Assembly (NCBI GenBank): GCA_947177425.1
Contig: CAMWUN010000028.1
Coordinates: 1-44,952, forward strand
DNA from: an uncultured bacterium
GTDB lineage: Bacteria; Bacillota; Clostridia; Lachnospirales; Lachnospiraceae
Length of the DNA: 44,952 bases
Direction: 5' to 3'
A program made the translations under genes and the position numbers. Shown here piece by piece: positions 1 to 44,952 of this stretch; positions within the stretch are counted from its first letter, which is position 1, and every line of letters starts with the position of its first letter. The notes below the pieces were generated by a model that saw only the letters and a list, made by a program, of their open reading frames with translations, was not told where the DNA came from and made no database searches.

Positions 1-95
1 AAAATGGAATAAATGTTACTATTAGAAGGGAAATGGGAAGAGATATTGACGGTGCCTGTGGACAACTAAGGAGAAGGCAAAAGGCGTTATATTAG
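1..95 (+). CDS. rlmN: 23S rRNA (adenine-2503-C2)-methyltransferase RlmN, C-terminal end
   Basis: The reading frame entering the window (codons start at base 3) ends at TAG 93-95. It encodes the typical RlmN C-terminus: [12 protein letters not shown], then [10 protein letters not shown], then a basic tail. RlmN is the radical-SAM enzyme that methylates A2503 of 23S rRNA and certain tRNAs. Only about 30 residues are visible, so the radical-SAM cysteines lie outside the window. The order rlmN-prpC-prkC-rsgA matches Bacillus and many Clostridia and supports the call. The stop codon is the start of the ribosome-binding site of the next gene (TAGGAGGT). Confidence 0.85.
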
Positions 96-106
96 GAGGT
101 AAAACC

Positions 107-841
107 GTGTTACGATCCTTTTCTGTTACAGATATAGGAAGAAAGAGAAAACTGAATCAGGATTTTGTGTATGTTTCGGAAGAATCTGTCGGCAATCTCC
201 CCAATGTATTTATTGTGGCGGACGGTATGGGCGGACATAATGCGGGGGACTATGCTTCCAAGTGCACGGTGGAAACCATGGTCAGGGAAATCAGGGGCTG
301 TTTTGAGAAAAATCCCATCAGGATTTTAGGGAAAGCCATCAGGGTGGCAAACGACCAGATCAGGCGACGGGCGAGAGAGGACAAGAATCTTCACGGCATG
401 GGGACAACGGTAGTGGCTGCTACATGCCTTGGACATTATCTCCAGGTTGCCAATGTGGGGGACAGCAGACTTTATATAATGAATGACAGAATCAGACAGA
501 TTACCCGGGATCATTCTCTGGTTGAAGAGATGATACGGATAGGCGGTATTGACCGGGAGGCGGCAAGGAATCACCCGGATAAAAATATTATCACCCGGGC
601 TATTGGTGCGCTGGATACAGTGGAAATCGACTTTTTTTATGAGGAACTAAAGCCCGGGGACTTAGTGCTTATGTGTACGGACGGGCTGACTAATATGCTG
701 GAAGATAAAGAAATTGAACGGATCTTAAAAGAACGGATTTCCATTGGGGAGAAAGCCGGGAAACTGGTGGAGGCTGCCAATAATAACGGTGGGAAAGATA
801 ACATTGCGGTAATACTGATAGATGTATTTGCCAAAGAATGA
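107..841 (+). CDS. prpC: PP2C-family protein serine/threonine phosphatase
   Basis: This 244-residue protein has the standard PP2C (PPM) motif series: an N-terminal D-x-G-x-x-R/K stretch (TDIGRKRKLNQD), the metal-binding VADGMGGH segment near residue 40, GTT near residue 98, GDSRLY near residue 120, and CTDGLTN and GGKDNIAVI near the end. It should dephosphorylate the substrates of the PASTA kinase encoded immediately downstream. The start is a GTG with a strong AGGAGG site 6-8 bases upstream. Its length is normal for PrpC/Stp proteins. It sits between rlmN and prkC with gaps of a few bases, consistent with one operon. Confidence 0.95.
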   Translation: MLRSFSVTDIGRKRKLNQDFVYVSEESVGNLPNVFIVADGMGGHNAGDYASKCTVETMVREIRGCFEKNPIRILGKAIRVANDQIRRRAREDKNLHGMGTTVVAATCLGHYLQVANVGDSRLYIMNDRIRQITRDHSLVEEMIRIGGIDREAARNHPDKNIITRAIGALDTVEIDFFYEELKPGDLVLMCTDGLTNMLEDKEIERILKERISIGEKAGKLVEAANNNGGKDNIAVILIDVFAKE

Positions 842-858
842 TGATGTAAGAGGTATAT

Positions 859-3078
859 ATGGTAAAGATAGGAATGATAATCGGAGACAGATACGAAATA
901 TTGGAAAAAATCGGTACAGGCGGTATGTCCGATGTCTATAAGGCAAAGGATCATAAGCTGAACCGCCTGGTGGCTGTCAAAGTCCTTAAACAGGAATTTA
1001 GTGAAAACGCAAATTTTGTATCCAAATTCAGAATAGAGGCGCAGGCGGCAGCCGGGCTTATGCATCCTAATATTGTGAATGTCTATGATGTAGGGGAAGA
1101 AAACGGAATCTACTTTATTGTGATGGAACTGGTTGAGGGTATTACCTTAAAGAAGTATATTGAAAAGAAAGCAAGACTTTCCGTAAAAGAGGCGGTCAGC
1201 ATTGCCATTCAGGTCAGTATGGGAATAGAAGCTGCCCACAACAACCACATCATACACAGGGATATTAAGCCTCAGAACATCATTATTTCCAAGGAAGGGA
1301 AGGTAAAGGTGACTGACTTTGGTATTGCCAAGGCAGCTACCAGCAATACCATTACTTCCAATGTCATGGGCAGTGTCCATTATACATCACCGGAACAGGC
1401 CAGAGGCGGCTACTCCGATGAAAAGAGCGATATTTACTCTCTGGGTGTTACCATGTTTGAAATGTTAACCGGAAGAGTTCCCTTTAACGGGGAAACTACG
1501 GTGGCCATTGCGATTAAGCATATTCAGGAGGAAATGCCTTCCCCAAGGGATTATATTTCAGAAATTCCCAACAGCGTGGAGCAGATTGTGTTTAAATGCT
1601 GCCAGAAAAGCCCGGACAGGAGATACCAGTCTATGGGGGAACTGATTGTGGATTTAAAGCGTTCCCTGATGACGCCGGACGAGGACTTTGTAAAAGTCAT
1701 TGACCCGGACGAGGATGGCTCTACCAAGATGATTACGGACAGTGACATGGAGAGAATTAAAAACCGTTCCAAGGGCAGGGACAGCATGGAGGAAGCCATG
1801 CATCTGCGCAGGGAAGCGGATGTGAAAAAGAGCGTAAAAAAGCAATATGTTCCTAAGAAATATATTGCGGTGGAGGAAGAAGAGGAGGACGAAGAGGACG
1901 AGGAAGAGGAAGAATCTTACGAGTCCGAATATGAATATTACGAAGACGATGATGAAGATGAGGAGGAAGAGGACGACTATGATCCCAAGGTGGAGCGGTT
2001 TACCACTGCTCTGGCGGTGATAGCAGCCATACTGGTGGGCTGTGTGGTTCTTTTCCTGGTGGGAAGGGCGCTCGGCCTGTTTGATTCGGATATACTGAAA
2101 CCGGATAAGGAAACCCAGGAAGAACCTGTGGAGGAAGAAAAGGAACAGGTTGAAATGGTTGAAGTGGTGGGAAAAGACATCGATGATGTCAAGGTGACGC
2201 TGCTGAATTTGGGGCTTACTCCGGAGATTGAGTATGAAGAAAGTACAGAATATGATCAGGGAACTGTCATGAAAGCCAGTGTAAATCCGGGAACCATGGT
2301 GGATGAGGGTACGAATGTGATATTAACTGTAAGTGCCGGATCTGAGGGCGTGAAAGTGCCCAATGTCGTAGGCATGAGTGAAGCGGAAGCGGCCGCTACC
2401 CTGACAAAATCCGGTTTTGTGGTAAATAAGACAGAAGACCATGACCCTTATATTAAGGCAGGCAATATCGTCACCCAGACCCCACAGGCCGACTCCAAGG
2501 CGCCTGCGGGAACGGCTGTTACCATCCGAATCAGTTTAGGACCGGAGGAAAGTAAAGTCAGGGTGCCTGACATAATGGGCAAAGATGAGCAGGAGGCCAT
2601 GGCCATTCTGGTGGAAGCCGGACTGCAGATGGGCGTGGTGTCAGAGGTAAACCATGAGGATCCGGCCCTTTCCGGCCTTGTCTGCTACCAGAGTTATTCC
2701 GTAGGTTCTTATGTGGAGGAAGGGACACTTGTTGATGTGAGTATCAGTGTTGGGCCTGCCCAGGCATCCTACAAATTTACAGACGCTATTTCAGCGCCTA
2801 CGCCGGAGGAAGATCCTAATTATAAATCCGGCACATTAGTGACGGTTACGCTGATGGCGGACGATGGTACCCAGCTTTTAAGTACCCAGACAAATTCGTT
2901 TCCCATCCAGCAGCAGAATATCATGGGCATCAAGTGCAATACCGGATACATTCTGTATCAGTATGTAAATGTCACGGATGCCACTACTGTTACCAATGAG
3001 GACGGAAGTGTGAGCACGATTGAGGGGACTTCCGAAGGAAAAGAGATACGAAGGCCGGTACAGTTTGCGGCGGAATAG
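859..3078 (+). CDS. prkC: PASTA-domain serine/threonine protein kinase (PrkC/Stk type)
   Basis: The 739-residue membrane kinase has an N-terminal Hanks-type domain (about 10-275) with the glycine loop IGTGGMSDVY, the ATP lysine in VAVK (K41), catalytic HRDIKPQN (D135) and DFG (153-155). A very acidic Glu/Asp stretch runs from about 336 to 375. One transmembrane helix follows at about 383-405. At least three extracellular PASTA repeats follow (about 430-495, 497-562, 565-630), and then a C-terminal domain of about 100 residues. PASTA repeats bind muropeptides and lipid II, and the kinase adjusts growth, division and germination. The ATG start follows AAGAGG. The acidic juxtamembrane stretch is unusual for this family. 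Confidence 0.96.
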   Translation: MVKIGMIIGDRYEILEKIGTGGMSDVYKAKDHKLNRLVAVKVLKQEFSENANFVSKFRIEAQAAAGLMHPNIVNVYDVGEENGIYFIVMELVEGITLKKYIEKKARLSVKEAVSIAIQVSMGIEAAHNNHIIHRDIKPQNIIISKEGKVKVTDFGIAKAATSNTITSNVMGSVHYTSPEQARGGYSDEKSDIYSLGVTMFEMLTGRVPFNGETTVAIAIKHIQEEMPSPRDYISEIPNSVEQIVFKCCQKSPDRRYQSMGELIVDLKRSLMTPDEDFVKVIDPDEDGSTKMITDSDMERIKNRSKGRDSMEEAMHLRREADVKKSVKKQYVPKKYIAVEEEEEDEEDEEEEESYESEYEYYEDDDEDEEEEDDYDPKVERFTTALAVIAAILVGCVVLFLVGRALGLFDSDILKPDKETQEEPVEEEKEQVEMVEVVGKDIDDVKVTLLNLGLTPEIEYEESTEYDQGTVMKASVNPGTMVDEGTNVILTVSAGSEGVKVPNVVGMSEAEAAATLTKSGFVVNKTEDHDPYIKAGNIVTQTPQADSKAPAGTAVTIRISLGPEESKVRVPDIMGKDEQEAMAILVEAGLQMGVVSEVNHEDPALSGLVCYQSYSVGSYVEEGTLVDVSISVGPAQASYKFTDAISAPTPEEDPNYKSGTLVTVTLMADDGTQLLSTQTNSFPIQQQNIMGIKCNTGYILYQYVNVTDATTVTNEDGSVSTIEGTSEGKEIRRPVQFAAE

Positions 3079-3098
3079 ACAGGATATGGAAGAGTGTT

Positions 3099-3974
3099 AT
3101 GGAGGGAAAAATTGTAAAGGGAATTGCCGGGTTTTACTATGTATATACGTCAAAGGGACTGATAGAATGTAAGGCAAAGGGAGTTTTCAGGAAGGATAAG
3201 ATTAAGCCTTTGGTTGGCGATAATGTGGAAATAGACCTGACAAACGAGGGGGAGAAGCTTGGGAATATTATCCGTATCCTTCCAAGGGGCAATGCACTTA
3301 TACGGCCGGCGTCCGCCAATATCGACCAGGCACTGGTAATTTTCGCCATTGTGAAGCCTGACCCTAATTACAATCTGCTGGACCGGTTTCTAATTACCAT
3401 GGAAAAACAGTCTCTTCCCGTTGTCATTTGCTTTAACAAAAAAGATATTGCATCCCAGGAAGAAATGGATGAACTGCGGGAAGCCTATGGGAAATGCGGA
3501 TATCAGGTACTGTTTGTCAGTGGTGCAGGCAATCAGGGGCTTGACCTTATAAGAGCATGTTTAGCGGGAAAGACAACAGTGGTGGCAGGCCCCAGCGGTG
3601 TGGGAAAGTCCACTATTATCAACGCCCTTTATCCGGCGGCCAATATGGAAACCGGAGAAATCAGCCGGAAGATTGCGCGGGGAAAGCATACTACAAGGCA
3701 TGCCCAGCTATTTGCCCTTTCCGAAGATACTTTTATCATGGATACGCCGGGATTTACTTCCTTAAGCCTTGGCGATATGGAAAAGGAAGAACTCTGGGAA
3801 TGCTATCCGGAGTTTGAAGAATATGAAAAAGACTGCCGTTTCGTTAGATGCTCCCATATCAGCGAGCCGGTCTGCGGCGTGAAGGACGCCCTGAATCAGG
3901 GAAAAATCAGCAGAGTCCGTTATGATAATTACAAAGTGCTGTATGAAGAATTAAAAAGCAGGAAAAAATACTGA
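3099..3974 (+). CDS. rsgA: ribosome small subunit-dependent GTPase A
   Basis: The 291-residue protein is a circularly permuted GTPase. An N-terminal OB-fold (about 1-65) is followed by the G4 motif NKKD, then the G1 P-loop AGPSGVGKST near residue 163, then G3 DTPG near 213. A C-terminal zinc knuckle has the pattern C-x4-C-x-H-x6-C (CRFVRCSHISEPVC). RsgA acts late in 30S subunit maturation. It follows prkC as in Bacillus. The genes usually next (rpe and a thiamine pyrophosphokinase) are absent; debris of the accessory region begins straight after the stop codon. Confidence 0.96.
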   Translation: MEGKIVKGIAGFYYVYTSKGLIECKAKGVFRKDKIKPLVGDNVEIDLTNEGEKLGNIIRILPRGNALIRPASANIDQALVIFAIVKPDPNYNLLDRFLITMEKQSLPVVICFNKKDIASQEEMDELREAYGKCGYQVLFVSGAGNQGLDLIRACLAGKTTVVAGPSGVGKSTIINALYPAANMETGEISRKIARGKHTTRHAQLFALSEDTFIMDTPGFTSLSLGDMEKEELWECYPEFEEYEKDCRFVRCSHISEPVCGVKDALNQGKISRVRYDNYKVLYEELKSRKKY

Positions 3975-4082
3975 CAGAGTGTTTGGACCGATACCCTCCA
4001 CGGACAGAGCGGCGATTCTGCCAACTTATGAGGTGGCAAATGATGAATTGAAGCTGTACTTGTTTCAAATTCATTTATAGTA

Positions 4083-4178
4083 GTGATGGTGATGCTTGCT
4101 GTTTTATTGACTGCAACTATAGTCACTCTGATATATGCGCATAGTGTATACAAAACTGAAATAGTGCAAGAGAAATAA
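4083..4178 (+). CDS. possible 31-residue membrane peptide, unrecognised
   Basis: This short open frame starts at GTG 4083 (or ATG 4086 or 4092). It encodes a hydrophobic helix (VMLAVLLTATIVTLIYA) followed by a short charged tail. There is no convincing ribosome-binding site and the surrounding bases hold no gene. It may be a real small membrane peptide or the tail of a decayed membrane protein. I cannot decide from sequence. Confidence 0.2.
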   Translation: MMVMLAVLLTATIVTLIYAHSVYKTEIVQEK

Positions 4179-4264
4179 TATCGGACAAAAGAAAGCAGTT
4201 ATTGTCGGGAAGCCTTCGGGTGAGAGTGCTATACTGAAGTCACAATCAAGTTGGAGGTGACTAG

Positions 4265-4400
4265 ATGAACTGGGTAAAGCAGTTATGAGATAGCTGAGGG
4301 ATACAACATTGAGTATTACAGTAATCCTGCTGATTTCAAGATGGGTATGCAGGATTCTGAATATTACACAGAAGTATGGATCCCGATAAAGGAAAAATAA
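4265..4400 (+). pseudogene. relic of a regulator with a GyrI/BmrR-type effector-binding domain
   Basis: Bases 4290-4400 encode 36 residues ending in a stop (GYNIEYYSNPADF, then QDSEYYTEVWIPIKEK). This matches the C-terminal strands of the AraC/BmrR/GyrI-like small-molecule-binding domain. Just upstream a ribosome-binding site (TTGGAGGTGAC) and ATG 4265 open a 7-codon frame that ends at once. Most of the gene therefore looks deleted, leaving its start region joined out of frame to its 3' end. Such regulators often control drug efflux pumps, and a MATE transporter lies downstream, but that link is only suggestive. Confidence 0.55.
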
Positions 4401-4432
4401 GATTGTCCAAAATGAATCCTTAATATGACTGA

Positions 4433-4486
4433 AAAAAGCCGCCTGACGGCCAATGCGTAATGCTATTGGCTGTCAGGCGGCTTTTT
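4433..4486. terminator. strong bidirectional rho-independent terminator
   Basis: Long near-perfect stem (GCCGCCTGAC.GCCAAT paired with ATTGGC.GTCAGGCGGC) with a run of A on the left and T on the right. It closes the decayed regulator on the left and insulates the promoter at 4597. Confidence 0.85.
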
Positions 4487-4490
4487 ACTG

Positions 4491-4566
4491 CAATAAGCTG
4501 GCTTGCGAAGCGCGACAGCATTTGTTGCTGCAATAAACTGGCTCGTGAAATGCGGTGGTGTCTATA
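4491..4566. repeat. dispersed hairpin repeat, two tandem copies
   Basis: Copies at 4491-4526 and 4531-4566 both begin CAATAARCTGGCT and have an AAG/AAA loop flanked by complementary arms (GCTG..GCG, then CGC..CAGC). The first copy ends in ATTTGTT. They belong to the family also seen at 6747-6825, 17575-17616, 27303-27333 and 27388-27424. Confidence 0.6.
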
Positions 4567-4596
4567 AATATATAACTGCAAAGCATGGATATGTAT

Positions 4597-4639
4597 TTGA
4601 CATAAGTATTTGTTATTATATAAAACCTTTTGGTATAAT
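4597..4639 (+). promoter_or_regulatory. sigma-A type promoter(s) upstream of the ABC relic and MATE gene
   Basis: TTGACA (4597-4602) is 16 bases from TATAAA (4619-4624). An overlapping second candidate is TTGTTA (4610-4615) with an 18-base spacer to TATAAT (4634-4639). Both point toward 4653 and the MATE gene at 4951, so the old ABC transporter promoter may now drive the MATE transporter. Confidence 0.6.
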
Positions 4640-4652
4640 CAATACAGAAAAT

Positions 4653-4916
4653 AAGATGATTTTTCATGATAAAAAGCGATGCACAGAGGAACATTGTGAG
4701 TACGAAAACATCTTTTTTTCGGAAAAGGAAATGGCACTGCTGCGGGAAGGGGAATTTGGATTTGTTTTTTTGCAGCCCCATCTTGTGAGTGATCTTACGC
4801 TGTTTGAGAATGTGGCAGTTGCGGGATATGACTGCAAAAGAAAAGATGTAAGGACAGTCTGGAAAAGGGCTGCCTTTCAGGTTTTTATGGTGTTAGTGAG
4901 AGAAGGATGCCAATAA
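4653..4916 (+). pseudogene. fragment of an ABC transporter ATP-binding subunit (LolD/MacB type)
   Basis: The open frame from ATG 4653 encodes 87 residues. Residues about 20-60 read FSEKEMALLREGEFGFVF, then LQPHLVSDLTLFENVAVAGY. This is the Q-loop region of LolD/MacB-type ATPases, in which the subunit typically continues from a Walker A domain before it to a signature motif after it. Both Walker A and the signature/Walker B region are missing, so this is an internal remnant. A decayed FtsX-type permease start lies beyond the MATE gene at 6323, which suggests the two were once neighbours. Confidence 0.6.
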
Positions 4917-4950
4917 TTAGAAATTTTTATGGAAATGGTAAGGTGGTAAG

Positions 4951-6303
4951 ATGACAGAAATAAAGGAAAACAGGATGGGGACGGAACCGATTCCGTCATT
5001 ATTGCTAAAAACAGCAGTTCCGCTGATGCTTTCACTTCTTGCGAATAATCTGTATAACATGGTGGACAGTATTTTTATTTCCCGTGTAAGTGAGGATGCG
5101 CTGACCGCACTCTCTATGGCGTCTCCGGTACAGCAGCTTATGGCTGCCCTTGGATGCGGTATTGCAGTGGGACTAAATGCCGCAGTGTCCAGGGCGCTGG
5201 GGGAGAAGAATCGGGAAAAGGTAAAAAAGACGGCTTCTGCGGCAGTCTTTTTAGGGATATGTTCATGGCTGATGATTATTTTACTCTGCGTAATATCTGT
5301 CAGGAAGTATTTTTACTGGCAGACGGAAGGGAACCAGGCGATTGCGGAGTATGGTATTTCCTATCTCAGAATCTGTATGCTGTTTTCTATTGGACAGATG
5401 ATGCAGTGGGTATTTGACCGTCTGATCATTGCCAGCGGAAAAACCATGCTGTTTTTGGCAACGCTTGGGACAGCGGCGGGAGTGAATTTGATCTTAGACC
5501 CTATCCTGATTTTTGGACACCTGGGATTTGCACCTATGGGAACCGCCGGGGCGGCAATCGCAACAGTCATAGGGCAGTGCTGCGGGGCGGCTTTAGGAGT
5601 GGTTTTGAATCTCCGGTATAATAAGGAAATTCTGATATCTTTTACATTGCGGCAGGATAAACGTATGCTTCTTGATATTCTGCGCGTGGGGATACCCACT
5701 TCCATCATGCAGGGGCTGGTGTCCCTGATGGGAATTGCAATGAATACGATTTTATATGGGTTCTCGTCAACAGCGGTTGCAGTATACGGAATCTGTGCGA
5801 GAATACAGAATCTTGCGGGGATTCCTGTTCATGGGATTGACAACGGATTGATACCCATCGTGGCATATAACTATGGCGCGAAAAAAAGGAAAAGAGTTGA
5901 CGAAAGTATCCGCCTTGCCTTTCTCTATGCAATGATATTGACGGGAATCGTGACGATACTGCTGGAGGCATTTCCGGTACCTGTCCTTGACCTGTTCGAT
6001 GCTACGGAAACTATGCGTGCTATCGGAGTGGCGGCAATCAGAGCTCTTGCACCCTGCTGGCTGGTCTCTGTATTTGGCTTTGTAATCAGTACCACGTTTC
6101 AGGCATTGGGGAATGGAAGTTACAGTATGTATGTGACGATTGCAAGACAGGTGCTCCTTCCTGTAGCTTTCGCATTTCTCCTGTCAGGGACCGGGAATCT
6201 GAACATGGTCTGGTTTTCCTTTCTGGCAGCCGAGATCTTGACAATGCCGCTTATATTCTATCTGTTTAGGAGAACGAAAGAAACGGTTCTGAACCGGATA
6301 TGA
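4951..6303 (+). CDS. MATE-family multidrug/cation antiporter
   Basis: The 450-residue protein has about 12 hydrophobic segments in the two-fold MATE arrangement. The N-terminal half contains typical MATE sequence (PLMLSLLANNLYNMVDSIF, then the ALSMASPVQQL region). The C-terminal half repeats the pattern (GIPTSIMQGLVSLMGIAMN, then NGLIPIVAYNYGAKKRKRV). It should use a sodium or proton gradient to export organic cations or drugs; the substrate cannot be predicted. ATG is preceded by AAGGTGG. The gene lies between an ABC ATPase fragment and an ABC permease fragment, as if it had been placed inside an older transporter operon. Confidence 0.92.
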   Translation: MTEIKENRMGTEPIPSLLLKTAVPLMLSLLANNLYNMVDSIFISRVSEDALTALSMASPVQQLMAALGCGIAVGLNAAVSRALGEKNREKVKKTASAAVFLGICSWLMIILLCVISVRKYFYWQTEGNQAIAEYGISYLRICMLFSIGQMMQWVFDRLIIASGKTMLFLATLGTAAGVNLILDPILIFGHLGFAPMGTAGAAIATVIGQCCGAALGVVLNLRYNKEILISFTLRQDKRMLLDILRVGIPTSIMQGLVSLMGIAMNTILYGFSSTAVAVYGICARIQNLAGIPVHGIDNGLIPIVAYNYGAKKRKRVDESIRLAFLYAMILTGIVTILLEAFPVPVLDLFDATETMRAIGVAAIRALAPCWLVSVFGFVISTTFQALGNGSYSMYVTIARQVLLPVAFAFLLSGTGNLNMVWFSFLAAEILTMPLIFYLFRRTKETVLNRI

Positions 6304-6322
6304 CTTTTTTGGAGGAAAACGG

Positions 6323-6553
6323 ATGCTATACAGGACATTGTTAAAAGCAAACTTAAAACAGCATAGGGCCGGATTGTATGGAATCTTTTTTCTGACGCTG
6401 CCTGTTACTGCAGCGCTTGGGGAGGTACTGGCGGTATGGGTGAATGTGGGAGTTTATCTCCGGGACGAAATGCAGCGGGCAGGATTCGGAGATCTGACCG
6501 CGTGGGTTTCGGGAAATTCTGATATCAGCGAGGGTATTGATTATGGTATATGA
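6323..6553 (+). pseudogene. truncated FtsX/MacB-type ABC transporter permease, N-terminus only
   Basis: The 76-residue frame starts at ATG 6323 after a good GGAGG site. It begins MLYRTLLKANLKQHRAGLYG, followed by a first membrane helix, a typical start for FtsX-like ABC permeases of several hundred residues. The frame stops at 6553 and no further permease sequence is evident downstream. With the ATPase relic at 4653 it looks like the remains of an ABC efflux or antimicrobial-peptide resistance pair. Confidence 0.6.
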
Positions 6554-6673
6554 AACAAGGTTTGAATGGAGAAGCTTTACGATGTATCATAGACCGCCGG
6601 GCGCATGATGAAAATATGGGCAAATGTGACGCAGCAGGGGCGAAATAAGCCTTGATTTATGCGGCTTTCCGGG

Positions 6674-6714
6674 CGGGAAAAGAAGCGGCAGGGATTTATC
6701 CCCTGACTTTCCCG
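6674..6714. other. intergenic hairpin
   Basis: CGGGAAA (6674-6680) pairs with TTTCCCG (6708-6714), with an inner CAGGG/CCCTG stem. There is no T-run, so it is not a standard terminator. The rest of 6554-6839 shows no gene, only this hairpin and two hairpin repeats. Confidence 0.4.
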
Positions 6715-6746
6715 GTGCGTGCTATTGCGTAACAATTTAATTTTTG

Positions 6747-6825
6747 CAATGAGCCGGCTCACGAAGCGTGACAGCGTTTGTTTAACATAAGGGCAGTTCG
6801 CAAAGCGTGCTGTCCGTTGTTTGTT
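6747..6825. repeat. dispersed hairpin repeat, two tandem copies
   Basis: Copy 6747-6783 contains GGCTCACGAAGCGTGACAGC followed by GTTTGTTT. Copy 6784-6825 has GGGCAG.CGC-AAA-GCG.CTGTCC and ends in TTGTTTGTT. Each folds into a short stem with an AAG or AAA loop. The second copy shares its AACATAAGG start with the copy at 17575. Confidence 0.65.
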
Positions 6826-6839
6826 CTACAAACGGGAAG

Positions 6840-7397
6840 TTAAACACCTAAATAAGTGTCAATATCCTTTCGCAATTGTGAACGCTTTCCGGTTCCGGTA
6901 AAAAGTTTTTTTAAGGGTTCAATAACTAAAAGGCTGCCATTTACCGTCTCATAAGAAAGTCTGATGTGAAAATAGTTAATTTGTTCTATTATCGCCATAA
7001 AATACAGTAAAATTCCAACAATTATTCCGGATAAATCTGCTTTTGCAAAAGTTGCTATGATAATTACTGGTAGATAGGCTGTTAATAAAACTACATTTAT
7101 CCATCTTAATTTACTGTATATCCTGCCAATTTCAATATTACTTAAAGCCTTCTGCCTTTTTACCATTTTCAACTTATTACGCCAATAGAAACTGCCCTGT
7201 ATTACTATGATAGAAAATACCAACAATGGATAAAATGAAATCCAATTTAATTTGAATGCGTTTTTTCCACAGTCCATATCAACAATAAACTTTGTAGTAA
7301 AATACATCCCTACAAACATTAATATGCCATATATTTCAAAGTCAGCTAAGAATTTCAGTTCTTTTTCAATTGGTCTTTTCTTTAACTGTTTTTTCAT
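6840..7397 (-). CDS. hypothetical membrane protein with about four helices
   Basis: I do not recognise this family. The 185-residue reading starts at ATG 7397, preceded by AAAGGAG, and this is preferred to a longer frame starting at 7496. A basic N-terminus (MKKQLKKRPIEKE) is followed by hydrophobic segments at about residues 20-38, 50-68, 95-113 and 118-136. A C-terminal soluble part contains EQINYFHIRLSYE and a charged end. The length and layout fit small integral membrane proteins scattered through Clostridia. Both flanks are decayed genes, so it may be an accessory gene brought in with them. Confidence 0.65.
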   Translation of the reverse strand: MKKQLKKRPIEKELKFLADFEIYGILMFVGMYFTTKFIVDMDCGKNAFKLNWISFYPLLVFSIIVIQGSFYWRNKLKMVKRQKALSNIEIGRIYSKLRWINVVLLTAYLPVIIIATFAKADLSGIIVGILLYFMAIIEQINYFHIRLSYETVNGSLLVIEPLKKLFTGTGKRSQLRKDIDTYLGV

Positions 7398-7440
7398 ATA
7401 ACTTGGTCTCCTTTTCAACTGCCGATTGTGGTTTGATGAT

Positions 7441-7515
7441 TCAAATATTAGCCCCACAAAAATGATTTTGGTTAGTGTTTTTAAATTCTTTTCCACACTT
7501 TGGGCATTTCCACAT
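7441..7515 (-). pseudogene. N-terminal zinc-ribbon fragment (DUF1801/DUF5655-associated type)
   Basis: On the reverse strand ATG 7515 opens a 24-codon frame reading MWKCPKCGKEFKNTNQ then NHFCG before a stop. This closely resembles the CxxC zinc-ribbon start found on DUF1801/DUF5655-type proteins in Firmicutes. The rest of that protein is absent, so this is a relic. Family assignment is from memory of the motif. Confidence 0.45.
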
Positions 7516-7639
7516 AACGATCAATCTCCATGTATTATCATGATTTATTTTCCGTTCATTCTACCATGTCGGTCTGCCTTTGGCAAGAGTCGCATGAAAA
7601 TCAGGATATATCTTCCCGTTTCTGCTTATGTGCCGGTTT

Positions 7640-7840
7640 GGAATGCTGCTGTCCCAGAGCAGATATTGGTACAGACAGTATCCAATTCTTTTTGGTAATT
7701 CCTGTAGTAAATATATTTTTCTGAGCTTTCTTTTTTGGATCCAGCAATTTTTCATTTTCTGATTTTAGTATTTGCAAGGTGGGAAGTTTCCCATTGCTAC
7801 ATTTTTCTTCCATGACTTTTTCCAGCACAGGCCCTGCTCT
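7640..7840 (-). pseudogene. possible relic of a relaxase C-terminus
   Basis: The reverse frame near 7828-7700 reads LEKVMEEKCSNGKLPTLQIL then KSENEKLLDPKKKAQKN. It resembles the charged C-terminal tail of mobilisation relaxases from Firmicutes integrative elements, where the pattern is LPTxxxLKAEKEKL. No catalytic tyrosine or histidine triad is present. The call is tentative. Confidence 0.3.
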
Positions 7841-7889
7841 GTTGTGTCTTGATACAGTGCTGTAAGTCTGTTACCAGACGAAGCAGATT

Positions 7890-8034
7890 TTAAGATTTAT
7901 TTGTACGGAATTGATTGGGGGAAATTCCATTTATTTTACGAAAATGCTCGCAAAAGTAGCTGGGGGAACTGAAATGAAGCAATTCGCTGATTTCCTGTAC
8001 CGGATAGTGCTGCACTCCATTCAAGCCCGGACTG
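7890..8034 (-). pseudogene. C-terminal helix-turn-helix fragment of an AraC-family regulator
   Basis: The reverse frame ending at TAA 7892-7890 encodes YPVQEISELLHFSSPSYFCE, then HFRKINGISPNQFRTNKS. This is the second HTH of the AraC/XylS domain (the SSPSYFCEHFRKxxGxSPxxFR pattern). Everything upstream of about 8034 is lost and no start is present. It adds to the degenerate material at 7398-8184. Confidence 0.75.
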
Positions 8035-8092
8035 CCCCCTTATAGTGTCGGCATGGCAAAATATGCCGCAAAAAATGCAAACCATACCATAG

Positions 8093-8120
8093 TAATTGAT
8101 ATTTTATTCTGTGCTGATAT
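8093..8120 (+). promoter_or_regulatory. possible sigma-28 (flagellar/chemotaxis) promoter
   Basis: TAAT (8093-8096) is 16 bases from GCTGATAT (8113-8120), close to the sigma-28 consensus TAAA-N15-GCCGATAA. It lies 65 bases before the chemoreceptor gene, a common sigma-28 target in motile Clostridia. One base in each element and the spacing deviate. Confidence 0.3.
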
Positions 8121-8184
8121 GATATGCAGTATAGCTAATCGAACCATAGATTACAAAAGTTGAAATGAGAGGGAAAGACGGTTT

Positions 8185-9747
8185 ATGGAAAAGAACTATG
8201 GAAAAGATAACATGACAGCACTGGATATCTATATTAGCCGGGCATATAAGATCACGCTGCTATCCATCACGCTTGCCTGCTTATCTGCGGGGATTTCCTA
8301 TACGGGAAACAGGTTGCATGGGTTTTACAGCTCTGTCAACATCATTGTGTTTCTTTTGTTTGATTTGACGGATATTATCTATCTTGGAATTGCTGTTTAT
8401 TTTGTGAAAACCGGATATCAAGATGGCATTGTCAAACCATTGAAGCTAAAGTACAGTAAGATTTTTCTGATTATCATTATGCTGATACAGTTCAATTTTA
8501 TCATATATATGGCACCGTCCAGGGATTTTTGGGCATTTGCTTTTCTGTTTACCCTGGTAACGGGACTGCTGCTGGACACCCGGATGCTTTTGGTGACAAT
8601 TGTAGAAATTACCAGTTCTTTGCTTATAGCATGTTTGGTGCATGGGGATGAGATGCTGCCGGTAAAGGATGAGGTATTTGTGCCCAATTTGATAATAAGA
8701 ATTTTTTGCTTTGTTCTGACGATGACCTTTATTTATCTGAATGTCTATATGGTATCACGGTTTCTTATTACTGCAAAAAAAGAAGAACTGGAAAAGAATA
8801 ACGAAAGAGTACAGAATGTATTGAATAATGTCACACATATTGCGGGGCAGTTGGGAGATGCCAGCAATTTGCTTGTTACGATTTCCCAGTCCGAAAGTGC
8901 TTCTACCGAAGAACTTTCTGCTATTAGCAAAAGTCTGATTAACAGCAGCGATGATATGTTGAAGAAAGCGGAAAGAAGCAGGGAAAATCTTTCACACTTA
9001 GAGGAGAGCAATCAGAATCTGAAAACGAAGATGCAGGATGTGGAAAAGGTTTCAAAAGAATTGGTGGACATGTCTGTTTCCAATGAGCAGGCATTGAATA
9101 CCCTGATGAGTATGAGCACTGATGTTGAAAAATCAACGCATCAGATGAGAGCGGTAACAGATAAGCTATTGGCGGAAACGAGTGAGATTGGAGAAACTTT
9201 AACAATTATCAGTGAGATTGCTGAATCCACGAATCTTCTTGCACTTAATGCTGCTATTGAGGCAGCAAGAGCAGGAGAAGCGGGAAGAGGATTTTATGTT
9301 GTGGCCCAGGAAGTTGGAAACCTTGCAACAAGTACAAAGGCATCGCTTAGGAGTGTAAATGATGTAATTGCCCGGGTACAGACAGGAACAAATGATGTAT
9401 CCAGATTTATGAATGAAAACGCGGAGCAGCTACAGAAGCAGAATCAAGTAATTGTAGAGACGGTAGATGGTATTCGTACAATGATAGAACGGTTAAAGGA
9501 ATCTGTTGCGGCGGTTGTACAGGCAGGTGAAATGCAGATGGCACAGAATTGCGTTATTAATGAAACCGTATCAATCAATGAGGATATTGCCAGTGGTATT
9601 CAGTTAGAGAACGACGAATTCAGCAATGTCGCCAATATTATCGCCAATATGGTTCAGAATAATACCCAGGAAATTACGACTATTTTTAATCAGGTAGACA
9701 CCATAGATAAAATGGTAAATGAATTAGAGCAATTGTTAGAGGTTTAG
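8185..9747 (+). CDS. methyl-accepting chemotaxis protein with polytopic membrane sensor
   Basis: The 520-residue receptor has an N-terminal membrane region (about 15-195) with roughly six hydrophobic helices and no large extracellular loop. It lacks a recognisable HAMP domain. A long cytoplasmic coiled coil (about 200-515) carries the signalling tip [20 protein letters not shown], followed by [15 protein letters not shown]. It should control a CheA/CheW array. The polytopic sensor suggests detection of a membrane-associated or intracellular cue. No other chemotaxis or flagellar gene is in the window, so it is an orphan receptor. An AraC relic lies directly upstream. Confidence 0.9.
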
Positions 9748-9778
9748 TAATACATAGAAATCGTGCGTCTGCGTTGAA

Positions 9779-10217
9779 ATGTCGTCTTTTCATAATCGCA
9801 TTGATGAGAAAACATTTAAGATGGAGTTTGTGCAGATGGATCTGCTAAAGGATTTCCTAATATGAGGCGATATTTATTCCGGAAGGTGTAGAGCCGCCTG
9901 CCAGGGAGATTATAGAACAGCAGGAACTAAAGGTTTATTATGAAGGATTTGGAAGCAGCAGTGCAGATAATTGTATTGTCGCTGATGATAATCGCCGCGT
10001 GATCGGAGCAGTCTGGACACGGATCATGGACGATTATGGTCATGTGGATGATGAAACACCGTCCTTTTCCATTTCATTGTATAAAGAATACAGAGGTCAG
10101 GGTATTGGCACAAGGCTTATGAAAGAAATGCTGGAACTTCTGCGGTCGCAGGGGTATAGAAAAGCTTCTCTTGCTGCCCAGAAAGAGAATTACGCAGTGC
10201 GGATATATGGAGACTGA
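9779..10217 (+). pseudogene. GNAT acetyltransferase relic, frameshifted and 3'-truncated
   Basis: ATG 9779 opens a frame (ending LLKDFL) that stops at TGA 9863. Removing one A near 9860 continues it as YEAIFIPEGVEPPAREI and on through SLYKEYRGQGIGTRLMKEML, the GNAT acetyl-CoA pyrophosphate loop (Q/RxxGxG/A). Near 10200 the frame reaches ENYAVRIYGD and stops, where GNAT proteins normally continue with a final strand of about 25-30 residues. The gene therefore has both an internal frameshift and a missing C-terminus. The intact-looking part starts at ATG 9999 only by chance. Confidence 0.7.
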
Positions 10218-10220
10218 TTT

Positions 10221-10655
10221 ATGCTCAGATTAGAGAAAGTTAATGGGAAAAATGTGTGGGAAATTCTGAAATTGAAGGTTTCAGACGAACAGAGAAGTTT
10301 TGTCGCAAATAATGATTTATACAGATATGCCAGTGATCCTGATGTGGGGGTGATCGCCGGATGGCCGCCTCATCAGAGCAGAGATGTGATAAAGAATGTC
10401 TTTAATGGCAAAGAAGTTTATGCCATTTACCTGAAAGAAGATGGGAAAGCTATCGGCGCCATAGAACTGAAGCTGAACGGACATACAGATATGACCGACC
10501 GGGACGATGAATGTGAACTTGGCTACTGGCTCGGAAAGCCGTTCTGGGGTCAGGGTATCATGCCTGAAGCTGTGAAGGAAATGCTCCGCCATGGCTTTGA
10601 GGATTGTGGAATGCAGAAGGTTGTTTTAAAAACTGATCATAAAGCTTGGATATGA
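10221..10655 (+). pseudogene. chimeric GNAT fragment (SpeG-like start fused to RimJ-like core)
   Basis: The 144-residue frame begins MLRLEKVNGKNVWEILKLKV, then SDEQRSFVANND, resembling the N-terminus of spermidine/diamine-type GNATs. It then switches abruptly to YRYASDPDVGVIAGWPPH and on through ECELGYWLGKPFWGQGIMPE, a RimJ/RimL-type GNAT core. After GMQKV it ends in an unrelated tail. Just past the stop another frame reads KLGYDKRMYRQF, like the end of yet another GNAT. It may be translated but lacks the normal final strands. I read it as stitched relics. Confidence 0.55.
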
Positions 10656-10687
10656 CAAGAGAATGTACAGACAATTTTAAAAATTAG

Positions 10688-10715
10688 TTGTAAATTTAAA
10701 AAAATAGTGTATACT
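10688..10715 (+). promoter_or_regulatory. sigma-A promoter of the small repeat RNA upstream of jetA
   Basis: TTGTAA (10688-10693) and TATACT (10710-10715) are separated by 16 bases. Transcription would begin about ten bases before the first repeat unit at 10726 and run to the terminator at 10801-10830. Confidence 0.6.
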
Positions 10716-10721
10716 AAATAT

Positions 10722-10830
10722 AGTAGGTGATGCACAGCCTTATAAATGAGCGAGTTATAAGTGGGTGATGCACAGCCCATAAGTGAGCAAGTTATCAGAT
10801 GGCAGGGACTACTTTAGTCTCTGCCTTTTC
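10722..10830 (+). ncRNA. candidate small RNA with two 38-nt tandem repeats, type III antitoxin-like
   Basis: Two units start with an identical GGTGATGCACAGCC at 10726 and 10764 (period 38). Each continues with a near-copy containing an ATAA..TTAT inverted repeat around TGAGCRAG. A promoter precedes them and a rho-independent terminator follows. Promoter, 23-45-nt tandem repeats and terminator directly before a protein gene is the layout of type III toxin-antitoxin loci (ToxIN, CptIN, TenpIN), whose RNA antitoxin is cut into repeat units by the toxin. No toxin gene of that family is seen; the next gene is jetA. Expression and function are inferred. Confidence 0.45.
10801..10830 (+). terminator. 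rho-independent terminator after the tandem repeats
   Basis: GGCAGGGACTA (10801-10811), loop CTT, TAGTCTCTGCC (10815-10825) with one G-T pair, then TTTTC. It ends the repeat RNA or allows partial read-through toward jetA. The remaining bases to 10984 show only a weak possible promoter (TTGTAA at 10897). Confidence 0.75.
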
Positions 10831-10984
10831 TGTCCGATAATACGGCGGTGGGAATCCGTTGCTATGTGTTAAACTAATGCGGTTAGAAATAAGACTTTGT
10901 AAGAGGAATAAAATACTGGATATGAATGATAAATAGTTGCAGAAAAAATATAAAATGATTGTGTGCTTTGGAGATTAATATACA

Positions 10985-12379
10985 ATGAAGAATTTGTTTC
11001 ATGTTTTACCAACAGATTTTTTCAAACCGCTTACAGGCAAATATAAGACAGAATATGCAGATTGTATTTTATTGATATTCAATTCGTTCAAACCGGAAAT
11101 TTCATATGGTGTAAACCGAGAAATTGTGGTTAAGGCTTTGGAAGGATATTTTGAAGCAGATGATAATGAAATGACGTTTGATGAACAGACATATATTCGT
11201 GATGCCAGAGAAAAAGCCAATGCAGTAATTGCTTCGTTAAAAGCTTGTGGGTGGATTGAATACGAGCAGGAAAAGAATCATCAGTTGAATGTGGTGTTGT
11301 ATGAGTACGCGATTCCGATTATTGAAAGTATGAATCGAATTATTTGCGAGGAAGAAGCTGAGTATCAGGGGATTATTTCGCAGATTCATGCAAGTCTTCA
11401 GAACAAAGACTTATACACAAAACCTTACGAACTGATTATAAAGGGTGTAAAAGAAAATACGGAACGATTGATTTCGGAGTTAAAGAAACTTAATGTAAGT
11501 ATTAAACGTCATATGGATAAGCAAACGAATGAAATGAGTGCATCCGAGATTATAGATCATTTTTTTGAGTACCATACCAATATTGGTTCGAAGGCATATT
11601 TACGTATGAAAACGAGCGACAACATTTCATATTTTCGAAGTTCTATTATTGAGAAAATAGATGAAATTTTGGAGAATGCCGGTATTATGGAACGGGCAGT
11701 GGCAGGATATATGGAAATTGAGCAGGAAGAGGATTCAGAAAAGGCATATGATAGTATTGTAATGGACTTACTTGATGTAAAATCAATGTTTTACAGGCTG
11801 GATGAAATTATTGAAGAAATTGATTTGAAACACTCCAGATATATGAAAAATGCTGTAATGCGTGCACGGTTTAAACTGGCAACCGGGAACAATATGGAGG
11901 GTAAACTTTCGCGTGTTTTAGACACATTGGCGGAGGAGTTGAATGAAGACAGTATAACGAGTGATGAGGTTTCGGCAGAATTAGCAGAAATTTGTAGTGT
12001 ATATTTTCAAAGTTACGTTTCGCCGGAATCTTTGCGGACAATTCCGGTGACTAAAAAGAATAGTGTTGTGGATGATATGTCAGGAAATATTACAATGTCG
12101 AAAGAGGAACGACTGTTGTACAAAGAAGCTCTTAGAATGAAAAACAGAACACGCTTTTCCAGAAAAAATATAAATGAGTATGTGGTTTCCCTGCTGGCAG
12201 GGAAAGAGAAAATGTCTGTGGAAGAAATCCCTATTGAGACTAAGAGGGATTTGATACGAATAATTTATATCAGTATTTATTCGGGAAATCGTGCAAACAA
12301 CTATGAGATAAAACGTACTAATAAAAGAGTAAAACGTTTAGGCTATGAATTCCCGTTATTTGAAATAGTAAAAAGATAG
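10985..12379 (+). CDS. jetA: Wadjet anti-plasmid system subunit JetA (kleisin-like)
   Basis: The 464-residue protein resembles the JetA family of Firmicutes Wadjet loci (MKNLFHVLPTDFFKPLTGKY near the start, with long helical and winged-helix-like segments). JetA is the MukF/kleisin-like subunit that bridges the JetC ATPase heads. Identification rests on the start of the protein and on the complete JetABCD order that follows. A GGAG site lies 11 bases before the ATG. Base use is clearly more A+T-rich than the flanking housekeeping genes, consistent with horizontal arrival. The exact Wadjet subtype cannot be fixed without a profile search. Confidence 0.88.
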   Translation: MKNLFHVLPTDFFKPLTGKYKTEYADCILLIFNSFKPEISYGVNREIVVKALEGYFEADDNEMTFDEQTYIRDAREKANAVIASLKACGWIEYEQEKNHQLNVVLYEYAIPIIESMNRIICEEEAEYQGIISQIHASLQNKDLYTKPYELIIKGVKENTERLISELKKLNVSIKRHMDKQTNEMSASEIIDHFFEYHTNIGSKAYLRMKTSDNISYFRSSIIEKIDEILENAGIMERAVAGYMEIEQEEDSEKAYDSIVMDLLDVKSMFYRLDEIIEEIDLKHSRYMKNAVMRARFKLATGNNMEGKLSRVLDTLAEELNEDSITSDEVSAELAEICSVYFQSYVSPESLRTIPVTKKNSVVDDMSGNITMSKEERLLYKEALRMKNRTRFSRKNINEYVVSLLAGKEKMSVEEIPIETKRDLIRIIYISIYSGNRANNYEIKRTNKRVKRLGYEFPLFEIVKR

Positions 12380-12387
12380 GAGCAATC

Positions 12388-13011
12388 ATGTTTGAGATAC
12401 TAAATGAATCCGTAGCGCAAAAAGAAAAGTTTCGCATTGCAGCCAATAAGCTTTTAAATCACTGTTTTCTTCTGAAGAAGAAGGAAGATACGAAAAAGGA
12501 CTATGCGTATGTAAGACAAAATTTTGAGATGTTTGTTACATACTTTGATTTACTGGGGTATGATGTGAAGGTGAATGAGGATCAGGGAGTAATCGGATTA
12601 GTGAGCCAATTTGGAACAGGGCGGCTTGAACTGACTAAGTACGAAAGTATCTTGTTGTTGATTCTAAGACTTCTTTATATTGAAAGACGAAAAGAACTTG
12701 CAACCTTCTCGGAAGAAGTAACTGTCATTATGGAAGAGGTAAGAGAAAAATATGCTATGTTAAAAATACGGGCGAAACCATATCTGGACAAAGGTATGGA
12801 ACGTGGTTTTGTGAAACTGTTCCGTAAGTATAATTTGATACAAAACTTAGATACAGATGTAAATCAGGCAGATGCCAGAATCATTATCTATCCTTCCATC
12901 ATTATGGCTGTAACAGTGGAAAATGTAAATGATTATTACGAAATGACAGAACAAAAATTGAAGGATTATGCGGTTAATAAAGATGTGACGGTAGAAAGTG
13001 AAGAAGAGTAG
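12388..13011 (+). CDS. jetB: Wadjet subunit JetB (DUF4194, MukE-like)
   Basis: The 207-residue protein fits the DUF4194/JetB family: compact, helical, with winged-helix features (ELTKYESILLLILRLLYIER, then KELATFSEEVTVIMEEV). In Wadjet and MukBEF-like complexes this subunit binds the kleisin. It begins eight bases after jetA with an AGGAG site. Its TAG stop shares its last base with the GTG start of jetC, so translation is probably coupled. Confidence 0.85.
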   Translation: MFEILNESVAQKEKFRIAANKLLNHCFLLKKKEDTKKDYAYVRQNFEMFVTYFDLLGYDVKVNEDQGVIGLVSQFGTGRLELTKYESILLLILRLLYIERRKELATFSEEVTVIMEEVREKYAMLKIRAKPYLDKGMERGFVKLFRKYNLIQNLDTDVNQADARIIIYPSIIMAVTVENVNDYYEMTEQKLKDYAVNKDVTVESEEE

Positions 13012-16000
13012 TGATATGGCTTGGGTACCTCATTCAAAATATGCCGGCTGCAGAAAGTGATGGTATAAAGATGGACAATCAAAAAAAGATGTTAACCAGA
13101 ATACAATTAATAAACTGGCATTATTTCGAAAATGAAAGGGTGTCGGTAAATGGTTCCACGTTAATCAGTGGAGAAAATACAGCAGGAAAATCTACAGTTT
13201 TAGATGCGATACAGCTCGTGCTTACGACGAATACGCGTCGATTTAATGTGGCAGCTAATGAAAAGGGCAATCGTAGTTTAAAGGGATATGTGCGTTGTAA
13301 AATGGGAAATGTAGGGGAAACCTATCTGCGTAATAATGTAGTGCCGGCAAATGTAGCGTTAGAATTCTATGAAGAGAAGGGAAACAGATACTTTGTAATA
13401 GGCGTTCACATGACATCTCAGGATGAGGAGAGCGCGGTGATTACGAAGTGGTACACGGAAGAATGTAGATTGGAGGACTTATCTTTTACGGTAAATAACC
13501 GTCCGGCTTTGGCAGATGAATTTCGTATAAATGGCAGGCGTATTCGTTATATTGAGCAGAAAAATGCAGCCAGAGACAGATTTAAGAGAAGACTTGGCAA
13601 CTTAGAAGATAAGTTTTTTGATATTATACCCAAATCCTTGGCATTTAAACCCATGGATAATGTGAAAGAATTTATCAATAAATTTGTATTATCCGAGACA
13701 AAGATAGATGTTGCATCTCTGCGTGAAAATATCGAAACATTAAATGAACTGGAATATTTATTGGAACGTTCGCAAAAACAATATAGTGCATTAGAAAACA
13801 TACTAAAGGCCTATGAGAGGATAGAAAAGAAGGAACATGATATTCAGATAAACGATATTCTTTTGATGCTGGCAAATAGGGATGCGTTGTATCAGGAACT
13901 AGAAGATATAAAAAAAGATATTCGTTTAAAAAGACAATATGTTGAGTCGAATAGTCAGGAATTAGATTTGGTGGTACAAAAACTGGCGGCTTTGGAGGAA
14001 CAGATTATAGCAATAAATGTGGCTATACAATCCAATTCTTCCAATAAAATGATAGAGGACGCCAAAAGAAGAATTCAACAATTACAGGGAGATATTTCTG
14101 AGCAGAATGAGCAGGAAAAAGAGCTAAATGAACAGATAAAAAAGTTAAAACAGTATTCACAATGTGTATCAATAATTCAATATATTATGCTTACCAATTC
14201 CGAGATGTCATTGTTGGCATCGGAAGAAGATATAAAACAAAAAAGTAAGGTTGTTGAGAAGATTGAGGAGTTTCAAGGGAATCAACTGGAACAGATTCGT
14301 AAGGCACACATGGGGCTCCAATATAATATGGAGCAACTAAGTGGCACGATAAATGAACTGCAAGGGCGATTAAAGGAACTGGAAAAGAGAAAGCTTAATT
14401 TTCCGGAACAGACAGTTGTGTTGAAAGATGCTATAGAAAAGGAGTTTGCGAGACGGAATATTCATTCAAAGGTCTATATCCTTGCGGAACTTCTGGAAAT
14501 AACAGATGACAAATGGGTAAATGCGGTTGAAGGGTATTTTAATAAGCAGAAGTTTTATTTGATTGTGGAACCTCAATACTATGACGTTGCATTGGAGGTG
14601 TATGAGCGAAATTGCAGGCAGATACACACTGCCGGTATTATCAATACAAAGAAGATTCCGATGGCAGATGAAGTGAATAATCGTTCACTGGCCTATGTGG
14701 TAAAGAGTGAAAATAGATATGCTAAAGCGTATGCAAACTATCTGTTGGGCAGAGTGGCGCGTTGTGAGAATGTCAATGAGTTGGAAAATCATGACATAGC
14801 GATTACACCCCAGTGCATGTTGTATCAGGGCTATGTAGTAAGACATATCAATCCTGCATACTATAAAGAACCTTATATTGGTCAAAATGCATATAGAACC
14901 CAGATTGTAAATGTAAGAGAACTTCTGAAAGAAAAAAGCGTTGAACGTAGTACATTGCGCGAAGAAATCCGGTTATATTGCGATGCTTTGGAGAGAGAGA
15001 AGGCATTTGATTTTACAATTCTAAAGCTTTACCTAAATGCGCCTGCCAAAAAAGCAGAGTTGTTGCGACAGCTTACTCATGAAAATGAGGAATTGAAAAA
15101 GGCGTCTGATGATCCGTCTCTTATTCAGTTGCAAATTGATTTGGAAGATAAGAAAAAAGAGAAAGAAGCGGTTACAGAAAATGAAGCGCAATTAAATAAG
15201 GAGAATGCAAGGCTATTGAATCAAATTGACACCTTAGAGCAGACTCAGCAGAGCAAGGAAATGGCGCTGGCTGAAAGTATGAAAGATTTAGAGGGAAAAC
15301 TTGATTCGGACGGCATCGTGTATCATGAGGCACAGGAAAAGTATAACCTCAACAGAAAAAGCAAAACAGCCAGAAAAGTTGCTGAGAATTTCGCGCCCCA
15401 GAGATCGCAATTTGAGAATGAAAAGACAAGTCTGGTAGATAAAATGAAAGAATTGCAGTATCGTTACAACACAGATTTTACACAGGATTTTGTAGTAGGA
15501 TTAAGCGGGATGACAGAATATAGAGAAGCTGCCATCAAGCTGCGGTCTGTGGAAATGATACGTTATGAGGAAAAACTCCGTCAGGCAAAGGATGATTGTG
15601 AACAAATATTTAAGAGTGATTTTTTATCAAAGATGAAGGAATTGATTGAAAATGCAAAAATCGAATTTCGAAATTTGAATAAGGCATTAGACAGTATTTA
15701 TTATGGTGATGACAGTTATCATTTCAAAATTGGATTCGACAAGAAAAAAGAAGGTCTGTATCGAATGATCACTTCTGAAAATAATCAGGAGGGGATTAAT
15801 CTTTGGACTGCTGCATTTGAAGAACAGTACAAAGAGGAAATGGAAGAGTTATTTAATAAGCTGATGACAAAAGATGATAACGGTCAGAAGATTGTAGAAG
15901 AGTATACGGATTACCGTTCCTATTTGGATTATGATATTGAAATTCGAAAAAAAGATGGTAGTGTACAACGGTTTTCGGATATTTATGGCGAAAAGAGCGG

Positions 16001-16280
16001 CAGTGAAACACAGGTTCCGTATTATGTAGCTATTGCGGCATCTTTTTATCAAATCTATCGGTATGGGAACAGTGTAAGAATTATGTTGCTGGATGAAGCT
16101 TTCGATAAAATGGATGATGAGAGAATTGGCTCCATGATGGATTTCTTTAATGGATTGGATTTACAGGTGATTATGGCAACACCGCCAGCAAAGATTGAGA
16201 TTATTGGTGAAAAAGTAGACACTGTACTGACTGCAATTCGAGTTGGACAAAGTAGTATTGTGGAGGAGTATGATTTTTGA
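13011..16280 (+). CDS. jetC: Wadjet SMC-like ATPase JetC
   Basis: The 1089-residue protein has SMC/MukB architecture. Walker A GENTAGKST lies near residues 54-62 in the N-terminal head. Two long coiled-coil arms (about 250-460 and 680-850) flank a hinge-like middle. The C-terminal head has the signature YGEKSGSETQ near 990 and Walker B IMLLDEAFDKMDD near 1023. JetC extrudes DNA loops so that small circular plasmids are recognised. The GTG at 13011 overlaps the jetB stop; ATG 13041 or 13071 are alternatives, and 13071 is closest to the first conserved strand (MLTRIQLINWHYFEN). Confidence 0.93.
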   Translation: MIWLGYLIQNMPAAESDGIKMDNQKKMLTRIQLINWHYFENERVSVNGSTLISGENTAGKSTVLDAIQLVLTTNTRRFNVAANEKGNRSLKGYVRCKMGNVGETYLRNNVVPANVALEFYEEKGNRYFVIGVHMTSQDEESAVITKWYTEECRLEDLSFTVNNRPALADEFRINGRRIRYIEQKNAARDRFKRRLGNLEDKFFDIIPKSLAFKPMDNVKEFINKFVLSETKIDVASLRENIETLNELEYLLERSQKQYSALENILKAYERIEKKEHDIQINDILLMLANRDALYQELEDIKKDIRLKRQYVESNSQELDLVVQKLAALEEQIIAINVAIQSNSSNKMIEDAKRRIQQLQGDISEQNEQEKELNEQIKKLKQYSQCVSIIQYIMLTNSEMSLLASEEDIKQKSKVVEKIEEFQGNQLEQIRKAHMGLQYNMEQLSGTINELQGRLKELEKRKLNFPEQTVVLKDAIEKEFARRNIHSKVYILAELLEITDDKWVNAVEGYFNKQKFYLIVEPQYYDVALEVYERNCRQIHTAGIINTKKIPMADEVNNRSLAYVVKSENRYAKAYANYLLGRVARCENVNELENHDIAITPQCMLYQGYVVRHINPAYYKEPYIGQNAYRTQIVNVRELLKEKSVERSTLREEIRLYCDALEREKAFDFTILKLYLNAPAKKAELLRQLTHENEELKKASDDPSLIQLQIDLEDKKKEKEAVTENEAQLNKENARLLNQIDTLEQTQQSKEMALAESMKDLEGKLDSDGIVYHEAQEKYNLNRKSKTARKVAENFAPQRSQFENEKTSLVDKMKELQYRYNTDFTQDFVVGLSGMTEYREAAIKLRSVEMIRYEEKLRQAKDDCEQIFKSDFLSKMKELIENAKIEFRNLNKALDSIYYGDDSYHFKIGFDKKKEGLYRMITSENNQEGINLWTAAFEEQYKEEMEELFNKLMTKDDNGQKIVEEYTDYRSYLDYDIEIRKKDGSVQRFSDIYGEKSGSETQVPYYVAIAASFYQIYRYGNSVRIMLLDEAFDKMDDERIGSMMDFFNGLDLQVIMATPPAKIEIIGEKVDTVLTAIRVGQSSIVEEYDF

Positions 16281-17494
16281 GGCCGAATGATATACAAAGA
16301 AAGACTATTCATAGTTTACTGGATAAATATGAAAAGAGTAAGACATTCCTTGGGAAAAATCAGGTGAATCAGAAATTTTCAAGGCGTATTGATGAATTGT
16401 TTCCAAAATACAATGATGATGCTGAATATGATTTTTTTTGTGATGTTAATGAAGCTTTGGAAGAATTAAAAAAAACAGAACTTATTATCATACAGTATCA
16501 AAGAGCGGGTATCATAAAATCAGTGGAATTGAATTTGCCGCAATTGAAACGATGTTATGAGTTTGTAAACAGAGAATCTAGAAAAGAGGAGCGTGAATGG
16601 ATTCTTGAAATAATGGGGCAATTTCAGGAATGTGCGGTTTTGGATGCTTATTTTGACGTACAAAGAGTAAAAATATCCAAGAATCAAAAGGTAGAGTATT
16701 TTGATGGAAAGAAACAGGAATTTCTGGATTTATTAACCCTTGTAAAACTTATCTGTACAAACGAGGAAGAACAGTTTATCAGGGACTTTTCGGTAAGATA
16801 TTTTTCAGATTCAAAAAGAGTAGAGACTTTGGCAGGTAAAGCACAGGCGTTGATGTATCAATATGGCGAGTATCAGGACAGAGAGTCTGTTTTGGAAGAA
16901 TGTGGCATTGTTAAAACGCCGACTTATGTATGCTTGAAGGGAAATGGAAGAATGACATTAGGCGGTCAGATGATTGACCTTTCAAAACTGAATGGGGATG
17001 TGGCTTTGTCCACGGCTTCTATAAAAGAATTGGATAAAATTGAAATTCTTGGAGACTGCGTTGTAACAGTCGAAAATCTTACAAGTTTTCATGATTATAA
17101 CGGTGCAGAAGATTTTGTGATTTATCTTGGCGGTTTTCATAATACAACAAAGCGGAAATTTTTGATATACTTATATGAGCAGAACAGGGAGAAAAAATAC
17201 TTGCATTTTGGCGATATTGATGCGGGTGGATTTTATATTTATGAGCATTTAAAATCTAAAACCGGTATCCCGTTCAGAACACTTCGCATGAATGTTGAAA
17301 CTTTGAAAAAGCATCGTTCTCAAACAAAAACATTAACACAAACTGATAAAAAGCGTATTGAAAGTTTATTGAAGAAATTGGATGAGAAGCATAAGGAAAG
17401 CATGGCAGATGATGATTACAGAAGTGTGCTTCAGTATATGTTGGAGAACAATTGTAAATTGGAACAAGAAGCACTGTATGGTGAATATTTGTGA
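16277..17494 (+). CDS. jetD: Wadjet nuclease subunit JetD (topoisomerase VI-like Toprim)
   Basis: The 405-residue protein has an N-terminal helical part (about 1-180, DUF3322-like) and a C-terminal Toprim domain (DUF2220). The metal-binding glutamate is in TVENLTSFHDY (about residue 265), and the DxD pair is in HFGDIDAGGFYIYEH (about 310). JetD cleaves the plasmid DNA trapped by JetABC. The start is TTG, inside the jetC stop (TTGA), with an excellent GGAGGAG site eight bases before it within jetC. The operon ends at a terminator at 17524-17571. Confidence 0.92.
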   Translation: MRPNDIQRKTIHSLLDKYEKSKTFLGKNQVNQKFSRRIDELFPKYNDDAEYDFFCDVNEALEELKKTELIIIQYQRAGIIKSVELNLPQLKRCYEFVNRESRKEEREWILEIMGQFQECAVLDAYFDVQRVKISKNQKVEYFDGKKQEFLDLLTLVKLICTNEEEQFIRDFSVRYFSDSKRVETLAGKAQALMYQYGEYQDRESVLEECGIVKTPTYVCLKGNGRMTLGGQMIDLSKLNGDVALSTASIKELDKIEILGDCVVTVENLTSFHDYNGAEDFVIYLGGFHNTTKRKFLIYLYEQNREKKYLHFGDIDAGGFYIYEHLKSKTGIPFRTLRMNVETLKKHRSQTKTLTQTDKKRIESLLKKLDEKHKESMADDDYRSVLQYMLENNCKLEQEALYGEYL

Positions 17495-17523
17495 TACGAA
17501 TTGTTTTTACAAAATTGTTGATG

Positions 17524-17572
17524 AAAAAGAGTCTGGCATGATATAATATTAAATTGTGTTGGACTCTTTTTC
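17524..17572 (+). terminator. terminator of the jetABCD operon
   Basis: AAAAAGAGTCTGGCA pairs with TGTTGGACTCTTTTT, using several G-T pairs, around an AT-rich loop, followed by a T-run. It lies 30 bases after the jetD stop. Confidence 0.7.
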
Positions 17573-17574
17573 TT

Positions 17575-17616
17575 AACATAAGGATGTCTTGTGAAGCGTG
17601 ACAGTCGTTGTTTATT
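17575..17616. repeat. dispersed hairpin repeat, single copy
   Basis: AACATAAGG, then TGTCTTGTGAAGCGTGACAG, then TCGTTGTTTATT. The arms around the AAG loop are complementary, and it is most like the copy at 6784-6825. It marks the right side of the Wadjet operon. Confidence 0.6.
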
Positions 17617-17632
17617 GAAAGGAGTTCATAAT

Positions 17633-17776
17633 ATGGGTAAAAATTTAAAAGGTAGAGAATGCGGAAAGGGTATCTGCCAGAGGAAAGACGGAAAATATTC
17701 GGCACGTTATAGTGCTAAGGATGGCTGCCGTCAATCGCATAAAATTATATACTATAATGAAAAATTGGTGCGGTAA
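17633..17776 (+). pseudogene. N-terminal remnant of a tyrosine integrase (Tn916-like)
   Basis: ATG 17633, with GAAAGGAG upstream, opens a 47-codon frame reading MGKNLKGRECGKGICQRKDG, then KYSARYSAKDG. This is the typical start (AP2-like arm-binding domain) of integrases from Tn916-type and related Firmicutes elements. The core-binding and catalytic domains are missing. It shows that a tyrosine-recombinase element once sat at this end of the accessory region, next to ychF. Confidence 0.6.
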
Positions 17777-17836
17777 AAATTATAGTTTTTCGATAACCGC
17801 ATAAAATCAAGGATTTTAAGGAGGATATAGATAGAA

Positions 17837-18934
17837 ATGAAACTAGGAATCGTAGGATTGCCCAACGTAGGGAAAAGTACATTATTCAACTCATTGACAA
17901 AGGCAGGCGCAGAGTCTGCCAATTATCCTTTCTGCACCATTGACCCCAATGTGGGTGTGGTGGCAGTGCCAGACGAGCGTTTGAAGCTTTTGGGGGATAT
18001 GTATCATTCCAAAAAAGTAACTCCTGCGGTGATTGAATTTGTGGATATTGCAGGTCTTGTTAAAGGGGCTTCCAAGGGGGAAGGTCTGGGCAACCAGTTT
18101 CTGAGTAATATCAGGGAAGTCGATGCAGTGGTTCATGTGGTGCGCTGTTTTGAGGATGAGAATGTGGTACATGTGGATGGAACCATCAATCCTTTGAGGG
18201 ATATAGAGACAATTAATCTGGAGTTGATTTTTTCAGATATAGAGATTTTGGAGCGCAGGATTGCCAAGACAGGGAAAGCAGCAAGGATGGACAAGTCTCT
18301 GGCAAAAGAAGCGGCTCTTCTTGATGCATTAAAGGCACATCTGGAGGAGGGAAAGCTGGCACGGAATTATGTGACAGAGGACGAAGATGAACTGGCTTTG
18401 TTAAATTCTTATAATCTTCTCACCTATAAGCCTGTTATTTTTGCGGCCAATGTGGGGGAAGATGACCTTGCCAATGAGGGTGCGGACAACAAGGGTGTGG
18501 AACAGGTACGCAAATTTGCCGCCGAAAGCGGCAGTGAGGTGTTCTTGATCTGTGCCCAGATTGAGCAGGAGATTTCTGAACTGGATGAAGAGGAAAAGGC
18601 AATGTTCCTGGAAGATCTGGGACTGAAGGAGTCTGGTCTGGAGAAGCTTATTAAGGCCAGTTACCATATTCTGGGACTTCACAGCTTTTTAACTGCAGGG
18701 GAGGATGAAACCAGGGCATGGACGATTAAGCTGGGGACTAAGGCGCCCCAGGCAGCAGGAAAGATACATACAGACTTTGAGAGAGGATTTATCAAGGCGG
18801 AAGTCGTTAATTATAAGGACTTGCTGGAGCAGGGGTCTTTAGCAGCAGCCAGGGAAAAAGGTCTGGTGGGAATGGAAGGAAAGGACTATGTGGTGAAAGA
18901 CGGGGATGTGATTTTGTTCCGGTTTAATGTATAA
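17837..18934 (+). CDS. ychF: redox-regulated ATPase/GTPase YchF (Obg-like)
   Basis: The 365-residue protein has the P-loop [15 protein letters not shown] at residues 6-20, the switch [19 protein letters not shown] near 67-85, a helical insertion (about 130-200) and a C-terminal TGS domain ending [11 protein letters not shown]. YchF proteins prefer ATP and associate with ribosomes, with roles in stress and translation. The ATG follows AAGGAGG at a normal distance. This is the first housekeeping gene after the accessory region. Confidence 0.96.
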
Positions 18935-18957
18935 AACTGCAGGAGAATAAATAATAA

Positions 18958-19827
18958 ATGGAATTAATGGATATTGCATTTCCCAATCTGGGAATTTATC
19001 TTAAGAATGTACCGAAAAGCTTTTCGGTATTCGGCTTTGAAATTGCTCTTTACGGCGTAATCATAGGAATCGGCGTCCTGGCGGGGATACTGATGGCGGA
19101 AAAGGTGGCGAAAATGTCCGGACAGGACTCTGACATGTATTGGGATTTTGCCATTTATGCAGTCATCTTTTCAATTATCGGGGCGAGAATTTACTATGTG
19201 ATTTTTGCTTTTGACCAGTACAAAAACAATCTGCTGGGTATTTTCAATATCAGGCAGGGCGGTCTGGCAATTTACGGCGGTGTGATTGCGGCCTTTACCA
19301 CGTTGTTTATTTATGCAAAGGTGAAAAAGCAGAACGCCCTTTTGATGGCGGACACAGGAGTGGCGGGGCTGATTTTGGGACAGGCAATCGGAAGATGGGG
19401 GAATTTCACCAACAGGGAAGTGTTCGGGGAATATACAGACAATCTGCTTGCCATGCGGCTTCCGGCAGCGGCTGTGCGCAGCAGTGATATATCTGAATCC
19501 ATTGCGGAGCACATGACGGAAGGGATAAATTATATCCAGGTTCATCCCACCTTTTTATATGAAAGCCTCTGGAATCTTGGAATCCTGGCGCTTATTTTAT
19601 TGTACTGGAAACATAAGAAGTTTGAGGGTGAAATTGCACTGTTGTATCTGGGCGGATATGGATTTGGGCGGATATGGATTGAGGGAATACGAACGGACCA
19701 GCTCTTTATTCCGCATACGGCTATTCCGGTATCCCAGGCCCTGGCCGCTGTTCTGACAGTGGGGGCTGTTGTCTGTGATATTGCTGTCAGAAAGAGACTG
19801 AAAGATAAAAAAATGAAAGAAGAATAA
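18958..19827 (+). CDS. lgt: prolipoprotein diacylglyceryl transferase
   Basis: The 289-residue integral membrane protein has about seven helices. The Lgt signature G-R-x-G-N-F-x-N-x-E is present as GRWGNFTNREVFGE near residue 145, and IYGGVIAAF earlier is also typical. Lgt transfers diacylglycerol from phosphatidylglycerol to the lipobox cysteine of pre-lipoproteins, such as the binding protein at 27428. It starts 23 bases after ychF, probably on the same transcript, and is closed by a strong terminator at 19945. Confidence 0.95.
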   Translation: MELMDIAFPNLGIYLKNVPKSFSVFGFEIALYGVIIGIGVLAGILMAEKVAKMSGQDSDMYWDFAIYAVIFSIIGARIYYVIFAFDQYKNNLLGIFNIRQGGLAIYGGVIAAFTTLFIYAKVKKQNALLMADTGVAGLILGQAIGRWGNFTNREVFGEYTDNLLAMRLPAAAVRSSDISESIAEHMTEGINYIQVHPTFLYESLWNLGILALILLYWKHKKFEGEIALLYLGGYGFGRIWIEGIRTDQLFIPHTAIPVSQALAAVLTVGAVVCDIAVRKRLKDKKMKEE

Positions 19828-19944
19828 AATATTTTTTTTTAAATGAAAGTAAAATGAAGTGAGCCCAATATATAGTAACTGGAATTTGAATGATACACCA
19901 GATATGGTTCAAAAACGAAAAAGAACGAAAAAATAATTGTTTAT

Positions 19945-19978
19945 GCGCTTCGCAGAGGTCTGCGGGGCGCTTTTTTTT
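19945..19978 (+). terminator. rho-independent terminator after lgt
   Basis: GCGCTTCGCAGA (19945-19956), loop GG, TCTGCGGGGCGC (19959-19970), then eight T. It separates lgt from the dcw cluster. Confidence 0.9.
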
Positions 19979-19980
19979 GC

Positions 19981-20009
19981 TTGCGCTCATTTTTGATTTG
20001 AGGTAGAAT
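19981..20009 (+). promoter_or_regulatory. candidate sigma-A promoter of the dcw cluster
   Basis: TTGCGC (19981-19986) is 17 bases from TAGAAT (20004-20009). The start site would fall at about 20016, at the left edge of the AAGTGG box array, so MraZ bound there could block initiation. Confidence 0.5.
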
Positions 20010-20016
20010 GGACAGG

Positions 20017-20063
20017 AAGTGGTGAAAAGTGGGGGATAGTGTTACATAAGTGGTAGAAAGTGG
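20017..20063 (+). promoter_or_regulatory. MraZ-type operator: phased AAGTGG boxes
   Basis: AAGTGG occurs at 20017, 20027, 20048 and 20058, with a degenerate TAGTGT at 20037, giving spacings of 10, 10, 11 and 10 bases. Direct repeats containing GTGG or TGGG with about 10-bp phasing upstream of mraZ are the known binding sites of the MraZ regulator. The array lies about 75 bases before the mraZ start. Confidence 0.8.
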
Positions 20064-20138
20064 TGAATATTTCCCAAAACTTTTCGTGGCAGGCCATTTT
20101 TAAACAAAGGCAGGATTAGCTGGAACGGGTGAATGCAT

Positions 20139-20570
20139 ATGTTTATGGGTGAATACAACCATACAATAGATGCTAAGGGCAGACTGATCATTCCTTCCAA
20201 GTTCCGCGAGGCATTAGGCGATGAATTTGTGGTGACAAAAGGAATGGACGGCTGTCTGTTTGTGTTCGACAATTCTGAGTGGCAGGCCTTTGAAGAGAAA
20301 TTACGTTCATTACCAATGATAGATAAAGAAGCAAGACAATTTACACGCTACTTCTTAGCCGGCGCGGCCAGTCTGGAAGTGGACAAGCAGGGAAGAATCC
20401 TTCTTCCGGCAGTGCTGCGGGAATTTGCAGAAATTACAAAAGATGCAGTTCTGGTGGGAGTTGGGAACCGGGTGGAAATCTGGAGTAAAGACAGGTGGGA
20501 AGGAACCGTCACTTATCAGGATATGGAAGAGATATCCAGGCATATGATAGAGCTGGGAATTGGAATATAA
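20139..20570 (+). CDS. mraZ: transcriptional regulator MraZ
   Basis: The 143-residue protein carries two SpoVT/AbrB-like repeats, each with the D-x-K/Q-G-R motif: HTIDAKGRLIIPSKFR near the start and VDKQGRILLPAVLR near residue 83. MraZ forms ring oligomers and usually represses the dcw operon by binding direct repeats at its own promoter, which are present here. The start is placed at ATG 20139 (MFMGEYNHT), seven bases after GGGTG, rather than at ATG 20133. Confidence 0.95.
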   Translation: MFMGEYNHTIDAKGRLIIPSKFREALGDEFVVTKGMDGCLFVFDNSEWQAFEEKLRSLPMIDKEARQFTRYFLAGAASLEVDKQGRILLPAVLREFAEITKDAVLVGVGNRVEIWSKDRWEGTVTYQDMEEISRHMIELGIGI

Positions 20571-20586
20571 AGTTTAAGGAGCAGCA

Positions 20587-21522
20587 ATGGTATTTGGACA
20601 CACATCCGTATTGCTTGAAGAGACAATAGAAGGACTTCACATAAAGCCGGAAGGTATTTATGTAGACGGTACCCTGGGAGGAGGCGGCCATTCCGAAAGG
20701 GTGGCAGAGAAACTTATGGGGGCCGGAAGACTGGTAGGAATTGACCAGGATGAGGCTGCCATCCATGTTGCCAGGGAAAGACTTTCCGCTTTCGGGGACA
20801 GGGTCACGATTGTGAGAAGCAATTACCGTAATACAAAGGAGATTCTTTCCAGCCTTGGAATTACTAAAATAGACGGTATGCTTCTGGATCTGGGTGTATC
20901 CTCCTATCAGCTTGATACCTGTGAGAGAGGGTTTTCCTACCGGTTTGACGCACCTCTTGATATGAGGATGGATGCACGGCAGAGCCTGACCGCAAGGGAT
21001 ATCGTCAACAATTATGATGAGATGGAGTTGTACCGCATCATCAAAGAGTACGGAGAAGATAAATTTGCAAAAAACATAGCCAGGCATATAGTGATGGCCA
21101 GGCAGAAGGGGCCTTTGGAGACTACCGGGGAATTAAACGAAGTCATAAAGGCGGCCATACCTGCCAGAATGAGAGCGGAAGGGGGACACCCTTCCAAGCG
21201 TACGTTTCAGGCAATCCGCATTGAATGCAACAGGGAACTGGAGGTGCTGAAAGAGTCTTTGGAAGAACTGATTGAACTTTTAAAGCCGGAAGGAAGGTTG
21301 TGTATTATCACCTTCCACTCGCTGGAGGACAGAATTGTAAAGACCGCCTTTAAAGGGGCAGCCAGTCCATGTACCTGTCCGCCGGGATTTCCGGTGTGTG
21401 TGTGCGGAAAAGTCAGCAAAGGAAGAGTGATAACAGGAAGGCCGATTGTGCCTGGAGAAGAAGAACAAAAGGAAAATTCAAGGTCAAAAAGCGCAAAGCT
21501 GAGGATTTTTGAAAAGGCATAA
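20587..21522 (+). CDS. rsmH: 16S rRNA (cytosine-1402-N4)-methyltransferase
   Basis: The 311-residue protein has the class I SAM-binding motif [11 protein letters not shown] near residue 29, [10 protein letters not shown] near 101, [15 protein letters not shown] near 203 and [12 protein letters not shown] near 245, all diagnostic of RsmH (MraW). It N4-methylates C1402 in the ribosomal P site. ATG follows AAGGAG, and the gene is 16 bases after mraZ, in the conserved order. Confidence 0.97.
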
Positions 21523-21549
21523 AAATCTGGTTAAGGAGACAAGAAAGGA

Positions 21550-22026
21550 ATGGCAGTAAATACAGGACAAAGGAGAGAAACTGCATATAGAAATCAGGTT
21601 TATGTGCAGGGAAATACTGCCAGAAGATTACAGGTGGTGCCCAGACAGGAGCAGGAGCCTGTAAAAAAAGTCAGTGCCAGGACCCGCAGGAACAGGGAGC
21701 GGGCAAGGCACATGAATATTGCCACAGTGCTTTCCATGGCAGTTGCCATGGTGGTGGCAGGTTTCATACTGACATGGTACCTGACGCTCCAGTCGGATAT
21801 TACCAACAGTATTAAGCATATTTCGGCGCTGGAAAGCCAGCTCAATGAAATGAGACTTGACAATGATGAGAACTACAGCAGAATAACAAGCAATGTGGAT
21901 TTGGAAGAAGTAAAACGGGTAGCAATCCAGGAATTGGGCATGCAGTATGCGCAGGAAGGCCAGATAATAACCTTCAGCGGAGAAGGAAGTGATTATTTAC
22001 GGCAGACAGGCGACATTCCCGATTAA
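21550..22026 (+). CDS. ftsL: cell-division protein FtsL
   Basis: The 158-residue bitopic protein has a basic cytoplasmic N-terminus (KKVSARTRRNRERARH), one membrane helix at about 54-77 (LSMAVAMVVAGFILTWYL) and a short extracellular coiled coil. The sequence is poorly conserved, as expected for FtsL. The assignment rests on size, topology and position between rsmH and a class B PBP. It forms the division complex with DivIC and FtsQ/DivIB and activates FtsW-PBP. Confidence 0.85.
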   Translation: MAVNTGQRRETAYRNQVYVQGNTARRLQVVPRQEQEPVKKVSARTRRNRERARHMNIATVLSMAVAMVVAGFILTWYLTLQSDITNSIKHISALESQLNEMRLDNDENYSRITSNVDLEEVKRVAIQELGMQYAQEGQIITFSGEGSDYLRQTGDIPD

Positions 22027-22040
22027 AGCAGGTGTGAGGT

Positions 22041-24257
22041 TTGAAAAACAGAAAGAGACAAAGCAAGTTTACAATTAAAATGCAGAAGAAACTGATTGTA
22101 ATGTTCCTGATGATATTGCTGGTTTTCATGGGACTTACTTACCGGCTGTTTGCCATAACAAGGGATAATGGCGAGCAGTACAAAAAGCAGGTTCTTTCCC
22201 AGCAGAGATATGACAGTAAGACCCTTCCGTACAGGAGAGGGTCTATACTGGATGCCAACGGAAGTATTCTGGCCACCAGCGAGAAGGTCTACAATGTGAT
22301 TCTGGATGCAGTTGCCATTTCGGAAAAGGAAGAGTACCTGGAGCCGACTTTGGAGGCATTAAGGAGCCAGCTTGGAATTGATACGGGAGAGGTACGCTCC
22401 TACATAGCGGCGAACAAGGAAGTATCCCGCTATAAGGTTCTTGCAAAACGGCTGGAATACGAGCAGATAGAAGGTTTTCTGTCCATGCAGAATGAAGAGG
22501 ATTCTCTGATTAAGGGGATATGGTTTGAGGAGGAGTATAAGAGGACTTATCCGGGAAATACCCTTGCCTGTGATGTGATAGGGTTTACCACCAGCGACAA
22601 TGTAGGTTCTTACGGGCTGGAAGAGTATTATAATGATGTGCTCTCCGGAACCCCCGGCAGAGAGTACGGATATCTCAACAATGATTCAAATCTGGAGAGA
22701 ACTACCATCCCTGCCCAGGACGGCAACAGCATTGTTACCACCATTGATATCAATATCCAGAACATTGTTGAGAAATACCTGAAAAAGTTTGATGAGGAAT
22801 ATAAGGATAATGCCCACGAAGGGAATGGCGCACGTAATACAGGCTGTATTATTATGGATGTGAACAGTGGGGAAATCCTTGCAATGGCAAGTTATCCGGT
22901 ATTTAACTTAAACGACCCAAGGAATACAGATATGCTGCTGGGAATGCCTTTTATTGACGAGGAGGGAAAAGTTACCGGAGAATATATTAACGAGGAAAAT
23001 GTCAGCAGACTGAACGATGATTCCGACATGTTTTACAGGCACCTTAACGCCCTGTGGAGAAATTATTGTATCAATGACACCTATGAGCCGGGGTCTGTTT
23101 CCAAACCTTTTACGGTGGCGGCAGGCATTGAGAGCGGAAGCATCACGGGAAACGAGAAGTACAATTGTGAGGGAAAACTTCATGTAGGAACTCACGACAT
23201 CAAATGTCATAATATATATGGAGACGGCTATCTGTCTGTGGCAGAAGGGGTGGAACGCTCCTGTAATGTGAATATGATGTATGTGGCAATGGCTACAGGG
23301 ATTCCTACTTTTATTAAATTCCAGCATATTTTTAATCTGGGATTAAAGACTAACATAGACCTGGCAGGCGAAGCCAGGACGGCGTCCCTGGTTTATAATG
23401 AAAATTCAATGGGGCCTACAGATCTTGCCACCAACAGTTTCGGACAGGGATATAACGCTACCATGATTCAGATGATTACGGCATTCTGTTCCCTGATTAA
23501 CGGAGGATATTATTATGAGCCTCATATGGTCAGCAAAATTGTAAGTCCTTCAGGGGCCACTGTGCAGAACATAGAGCCAAGGGTGCTGAAGCAGACGATT
23601 TCCGAAACCACTTCCGCCAAAGTGAGGGAAATGTGCAATCTGGTAGTGGCAGGCGCAAATGGTACAGGTCATACGGCAAGGCCGGCCGGCTATATGATTG
23701 GCGGCAAGACGGGAACGGCGGAGACACTGCCGAGAGGTAACAGGGAATACGTAGTATCCTTTATGGGGTATGCGCCTGCGGACAATCCCCAGATTGCCAT
23801 CTATGTGGTGGTGGACAGGCCCAATGTGCCGGGATCTGTCATGGACGATGCCAAGTTTGCCACAAGGATTGTGAGAAGCATTTTAACGGAAGTCCTTCCC
23901 TACAAAGGGATTTTTATGACAGAAGAACTTTCCGACAAAGAGCGGGAAGAACTGGAAGCTTTACAGATTGAAATTATGACGCCCCCTGTAACAGAAGAGG
24001 GACAGGAAGCGGAAGAAGGAGAAGACGGGGAGAATCCTGAAGGAACCACAGAAGGCGCTGGGGAAGAGGGGACAGAAGAAGAGCCCAAGGAGCCGGTATG
24101 GAAGTCCTTCCCCAGAGATCCTGAAACCGGTTACGCAGTGGATCCGTCCACGGGTGCATTTGTAGATCCCGATACGGGAGCGACTCTGGGCGGAAGCTTC
24201 GAGGGAGGCATGAGCACGGAGCCGAGCCCGACGCCTTCGCCGGAAGCGCAGCAGTAA
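22041..24257 (+). CDS. ftsI: class B penicillin-binding protein, probable septal transpeptidase (FtsI/PbpB type)
   Basis: The 738-residue protein has a membrane helix at about 14-36, a PBP dimerisation domain (about 55-210) and a transpeptidase domain (about 255-620). The active-site motif is EPGSVSKPF (serine near 351), with SCN near 408 and GGKTGTAETLPRG near 555. A long low-complexity tail (about 645-738) is rich in Glu, Gly and Pro and contains DPETGYAV, DPSTGAFV and DPDTGATL repeats. It has no PASTA domain. TTG 22041 is the likely start. Its place before the second PBP matches B. subtilis pbpB then spoVD. It is the only uninterrupted class B PBP here. Confidence 0.9.
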   Translation: MKNRKRQSKFTIKMQKKLIVMFLMILLVFMGLTYRLFAITRDNGEQYKKQVLSQQRYDSKTLPYRRGSILDANGSILATSEKVYNVILDAVAISEKEEYLEPTLEALRSQLGIDTGEVRSYIAANKEVSRYKVLAKRLEYEQIEGFLSMQNEEDSLIKGIWFEEEYKRTYPGNTLACDVIGFTTSDNVGSYGLEEYYNDVLSGTPGREYGYLNNDSNLERTTIPAQDGNSIVTTIDINIQNIVEKYLKKFDEEYKDNAHEGNGARNTGCIIMDVNSGEILAMASYPVFNLNDPRNTDMLLGMPFIDEEGKVTGEYINEENVSRLNDDSDMFYRHLNALWRNYCINDTYEPGSVSKPFTVAAGIESGSITGNEKYNCEGKLHVGTHDIKCHNIYGDGYLSVAEGVERSCNVNMMYVAMATGIPTFIKFQHIFNLGLKTNIDLAGEARTASLVYNENSMGPTDLATNSFGQGYNATMIQMITAFCSLINGGYYYEPHMVSKIVSPSGATVQNIEPRVLKQTISETTSAKVREMCNLVVAGANGTGHTARPAGYMIGGKTGTAETLPRGNREYVVSFMGYAPADNPQIAIYVVVDRPNVPGSVMDDAKFATRIVRSILTEVLPYKGIFMTEELSDKEREELEALQIEIMTPPVTEEGQEAEEGEDGENPEGTTEGAGEEGTEEEPKEPVWKSFPRDPETGYAVDPSTGAFVDPDTGATLGGSFEGGMSTEPSPTPSPEAQQ

Positions 24258-24274
24258 ATGGATTTTAAGTGAAT

Positions 24275-24328
24275 AACCTCATGGAAAGGGTAATAAATTA
24301 TAATAATACCTTTTCTATGAGGTTTTTT
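24275..24328 (+). terminator. hairpin terminator that contains the spoVD ribosome-binding site
   Basis: An 18-bp stem (24275-24292 with 24307-24324, two G-T pairs) around a 14-base AT loop is followed by T up to 24328. The right arm contains TGAGGT, the only plausible Shine-Dalgarno for ATG 24329. It therefore looks like both a terminator after the first PBP gene and a structure that would hide the ribosome-binding site of the second. Confidence 0.8.
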
Positions 24329-25435
24329 ATGATTAAAAATAAAACCAGCAACAGAAAAAAAGTCGTCACCGTATTTTTCGCGTGTCTTGTGCTGTTTTTG
24401 ATTTTAATAGGAAGACTGGTATATCTGATGGTGGTCCAGTCCGACCATTATTCGCAAAAAGCGCAGGAACTCCATGAGAGAGAACGGAGTATTAAGGCGG
24501 CCCGGGGGAGGATACTGGATGCAAACGGGACGGTGATTGCAGACAACAAAACGGTCTGTACCATTTCTGTGATACATAACCAGATTAAGGAACCTGATAA
24601 AATTGTGGAGGTCTTAAGCAAAGAACTGGATCTTTCCGAGGATTATGTGAGAAAAAGGGTGGAAAAGTATTCTGCTATCGAGAGAATCAAAAGCAATGTG
24701 GATAAGGAAAAAGGGGATGCTATAAGGGCCTACAATCTGGAAGGTGTAAAGGTGGACGAAGACTACAAGCGGTATTACCCTTACGACAGTCTTGCCTCCA
24801 AGGTGCTGGGATTTACCGGAGGGGATAACCAGGGGATAATAGGGCTTGAAGTAAAATATGAAGAGTACTTAAAGGGACAGGAGGGAACCATTCTTACCAT
24901 CACTGATGCCAGGGGGGTTGAGATTGACGCGGCGGGGGAGCAGAGAATCGATCCTGTACCGGGCAACGACCTTTATATCAGCCTGGATATGAACATCCAG
25001 AGTTATGCCACCCAGCTTGCAAAGCAGGTGATGGAGACAAAGCAGGCGGAGCGTGTGTCCATTCTGGTGATGAATCCGCAGAACGGCGAAATCATGGCCA
25101 TGGCGGATGTGCCGGAATTTGACCTGAATAATCCTTATGATTTGCCGGAAGGCACAGATACGGAAGGGCTTACAGAAGAAAAAAAGCAGGAAATGTTAAA
25201 CCAGATGTGGCGCAACGGCTGTATTAATGATACCTATGAGCCGGGGTCTACCTTTAAGATTATTACAGCCGCAGCGGGACTGGAGGGCGGTGTGGTAACG
25301 ACCCAGGACCAGTTTAGCTGCCCCGGCTATATTATGGTGGAAGACCGTAGGATACGGTGCCATAAAACCACAGGCCATGGGGCGGAAAATTTTATTCAGG
25401 CCACCATGAACAGTTGTAACCCGGTGTTTATGTAA
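24329..25435 (+). pseudogene. spoVD: SpoVD-like class B PBP, N-terminal part (split by the inserted element)
   Basis: From ATG 24329 (or ATG 24317) the frame encodes a membrane helix (VVTVFFACLVLFLILIGRLV), a PBP dimerisation domain with RGRILDANGTVIADN, and the first half of the transpeptidase domain with EPGSTFKI. It is cut at NSCNPVF, in the second active-site motif, where the element contributes ATG then stop. A longer frame from 24269 would run through the terminator and is not credible. The rest of the gene is at 30550-31194. Rejoining at the 17-bp repeat restores the frame and gives about 577-581 aa. Position after ftsI suggests SpoVD, the sporulation-specific transpeptidase for spore cortex. 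Confidence 0.88.
25415..25431 (+). repeat. left attachment site repeat (attL core)
   Basis: TGTAACCCGGTGTTTAT, identical to 30550-30566. A further GAACA match lies two mismatched bases upstream of both copies. It encodes C-N-P-V-F of the SxN motif of the interrupted PBP. Confidence 0.85.
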
Positions 25436-25495
25436 ATCATGTAAGACACTGTCATGCCAGCTTGGCGTGTGTTTGGAAAAAGCGTTTATAAAGAG

Positions 25496-25538
25496 CATAA
25501 AAAGACGGCATAACCCTTGAAAAAAGGACTGTGCCGCC
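25496..25538 (-). terminator. terminator of the ABC importer operon
   Basis: On the reverse strand GGCGGCACAGTCCTT pairs with AAGGGTTATGCCGTC and is followed by TTTTT. It lies 20 bases beyond the stop codon of the ATPase gene and prevents reading into the split PBP gene. Confidence 0.8.
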
Positions 25539-25558
25539 TGCTTGATTCTGTGCGTATG

Positions 25559-26353
25559 CTATCCTAAAATTGCCTTATCATCGGCAAACGCTTCCCCGCT
25601 TGCCTCCTCAAACTTGCGCATCAGGTCGGATACGGTAAGCTTTTTCTTTTCTTCCCCTTTGATATCCAGAATGATTTTTCCATCCATCAGCATAATGAGA
25701 CGGTTCCCGTGTGTGATGGCATCTTTCATATTGTGGGTAATCATCAGGGTCGTTAAATGATCTTTATTGACAATATATTCTGTAGTTTCCAGAACCTTTG
25801 CCGCAGTCTTGGGATCCAGGGCGGCAGTATGTTCATCTAAAAGGAGCAGCTTCGGCTTCTGCAGGGACGCCATCAGCAGGGTTAACGCCTGCCTCTGCCC
25901 GCCGGAGAGAAGGCCCACCTTTGTGGTCAGACGGTTTTCCAGTCCTAATCCCAGTATCTTTAACAGTTCTTTATATTCTTCCCGTTCCTTCTTGTTGATG
26001 CCTGTACGCAGGGTACGGCGGTGTCCCCGGCGCTTTGCAAGGGCAAGGTTTTCTTCAATACCCATGGTGGCGGCCGTGCCGGTCATGGGATCCTGAAATA
26101 CCCGGCCAAGGAATCTGGCTCTTTTGTGTTCTGGAAGCCTGGTGACATCTACCTTATCAATGAGAATCTGCCCCTGATCCACGGGCCATACACCGGCGAT
26201 AGCATTCATCATAGTTGATTTGCCTGCACCGTTGCCGCCGATGACAGTGACGAAATCCCCGTCCTCTAAAGTCAGGGAAAAATTGTCCAGAGCAAGCTTT
26301 TCATTAATGGTGCCGGGATTAAACACTTTCGTAACATTTTTGATTTCAAGCAT
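25559..26353 (-). CDS. ABC importer ATP-binding protein (TrpXYZ-like)
   Basis: The 264-residue ATPase has Walker A GGNGAGKSTMMN near residue 40, a Q-loop (RVFQDP), signature LSGGQRQALT near 147, Walker B LLLLDEHTAALDP near 167 and a switch histidine in MITHN. The sequence groups with the ATPases of importers that use PF04392-type binding proteins, including tryptophan importers. It overlaps the permease gene by eight bases and has a strong AAGGAGG site. It is the last gene of a reverse-strand operon carried by the element. Confidence 0.9.
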   Translation of the reverse strand: MLEIKNVTKVFNPGTINEKLALDNFSLTLEDGDFVTVIGGNGAGKSTMMNAIAGVWPVDQGQILIDKVDVTRLPEHKRARFLGRVFQDPMTGTAATMGIEENLALAKRRGHRRTLRTGINKKEREEYKELLKILGLGLENRLTTKVGLLSGGQRQALTLLMASLQKPKLLLLDEHTAALDPKTAAKVLETTEYIVNKDHLTTLMITHNMKDAITHGNRLIMLMDGKIILDIKGEEKKKLTVSDLMRKFEEASGEAFADDKAILG

Positions 26354-27275
26354 TGGTACGTCCTCCTTTCTTTAAAGCAGGTTTGCTTAAATATTTGCCT
26401 TTCCAGTATGGAATGGCAAGGAATATGGCTACGATAAGAGCGGAGAACAGTTTTAAGTTGTCCGGTTTCGCGCCCATCCACATAACTGTCTGAAGTACCA
26501 TGTAGTAAAGAATGGAGCCCAGGGCAACGCCTATGAGTTTGAAGCCGAAATTGCGGAAAATCCGTCCGAACAACGCTTCCCCTATAATAACTGCCGCAAG
26601 ACCGATGACGATAGCGCCCCGTCCCATATTAATGTCGGAAAAACCCTGGTATTGTGCCAGCAGCGCTCCGGACAAACCTACAAGCCCGTTGGAAATCATA
26701 AGGGCAAGAACTTTGGCAAAATCCGTGTTAATGCCCTGTGCCCTTGACATATTGCCGTTACAGCCTGTAGCCCGCAGGGAGCAGCCCAGTTCTGTCCCGA
26801 AAAACCAGTAAAGGGCGATCACCAGAAGGAGCGTAGCGATGGCTACAATGAAAATCGTATTTTTATAAAAAGCAACATTTTTAATATATCTTAAAGAAAC
26901 CAAAAGGTTGTATTTGTCAACGTTAATTGCCTGGTTTGCCTTTCCCATAATCTCAAGATTAACAGAGTAAAGGCCAAGCTGTGTCAGAATACCGGACAAA
27001 ATAGGGGGGATGCCCATAAAGGTGTGGAAAAGCCCGGTCGCCAGTCCTGTCAGCATACCTGCTAAAGTAGCTACAAACATGGAAATGAAAACATTGTGGC
27101 CGGAAAGCATCATCATGATGCAGACAGCGCCTCCGGTACATAAGGAACCGTCAACGGTAAGGTCAGCAAAGTCGAGAATCCGGTATGTAATATAAATGCC
27201 GATGGCAGTAATGCCCCAGATAAGACCCTGGGCGATGGTTCCCGGCATTGCGTTCAGTAAATGTGCGATGTTCAT
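26346..27275 (-). CDS. ABC importer permease (TrpXYZ-like)
   Basis: The start is set at ATG 27275 (MNIAHLLNAMPGTIAQGLIW), directly after GGAGG; a longer frame to 27401 runs into a repeat region. The 309-residue protein has eight to ten hydrophobic helices and the branched-chain-type permease sequence LTVDGSLCTGGAV near the start. It matches the single permease of importers paired with PF04392 binding proteins. Substrates reported for this group include tryptophan and other small aromatic or nucleoside-like compounds; the one used here is unknown. Confidence 0.88.
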   Translation of the reverse strand: MNIAHLLNAMPGTIAQGLIWGITAIGIYITYRILDFADLTVDGSLCTGGAVCIMMMLSGHNVFISMFVATLAGMLTGLATGLFHTFMGIPPILSGILTQLGLYSVNLEIMGKANQAINVDKYNLLVSLRYIKNVAFYKNTIFIVAIATLLLVIALYWFFGTELGCSLRATGCNGNMSRAQGINTDFAKVLALMISNGLVGLSGALLAQYQGFSDINMGRGAIVIGLAAVIIGEALFGRIFRNFGFKLIGVALGSILYYMVLQTVMWMGAKPDNLKLFSALIVAIFLAIPYWKGKYLSKPALKKGGRTNA

Positions 27276-27302
27276 TGATATCCTCCAGACAAAATATAGT
27301 AT

Positions 27303-27333
27303 CAAAGGCTGGCCGCGGAGCGTGGCAGCATAT
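27303..27333. repeat. dispersed hairpin repeat, degenerate copy
   Basis: GGCTGGCCGCGGAGCGTGGC then AGCATATTG, with complementary arms around GAG. It is related to copies at 4491, 6747 and 17575. It lies between the permease and binding-protein genes inside the element. Confidence 0.45.
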
Positions 27334-27335
27334 TG

Positions 27336-27372
27336 ATGAAAAAGCAGCGAGAGAAGAAATTCTCCCGCTGTT
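27336..27372 (-). terminator. intra-operon terminator/attenuator after the binding-protein gene
   Basis: On the reverse strand CAGCGGGAGAA pairs with TTCTCTCGCTG (one mismatch) and is followed by CTTTTTC. Its place between the binding-protein gene and the permease suggests that read-through is limited so that binding protein is made in excess. Confidence 0.7.
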
Positions 27373-27387
27373 CTTTGTATTTTCTTA

Positions 27388-27424
27388 CAATAAGCAGGCA
27401 CACAAAGTGTGGCGGCGTTTGTTA
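27388..27424. repeat. dispersed hairpin repeat, copy inside the element
   Basis: CAATAAGCAGG, then CACACAAAGTGTG (a perfect stem with AAA loop), then GCGGCGTTTGTT. It shares the CAATAAG start and GTTTGTT end with copies at 4491 and 6747. Confidence 0.6.
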
Positions 27425-27427
27425 AGA

Positions 27428-28483
27428 TTATTCGCCGATTGCGACGTAATCTTCAGGAACTGTGATATTTAATGCCTCACAGTTTTGGGCATTATATTTC
27501 TTTACAAACTGGGGTGCATATTCAACAGGCATGGTGGAGATATCTGCGCCTTCTGCAAGGATTCTGGCAGCCATTTTTCCGGTTGCCACGCCGATATCAT
27601 AATAGCTGATGGACAAAGTTGCCACGCCGCATCCTGCACAGATACCTTCTTCCCCGGCAATAACAGGTATCTGGGCGGGGAGACAGATATTGTTAATCAG
27701 TTCAGCGTTGGAAGCTGCTGTGTTGTCGGTAGGGACATAGATTACGTCAACAGCGCTTACTGCGCTTGTCACAACAGAAGACAGATCGTTGGAATCTGAA
27801 AACGCATAGTATTCGCAGCTATAGCCTTTTTCTTCCAGAAAAGTTTTGATTGCGTCTACCTGATACTGGGAATTTGCTTCTGCGGAACAGTACAGCAGGC
27901 CGATATTCTTGGCGTCGGGGAACAATTCCTGAAGCATATCTGCCTGTCCGTCAAGGGGAGCAAGGTCTGATGTGCCGGAAATATTTCCTCCTACAGTACC
28001 GCTAAAATCGGGAATTTCAAGAGCAACCCCGTATTCTGTTACGGAAGTTCCGAGAATGGGGATTTCATTGGTTCCGGCAGCGGCCGCCTGTAATGCGGGG
28101 GTTGCATTTGCAAGAATCAAATCTACATCAGAAGATACGAAGCCGTTGATGATAGTGGAACAGGTATTGGCGTCGCCCTGTGCGTTCTGCTCGTCAAAGG
28201 TTACGCTGCTGCCTAACGCTTCCGTCAGGGCATCTTTAAAGCCCTGTGTTGCTGCGTCAAGGGCTTCATGCTGCACTAACTGGCAGATACCTATGGTGTA
28301 AGAAGCATCGGAACCGCTTTCCGTTTCAGCGGGCGCTTCGGCTTCGCTTTCAGCAGGGGTTTCGTCTTCTGTTTCAGCAGGAGCGGATTCCTGGCTTCCG
28401 GCAGTGTCCTTGGCGGAACCGCCGCAGGCTGCAAGAGTACCTGCCATAGCTACAGTTAAAAGTAATACAAGTGCTTTTTTCAT
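27428..28483 (-). CDS. ABC importer substrate-binding lipoprotein (PF04392 family)
   Basis: The 351-residue protein has a lipoprotein signal peptide (MKKALVLLLTVAMAGTLAAC, with cysteine at 20). A Ser/Glu/Ala-rich linker (about 25-60) leads to a two-lobed periplasmic-binding fold with ICQLVQHEALDAATQGFKDA and NTAASNAELINNICLPAQIP. This is the PF04392 type that includes TrpX/YtrX-like proteins. It is the first gene of the reverse operon, with an AGGAGG site and the consensus promoter at 28534-28562. The lipobox would be processed by Lgt (18958). Confidence 0.92.
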   Translation of the reverse strand: MKKALVLLLTVAMAGTLAACGGSAKDTAGSQESAPAETEDETPAESEAEAPAETESGSDASYTIGICQLVQHEALDAATQGFKDALTEALGSSVTFDEQNAQGDANTCSTIINGFVSSDVDLILANATPALQAAAAGTNEIPILGTSVTEYGVALEIPDFSGTVGGNISGTSDLAPLDGQADMLQELFPDAKNIGLLYCSAEANSQYQVDAIKTFLEEKGYSCEYYAFSDSNDLSSVVTSAVSAVDVIYVPTDNTAASNAELINNICLPAQIPVIAGEEGICAGCGVATLSISYYDIGVATGKMAARILAEGADISTMPVEYAPQFVKKYNAQNCEALNITVPEDYVAIGE

Positions 28484-28533
28484 AATGGTTTCCTCCCATA
28501 AAATATTACGGTGAATAAATCACTGCGTATCAG

Positions 28534-28562
28534 ATTATACAGCTTTAAAGCGCTAAAGTCAA
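28534..28562 (-). promoter_or_regulatory. sigma-A promoter of the ABC importer operon, with spacer palindrome
   Basis: On the reverse strand TTGACT (28562-28557) is 17 bases from TATAAT (28539-28534). A 10-bp palindrome GCTTTAAAGC (28542-28551) occupies the spacer and could be an operator. Confidence 0.75.
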
Positions 28563-28674
28563 TGATATTTTTCATTAAATCATAGAAATCAGTTTTCAGA
28601 CTGTGCAGCCCGTCCGGCAGATTCTGAAAATTGATTTTTAAGTCCTGGAATTTGCAGAATAAAAGAGGAATATA

Positions 28675-28872
28675 TTGGAGTTAAGAAAAAAAGGGATGGC
28701 AGATATGGAAAAAGAAGCAGTAGAAAGGGGACAGGAGGTTCTAAGAAGGCAGGTTCTCATGCACATGCCGGATTTGCTCTGGCAGAAGGGGCTGATTGGC
28801 GAAGGGGAGAAGATACATATGAAAAGGATAATCGGGCAGGAGAGGATGGAGCCGGGAAGATGGAGAGGGTAG
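28675..28872 (+). CDS. small ORF coupled to the serine recombinase, unknown (SHOCT-like end)
   Basis: The 65-residue frame starts at TTG 28675 after GAGG (alternatives are ATG 28696 and ATG 28705) and overlaps the recombinase start by 13 bases, so translation is probably coupled. The protein is charged and helical. Its second half (MPDLLWQKGLIGEGEKIHMK) has the spacing of the short SHOCT helix pair, which often reads L-x-x-x-G-x-I-x-x-E-E-F. I do not recognise a specific family. A position directly before a serine recombinase is common for accessory or directionality proteins, but that role is inferred. Confidence 0.6.
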   Translation: MELRKKGMADMEKEAVERGQEVLRRQVLMHMPDLLWQKGLIGEGEKIHMKRIIGQERMEPGRWRG

Positions 28873-30554
28873 GCATTTACAACAGGTGCAGTACGGAGGA
28901 AGAAAGCCAGAAAAATGCCCTGGCTTCCCAGGTGGCGGAGAGCCGGGAGATTGCCCTTAAGATGGGGTGGGATATTGTGGAGCAGTACGTAGAATCCGAG
29001 ACAGGCACAGTGGCCTACAAAAGGGGGGAGTATCAGAGACTCCTTTCAGATATGGAAAAGGGAAGATTTGACATTGTCATGATCAAATCCATTGACAGAC
29101 TTACCCGCTGTGCAAGGGACTGGTATTTTTTCTTAAGCAGGCTTACAGAAAACGGGCTGAAACTCTACTTATATATAGAAGGAAAATATTATACGCCGGA
29201 TGATAACCTGATTTCAGGAATCAAGGCAATACTGGCGGAAGATTTCAGCCGGGAACTGTCCAAGAAGATTAAAAATGCCCACAGGCGCAGGCAGGAGAAG
29301 AAAAGCGGATGCAATATCACATGTGAGATGTTCGGATGGAATAAGACGGCAAAGGATACTTATGAAATCAATGAGCAGGAGGCGGAATATTACCGGACGG
29401 CTTTTGCCCTTGCAAAAGAGGGAAAGGGATTTTATTCCATAAGCAATATTATGTATGGACTTGGAGCAAGGGGAAAAAGGGGGAATAAGATTTCGGAGGT
29501 CCAGTGGCGGAAAATGCTGTATACCCCAAGAGCACACGGGACTATGATACTGAATCAGAAAAGTTATGATTTTGACAGGAAAAAGTATGTGCAAGTGCCC
29601 AGGGAGCGGTGGATTGTCATGGAAAATGCCCTGCCCCCTATTGTCTCCAGGGAATATCAGGAGGAAGTTATTCAGATTTTGCAGCTAAGGGCGGCCGAAA
29701 GTCCATGTGGAAATTCCCGGAGGAAGGATGCAGAAAGGGAGAAGGAGCCGGAAACGGCGGAGGATGGAAAAAGGAAACTGGCGCCAGGGGACAGGAAGCT
29801 CCTTATGAAAGGAAAATATCCACTCAGCCGGAAACTGGTATGCGCAGAGTGTGGGAAATTTTATTACAGAACCCGGCAGACTTTCAGGCAGGGGGAGCGG
29901 ATCGTGTGGAAGTGTTCTACATTTCTTGCCGAAGGACGGGGAGGAAGGGAAGCAGGAGGAGCCGGGTGCGGCAATATTCATCTGACGGAAGAGGGAATAT
30001 TGCAGGGAATACAGGAAGCCTTTATGGAAAAAACTTCGTTTGGCCGGGAGGAATGTAGAGTTTTGGAGGAGGAAACAGTGAAGGTTCTGAAAAAGGCCCT
30101 CCATCCACAAAATAGCCAGGGAAGTCTGGCAGTCTGTGAAAAGGAGTATAAGAAGCTGGCCGCCAAAAAGGATATGCTTATGGAAAAACTTCTTGCCGCA
30201 GTCATTTCCGATGAGGATTTTAAAAGATATCATGGAGATATTTCGGGACAAATGAAAGCGCTTTCGGATAAAATAAACGGCATAAAGGATGAGGAAAAAC
30301 AATATAATAGTTATGAGATGCGCATACGGAAGATAAAAGAGGAACTGGAAGAAGGAGGCCTGATAAGAAAGGCGCTGGCCATGGAGATTTTAAGGTGGAC
30401 AGACCATATTGAGGTACATGGAGACGGAACCCTTGAGGTTTGGCTGGATGAGGGAAGAGCATGGAACGTGGCAGGAGACGGCCCGGGAAAGGAGGGAAAG
30501 GAGAACGGGGGCTTTTACTGTGTCCGGGCGGCGTATATCCGTGAACACCTGTAA
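28860..30554 (+). CDS. large serine recombinase (site-specific integrase/excisionase)
   Basis: The 564-residue protein has a catalytic resolvase domain (about 1-145) with nucleophile Ser11 in YNRCSTEEESQ and the downstream IDRLTRCARDW segment. A recombinase domain (about 155-280) is followed by a zinc ribbon (cysteines about 328, 331, 352, 370) and a coiled-coil segment (about 400-510), the usual plan of large serine integrases and of SpoIVCA-like recombinases. The TAA stop lies in attR, so the gene is intact both in the chromosome and on the excised circle. Transcription runs toward the 3' half of the split PBP gene and mraY. Confidence 0.95.
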   Translation: MERVGIYNRCSTEEESQKNALASQVAESREIALKMGWDIVEQYVESETGTVAYKRGEYQRLLSDMEKGRFDIVMIKSIDRLTRCARDWYFFLSRLTENGLKLYLYIEGKYYTPDDNLISGIKAILAEDFSRELSKKIKNAHRRRQEKKSGCNITCEMFGWNKTAKDTYEINEQEAEYYRTAFALAKEGKGFYSISNIMYGLGARGKRGNKISEVQWRKMLYTPRAHGTMILNQKSYDFDRKKYVQVPRERWIVMENALPPIVSREYQEEVIQILQLRAAESPCGNSRRKDAEREKEPETAEDGKRKLAPGDRKLLMKGKYPLSRKLVCAECGKFYYRTRQTFRQGERIVWKCSTFLAEGRGGREAGGAGCGNIHLTEEGILQGIQEAFMEKTSFGREECRVLEEETVKVLKKALHPQNSQGSLAVCEKEYKKLAAKKDMLMEKLLAAVISDEDFKRYHGDISGQMKALSDKINGIKDEEKQYNSYEMRIRKIKEELEEGGLIRKALAMEILRWTDHIEVHGDGTLEVWLDEGRAWNVAGDGPGKEGKENGGFYCVRAAYIREHL

Positions 30555-30566
30555 CCCGGTGTTTAT
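30550..30566 (+). repeat. right attachment site repeat (attR core)
   Basis: TGTAACCCGGTGTTTAT, identical to 25415-25431. It contains the TAA stop of the recombinase gene and resumes the C-N-P-V-F codons of the split PBP. Confidence 0.85.
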
Positions 30567-31194
30567 TACGGTGGGGCTGCGGCTGGGAGTGGAAAAATAC
30601 TATTATTATTTTAAAAGTTTCGGGCTTTTAAATAAGACAGGGGTAGACCTTCCCGGAGAGGCGGGGACGATTATGCATAAGATGGAGGATATGAAGGCGG
30701 TGGAACTGGCGACAGTATCCTTTGGCCAGTCCTTCCAGATTACTCCCATACAGCTTGCGGCCACAGCATCCTCCATCATCAACGGAGGCAACCGGATTAC
30801 GCCGCATTTTGCAGTAAAGACGGCAAACAGGGATGGAACACAGATTCAGCGGTTCTCTTATCCGGTGACGGAGCATATTGTATCAGAAGAAACCTCTGCC
30901 ACCATGCGGATGATTCTGGAGCAGGTGGTAGAGAATGGCTCCGGGAAGAACGGTTATGTGGAAGGAGCAAGGGTGGGAGGCAAGACAGCTACAAGCCAGA
31001 CCCTTCCAAGGGGAAGCGGCAGGTATATTGCATCCTTTCTTGGCTTTGCCCCGGCAGATGATCCCCAAGTGCTCGCCCTTGCCATCATTCATAACCCCCA
31101 GGGTGTTTATTATGGGGGACAGGTGGCGGCCCCGGTGGTCAGACAGCTTTTTGAAAATATTCTTCCTTATTTGGAAAAAATGGATTATAATTGA
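30550..31194 (+). pseudogene. spoVD: SpoVD-like class B PBP, C-terminal part (split by the inserted element)
   Basis: The frame resumes at CNPVFITVGLRLGVEKYYYY and encodes the rest of the transpeptidase domain to the stop at 31194. The third motif, normally K-T/S-G, reads KTA here (GGKTATSQTLPRGSGRY). The remainder (YIASFLGFAPADDPQVLALA, then YYGGQVAAPVVRQLF) is typical for SpoVD/FtsI-like enzymes and there is no PASTA domain. No credible start codon or ribosome-binding site precedes it, since upstream sequence is the recombinase gene in another frame. It can only make protein if rejoined to 24329-25431. Confidence 0.88.
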
Positions 31195-31206
31195 GAGGTG
31201 CAGGCA

Positions 31207-32169
31207 ATGAAAGGCAGCTTTATTGTAGTGCCTATATTGATATCTTTTGGGATGAGCGCAGTTTTAGGACCCTTTGTCATTCCTTTTTTAAGGAGACTTA
31301 AGGTGGGGCAGACCGTCAGGGACGACGGGCCCAGTACCCATTTGAAGAAGTCGGGGACGCCTACCATGGGCGGCATCCTGATTATGGTCAGTGTGGCAGT
31401 TACATCTGTACTATATGTGAAAGACTATCCGAAAATCGCGCCGGTTCTTTTCCTTACGCTGGGGTTCGGGCTGATAGGATTTCTGGATGATTATATTAAG
31501 GTGGTGCTGAGACGTTCCATGGGGCTTAAACCCATGCAGAAAATGTTCCTCCAGCTTGTGGTGACAGGGTTATTTGCCTATTATCTGGTTCATGCCACAT
31601 CGGTTTCACTGGCTATGCGTATCCCTTTTATGAAGGGGTATTATGTGGATTTCGGCTGGCTGAATCTGCCGCTTATGTTTGTTGCGGTAACAGGAACCGT
31701 AAACGGCGCCAACTTTACTGACGGACTGGACGGCCTTGCAAGCAGTGTGACAGTCATGATATCTACTTTCTTTACGGTGGCGGCTGTGGGGCTGGAAGCC
31801 GGGATCGCACCCATTACCTGTGCGGTGACAGGGGCGCTGCTGGGGTTCTTGCTGTTCAATGTGCATCCTGCCAGCGTATTCATGGGTGACACAGGTTCCC
31901 TTGCCCTTGGGGGATTCGTTGCGGCCAGCGCTTATATGATGCAGATGCCGCTGTATCTGCCCATTGTGGGATTTATTTATGTGGCCGAGGTTTTGTCGGT
32001 TATGATACAGGTAGTTTATTATAAGGTAAGCGGAGGAAGGCGGATTTTTAAGATGGCGCCTCTCCACCATCATTTTGAACTGTGTGGATGGAAGGAGACA
32101 AAGGTAGTGGCAGTGTTTTCCATTGTCACAGCGGTGCTCTGCCTGCTTGCTTTGTTGGGAATTTCATAG
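31207..32169 (+). CDS. mraY: phospho-N-acetylmuramoyl-pentapeptide transferase
   Basis: The 320-residue membrane protein has ten predicted helices and the MraY motifs: PTMGG near residue 51, FLDDYIK with the paired aspartates, NFTDGLDGLA and MGDTGSLALGG, and APLHHHFE near the end. It forms lipid I from UDP-MurNAc-pentapeptide and undecaprenyl phosphate. ATG 31207 follows GAGAGG and is preferred to GTG 31198. It lies 12 bases after the C-terminal spoVD fragment, so it must be transcribed through or from the right end of the element. Confidence 0.97.
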   Translation: MKGSFIVVPILISFGMSAVLGPFVIPFLRRLKVGQTVRDDGPSTHLKKSGTPTMGGILIMVSVAVTSVLYVKDYPKIAPVLFLTLGFGLIGFLDDYIKVVLRRSMGLKPMQKMFLQLVVTGLFAYYLVHATSVSLAMRIPFMKGYYVDFGWLNLPLMFVAVTGTVNGANFTDGLDGLASSVTVMISTFFTVAAVGLEAGIAPITCAVTGALLGFLLFNVHPASVFMGDTGSLALGGFVAASAYMMQMPLYLPIVGFIYVAEVLSVMIQVVYYKVSGGRRIFKMAPLHHHFELCGWKETKVVAVFSIVTAVLCLLALLGIS

Positions 32170-32222
32170 CAGGAGCAGAGCGTTTTGTAAGATGCAGCAG
32201 GGAAAAGAGGTAAAAAATAATA

Positions 32223-33599
32223 ATGGATTTACGAAATAGAAAAGTTCTGGTAATTGGGAGTGGGAAAAGCGGCATTGGGTCGGCGGGCCTTCTGGGGGCT
32301 GTGGGCGCATGCCCGGTGCTTTTTGACGGCAACGATAAGCTGGATGTGCAGGAAGTGAAAGAAAAGGCCGGGCCCATACCGGGACTTGAGGTACGGATTG
32401 GGGAAGTCCCGGAGGAAGAGAAGGAAGCATTTGCCCTTGTGGTCATCAGCCCCGGTGTGCCGGTGGATGCCCCCATGCTGGAGGAATACAGGGAACGGAA
32501 TATTCCCATATGGGGAGAAATAGAACTGGCTTACACTTTCGGAAAAGGAAAGGTGGCGGCCATTACGGGAACCAACGGGAAGACCACCACCACTACCCTT
32601 GTGGGGGAAATTCTGGGCGCCTGTTATGAATCTGTGTATGTGGTAGGGAATATCGGAAACCCGTATACCGGGGAAGCCCTTTCCATGAGGGAGGATTCGG
32701 TGACGGCGGCGGAAATCAGCAGCTTTCAGTTGGAAACGATACACACATTCCATCCGCAGGTTTCCGCTATCTTAAATATTACGCCGGATCATCTGAACCG
32801 CCACCATACCATGGAATGTTATGTAAAGACCAAAGAGGCTGTTGCAAAATGCCAGACCAGGGAAGATGTATGTGTGCTCAATTACGAGGATGCTTACACC
32901 CGGGATTTTGGGGAGAGATGTCCTGCAAGGGTAGTGTTTTTTTCCTCAAAAAGGGTTCTCGAAGAAGGTATTTACCTTGAAGGAGAGGAAATTTATCTGG
33001 CATACAGGGAAGGAAAGGGACAGCGGCAGACGCGCAGGCTCATGAGTATACACGATATGAATCTGGTGGGCATATGCAATGTGGAAAATGTAATGGCGGC
33101 TATTGCCATCGCTGACGCCATGGGAGTGCCCATGGAAATTATTCTTAAGACAGTCAGGGATTTTAAGGCAGTGGAACACAGAATCGAATTCGTTGCAAGG
33201 AAAGGCGGAGTGGACTTTTATAATGATTCAAAAGCCACCAATCCTGATGCGGCAATTCAGGGCATACGGGCAATGGAAAGACCCACCATCTTAATCGGGG
33301 GCGGTTATGATAAGCAAAGTGTTTATGACGAATGGATAAAAGCTTTTGACGGGAAGGTGAAAGCGCTGGTGCTGATCGGGCAGACCAGGGAAAAGATTGC
33401 AGACTGCGCAAAGGCCCATGGGGTTTCCAATATTATTCTGGCGGATACTTTTGAGGAGGCTTTTGCTGTCTGTCTGGAACAGGCGCTGCCCGGAGACGCT
33501 GTGCTTCTCTCACCGGCCTGCGCAAGCTGGGGAATGTTCCCAAATTATGAAGTCCGGGGGAAGATGTTTAAAGAGTTAGTAGAAAAGATTGGAGTTTAG
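32223..33599 (+). CDS. murD: UDP-N-acetylmuramoyl-L-alanine--D-glutamate ligase
   Basis: The 458-residue protein has the Rossmann-like N-terminal domain (KVLVIGSGKSGIGSA), the Mur ligase ATP motif GTNGKTTTT near residue 115, NITPDHLNRH near 180 and EHRIEFV near 318, followed by YNDSKATNPDA. It adds D-Glu to UDP-MurNAc-L-Ala in the cytoplasm. The TAG stop overlaps the start of ftsW by one base. murE, murF, murG and murC are not in this cluster. Confidence 0.97.
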   Translation: MDLRNRKVLVIGSGKSGIGSAGLLGAVGACPVLFDGNDKLDVQEVKEKAGPIPGLEVRIGEVPEEEKEAFALVVISPGVPVDAPMLEEYRERNIPIWGEIELAYTFGKGKVAAITGTNGKTTTTTLVGEILGACYESVYVVGNIGNPYTGEALSMREDSVTAAEISSFQLETIHTFHPQVSAILNITPDHLNRHHTMECYVKTKEAVAKCQTREDVCVLNYEDAYTRDFGERCPARVVFFSSKRVLEEGIYLEGEEIYLAYREGKGQRQTRRLMSIHDMNLVGICNVENVMAAIAIADAMGVPMEIILKTVRDFKAVEHRIEFVARKGGVDFYNDSKATNPDAAIQGIRAMERPTILIGGGYDKQSVYDEWIKAFDGKVKALVLIGQTREKIADCAKAHGVSNIILADTFEEAFAVCLEQALPGDAVLLSPACASWGMFPNYEVRGKMFKELVEKIGV

Positions 33600-34780
33600 T
33601 GATTGTGGCGGAAAGAAGATACGGAAACAATCAGGGAAGGCGATCCAAAGCGCAGCAGGAGACATTTTTTGACTACACGCTGCTGTTTATAGTGTTATTT
33701 CTCCTTGCGTTTGGTCTGGTAATACTTTATTCCAGCAGTTCCTATGACGGAAGCCTTATGGATAATCCGGATCCGGCGTTCTTTTTAAAGAGGCAGGCAG
33801 GCTCGACGGTGGTGGGGCTGGCAGCCATGATTGTGGTTGCAAACATCCCTTATCATTTCTGGGAGCGTTTTGCCATGCTGGGATATATTGTTTCTATTAT
33901 TATGATTCTGCTGATTATCCCTTTCGGCGTGGAGGCCAATGGCGCCAAAAGATGGCTGAATGTTGCCGGGGTTTCCATCCAGCCTGCGGAAGTTGCGAAG
34001 CTGGGGATTATTTTATTTCTGGCAAGCCTTATCTGCCGTATGGGACGGAAGATACGGACAGGAAAAGGATTTATGACGGTGCTTATGGTACCCGCCCCGA
34101 TAAGCCTTATGGTGTGGCAGATTACAGAGAACATGAGTTCTGCCATTATCATTTTCGGGATAGGGGTGCTGATGCTGTTTGTTTCCACGCCTGACTACAG
34201 GCGTTTCGTGGTGCTGGGCCTGTTGGGAATAGCAGTGTGCGTGGTGGCGGTTTTTGTAATCGTAAAACTGGCCGATTCAGGGGGCCTGGGTGTCCGGGCA
34301 ACGCGTATCTTAGCCTGGCTTGACCCGGAAGCTTATGCCAGCGGGAAAGGATTCCAGACTTTGCAGGCGTTGTATGCCATAGGTTCCGGAGGAATTCTGG
34401 GAAAAGGGTTGGGGCAGAGCATGCAGAAGCTGGGCTTCCTGCCAGAGGCGCAGAATGATATGATTTTTTCCATTATCTGTGAAGAACTTGGACTGTTTGG
34501 GGCTATATCCATTCTGCTTATGTTTCTTCTGCTGATATGGCGTTTTATGGTGATTGCAAATAATGCACCGGATTTGTTCGGAGCGCTTCTGGTAGTAGGG
34601 GTTATGGGGCATATTGCCATTCAGGTTATCTTAAATGTGGCGGTGGTGACGAACACCATTCCCAATACGGGTATTTCCCTTCCTTTCATCAGTTATGGAG
34701 GTTCGTCGGTGCTTTTCCTGTTGATGGAAATCGGGCTTGTGCTTAGTGTGGGCAGGGGCATACGGTTTAAAGATTTATAG
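33599..34780 (+). CDS. ftsW: SEDS-family peptidoglycan polymerase FtsW (SpoVE position)
   Basis: The 393-residue protein has about ten helices and the SEDS signature GKGFQTLQALYAIGSGGILG, followed by GKGLGQSMQKLGFLPEAQND with the conserved aspartate, and NTGISLPFISYGGSS near the end. It polymerises lipid II with a partner class B PBP. The location after murD is that of spoVE in B. subtilis, so it may serve FtsI in division and SpoVD in cortex synthesis. GTG 33599 shares a base with the murD stop. Confidence 0.94.
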   Translation: MIVAERRYGNNQGRRSKAQQETFFDYTLLFIVLFLLAFGLVILYSSSSYDGSLMDNPDPAFFLKRQAGSTVVGLAAMIVVANIPYHFWERFAMLGYIVSIIMILLIIPFGVEANGAKRWLNVAGVSIQPAEVAKLGIILFLASLICRMGRKIRTGKGFMTVLMVPAPISLMVWQITENMSSAIIIFGIGVLMLFVSTPDYRRFVVLGLLGIAVCVVAVFVIVKLADSGGLGVRATRILAWLDPEAYASGKGFQTLQALYAIGSGGILGKGLGQSMQKLGFLPEAQNDMIFSIICEELGLFGAISILLMFLLLIWRFMVIANNAPDLFGALLVVGVMGHIAIQVILNVAVVTNTIPNTGISLPFISYGGSSVLFLLMEIGLVLSVGRGIRFKDL

Positions 34781-34856
34781 TACAAGGTGCTTTTTTTCAT
34801 ACATTACATATAGTAGAATAGGTCTATTTTTAAACCGGAAGGCAGAAGGTGACAAT

Positions 34857-36113
34857 TTGGATGCTATTCATATCCGTGGAGGAAATGCACTTTTTGGAGA
34901 AACGAAAATACAGGGTTCTAAGAATGCTGTGCTGCCGGTAATGGCAGCCGCTCTTTTGATACAGGATGTCTGTATCATAGAAAACTGCCCCCGCATTTCA
35001 GACGTGTATCATATGCAGCAGCTTTTAGAGAGCATAGGATGCAGGGTGGGCTGGGCGGAAGAAACACTCACAATTGACGCCAGGAATATATCCCATGACA
35101 CGATGTCCGGCGACAACGTGACGGGGATGCGTTCGTCCATCACTTTGCTTGGGGCCATGCTGGGCCGGGTGGGTGAAGTGACGATGGCTTATCCAGGCGG
35201 CTGTGTGATTGGTGAGCGGCCTATTGACATGCATTTAAATGCACTCAGGAAGATGGGAGTGGCTATCTATGAAAAGGAAGGCTGCTTTACGGCACGGGCA
35301 GGAAAAAGACTGGAAGGCACTGTGATAAGGTTTCCTATTTCCAGTGTGGGCGCCACCGAAAATGTAATTCTGGCTGCTGTCACGGCAAAAGGGGTGACGG
35401 TACTCCAGAATGCGGCAAAGGAACCGGAAATCGTTACCCTGTGCGAATTTCTGCGGAATGCGGGGGCGGTGATAGAGGGGATTGGAGGCTCCGTCCTCAT
35501 TATACAGGGAGGCCATAAGCTTCATGGAATTAAATTCCGCATCCCGGCTGACCGTATTGTGGCAGGCACTTATCTTTTCAGCGTACTGGGGACAGGGGGA
35601 AATGTCTTTTTGGAAGATGCGCCCACGGCCCAGATGCGCAGTATGCTTCATGTTGCAGAGGAAATCGGCGCGCAGATTCACGTTACCAGTGAAGGGATTC
35701 ATGTGATTGCGGATGAGAACAGAAGGGCAGTCCCCTATCTGAAAACGGAAATTTATCCGGGATTTCCCACCGATATGCAGTCTCCCCTGATGGCAGTCCT
35801 TACTACGGCCCAGGGAGTCAGCGTGATAGAAGAGACAATCTTTGAAGACCGCTTCCATATTATAGAGCAGCTTAAGAAAATGGGCGCCTGTATTGAGCAG
35901 CAGGGAAAAAGACAGGCAGCAGTAGTGGGGGTAGACAGTCTACTTGGCTGCGAGGTGACGGCACGGGAACTAAGAGGCGGCGCAGGGCTGGTAATTGCAG
36001 GCTGCATGGCCCTTGGGGAAACCATTATAAGGAACCGTCATTTTATTGAACGGGGATATGAGGATATCTGCCGGGACTATAAAAATCTCGGGGCGGATAT
36101 CTGCACCGGATAG
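34857..36113 (+). CDS. murA: UDP-N-acetylglucosamine 1-carboxyvinyltransferase
   Basis: The 418-residue enzyme has the EPT synthase double fold, the GSKNAVLPVMAA start and the active-site cysteine in PGGCVIGERPIDMH. TDMQSPLMAVL and EDRFHIIEQLKKMGA occur in the second half. It commits UDP-GlcNAc to peptidoglycan synthesis using PEP, and the Cys is the fosfomycin target. The TTG start at 34857 (MDAIHIRGGN) lies five bases after AAGGTG and gives the usual family length. A frame extended to 34737 would overlap ftsW. Confidence 0.95.
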   Translation: MDAIHIRGGNALFGETKIQGSKNAVLPVMAAALLIQDVCIIENCPRISDVYHMQQLLESIGCRVGWAEETLTIDARNISHDTMSGDNVTGMRSSITLLGAMLGRVGEVTMAYPGGCVIGERPIDMHLNALRKMGVAIYEKEGCFTARAGKRLEGTVIRFPISSVGATENVILAAVTAKGVTVLQNAAKEPEIVTLCEFLRNAGAVIEGIGGSVLIIQGGHKLHGIKFRIPADRIVAGTYLFSVLGTGGNVFLEDAPTAQMRSMLHVAEEIGAQIHVTSEGIHVIADENRRAVPYLKTEIYPGFPTDMQSPLMAVLTTAQGVSVIEETIFEDRFHIIEQLKKMGACIEQQGKRQAAVVGVDSLLGCEVTARELRGGAGLVIAGCMALGETIIRNRHFIERGYEDICRDYKNLGADICTG

Positions 36114-36146
36114 GCAGTAACAGCAGAATGACGTGTATTCTGTGAT

Positions 36147-37004
36147 ATGCATGGGAATAAGATGGCTAAGAAAAAACAAAAAAAGAAGAAACAGACTAAA
36201 AAAGTGAATATGAAGCCGGTAAAGGAAAAGGAGAGCAGGGAAAAGGTCAGTGTGGGGGAGTATATCTCCAATCACAAAAGTCTGCTCATTATCGGGGGCA
36301 TGATTTTTATTCTGTTGGCTGCCCTGGTGTCGGCTTATGTCTATATTATCACAAATTATATAGTGACAACGGTGTATGTAGAGGGAAATGTCCATTATAC
36401 CAATGAAGAAATTATGGATATGGTAATGGAAGGGCGTTATGGCAATAATTCCCTTCTGTTATCTTTAAAATATAAGGACAAGAGCATCGTGGGGGTTCCC
36501 TTCATAGAAAAAATGGATGTATCCGTGGTAGATCCCCATTCGGTTAGAATAGAGGTTTATGAGAAGACTCTGGCAGGATATGTAGAGCACCTTGAAAGAT
36601 ATATATATTTTGATAAGGACGGTATTGTGGTGGAAAGTTCCAAGGAGAGGACGCCGGGAGTCCCCATGGTGACAGGACTTACATTTGAACATGTGATTTT
36701 ATATGAACCTCTTCCGGTGGAAAATGAGGGCATATTTCAGGATATCCTGAATATTACCCAGCTTGTCAATAAATATAATCTGTCGGTGGACAGGATTTAT
36801 TTCGGCAGCGGCAACACCCTGACATTGTATTTTGCAGGAGTAAAGGCGGCGCTGGGAACCGGGGAGAATCTGGACGAGAAAGTTATGCGGCTGCAGGACG
36901 TGCTGCCAAGCCTGGAAGGGAAAAAAGGCACTCTGCGGATGGAAAATTATACTGAAGAAACGAAAAACATTTCCTTTGAACCGGACAAGGATGAGGACCA
37001 GTAA
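36147..37004 (+). CDS. ftsQ: cell-division protein FtsQ/DivIB
   Basis: The 285-residue bitopic protein has a lysine-rich cytoplasmic segment (KKKQKKKKQTKKV), one membrane helix at about 50-74 and an extracellular POTRA domain (about 75-145, ITNYIVTTVYVEGNVHYTNE), followed by a beta domain with KTLAGYVEHLERYIYFDKDG. It stabilises the FtsL-DivIC complex in divisome assembly. ATG 36162 (MAKKK) is an alternative start; neither site has a strong Shine-Dalgarno. The gene lies between murA and ftsZ. Confidence 0.88.
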   Translation: MHGNKMAKKKQKKKKQTKKVNMKPVKEKESREKVSVGEYISNHKSLLIIGGMIFILLAALVSAYVYIITNYIVTTVYVEGNVHYTNEEIMDMVMEGRYGNNSLLLSLKYKDKSIVGVPFIEKMDVSVVDPHSVRIEVYEKTLAGYVEHLERYIYFDKDGIVVESSKERTPGVPMVTGLTFEHVILYEPLPVENEGIFQDILNITQLVNKYNLSVDRIYFGSGNTLTLYFAGVKAALGTGENLDEKVMRLQDVLPSLEGKKGTLRMENYTEETKNISFEPDKDEDQ

Positions 37005-37022
37005 AAAAAATGAAATTTGTGG

Positions 37023-37051
37023 TTGATAATTCGGGGAAAAAATTATATGAT
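37023..37051 (+). promoter_or_regulatory. sigma-A promoter of ftsZ
   Basis: TTGATA (37023-37028) is 17 bases from TATGAT (37046-37051), 82 bases before the TTG start of ftsZ. It gives ftsZ its own expression in addition to cluster read-through. Confidence 0.7.
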
Positions 37052-37132
37052 AGTCTATATGAGTTTCATGGATGGATATGTATTGGTGCGTCTAAGGTGG
37101 TTTGACGCGTGAATGATAAGGAGGAAGTACCT

Positions 37133-38332
37133 TTGCTGGAAATTAAGACTAACGATGCTGAATCTGCTGCTAAAATCATTGTAATCGGGGTGGGCGGCGC
37201 AGGTAATAATGCTGTTAATAGAATGGTAGACGAAAACATTACCGGTGTTGAGTTTATTGGTATCAACACGGATAAACAGGCTCTGCAGCTCTGCAGGGCG
37301 CCGAAGCTTCTGCAGATCGGCGAAAAGCTGACCAAAGGGCTTGGAGCTGGTGCGAAGCCTGAAATCGGCGAGAAGGCAGCCGAGGAAAGCAGCGAGGAGA
37401 TTGCTGCGGCCTTAAAGGGGGCGGACATGGTGTTTGTGACCTGCGGTATGGGAGGCGGGACAGGAACCGGGGCGGCTCCTGTGGTAGCCAAGCTTGCCAA
37501 GGACATGGGTATCCTTACGGTAGGCGTGGTGACGAAGCCCTTCCGCTTTGAAGCCAAGGCACGTATGGTCAACGCCCTGAACGGAATTGAGAGGATCAAG
37601 GACAATGTAGATACACTGATTGTTATTCCTAATGATAAATTACTTGAAATTGTGGACAGGCGAACGACTATGCCTGATGCCCTTAAGAAAGCGGATGAAG
37701 TTCTCCAGCAGGCGGTTCAGGGTATTACGGATCTGATTAATGTGCCTGCCGTAATCAATCTGGACTTTGCCGATGTACAGACTGTCATGAAAGATAAAGG
37801 AATTGCACATATCGGCATTGGCGACGGCAAGGGCGACGATAAGGCCAGCGAAGCTGTGAAGATGGCAGTGGAAAGCCCTCTGTTAGAGACAACTATTTCC
37901 GGTGCAAGCCATGTAATCATCAATGTATCCGGCGATATTACACTGGCAGACGCCTCTGACGCGGCCAGCTATGTACAGGAACTGGCAGGGGATGAGGTAA
38001 ATATTATCTTCGGCGCCATGTATGACGAATCCCACAGCGATAGCTGCCGGATTACGGTTATTGCTACCGGGCTGGAGGATGCAACCCTTCCAAGCAGCAA
38101 GTCATCCTCTCCTTATAGTACATTTTCAGGCAAATATAAGCCTGTTACACCCAACATTTCACTCAGGCCCGCAGGAACAGGGAATACTGATGCAGGCGCC
38201 CTGCAAGGCCATACAACTCCAAACACAGCAGTTCCTCACAGACCGATTACAGGAATCAACGCTCCTGGCGATTTAAGGAGCAATGTGGCGGACAAGCCCC
38301 TTAAGATACCTGATTTCCTGCAAAAAAAATAA
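37133..38332 (+). CDS. ftsZ: cell-division GTPase FtsZ
   Basis: The 399-residue tubulin homologue has [14 protein letters not shown] near residue 17, the GTP-binding [11 protein letters not shown] near 107 and the T7 loop [11 protein letters not shown] near 205. A variable linker (about 320-385) is followed by the conserved C-terminal peptide [10 protein letters not shown], which binds FtsA/SepF. TTG 37133 (MLEIKTND) is chosen because AAGGAGG lies eight bases before it; GTG 37109 in the same frame lacks a site. Confidence 0.97.
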
Positions 38333-38349
38333 ACATAAATTTTAGAGAG

Positions 38350-38379
38350 AAGGCTGTATACATGGGGTATGCAGCCTTT
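38350..38379 (+). terminator. hairpin after ftsZ, probable terminator
   Basis: AAGGCTGTATAC (38350-38361), loop ATGGG, GTATGCAGCCTT (38367-38378) with one G-T pair. The T-run is weak (TTTG), so termination may be partial. I see no gene in the remaining bases to 38555. Confidence 0.55.
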
Positions 38380-38555
38380 GTGCTTCGTAATAATTTCATT
38401 CTAAGGGGACACTAAGTCCTGCTAACCGCTTCCCATAAGGTCCGGCATGGATTTTTGTCCAGCCAGCTATCCGTGGTGTGCTGTTCTCTCACGGGCTGTC
38501 GCTTCATGATTTAATGACATTGGTTTCGTGTGGAAAAACAAAAAGGAGGAGCCAG

Positions 38556-40478
38556 ATGAAAATTGTAGAATTACAATGTCCATCCTGTGGGGCAAAGTTG
38601 AGTATTGATGAGAAGAATCCCAATAGGGCGGTTTGTGAGTACTGTAATTCCCAATATGCCATTGAGTGGAATAATAATCAGGCGTATTTTAACCAGGGAA
38701 CCAGCAGCCAGATGCCCAAAGAGATATGGACGGATAAAAAGCAGACAGGCTGGGAATATTACGGATGGAAAAGAGGGCTGCTATTAACAATTATTGGGAT
38801 AGGGGCCGTTCTGGTTTCAAGAGGGCCGGCCATTTATAACAGGTGGAAGCTGGATCATGATCCGGCGGCAGAAATCGCATCCCAGATTAAAGTGGAGATT
38901 CCCCAGCAAAATACAGGGCAGAACACGGCCCTGTGGGAAGAGGAACCGGAGGAGACTGTTCTTACAGGCTGTCTGGGAGAACTGGCGGCTCTTGTTTTCG
39001 ACTGTTCCATGGAAGAGGTATCGGCGGAGGAGCTTGGAAAGATTACATGGCTGGAAATGAAGTACAGCGGAAGTTTTGATGAGAGCGTCACGCTGATAGG
39101 TTACAGTTTCGACGATCCCATGGAGGAAGGAGCGGTTCTTAACTGGGTGCCCTTTTCCAGGGAACTGGATCTGGGGAGAAAATGCCTTCCTCTTTTTACA
39201 GGACTGAAAAAGATAAATATGAGCACAACCTTTACGGAAAAGAATTTTGAAGGTTTAAAGCTGGAAAGCATCGGGGGATATTTTGACAGCCCGGGGGAGA
39301 TTGCGGCAATTGTGGAGGACGCTTCCCTGATAAAGGAACTGCGGTTTAATTCCGGGGTGGAATCCCTGGAGGGGCTGGAAAATTTTTCCGGCCTGCAGTC
39401 TTTATATATCGACGGTTCTGAACTGACGGATGTAAGCAGGGTCTTAAACCTGCCGGAATTAAAAAAGCTGGAACTGGAGGACTTTGACAAACTTTCCGAT
39501 TTCTCCGTGTTTGGGAAAATAGACGGCCTTGAGGAACTTTCCATAGGCAGCGAAAATCTTAAAGTGTTGGATTTTGTAAAGGAAATGGACGGTTTAAAGA
39601 GTCTTGCCATTACAGAGGGAAATATGATTTCCTTAGATGGGATTGAACAGGCGCAGGGACTTGTGAAGCTGGAGGTCACGGACTGCATGGAACTTAAGAA
39701 TATGGACGGGGTATCCGGCCTTACCGGACTGGAGGAGTTGTCCCTGGAACTTCCTTACGGCTGCAGCGAACCGGATATCAGCGGCCTTACCCGGCTTAAA
39801 AAGCTGAAATTGTCACAATTCGGCGACTGTGTGTTTTTGGCAGGTTTAAGTGGGATTGAGGAGCTGGAACTGGATAGCTGCAGTCTTTCGGGAAATATAG
39901 ACCTGTCTGGTATGACTGGATTAAGGGAATTGCGCATCCATACCTTTGCAGGTTCGGGGAAGGAGCTTGGTTTTGTAGCGGGAATTCCCTCGCTGGAAAA
40001 GCTGGATATGGCGGGAATGTCCACTTATGACGATATTTCACCGGTTTTTAATATGAAAAATCTGAAAGAACTTACTATCAGTGGCATGGAATGTGAGATT
40101 GATTTTGACAAGATAGGGGATAACCAGACGCTGGAGAGCCTTGAGATGGATGGAATGGTCTTATATAATAATGTACAGGTAAGCGGCGGGGGCGGCATAA
40201 TGTATGTGGACTGGGATGATGTCACTCTGGATGAGCACACGGATTTTCTGGGGCGCTTCAAAGCTTTAAAAAACTTGAGCATTGCGGATAATGAACTGAC
40301 GGATATTTCCTTTGTGGCAGGGATGGATATGTTAGAGACGGTAAATTTGTCTGAAAACTATGTTACGGAACTGCGTCCCCTTGCGGAACTTAAGTCCCTG
40401 AAAACAGTCATTTGTACGGGCAATCCCATATCCAATGACCGGGTACTTGGCGGCAAAGTGAACTTAATTAAGGATTAA
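38556..40478 (+). CDS. zinc-ribbon, single-helix, leucine-rich-repeat protein of unknown role
   Basis: The 640-residue protein starts at ATG 38556, after AAAGGAGGAG; a longer frame from 38478 has no such site. Residues 8-31 form a zinc ribbon (C-x2-C and C-x2-C in LQCPSCGAKL and AVCEYCNSQY). One membrane helix lies at about 76-93. The rest, from about residue 190, is a leucine-rich array of about 20-23-residue units (LEGLENFSGLQSLYIDGSEL, and ELTDISFVAGMDMLETVNLS at the end). The topology suggests a cytoplasmic zinc ribbon and an extracellular LRR domain. I do not know the function. It follows ftsZ but after a hairpin. Confidence 0.8.
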   Translation: MKIVELQCPSCGAKLSIDEKNPNRAVCEYCNSQYAIEWNNNQAYFNQGTSSQMPKEIWTDKKQTGWEYYGWKRGLLLTIIGIGAVLVSRGPAIYNRWKLDHDPAAEIASQIKVEIPQQNTGQNTALWEEEPEETVLTGCLGELAALVFDCSMEEVSAEELGKITWLEMKYSGSFDESVTLIGYSFDDPMEEGAVLNWVPFSRELDLGRKCLPLFTGLKKINMSTTFTEKNFEGLKLESIGGYFDSPGEIAAIVEDASLIKELRFNSGVESLEGLENFSGLQSLYIDGSELTDVSRVLNLPELKKLELEDFDKLSDFSVFGKIDGLEELSIGSENLKVLDFVKEMDGLKSLAITEGNMISLDGIEQAQGLVKLEVTDCMELKNMDGVSGLTGLEELSLELPYGCSEPDISGLTRLKKLKLSQFGDCVFLAGLSGIEELELDSCSLSGNIDLSGMTGLRELRIHTFAGSGKELGFVAGIPSLEKLDMAGMSTYDDISPVFNMKNLKELTISGMECEIDFDKIGDNQTLESLEMDGMVLYNNVQVSGGGGIMYVDWDDVTLDEHTDFLGRFKALKNLSIADNELTDISFVAGMDMLETVNLSENYVTELRPLAELKSLKTVICTGNPISNDRVLGGKVNLIKD

Positions 40479-40585
40479 AACTAAAAAAAGCGGCAGATGG
40501 TATAGAAGACCAGAAAAAGGAGAATGCTTTAGCTGTAGCCACAAACTTGATATGCGCAAAAAGCAGTGCAGAAATGAGGAAATTT

Positions 40586-41911
40586 ATGGAAGAAAGTTAT
40601 CTGAAACAGGCCAGGGAATGCCTTGCATTTATAGAGAAAAGCGTAAGCTGCTTTCACGCAGTGGAAAATATGGGAATACAGTTAAAGGAAAAGGGGTTTA
40701 AAGAATTAAGGGAGCAGGATGCATGGGCCTTAGAGCCTGGAAAAGGTTATTTTGTAACAAGAAATGCGTCTTCCCTGATAGCTTTTCAAATCCCAAAGGC
40801 ATCCTCCAGGGAAAATCCTTTTGGGGAAGCAGCAGGATTTCATATTACAGCCTCTCACAGTGATTCTCCTGGCTTTAAGGTAAAACCGGAGCCGGAGATA
40901 CTGGCGGAGAACAGCTATGTGAAGCTGAATGTGGAGCCATACGGGGGGATGATACATGCCTCCTGGCTGGACAGGTGTCTTTCTGCGGCCGGAAAAATCG
41001 TCTTTAAGAAAGGAGATACCCTTGCATCAAAAACGGTAAACATTGATGAGGATCTGCTGGTGATCCCCAACCTGGCAATCCACATGAACCACGAGATGAA
41101 CAAGAGCCTTGCCTACGATCCGCAGGTGGATTTGCAGCCCCTTTTCTGCGGGGAATGGGATAAGGATGAACAGGAAACCTGTAAAGGAATTCTGGAAAAG
41201 AAAATAGCCCAGGCAGCAGGGATAGAGGAAGAAGCCCTTTTAGGCAGGGATATATTTCTATATGTAAGGGAAAAGGGGAAACTGGCAGGGGCCCGCAAGG
41301 AACTGATGGTTTCCCCCAGACTGGACGATCTGGAGTGCGTGTTTGCATCCCTAAAAGCATTTCTGATGTCAAAGCCGGAGCGGTACGTTTCTGTCTGCGC
41401 GGTGTTTGACAATGAGGAAGTGGGGAGCCACACCAGACAGGGGGCGGCCTCCACCTTTTTGAAGGATACACTGGAGCGGATAGGAGAGGGGATGGGAAGG
41501 CAGGGAAGCAGCTATCTGCGGATGCTTTCGGACAGCTTCATGATTTCCGCGGATAATGCCCATGCCCTGCATCCCTGCCATCCGGAAAAGGCGGATCCTT
41601 CCAACAGACCCCGTTTAAACAGGGGAATTGTCATCAAGTATCACGGCGGACAGAAGTATACCACAGACGCTTACTCGGAGGCAGTAATCAAGAGTCTCTG
41701 CCAGCAGGCAAAGGTACCCTGCCAGACCTACTGCAACCGTTCCGGCACTGTGGGCGGCTCTACTTTGGGAAATATTTCCTCCGCGCAGGTATCTATTCCC
41801 ACGGCGGATGCGGGCCTTGCACAGCTTGCCATGCATTCGGCAGTGGAAACGGCCGGAAGCAGGGATGTGGAATATCTGATACGCATGCTTAAAGTTTTTT
41901 ATGAAAAGTAA
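40586..41911 (+). CDS. apeB: M18-family aminopeptidase
   Basis: The 441-residue metalloprotease has the M18 motifs HSDSPGFKVKP near residue 90, PRLDDLECV near 245, DNEEVGSHTRQGA near 275 and HSAVETAG near the end, which provide the zinc ligands and catalytic glutamates. It releases N-terminal (often acidic) amino acids in the cytoplasm as large oligomers. ATG 40586 (MEESYLKQA) has GAGGA at a good distance and is preferred to ATG 40574 and 40547. A strong terminator follows. Confidence 0.94.
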   Translation: MEESYLKQARECLAFIEKSVSCFHAVENMGIQLKEKGFKELREQDAWALEPGKGYFVTRNASSLIAFQIPKASSRENPFGEAAGFHITASHSDSPGFKVKPEPEILAENSYVKLNVEPYGGMIHASWLDRCLSAAGKIVFKKGDTLASKTVNIDEDLLVIPNLAIHMNHEMNKSLAYDPQVDLQPLFCGEWDKDEQETCKGILEKKIAQAAGIEEEALLGRDIFLYVREKGKLAGARKELMVSPRLDDLECVFASLKAFLMSKPERYVSVCAVFDNEEVGSHTRQGAASTFLKDTLERIGEGMGRQGSSYLRMLSDSFMISADNAHALHPCHPEKADPSNRPRLNRGIVIKYHGGQKYTTDAYSEAVIKSLCQQAKVPCQTYCNRSGTVGGSTLGNISSAQVSIPTADAGLAQLAMHSAVETAGSRDVEYLIRMLKVFYEK

Positions 41912-41927
41912 ATAGCGGCAAAAGCCC

Positions 41928-41955
41928 AAGACCATGCTCCGGCATGGTCTTTTTT
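41928..41955 (+). terminator. rho-independent terminator after the aminopeptidase gene
   Basis: AAGACCATGC (41928-41937), loop TCCG, GCATGGTCTT (41942-41951), then T to 41955. The T-run directly abuts the Spo0A box. Confidence 0.9.
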
Positions 41956-42029
41956 GTCGAATTGGGGCGATGAATAAAGCTTTGGAGGACAACGTTTTGA
42001 CAAATTATGAGAGCCTTAATGTTTATAAT
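41954..42029 (+). promoter_or_regulatory. spoIIG-type promoter: Spo0A box plus long-spacer sigma-A promoter
   Basis: TTGTCGAA (41954-41961) is a perfect Spo0A box. TTGACA (41997-42002) and TATAAT (42024-42029) match sigma-A consensus but are 21 bases apart. TTGACAAA at the -35 also resembles a Spo0A box (one mismatch to TGNCGAA). In B. subtilis the spoIIG promoter likewise has near-consensus elements with an abnormally long spacer and depends on phosphorylated Spo0A bound next to the -35 element. Confidence 0.8.
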
Positions 42030-42046
42030 GAACTGGTACATAAGAA

Positions 42047-42874
42047 ATGGAGGTGAAGGATTGCAAAGTGCAATTACAAGGTACCATTTATATCGACAGC
42101 GTATTTTTGCTGAATCTGGTTATGGATTTATATCTGCTTATGCTGGTGTCTAAAGTGCTGGGAAATGCTGCCACGTATCCAAGGATTTTAGCGGGGAGCA
42201 TAGTGGGGGCGGCGGGGTACTGTATTATTTTATGCCTGCCGGGTACATATATGCTGAAGATATTATTTGGGATGATTCCAGTAGGAGCACTGATGATAAA
42301 AATTGTTTGTAAAACCCAGGGGCTTAAAGAGCTTCTTTGGGCGGAAGGCTGCCTGTTTACATTTTCCTTTTTTTTAGGAGGGTTCATAATCTTTCTTAAG
42401 GGGAAAATCCCTGTGACAGCGGACCATGAAGGCCGGTGGGCACTTCTTGCAGGGCTTGGTTTTGCAGGGTTTGCCCTGGGGGAAAAGTTACTGGAGGTCT
42501 GTAAAAAAAGACGCCGTAATCATTTCTGCAAGGTAAAACTGCCTGGCGATAAAGGAATGGTGGAAGTCTCGGCGCTGATTGACACAGGGAACGGACTGAC
42601 GGAGCCTGTCAGCCATAAACCGGTAGCCATACTGGAGGAAGAAGCATGGGAAAATTTAAGATTCTGGATGCGGCCGGAAAAATATAAAGTAATACCCTAT
42701 CACAGTATCGGCAGGGAGAACGGCATACTGGAAGGGTATGAGATAGATACCATAAAAGTGAAAGGAAATGAGAGCGAAAGACAATATGATAAGGTGATTG
42801 TAGCAGTTTTTAAAGGAAAAATATCTAAAGAGGGAAGTTATCAGATGATACTTCCGCCAGAATTAGAGATATAG
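42047..42874 (+). CDS. spoIIGA: sigma-E processing peptidase SpoIIGA
   Basis: The protein has five N-terminal membrane helices (about residues 10-145, starting IYIDSVFLLNLVMDLYLLML) and a C-terminal aspartic-protease-like domain with ALIDTGNGLTEPV (catalytic Asp about 179 from ATG 42047). SpoIIGA sits in the sporulation septum and cuts the pro-sequence from pro-sigma-E after a signal from SpoIIR. The start may be ATG 42047 or GTG 42068, the latter 11 bases after GGAGGTG. It is cotranscribed with sigE, as in Bacillus. Confidence 0.95.
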   Translation: MEVKDCKVQLQGTIYIDSVFLLNLVMDLYLLMLVSKVLGNAATYPRILAGSIVGAAGYCIILCLPGTYMLKILFGMIPVGALMIKIVCKTQGLKELLWAEGCLFTFSFFLGGFIIFLKGKIPVTADHEGRWALLAGLGFAGFALGEKLLEVCKKRRRNHFCKVKLPGDKGMVEVSALIDTGNGLTEPVSHKPVAILEEEAWENLRFWMRPEKYKVIPYHSIGRENGILEGYEIDTIKVKGNESERQYDKVIVAVFKGKISKEGSYQMILPPELEI

Positions 42875-42904
42875 AAAAGCGAAAAGAAACAGGAGGATTC
42901 ATAT

Positions 42905-43648
42905 ATGATTTTTAAGGTGGCAATTCCCGGTAAGCTGCAATTCAAGCTTTACCGGAAAGATGCAAATTTTTTACTTACCAGGCAGGGAGATGTCCATTAC
43001 ATAGGCGGTTCGGAGGTGCTTCCCCCGCCCCTTGAAGTAGAAAAGGAAAATGCAGTTATCAGCGATTTGGGGACGGAATATGAGAACGAAGCCAAATCCA
43101 TTCTGATAGAGCATAACTTAAGACTGGTTGTATACATCGCCAAGAAGTTTGACAATACCGGCGTGGGTGTGGAGGATCTGATTTCTATTGGAACCATTGG
43201 TCTTATCAAATCCATCAACACCTTTAATCCCGGCAAAAACATCAAGCTTGCTACTTACGCTTCCCGGTGCATTGAAAACGAGATACTGATGTATCTGCGC
43301 AGGAACAATAAGACAAAGCTGGAAGTGTCTATCGACGAGCCGCTTAACGTGGACTGGGATGGAAACGAACTGCTTTTGTCCGATATCCTCGGAACTGACG
43401 AGGATGTAATTTACAAGGACATTGAAAGTGAAGTGGAGCGCAAGCTTCTGCTCAAGGCAATCGATAAGCTGACAGAGCGGGAAAAGACCATAATCAATTT
43501 AAGATTCGGCCTTGGAACCAAAGACGGAAAGGAGATGACCCAGAAAGAGGTAGCGGAGCTTTTGGGGATTTCCCAGTCCTATATTTCCAGACTGGAGAAA
43601 AAAATTATGAAAAGGCTGAAAAAGGAACTGATAAGGGAAAGCTACTGA
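42905..43648 (+). CDS. sigE: sporulation sigma factor sigma-E (pro-form)
   Basis: The 247-residue protein begins with a pro-sequence of about 30 residues, then [12 protein letters not shown], the conserved cleavage-site neighbourhood. Sigma region 2 follows ([36 protein letters not shown]), with region 4 ([31 protein letters not shown]). It directs early mother-cell transcription after cleavage by SpoIIGA. ATG has an AGGAGG site. A terminator follows at 43661. Confidence 0.97.
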
Positions 43649-43660
43649 CAGTAAGGGCGG

Positions 43661-43697
43661 CCGGGGCAGGGAGAAGTTTCCCGGCCCCGGATTTTTG
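43661..43697. terminator. GC-rich terminator between sigE and ylmC
   Basis: CCGGGGC with GCCCCGG outer pairing and an inner GGGA/TTCCC stem, then ATTTTT. It separates the convergent sigE and ylmC genes. Confidence 0.75.
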
Positions 43698-43723
43698 GCC
43701 CGCCGGATTTCCCGGGGCATGCG

Positions 43724-43957
43724 CTAACAGCAGATATCCACAATAATGATGTCAGGGCCGATTTGTTTGATGTCTTTATAGGGAATACATATATCCGGCT
43801 CGGTGCACAGGAAATTCAGGAATTTGCCGCCGTTGTGTATGAAAACCTTACAGATATGTCCACTGCACTGGTCAAATTCCAAATCAGAGATTCTTCCCAG
43901 TTTTTTACAGTCCCGCATATTGATCACATCTTTGCATTTGAGTTCAGAAAAGAGCAT
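43724..43957 (-). CDS. ylmC: YlmC/YmxH-family PRC-barrel sporulation protein
   Basis: The 77-residue protein matches the small PRC-barrel family (MLFSELKCKDVINMRDCKKL, then GRISDLEFD and IPYKDIKQIGPDIIIVD). Members are found in spore formers near sporulation sigma factor genes, and their exact role is unclear. It is on the reverse strand between sigE and sigG, transcribed away from sigG. Confidence 0.9.
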   Translation of the reverse strand: MLFSELKCKDVINMRDCKKLGRISDLEFDQCSGHICKVFIHNGGKFLNFLCTEPDICIPYKDIKQIGPDIIIVDICC

Positions 43958-44024
43958 ATCCTTAACCTTTCTTTTTCCCTCTATAGTTTATTTTATGCAG
44001 GAATGGCAAAAGGGTGCAAAAGCA

Positions 44025-44055
44025 TGAATATTTTCCAGCCAATTTGTGAATGATT
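44025..44055 (+). promoter_or_regulatory. weak candidate forespore (sigma-F/G) promoter of sigG
   Basis: TGAATA (44025-44030) is 15 bases from GTGAATGATT (44046-44055), which partly fits sigma-F/sigma-G elements. sigG is normally transcribed from such a promoter in the forespore. The -10 match is imperfect. Confidence 0.25.
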
Positions 44056-44102
44056 TCTATTACAAACAAGTTGTCAGATACAGAGGCAAGTTTGTAATAG
44101 AA
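44055..44102 (+). promoter_or_regulatory. 13-bp perfect inverted repeat just upstream of the sigG ribosome-binding site
   Basis: TTCTATTACAAAC (44055-44067) and GTTTGTAATAGAA (44090-44102) are exact reverse complements with a 22-base loop. The right arm ends two bases before AGGAGG. It could be an RNA hairpin in the leader or a protein binding site. Confidence 0.75.
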
Positions 44103-44119
44103 CCAGGAGGAAATTGGAA

Positions 44120-44899
44120 ATGGCGCAGGGAAAAGTTGAGATATGCGGCGTAAATACGGCGAAACTGCCGCTTTTAAAGGCGGAGGAAAAAGAAAAGCTG
44201 TTTGAACAGATAGAGTCGGGAGATAAGGAAGCAAGGCAGAAGTATATCGAAGGAAATCTGCGTCTTGTCCTGAGTGTGATTAAACGTTTTTCGTCCAGCA
44301 ATGAAAACGTGGACGATTTATTTCAGATTGGATGTATCGGGCTGATTAAAGCAATCGATAATTTTGATTCCACCCTGAACGTAAAGTTCAGCACTTATGC
44401 GGTGCCTATGATTATCGGGGAAATACGGCGGTTTCTGCGGGACAACAACACCATCCGGGTGAGCAGATCTTTAAAGGATACTGCCTACAAAGCTATCTAT
44501 GCCAAAGAAAACCTGATTAAGCAGAATATGAAAGAGCCTACCATTAATGAAATTGCACAGGAGATTGGAATTTCCAAAGAAGATGTGGTCTACGCGCTGG
44601 ATGCCATACAGAATCCCATGAGCCTTTATGAACCGATTTTTACAGACGGTGGAGATGCACTGTATGTGATGGATCAGATTAGTGATAAGAAAAATAAAGA
44701 GGAAAACTGGGTGGAACATCTTTCCTTAAGCGAAGCCATGAAAAGGCTGGGTGATCGGGAACATGAAATTATCAGCCTGCGTTTTTTTGAGGGGAAGACG
44801 CAGATGGAGGTGGCTGAAATGATTGGAATTTCCCAGGCACAGGTGTCAAGGCTTGAGAAGAATGCCCTGAAAGTAATGAAAAATTATCTGACGGCATAG
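44120..44899 (+). CDS. sigG: forespore sigma factor sigma-G
   Basis: The 259-residue protein starts KVEICGVNTAKLPLLK, the conserved N-terminus of sigma-G. Region 2 (LRLVLSVIKRFSSSNENVDD, LFQIGCIGLIKAIDNFD), region 3 (EPTINEIAQEIGISKEDVVY) and region 4 (LGDREHEIISLRFFEGKTQM, SQAQVSRLEKNALKVM) follow. It directs late forespore genes. ATG 44120 is nine bases after AGGAGG and is preferred to TTG 44114, which is only three bases away. Together with spoIIGA-sigE this shows that the organism has the core sporulation machinery. Confidence 0.96.
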   Translation: MAQGKVEICGVNTAKLPLLKAEEKEKLFEQIESGDKEARQKYIEGNLRLVLSVIKRFSSSNENVDDLFQIGCIGLIKAIDNFDSTLNVKFSTYAVPMIIGEIRRFLRDNNTIRVSRSLKDTAYKAIYAKENLIKQNMKEPTINEIAQEIGISKEDVVYALDAIQNPMSLYEPIFTDGGDALYVMDQISDKKNKEENWVEHLSLSEAMKRLGDREHEIISLRFFEGKTQMEVAEMIGISQAQVSRLEKNALKVMKNYLTA

Positions 44900-44915
44900 G
44901 GTTACTGTTCACACA

Positions 44916-44940
44916 GACCTGCGCATTTACTGCGCTGGTC
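44916..44940. other. hairpin after sigG
   Basis: GACCTGCGCA and TGCGCTGGTC pair with one mismatch around TTTAC. There is no T-run. It may be an intergenic repeat hairpin or a weak terminator. Confidence 0.4.
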
Positions 44941-44952
44941 GTAAGAAAGTGA

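Follow-up and report, generated by a model that had tools for sequence, protein, structure and literature searches.

The window analysed here, a stretch of 44,952 nucleotides from an uncultured Lachnospiraceae bacterium, contains a class B penicillin-binding protein (PBP) gene of the spoVD type broken by a 5,135-bp element that carries a large serine recombinase gene (Table 1). As originally predicted, one gene lies here in two pieces, and their domain contents are complementary: the 5' half comprises PBP_dimer and positions 2-107 of the 299-position Pfam Transpeptidase model, and the 3' half covers positions 103-299 of the same model. The predicted bounds of the right piece hold, whereas the left open reading frame is that of Table 1, and position 24329, previously taken as its beginning, is only a possible later start (it may be the native one). 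The top-scoring model for both halves is TIGR02214 (spoVD), with 327.3 and 232.4 bits for the halves scored apart, which is below the cut-off of 688; the designation spoVD-type accordingly follows from this best hit and from the distribution of the gene only. The paralogous neighbour PBP is present in 280 of 299 genomes of the family. Since the identical break and gene order occur in other genomes, including isolates, the split is neither a chance event nor an assembly artefact.

Table 1. Genes and sites of the interrupted PBP locus, in window positions
Feature	Position	Strand	Description
Intact class B PBP, paralogue	22041..24257	+	Control gene; adjoins the split gene; Pfam, NCBIfam
PBP 5' half	24269..25435	+	GTG start; dimerisation domain and start of transpeptidase domain up to S-C-N; Pfam, NCBIfam
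attL	25404..25431	+	28-nt repeat; core TGTAA 25415-25419; inferred crossover dinucleotide AA
17-bp repeat, left copy	25415..25431		TGTAACCCGGTGTTTAT
ABC transporter ATPase	25559..26353	-	Cargo; Pfam; 86-96% identity in related elements
ABC transporter permease	26346..27401	-	Cargo; BPD_transp_2; Pfam
ABC substrate-binding protein	27428..28483	-	Cargo; related to TrpX
Promoter-like site of ABC operon	28534..28562	-	TTGACT-N17-TATAAT; palindrome in spacer; 11/12 matches
-10-like motif	28669..28676	+	AATATATT; fuller sigma-E-like pattern in relatives only
Small ORF	28675..28872	+	65 aa from TTG; candidate recombination directionality factor
Large serine recombinase	28860..30554	+	Uninterrupted; Resolvase, Recombinase, Zn_ribbon_recom; N-terminal Y-N-R-C-S-T
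attR	30539..30566	+	28-nt repeat; core TGTAA 30550-30554, also the recombinase stop codon
17-bp repeat, right copy	30550..30566		TGTAACCCGGTGTTTAT
PBP 3' half	30550..31194	+	Remainder of transpeptidase domain; Pfam, NCBIfam
mraY	31198..32169	+	Downstream of element, with murD onwards of the wall-gene cluster

Gene content of the element

No phage gene was recognised in the element from the ORF list and Pfam; its main ORFs encode an ABC transporter, a small protein and the recombinase. The three ABC-transporter genes occupy 25559-28483 on the minus strand, and their substrate-binding protein, which scores 230.6 bits with the TrpX model (below the NCBIfam cut-off of 390), is the only one that the genome yields at E<=1e-60. 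A strict form of the promoter pattern of this operon is found in 14 of 16 elements and, in genomes without the element, at 4 of the 10 chromosomal loci of the operon. Comparison with such element-free relatives, proposed in the original prediction, revealed an intact PBP gene and the same ABC operon kept elsewhere on the chromosome. The first description of the locus contained neither this operon nor the small ORF, nor the fact that the arrangement is common to relatives.

The Resolvase, Recombinase and zinc-ribbon Pfam models all score above their cut-offs, which places the recombinase among the large serine recombinases. Its top NCBIfam match, XisF (NF041201), scores 62.9 bits where 375 are required, and by this score the protein is a relative of XisF belonging to another family. 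XisF acts on the fdxN element of heterocyst-forming cyanobacteria, a case of programmed excision in a terminal cell whose target is not a sporulation gene. When viral contigs were scanned for the recombinase, five pattern matches came up, none of them confirmed; the contexts of ten more distant recombinases (L122-L131, ORFs read by eye) showed no recognisable spore gene.

At all 19 loci a candidate small ORF, 42-98 aa long, lies ahead of the recombinase gene. It has no Pfam or NCBIfam match and is strongly divergent, the computed pI ranging from 4.9 to 10.0 across 18 copies (all loci except L073). The motif ATATA[ACT]T lies at most 340 nt from the recombinase start in 18 of the 19 loci. A sigma-E-like pattern, relaxed after inspection of the sequences, is seen ahead of the small ORF at 9/19 loci (0.2 in shuffles) and nowhere upstream of four control genes (0/18, 0/17, 0/18, and 0/18). 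It is missing at the ten remaining loci, including those of the window and isolate 1XD21-87, and C occupies the first -10 position in just two of the nine matches; a sigma-E-like promoter is thus suggestive only.

Attachment sites and the joined frame

The 17-bp repeats were predicted to be identical, in the same frame and 5135 bp apart; they proved to be so, and lie within a 28-nt repeat of 89% identity with the same spacing. The recombinase frame does end within the right repeat, at the TAA of its TGTAA. Joining the repeats restores the uninterrupted frame expected across S-C-N-P-V-F, with 596 open codons from stop to stop running through M-N-S-C-N-P-V-F-I-T-V. Similarly, all 18 elements examined give a single open frame when joined at the conserved AA. 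In eight of these elements the left fragment reads S-C-K, not S-C-N, so the motif is obtained there only by joining; in eight of the 18 the 3' half has no in-frame start codon ahead of the upstream stop, and the tails of the left fragments past the core vary from 6 to 62 residues.

Seventeen of the 18 elements have an inferred attP with an evident inverted repeat, 9-14 of 15 positions pairing about the AA. The mean pairing is 11.3 vs 3.7 at random places, of which 0.5% reach 9; the remaining element, L081, has 7/15 paired positions, a value reached by 5.7% of random places. Genome G003 (L091) has no long repeat at its break; aligned at GG, it yields an open joined frame and an inverted-repeat attP of 18/25, the highest value among seven trial shifts.

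Selection, distribution and history

Both halves are under purifying selection no weaker than that on intact genes. In interrupted genomes (16 and 17 divergent ones, respectively, with synonymous sites near saturation) pN/pS is 0.109 for the 5' half and 0.082 for the 3' half, vs 0.136 and 0.130 in intact ones. The recombinase has a pN/pS of 0.349. The original prediction named inactivating mutations in either half or in the recombinase, together with the lack of any excised junction, as evidence against excision; the halves are under the selection just described and the recombinase is uninterrupted.

The gene closely follows the sporulation gene product SpoIVA. Among 299 genomes of the family, 188 have both, 6 the gene only, 6 SpoIVA only, and 99 neither, leaving 12 discordant genomes. 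By this distribution, not by phenotype, the interrupted gene is judged to be a sporulation gene. Within the genus, SpoIVA was found in all 37 genomes searched (one partial) and the PBP gene in 35; 17 of these, Parablautia muri included, have it split at the same codon (G323 being counted from its attR at a contig end), and isolate 1XD21-87 is likewise split at that codon. No second copy of the gene was detected in the genus, each of the 35 genomes giving one match at E<=1e-42.

Five intact genomes nest within the element-bearing clade. Neither the recombinase (E<=1e-90) nor the binding protein (E<=1e-60) was found in them, a result that precise loss would predict, and the transporter is found in 0/5 of them vs 9/12 intact genomes placed outside the clade; its absence favours losses in these five. 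On the host tree, simple counting gives a minimum of four state changes, compatible with a single gain, a single loss and two re-gains; a single gain with four losses makes five. By this one change, counting favours re-gains for the nested interrupted L074 and L081. A separate clade of interrupted genomes without nested intact ones was rejected (AU p 0.0013, tree and test computed without row L076). A recent single insertion was also rejected, the split being common to divergent species. One nested intact genome, G331, has a 40% relative of the recombinase on another contig.

A model of excision and its alternatives

We consider it very probable that the locus contains a domesticated gene-intervening element that is cut out to rejoin the PBP gene in sporulation. 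In growing cells the element would divide the gene, and no full enzyme would be made. During sporulation its large serine recombinase would join attL to attR by crossover at the AA in the middle of C-T-G-T-A-A, the product of the small ORF immediately upstream probably serving as directionality factor; a circle of about 5.1 kb would thereby be freed and the PBP gene rejoined in frame. Excision itself and its timing we infer from the split, the att sites, the restored frame, the selection on the halves, the presence throughout the genus and the link to sporulation; the assemblies analysed showed neither an excised junction nor a circle. The mother cell would be the most likely place of excision, given the link of the gene to sporulation and the occurrence of skin-type excision in that terminal cell; the forespore would retain the element and pass it on. 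The cargo operon appears to have a vegetative-type promoter. No other copy of the transporter was found in the genome, so losing the element would mean losing the transporter.

A different mechanism would be a reversible switch at the population level (phase variation or active lysogeny), operating in a fraction of growing cells, with sporulation merely selecting those whose gene is whole. It accounts equally well for frame restoration, selection on the halves and the nested intact genomes, and the yin element of Clostridium botulinum was detected excised at all culture time points (PMC10747680). Nevertheless, we regard it as improbable: dividing cells would be without the only transporter copy found, and those loci that show the sigma-E-like pattern point to the mother cell, although neither argument is decisive.

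The original prediction had weighed developmental excision against a plain insertion, without programmed excision, in a gene that vegetative cells do not need. SpoVD is unnecessary for vegetative growth, which would allow such an insertion; however, it predicts decay, and decay is not seen. The conserved halves in divergent genomes, the joined frames open in every element, the nearly universal attP inverted repeat, the lack of a second copy of the gene in the genus and the tracking of sporulation make developmental excision far likelier and an inert insertion hardly tenable. Equally little credence can be given to a split enzyme whose two halves act without excision, which would explain why both are conserved but not the missing start codons, the S-C-K ends and the uneven tails.

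Like the known sporulation gene-intervening elements (skin, gin, vfbin, SP-beta in spsM, and yin), the element interrupts a sporulation gene, has att repeats that restore the frame, and encodes its own recombinase. The prophage-like content and sigK location of skin proper are not found here; the original term skin-like therefore suits the mechanism but not the content, which is an ABC operon. A directionality factor is reported for several such elements. Skin of Clostridioides difficile, in sigK, has a large serine recombinase and the directionality factor CD1234 (72 aa) and is excised in the mother cell; its recombinase promoter is of the sigma-A type, dependence on sigma-E and SpoIIID being confined to the factor (PMC5025042). 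Our element resembles it in the large serine recombinase and, on the proposed model, in a small directionality factor and excision in the mother cell; it differs in the target, a PBP gene, and in not being prophage-like. The gin element in gerE of Bacillus cereus ATCC10987 has 28.6 kb, 31 genes, three recombinase genes and no phage genes; its own serine recombinase GirC excises it with the helper GirX, and the gene is reconstituted (PMC5595907). Both are non-phage elements in a sporulation gene with their own serine recombinase; unlike gin, the spoVD-type element has 5.1 kb, one recombinase, a transporter operon and a PBP target, and is common to a genus. Finally, yin in yabG of C. botulinum V73 shares an intervening position in a sporulation gene and a recombinase with a putative directionality factor; it is prophage-like and in that study was found in one strain only (PMC10747680), whereas the present element is non-phage and genus-wide.

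The interrupted sporulation genes named in the parts of the literature covered are sigK, spsM, spoVFB, gerE, and yabG, with spoVD not among them, and no title or abstract start in our search speaks of a split spoVD, in line with the proposal of a new host gene. The element is unusual in being non-phage, genus-wide and the holder of the only copy found of a transporter. If confirmed, it would mean that such a rearrangement can be common to a genus and built without phage genes, and that host metabolic genes can ride as passengers, making loss of the element costly. With one recombinase, one small protein, a palindromic attP and many orthologues, it offers a compact natural system in which to ask how serine recombinases acquire directionality and why interrupted genes are tolerated in spore formers. 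In annotation, split spoVD genes of gut genomes should not be labelled pseudogenes.

A broader scenario is conceivable, though we lean against it as a whole. Normal sporulation of an entire Lachnospiraceae gut lineage may have come to include a programmed rearrangement, a host nutrient-uptake operon with its promoter and operator having moved into the excised segment. Each sporulating mother cell would then irreversibly lose that transporter on gaining the cortex PBP, and the spoVD site might serve as a slot for exchangeable cargo in other genera.

Two other genera have different cargo at the same site, a glycerol-kinase-type operon and Hsp70, and in a third genus the gene is split elsewhere. 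A class-wide scan of 291 genomes showed no further clear split among the matches listed; short frames were noted in G439 (380 codons) and G485 (486 codons).

Organization of the split gene and its predicted joined frame

The split PBP gene is situated between an intact class B PBP gene and mraY, and its two halves, which match successive parts of one Transpeptidase model, meet at an exact 17-bp repeat whose copies are spaced 5135 bp apart. This agrees with the original prediction of a single PBP gene broken at these repeats by an element whose large serine recombinase gene ends inside the right one: the right-hand TGTAA supplies the recombinase with its stop codon, TAA. In GC content the element resembles the flanking DNA.

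Features of the split gene and its surroundings
Feature	Positions	Strand	Content or match
Wadjet-type defence operon	10985-17494		JetA, DUF4194, SMC-like ATPase, JetD
Intact class B PBP (neighbouring PBP)	22041-24257
PBP left half	24269-25435		Transpeptidase model positions 2-107
Element		minus	ABC ATPase, permease, substrate-binding protein related to TrpX
Element		plus	Small ORF, large serine recombinase
ABC promoter-like site	28534-28562		Operator-like palindrome in spacer
Sigma-70 scan match	30245-30274	plus	9 of 12
PBP right half	30550-31194		Transpeptidase model positions 103-299
mraY and following wall genes	31198 onwards

The site on the predicted excised circle, attP, was inferred from the attL and attR arms of 18 elements. 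Its pairing, centred on the AA of TGTAA, covers 9-14 of 15 positions in 17 elements and 7 in the remaining one (mean 11.3, versus 3.7 at random places, of which 5.7% reach 7 and 0.5% reach 9). The arms vary between species, with complementarity mostly kept. In all 18 elements recombination at the AA would produce S-C-N-P-V-F and leave a single frame open over 581-634 codons, counted from stop to stop. In one locus (L086, genome G329) attR has GGT, not TGT, left of the AA, and its joined gene retains the conserved codon only with a crossover right of GGT, in agreement with the inferred AA crossover.

Downstream of the element, mraY, murD and the wall genes after them are cut off from the upstream part of their cluster, though their expression is required in growing cells. 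A sigma-70 scan from the recombinase start to mraY yielded only one 9-of-12 match on the plus strand, roughly at shuffle level. The Wadjet-type operon upstream of the wall-gene cluster lies in a stretch low in GC (about 0.36). In the window's own genome the large serine recombinase domain is matched 14 times.

Identity and distribution of the interrupted gene

Among 299 genomes of the family, 188 have both the orthologue and SpoIVA, 6 the gene only, 6 SpoIVA only, and 99 neither (Fisher p 1.6e-63, kinship ignored; 16 paralogue-level matches of 1e-42 to 1e-54 left out), whereas the neighbouring PBP, taken as a control, is found in 280 of the 299 (E<=1e-100). Its coincidence with SpoIVA, against a near-universal neighbour, and its best-scoring model together mark the gene as a sporulation PBP of spoVD type, as originally suggested, though both halves fall below the TIGR02214 cut-off. 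SpoIVA is present in 37/37 genus genomes, in one of them partially.

Comparison with element-free relatives, also envisaged at the outset, showed the PBP right half in 35 of the 37 genus genomes, with exactly one match at E<=1e-42 in each; the gene is whole in 18 (including G322, cut by a contig end) and split in 17 (including G323, scored from the attR with which its contig ends off). Scanning named genomes gave seven loci, one unrelated (Sphingobium) and six with the window's arrangement: the isolate 1XD21-87, Parablautia muri, and four metagenome-assembled genomes. Five of the six were taken as already in the genus set (G299, G301, G318, G330, G332) and not recounted; 1XD21-87 is additional.

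In the family sample, among the matches listed, two genomes of other genera also have the break at this codon but differ in cargo. G064 has an FGGY-family kinase, of glycerol-kinase type as judged by eye, along with FAD oxidoreductases, DUF1667 and a VanW-like gene; G122 has an Hsp70, a protein of chemotaxis-receptor type and a weak match to DUF4870. In a further genome, G003 (locus L091, 5440-13641), the break in this PBP gene falls near residue 192. Its two parts enclose three serine recombinase genes, a sulfate-permease-family gene and an ORF that matches no Pfam model; joining regains an open frame, and the inferred attP is an inverted repeat about GG. This insertion is independent, at another codon of the same gene.

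History and selection

In the host-gene tree (1XD21-87 included, G323 omitted), 17 interrupted and five intact genomes form one clade of 22 (SH-aLRT 99); a clade of interrupted genomes alone was rejected (AU p 0.0013). The recombinase tree repeats the starred pairs and the subclade of five of the host tree and differs in placing L085 outermost; host and recombinase distances are correlated over 16 genomes (r 0.64, p 0.0001). The nested intact genomes (G303, G325, G327, G331, G333) lack matches both to this recombinase (threshold E<=1e-90) and to the binding protein (threshold E<=1e-60); G331 is exceptional in having a 40% recombinase relative on another contig. The ABC operon is retained elsewhere in 9 of 12 intact genomes outside the clade, and also in G322, which is not in the tree; visual inspection of the neighbourhoods of these chromosomal operons revealed no large serine recombinase. 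Of the 17 interrupted genomes, 16 have a single match to the binding protein (in G326 on another contig); it was not found in G323, whose contig ends inside the element. In a simple history, an element at this site captured a host operon, was inherited by descent, and was then precisely lost several times together with the transporter. Alternatively, the pattern may reflect re-gains by transfer, one change cheaper by counting.

With synonymous sites near saturation, rough pN/pS ratios are 0.109 (left half, 16 genomes) and 0.082 (right half, 17 genomes) where the gene is interrupted; the corresponding values from 17 intact genomes are 0.136 and 0.130. Other genes of the interrupted genomes give 0.156-0.209 (mraW, mraY and murD), 0.089-0.211 (the ABC genes) and 0.349 (the recombinase). 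Across such divergence, fragments out of use would have decayed. The matched stretches contain a few in-frame stops: in L072 one at the N-terminal margin of the left half and three at the C-terminal end of the recombinase match, one in the intact L098, and one each in L075 and L081 towards the N-terminal edge of the permease match.

Known elements and control regions

The partial texts of PMC5595907, PMC5025042 and PMC10747680 name sigK, spsM, spoVFB, gerE and yabG as interrupted genes; titles and abstract openings, mostly of non-subscription papers, contained no interrupted spoVD and no such element in Lachnospiraceae. Judged from its sequence, which shares with gene-intervening elements an interrupted sporulation gene, att repeats that restore the frame and a recombinase gene of its own, the element is predicted to work like skin and gin. 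It appears to be a variant of that kind, differing in its small size, lack of recognised phage genes, presence across a genus, and cargo that includes a transporter of which no other copy was found.

In 19/19 loci the recombinase is preceded by a candidate small ORF (42-98 aa), most sharing an L-L-x-x-x-G-L-[IL] stretch. Its position resembles that of CD1234, the directionality factor of the C. difficile skin element, which depends on sigma-E (PMC5025042). ATATA[ACT]T lies ahead of the ORF in 18 of the 19 loci, and a sigma-E-like pattern (ATA, 14-17 nt, [CA]ATAyAnT), relaxed after the sequences were inspected, in 9, versus 0.2 in shuffles; the window and 1XD21-87 are without a match. The pattern is absent upstream of mraW (18 loci), murD (17), the neighbouring PBP (18) and the left half itself (18), and present upstream of spoIVA in 20/20.

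The ABC operon is preceded by a sigma-A-type promoter-like site (11 of 12 matches), and a strict promoter-operator pattern occurs in 14/16 elements and 4/10 chromosomal loci examined. The operator-like palindrome in the promoter spacer (window; L112, L113, L120, L121) is kept in elements and chromosomal copies.
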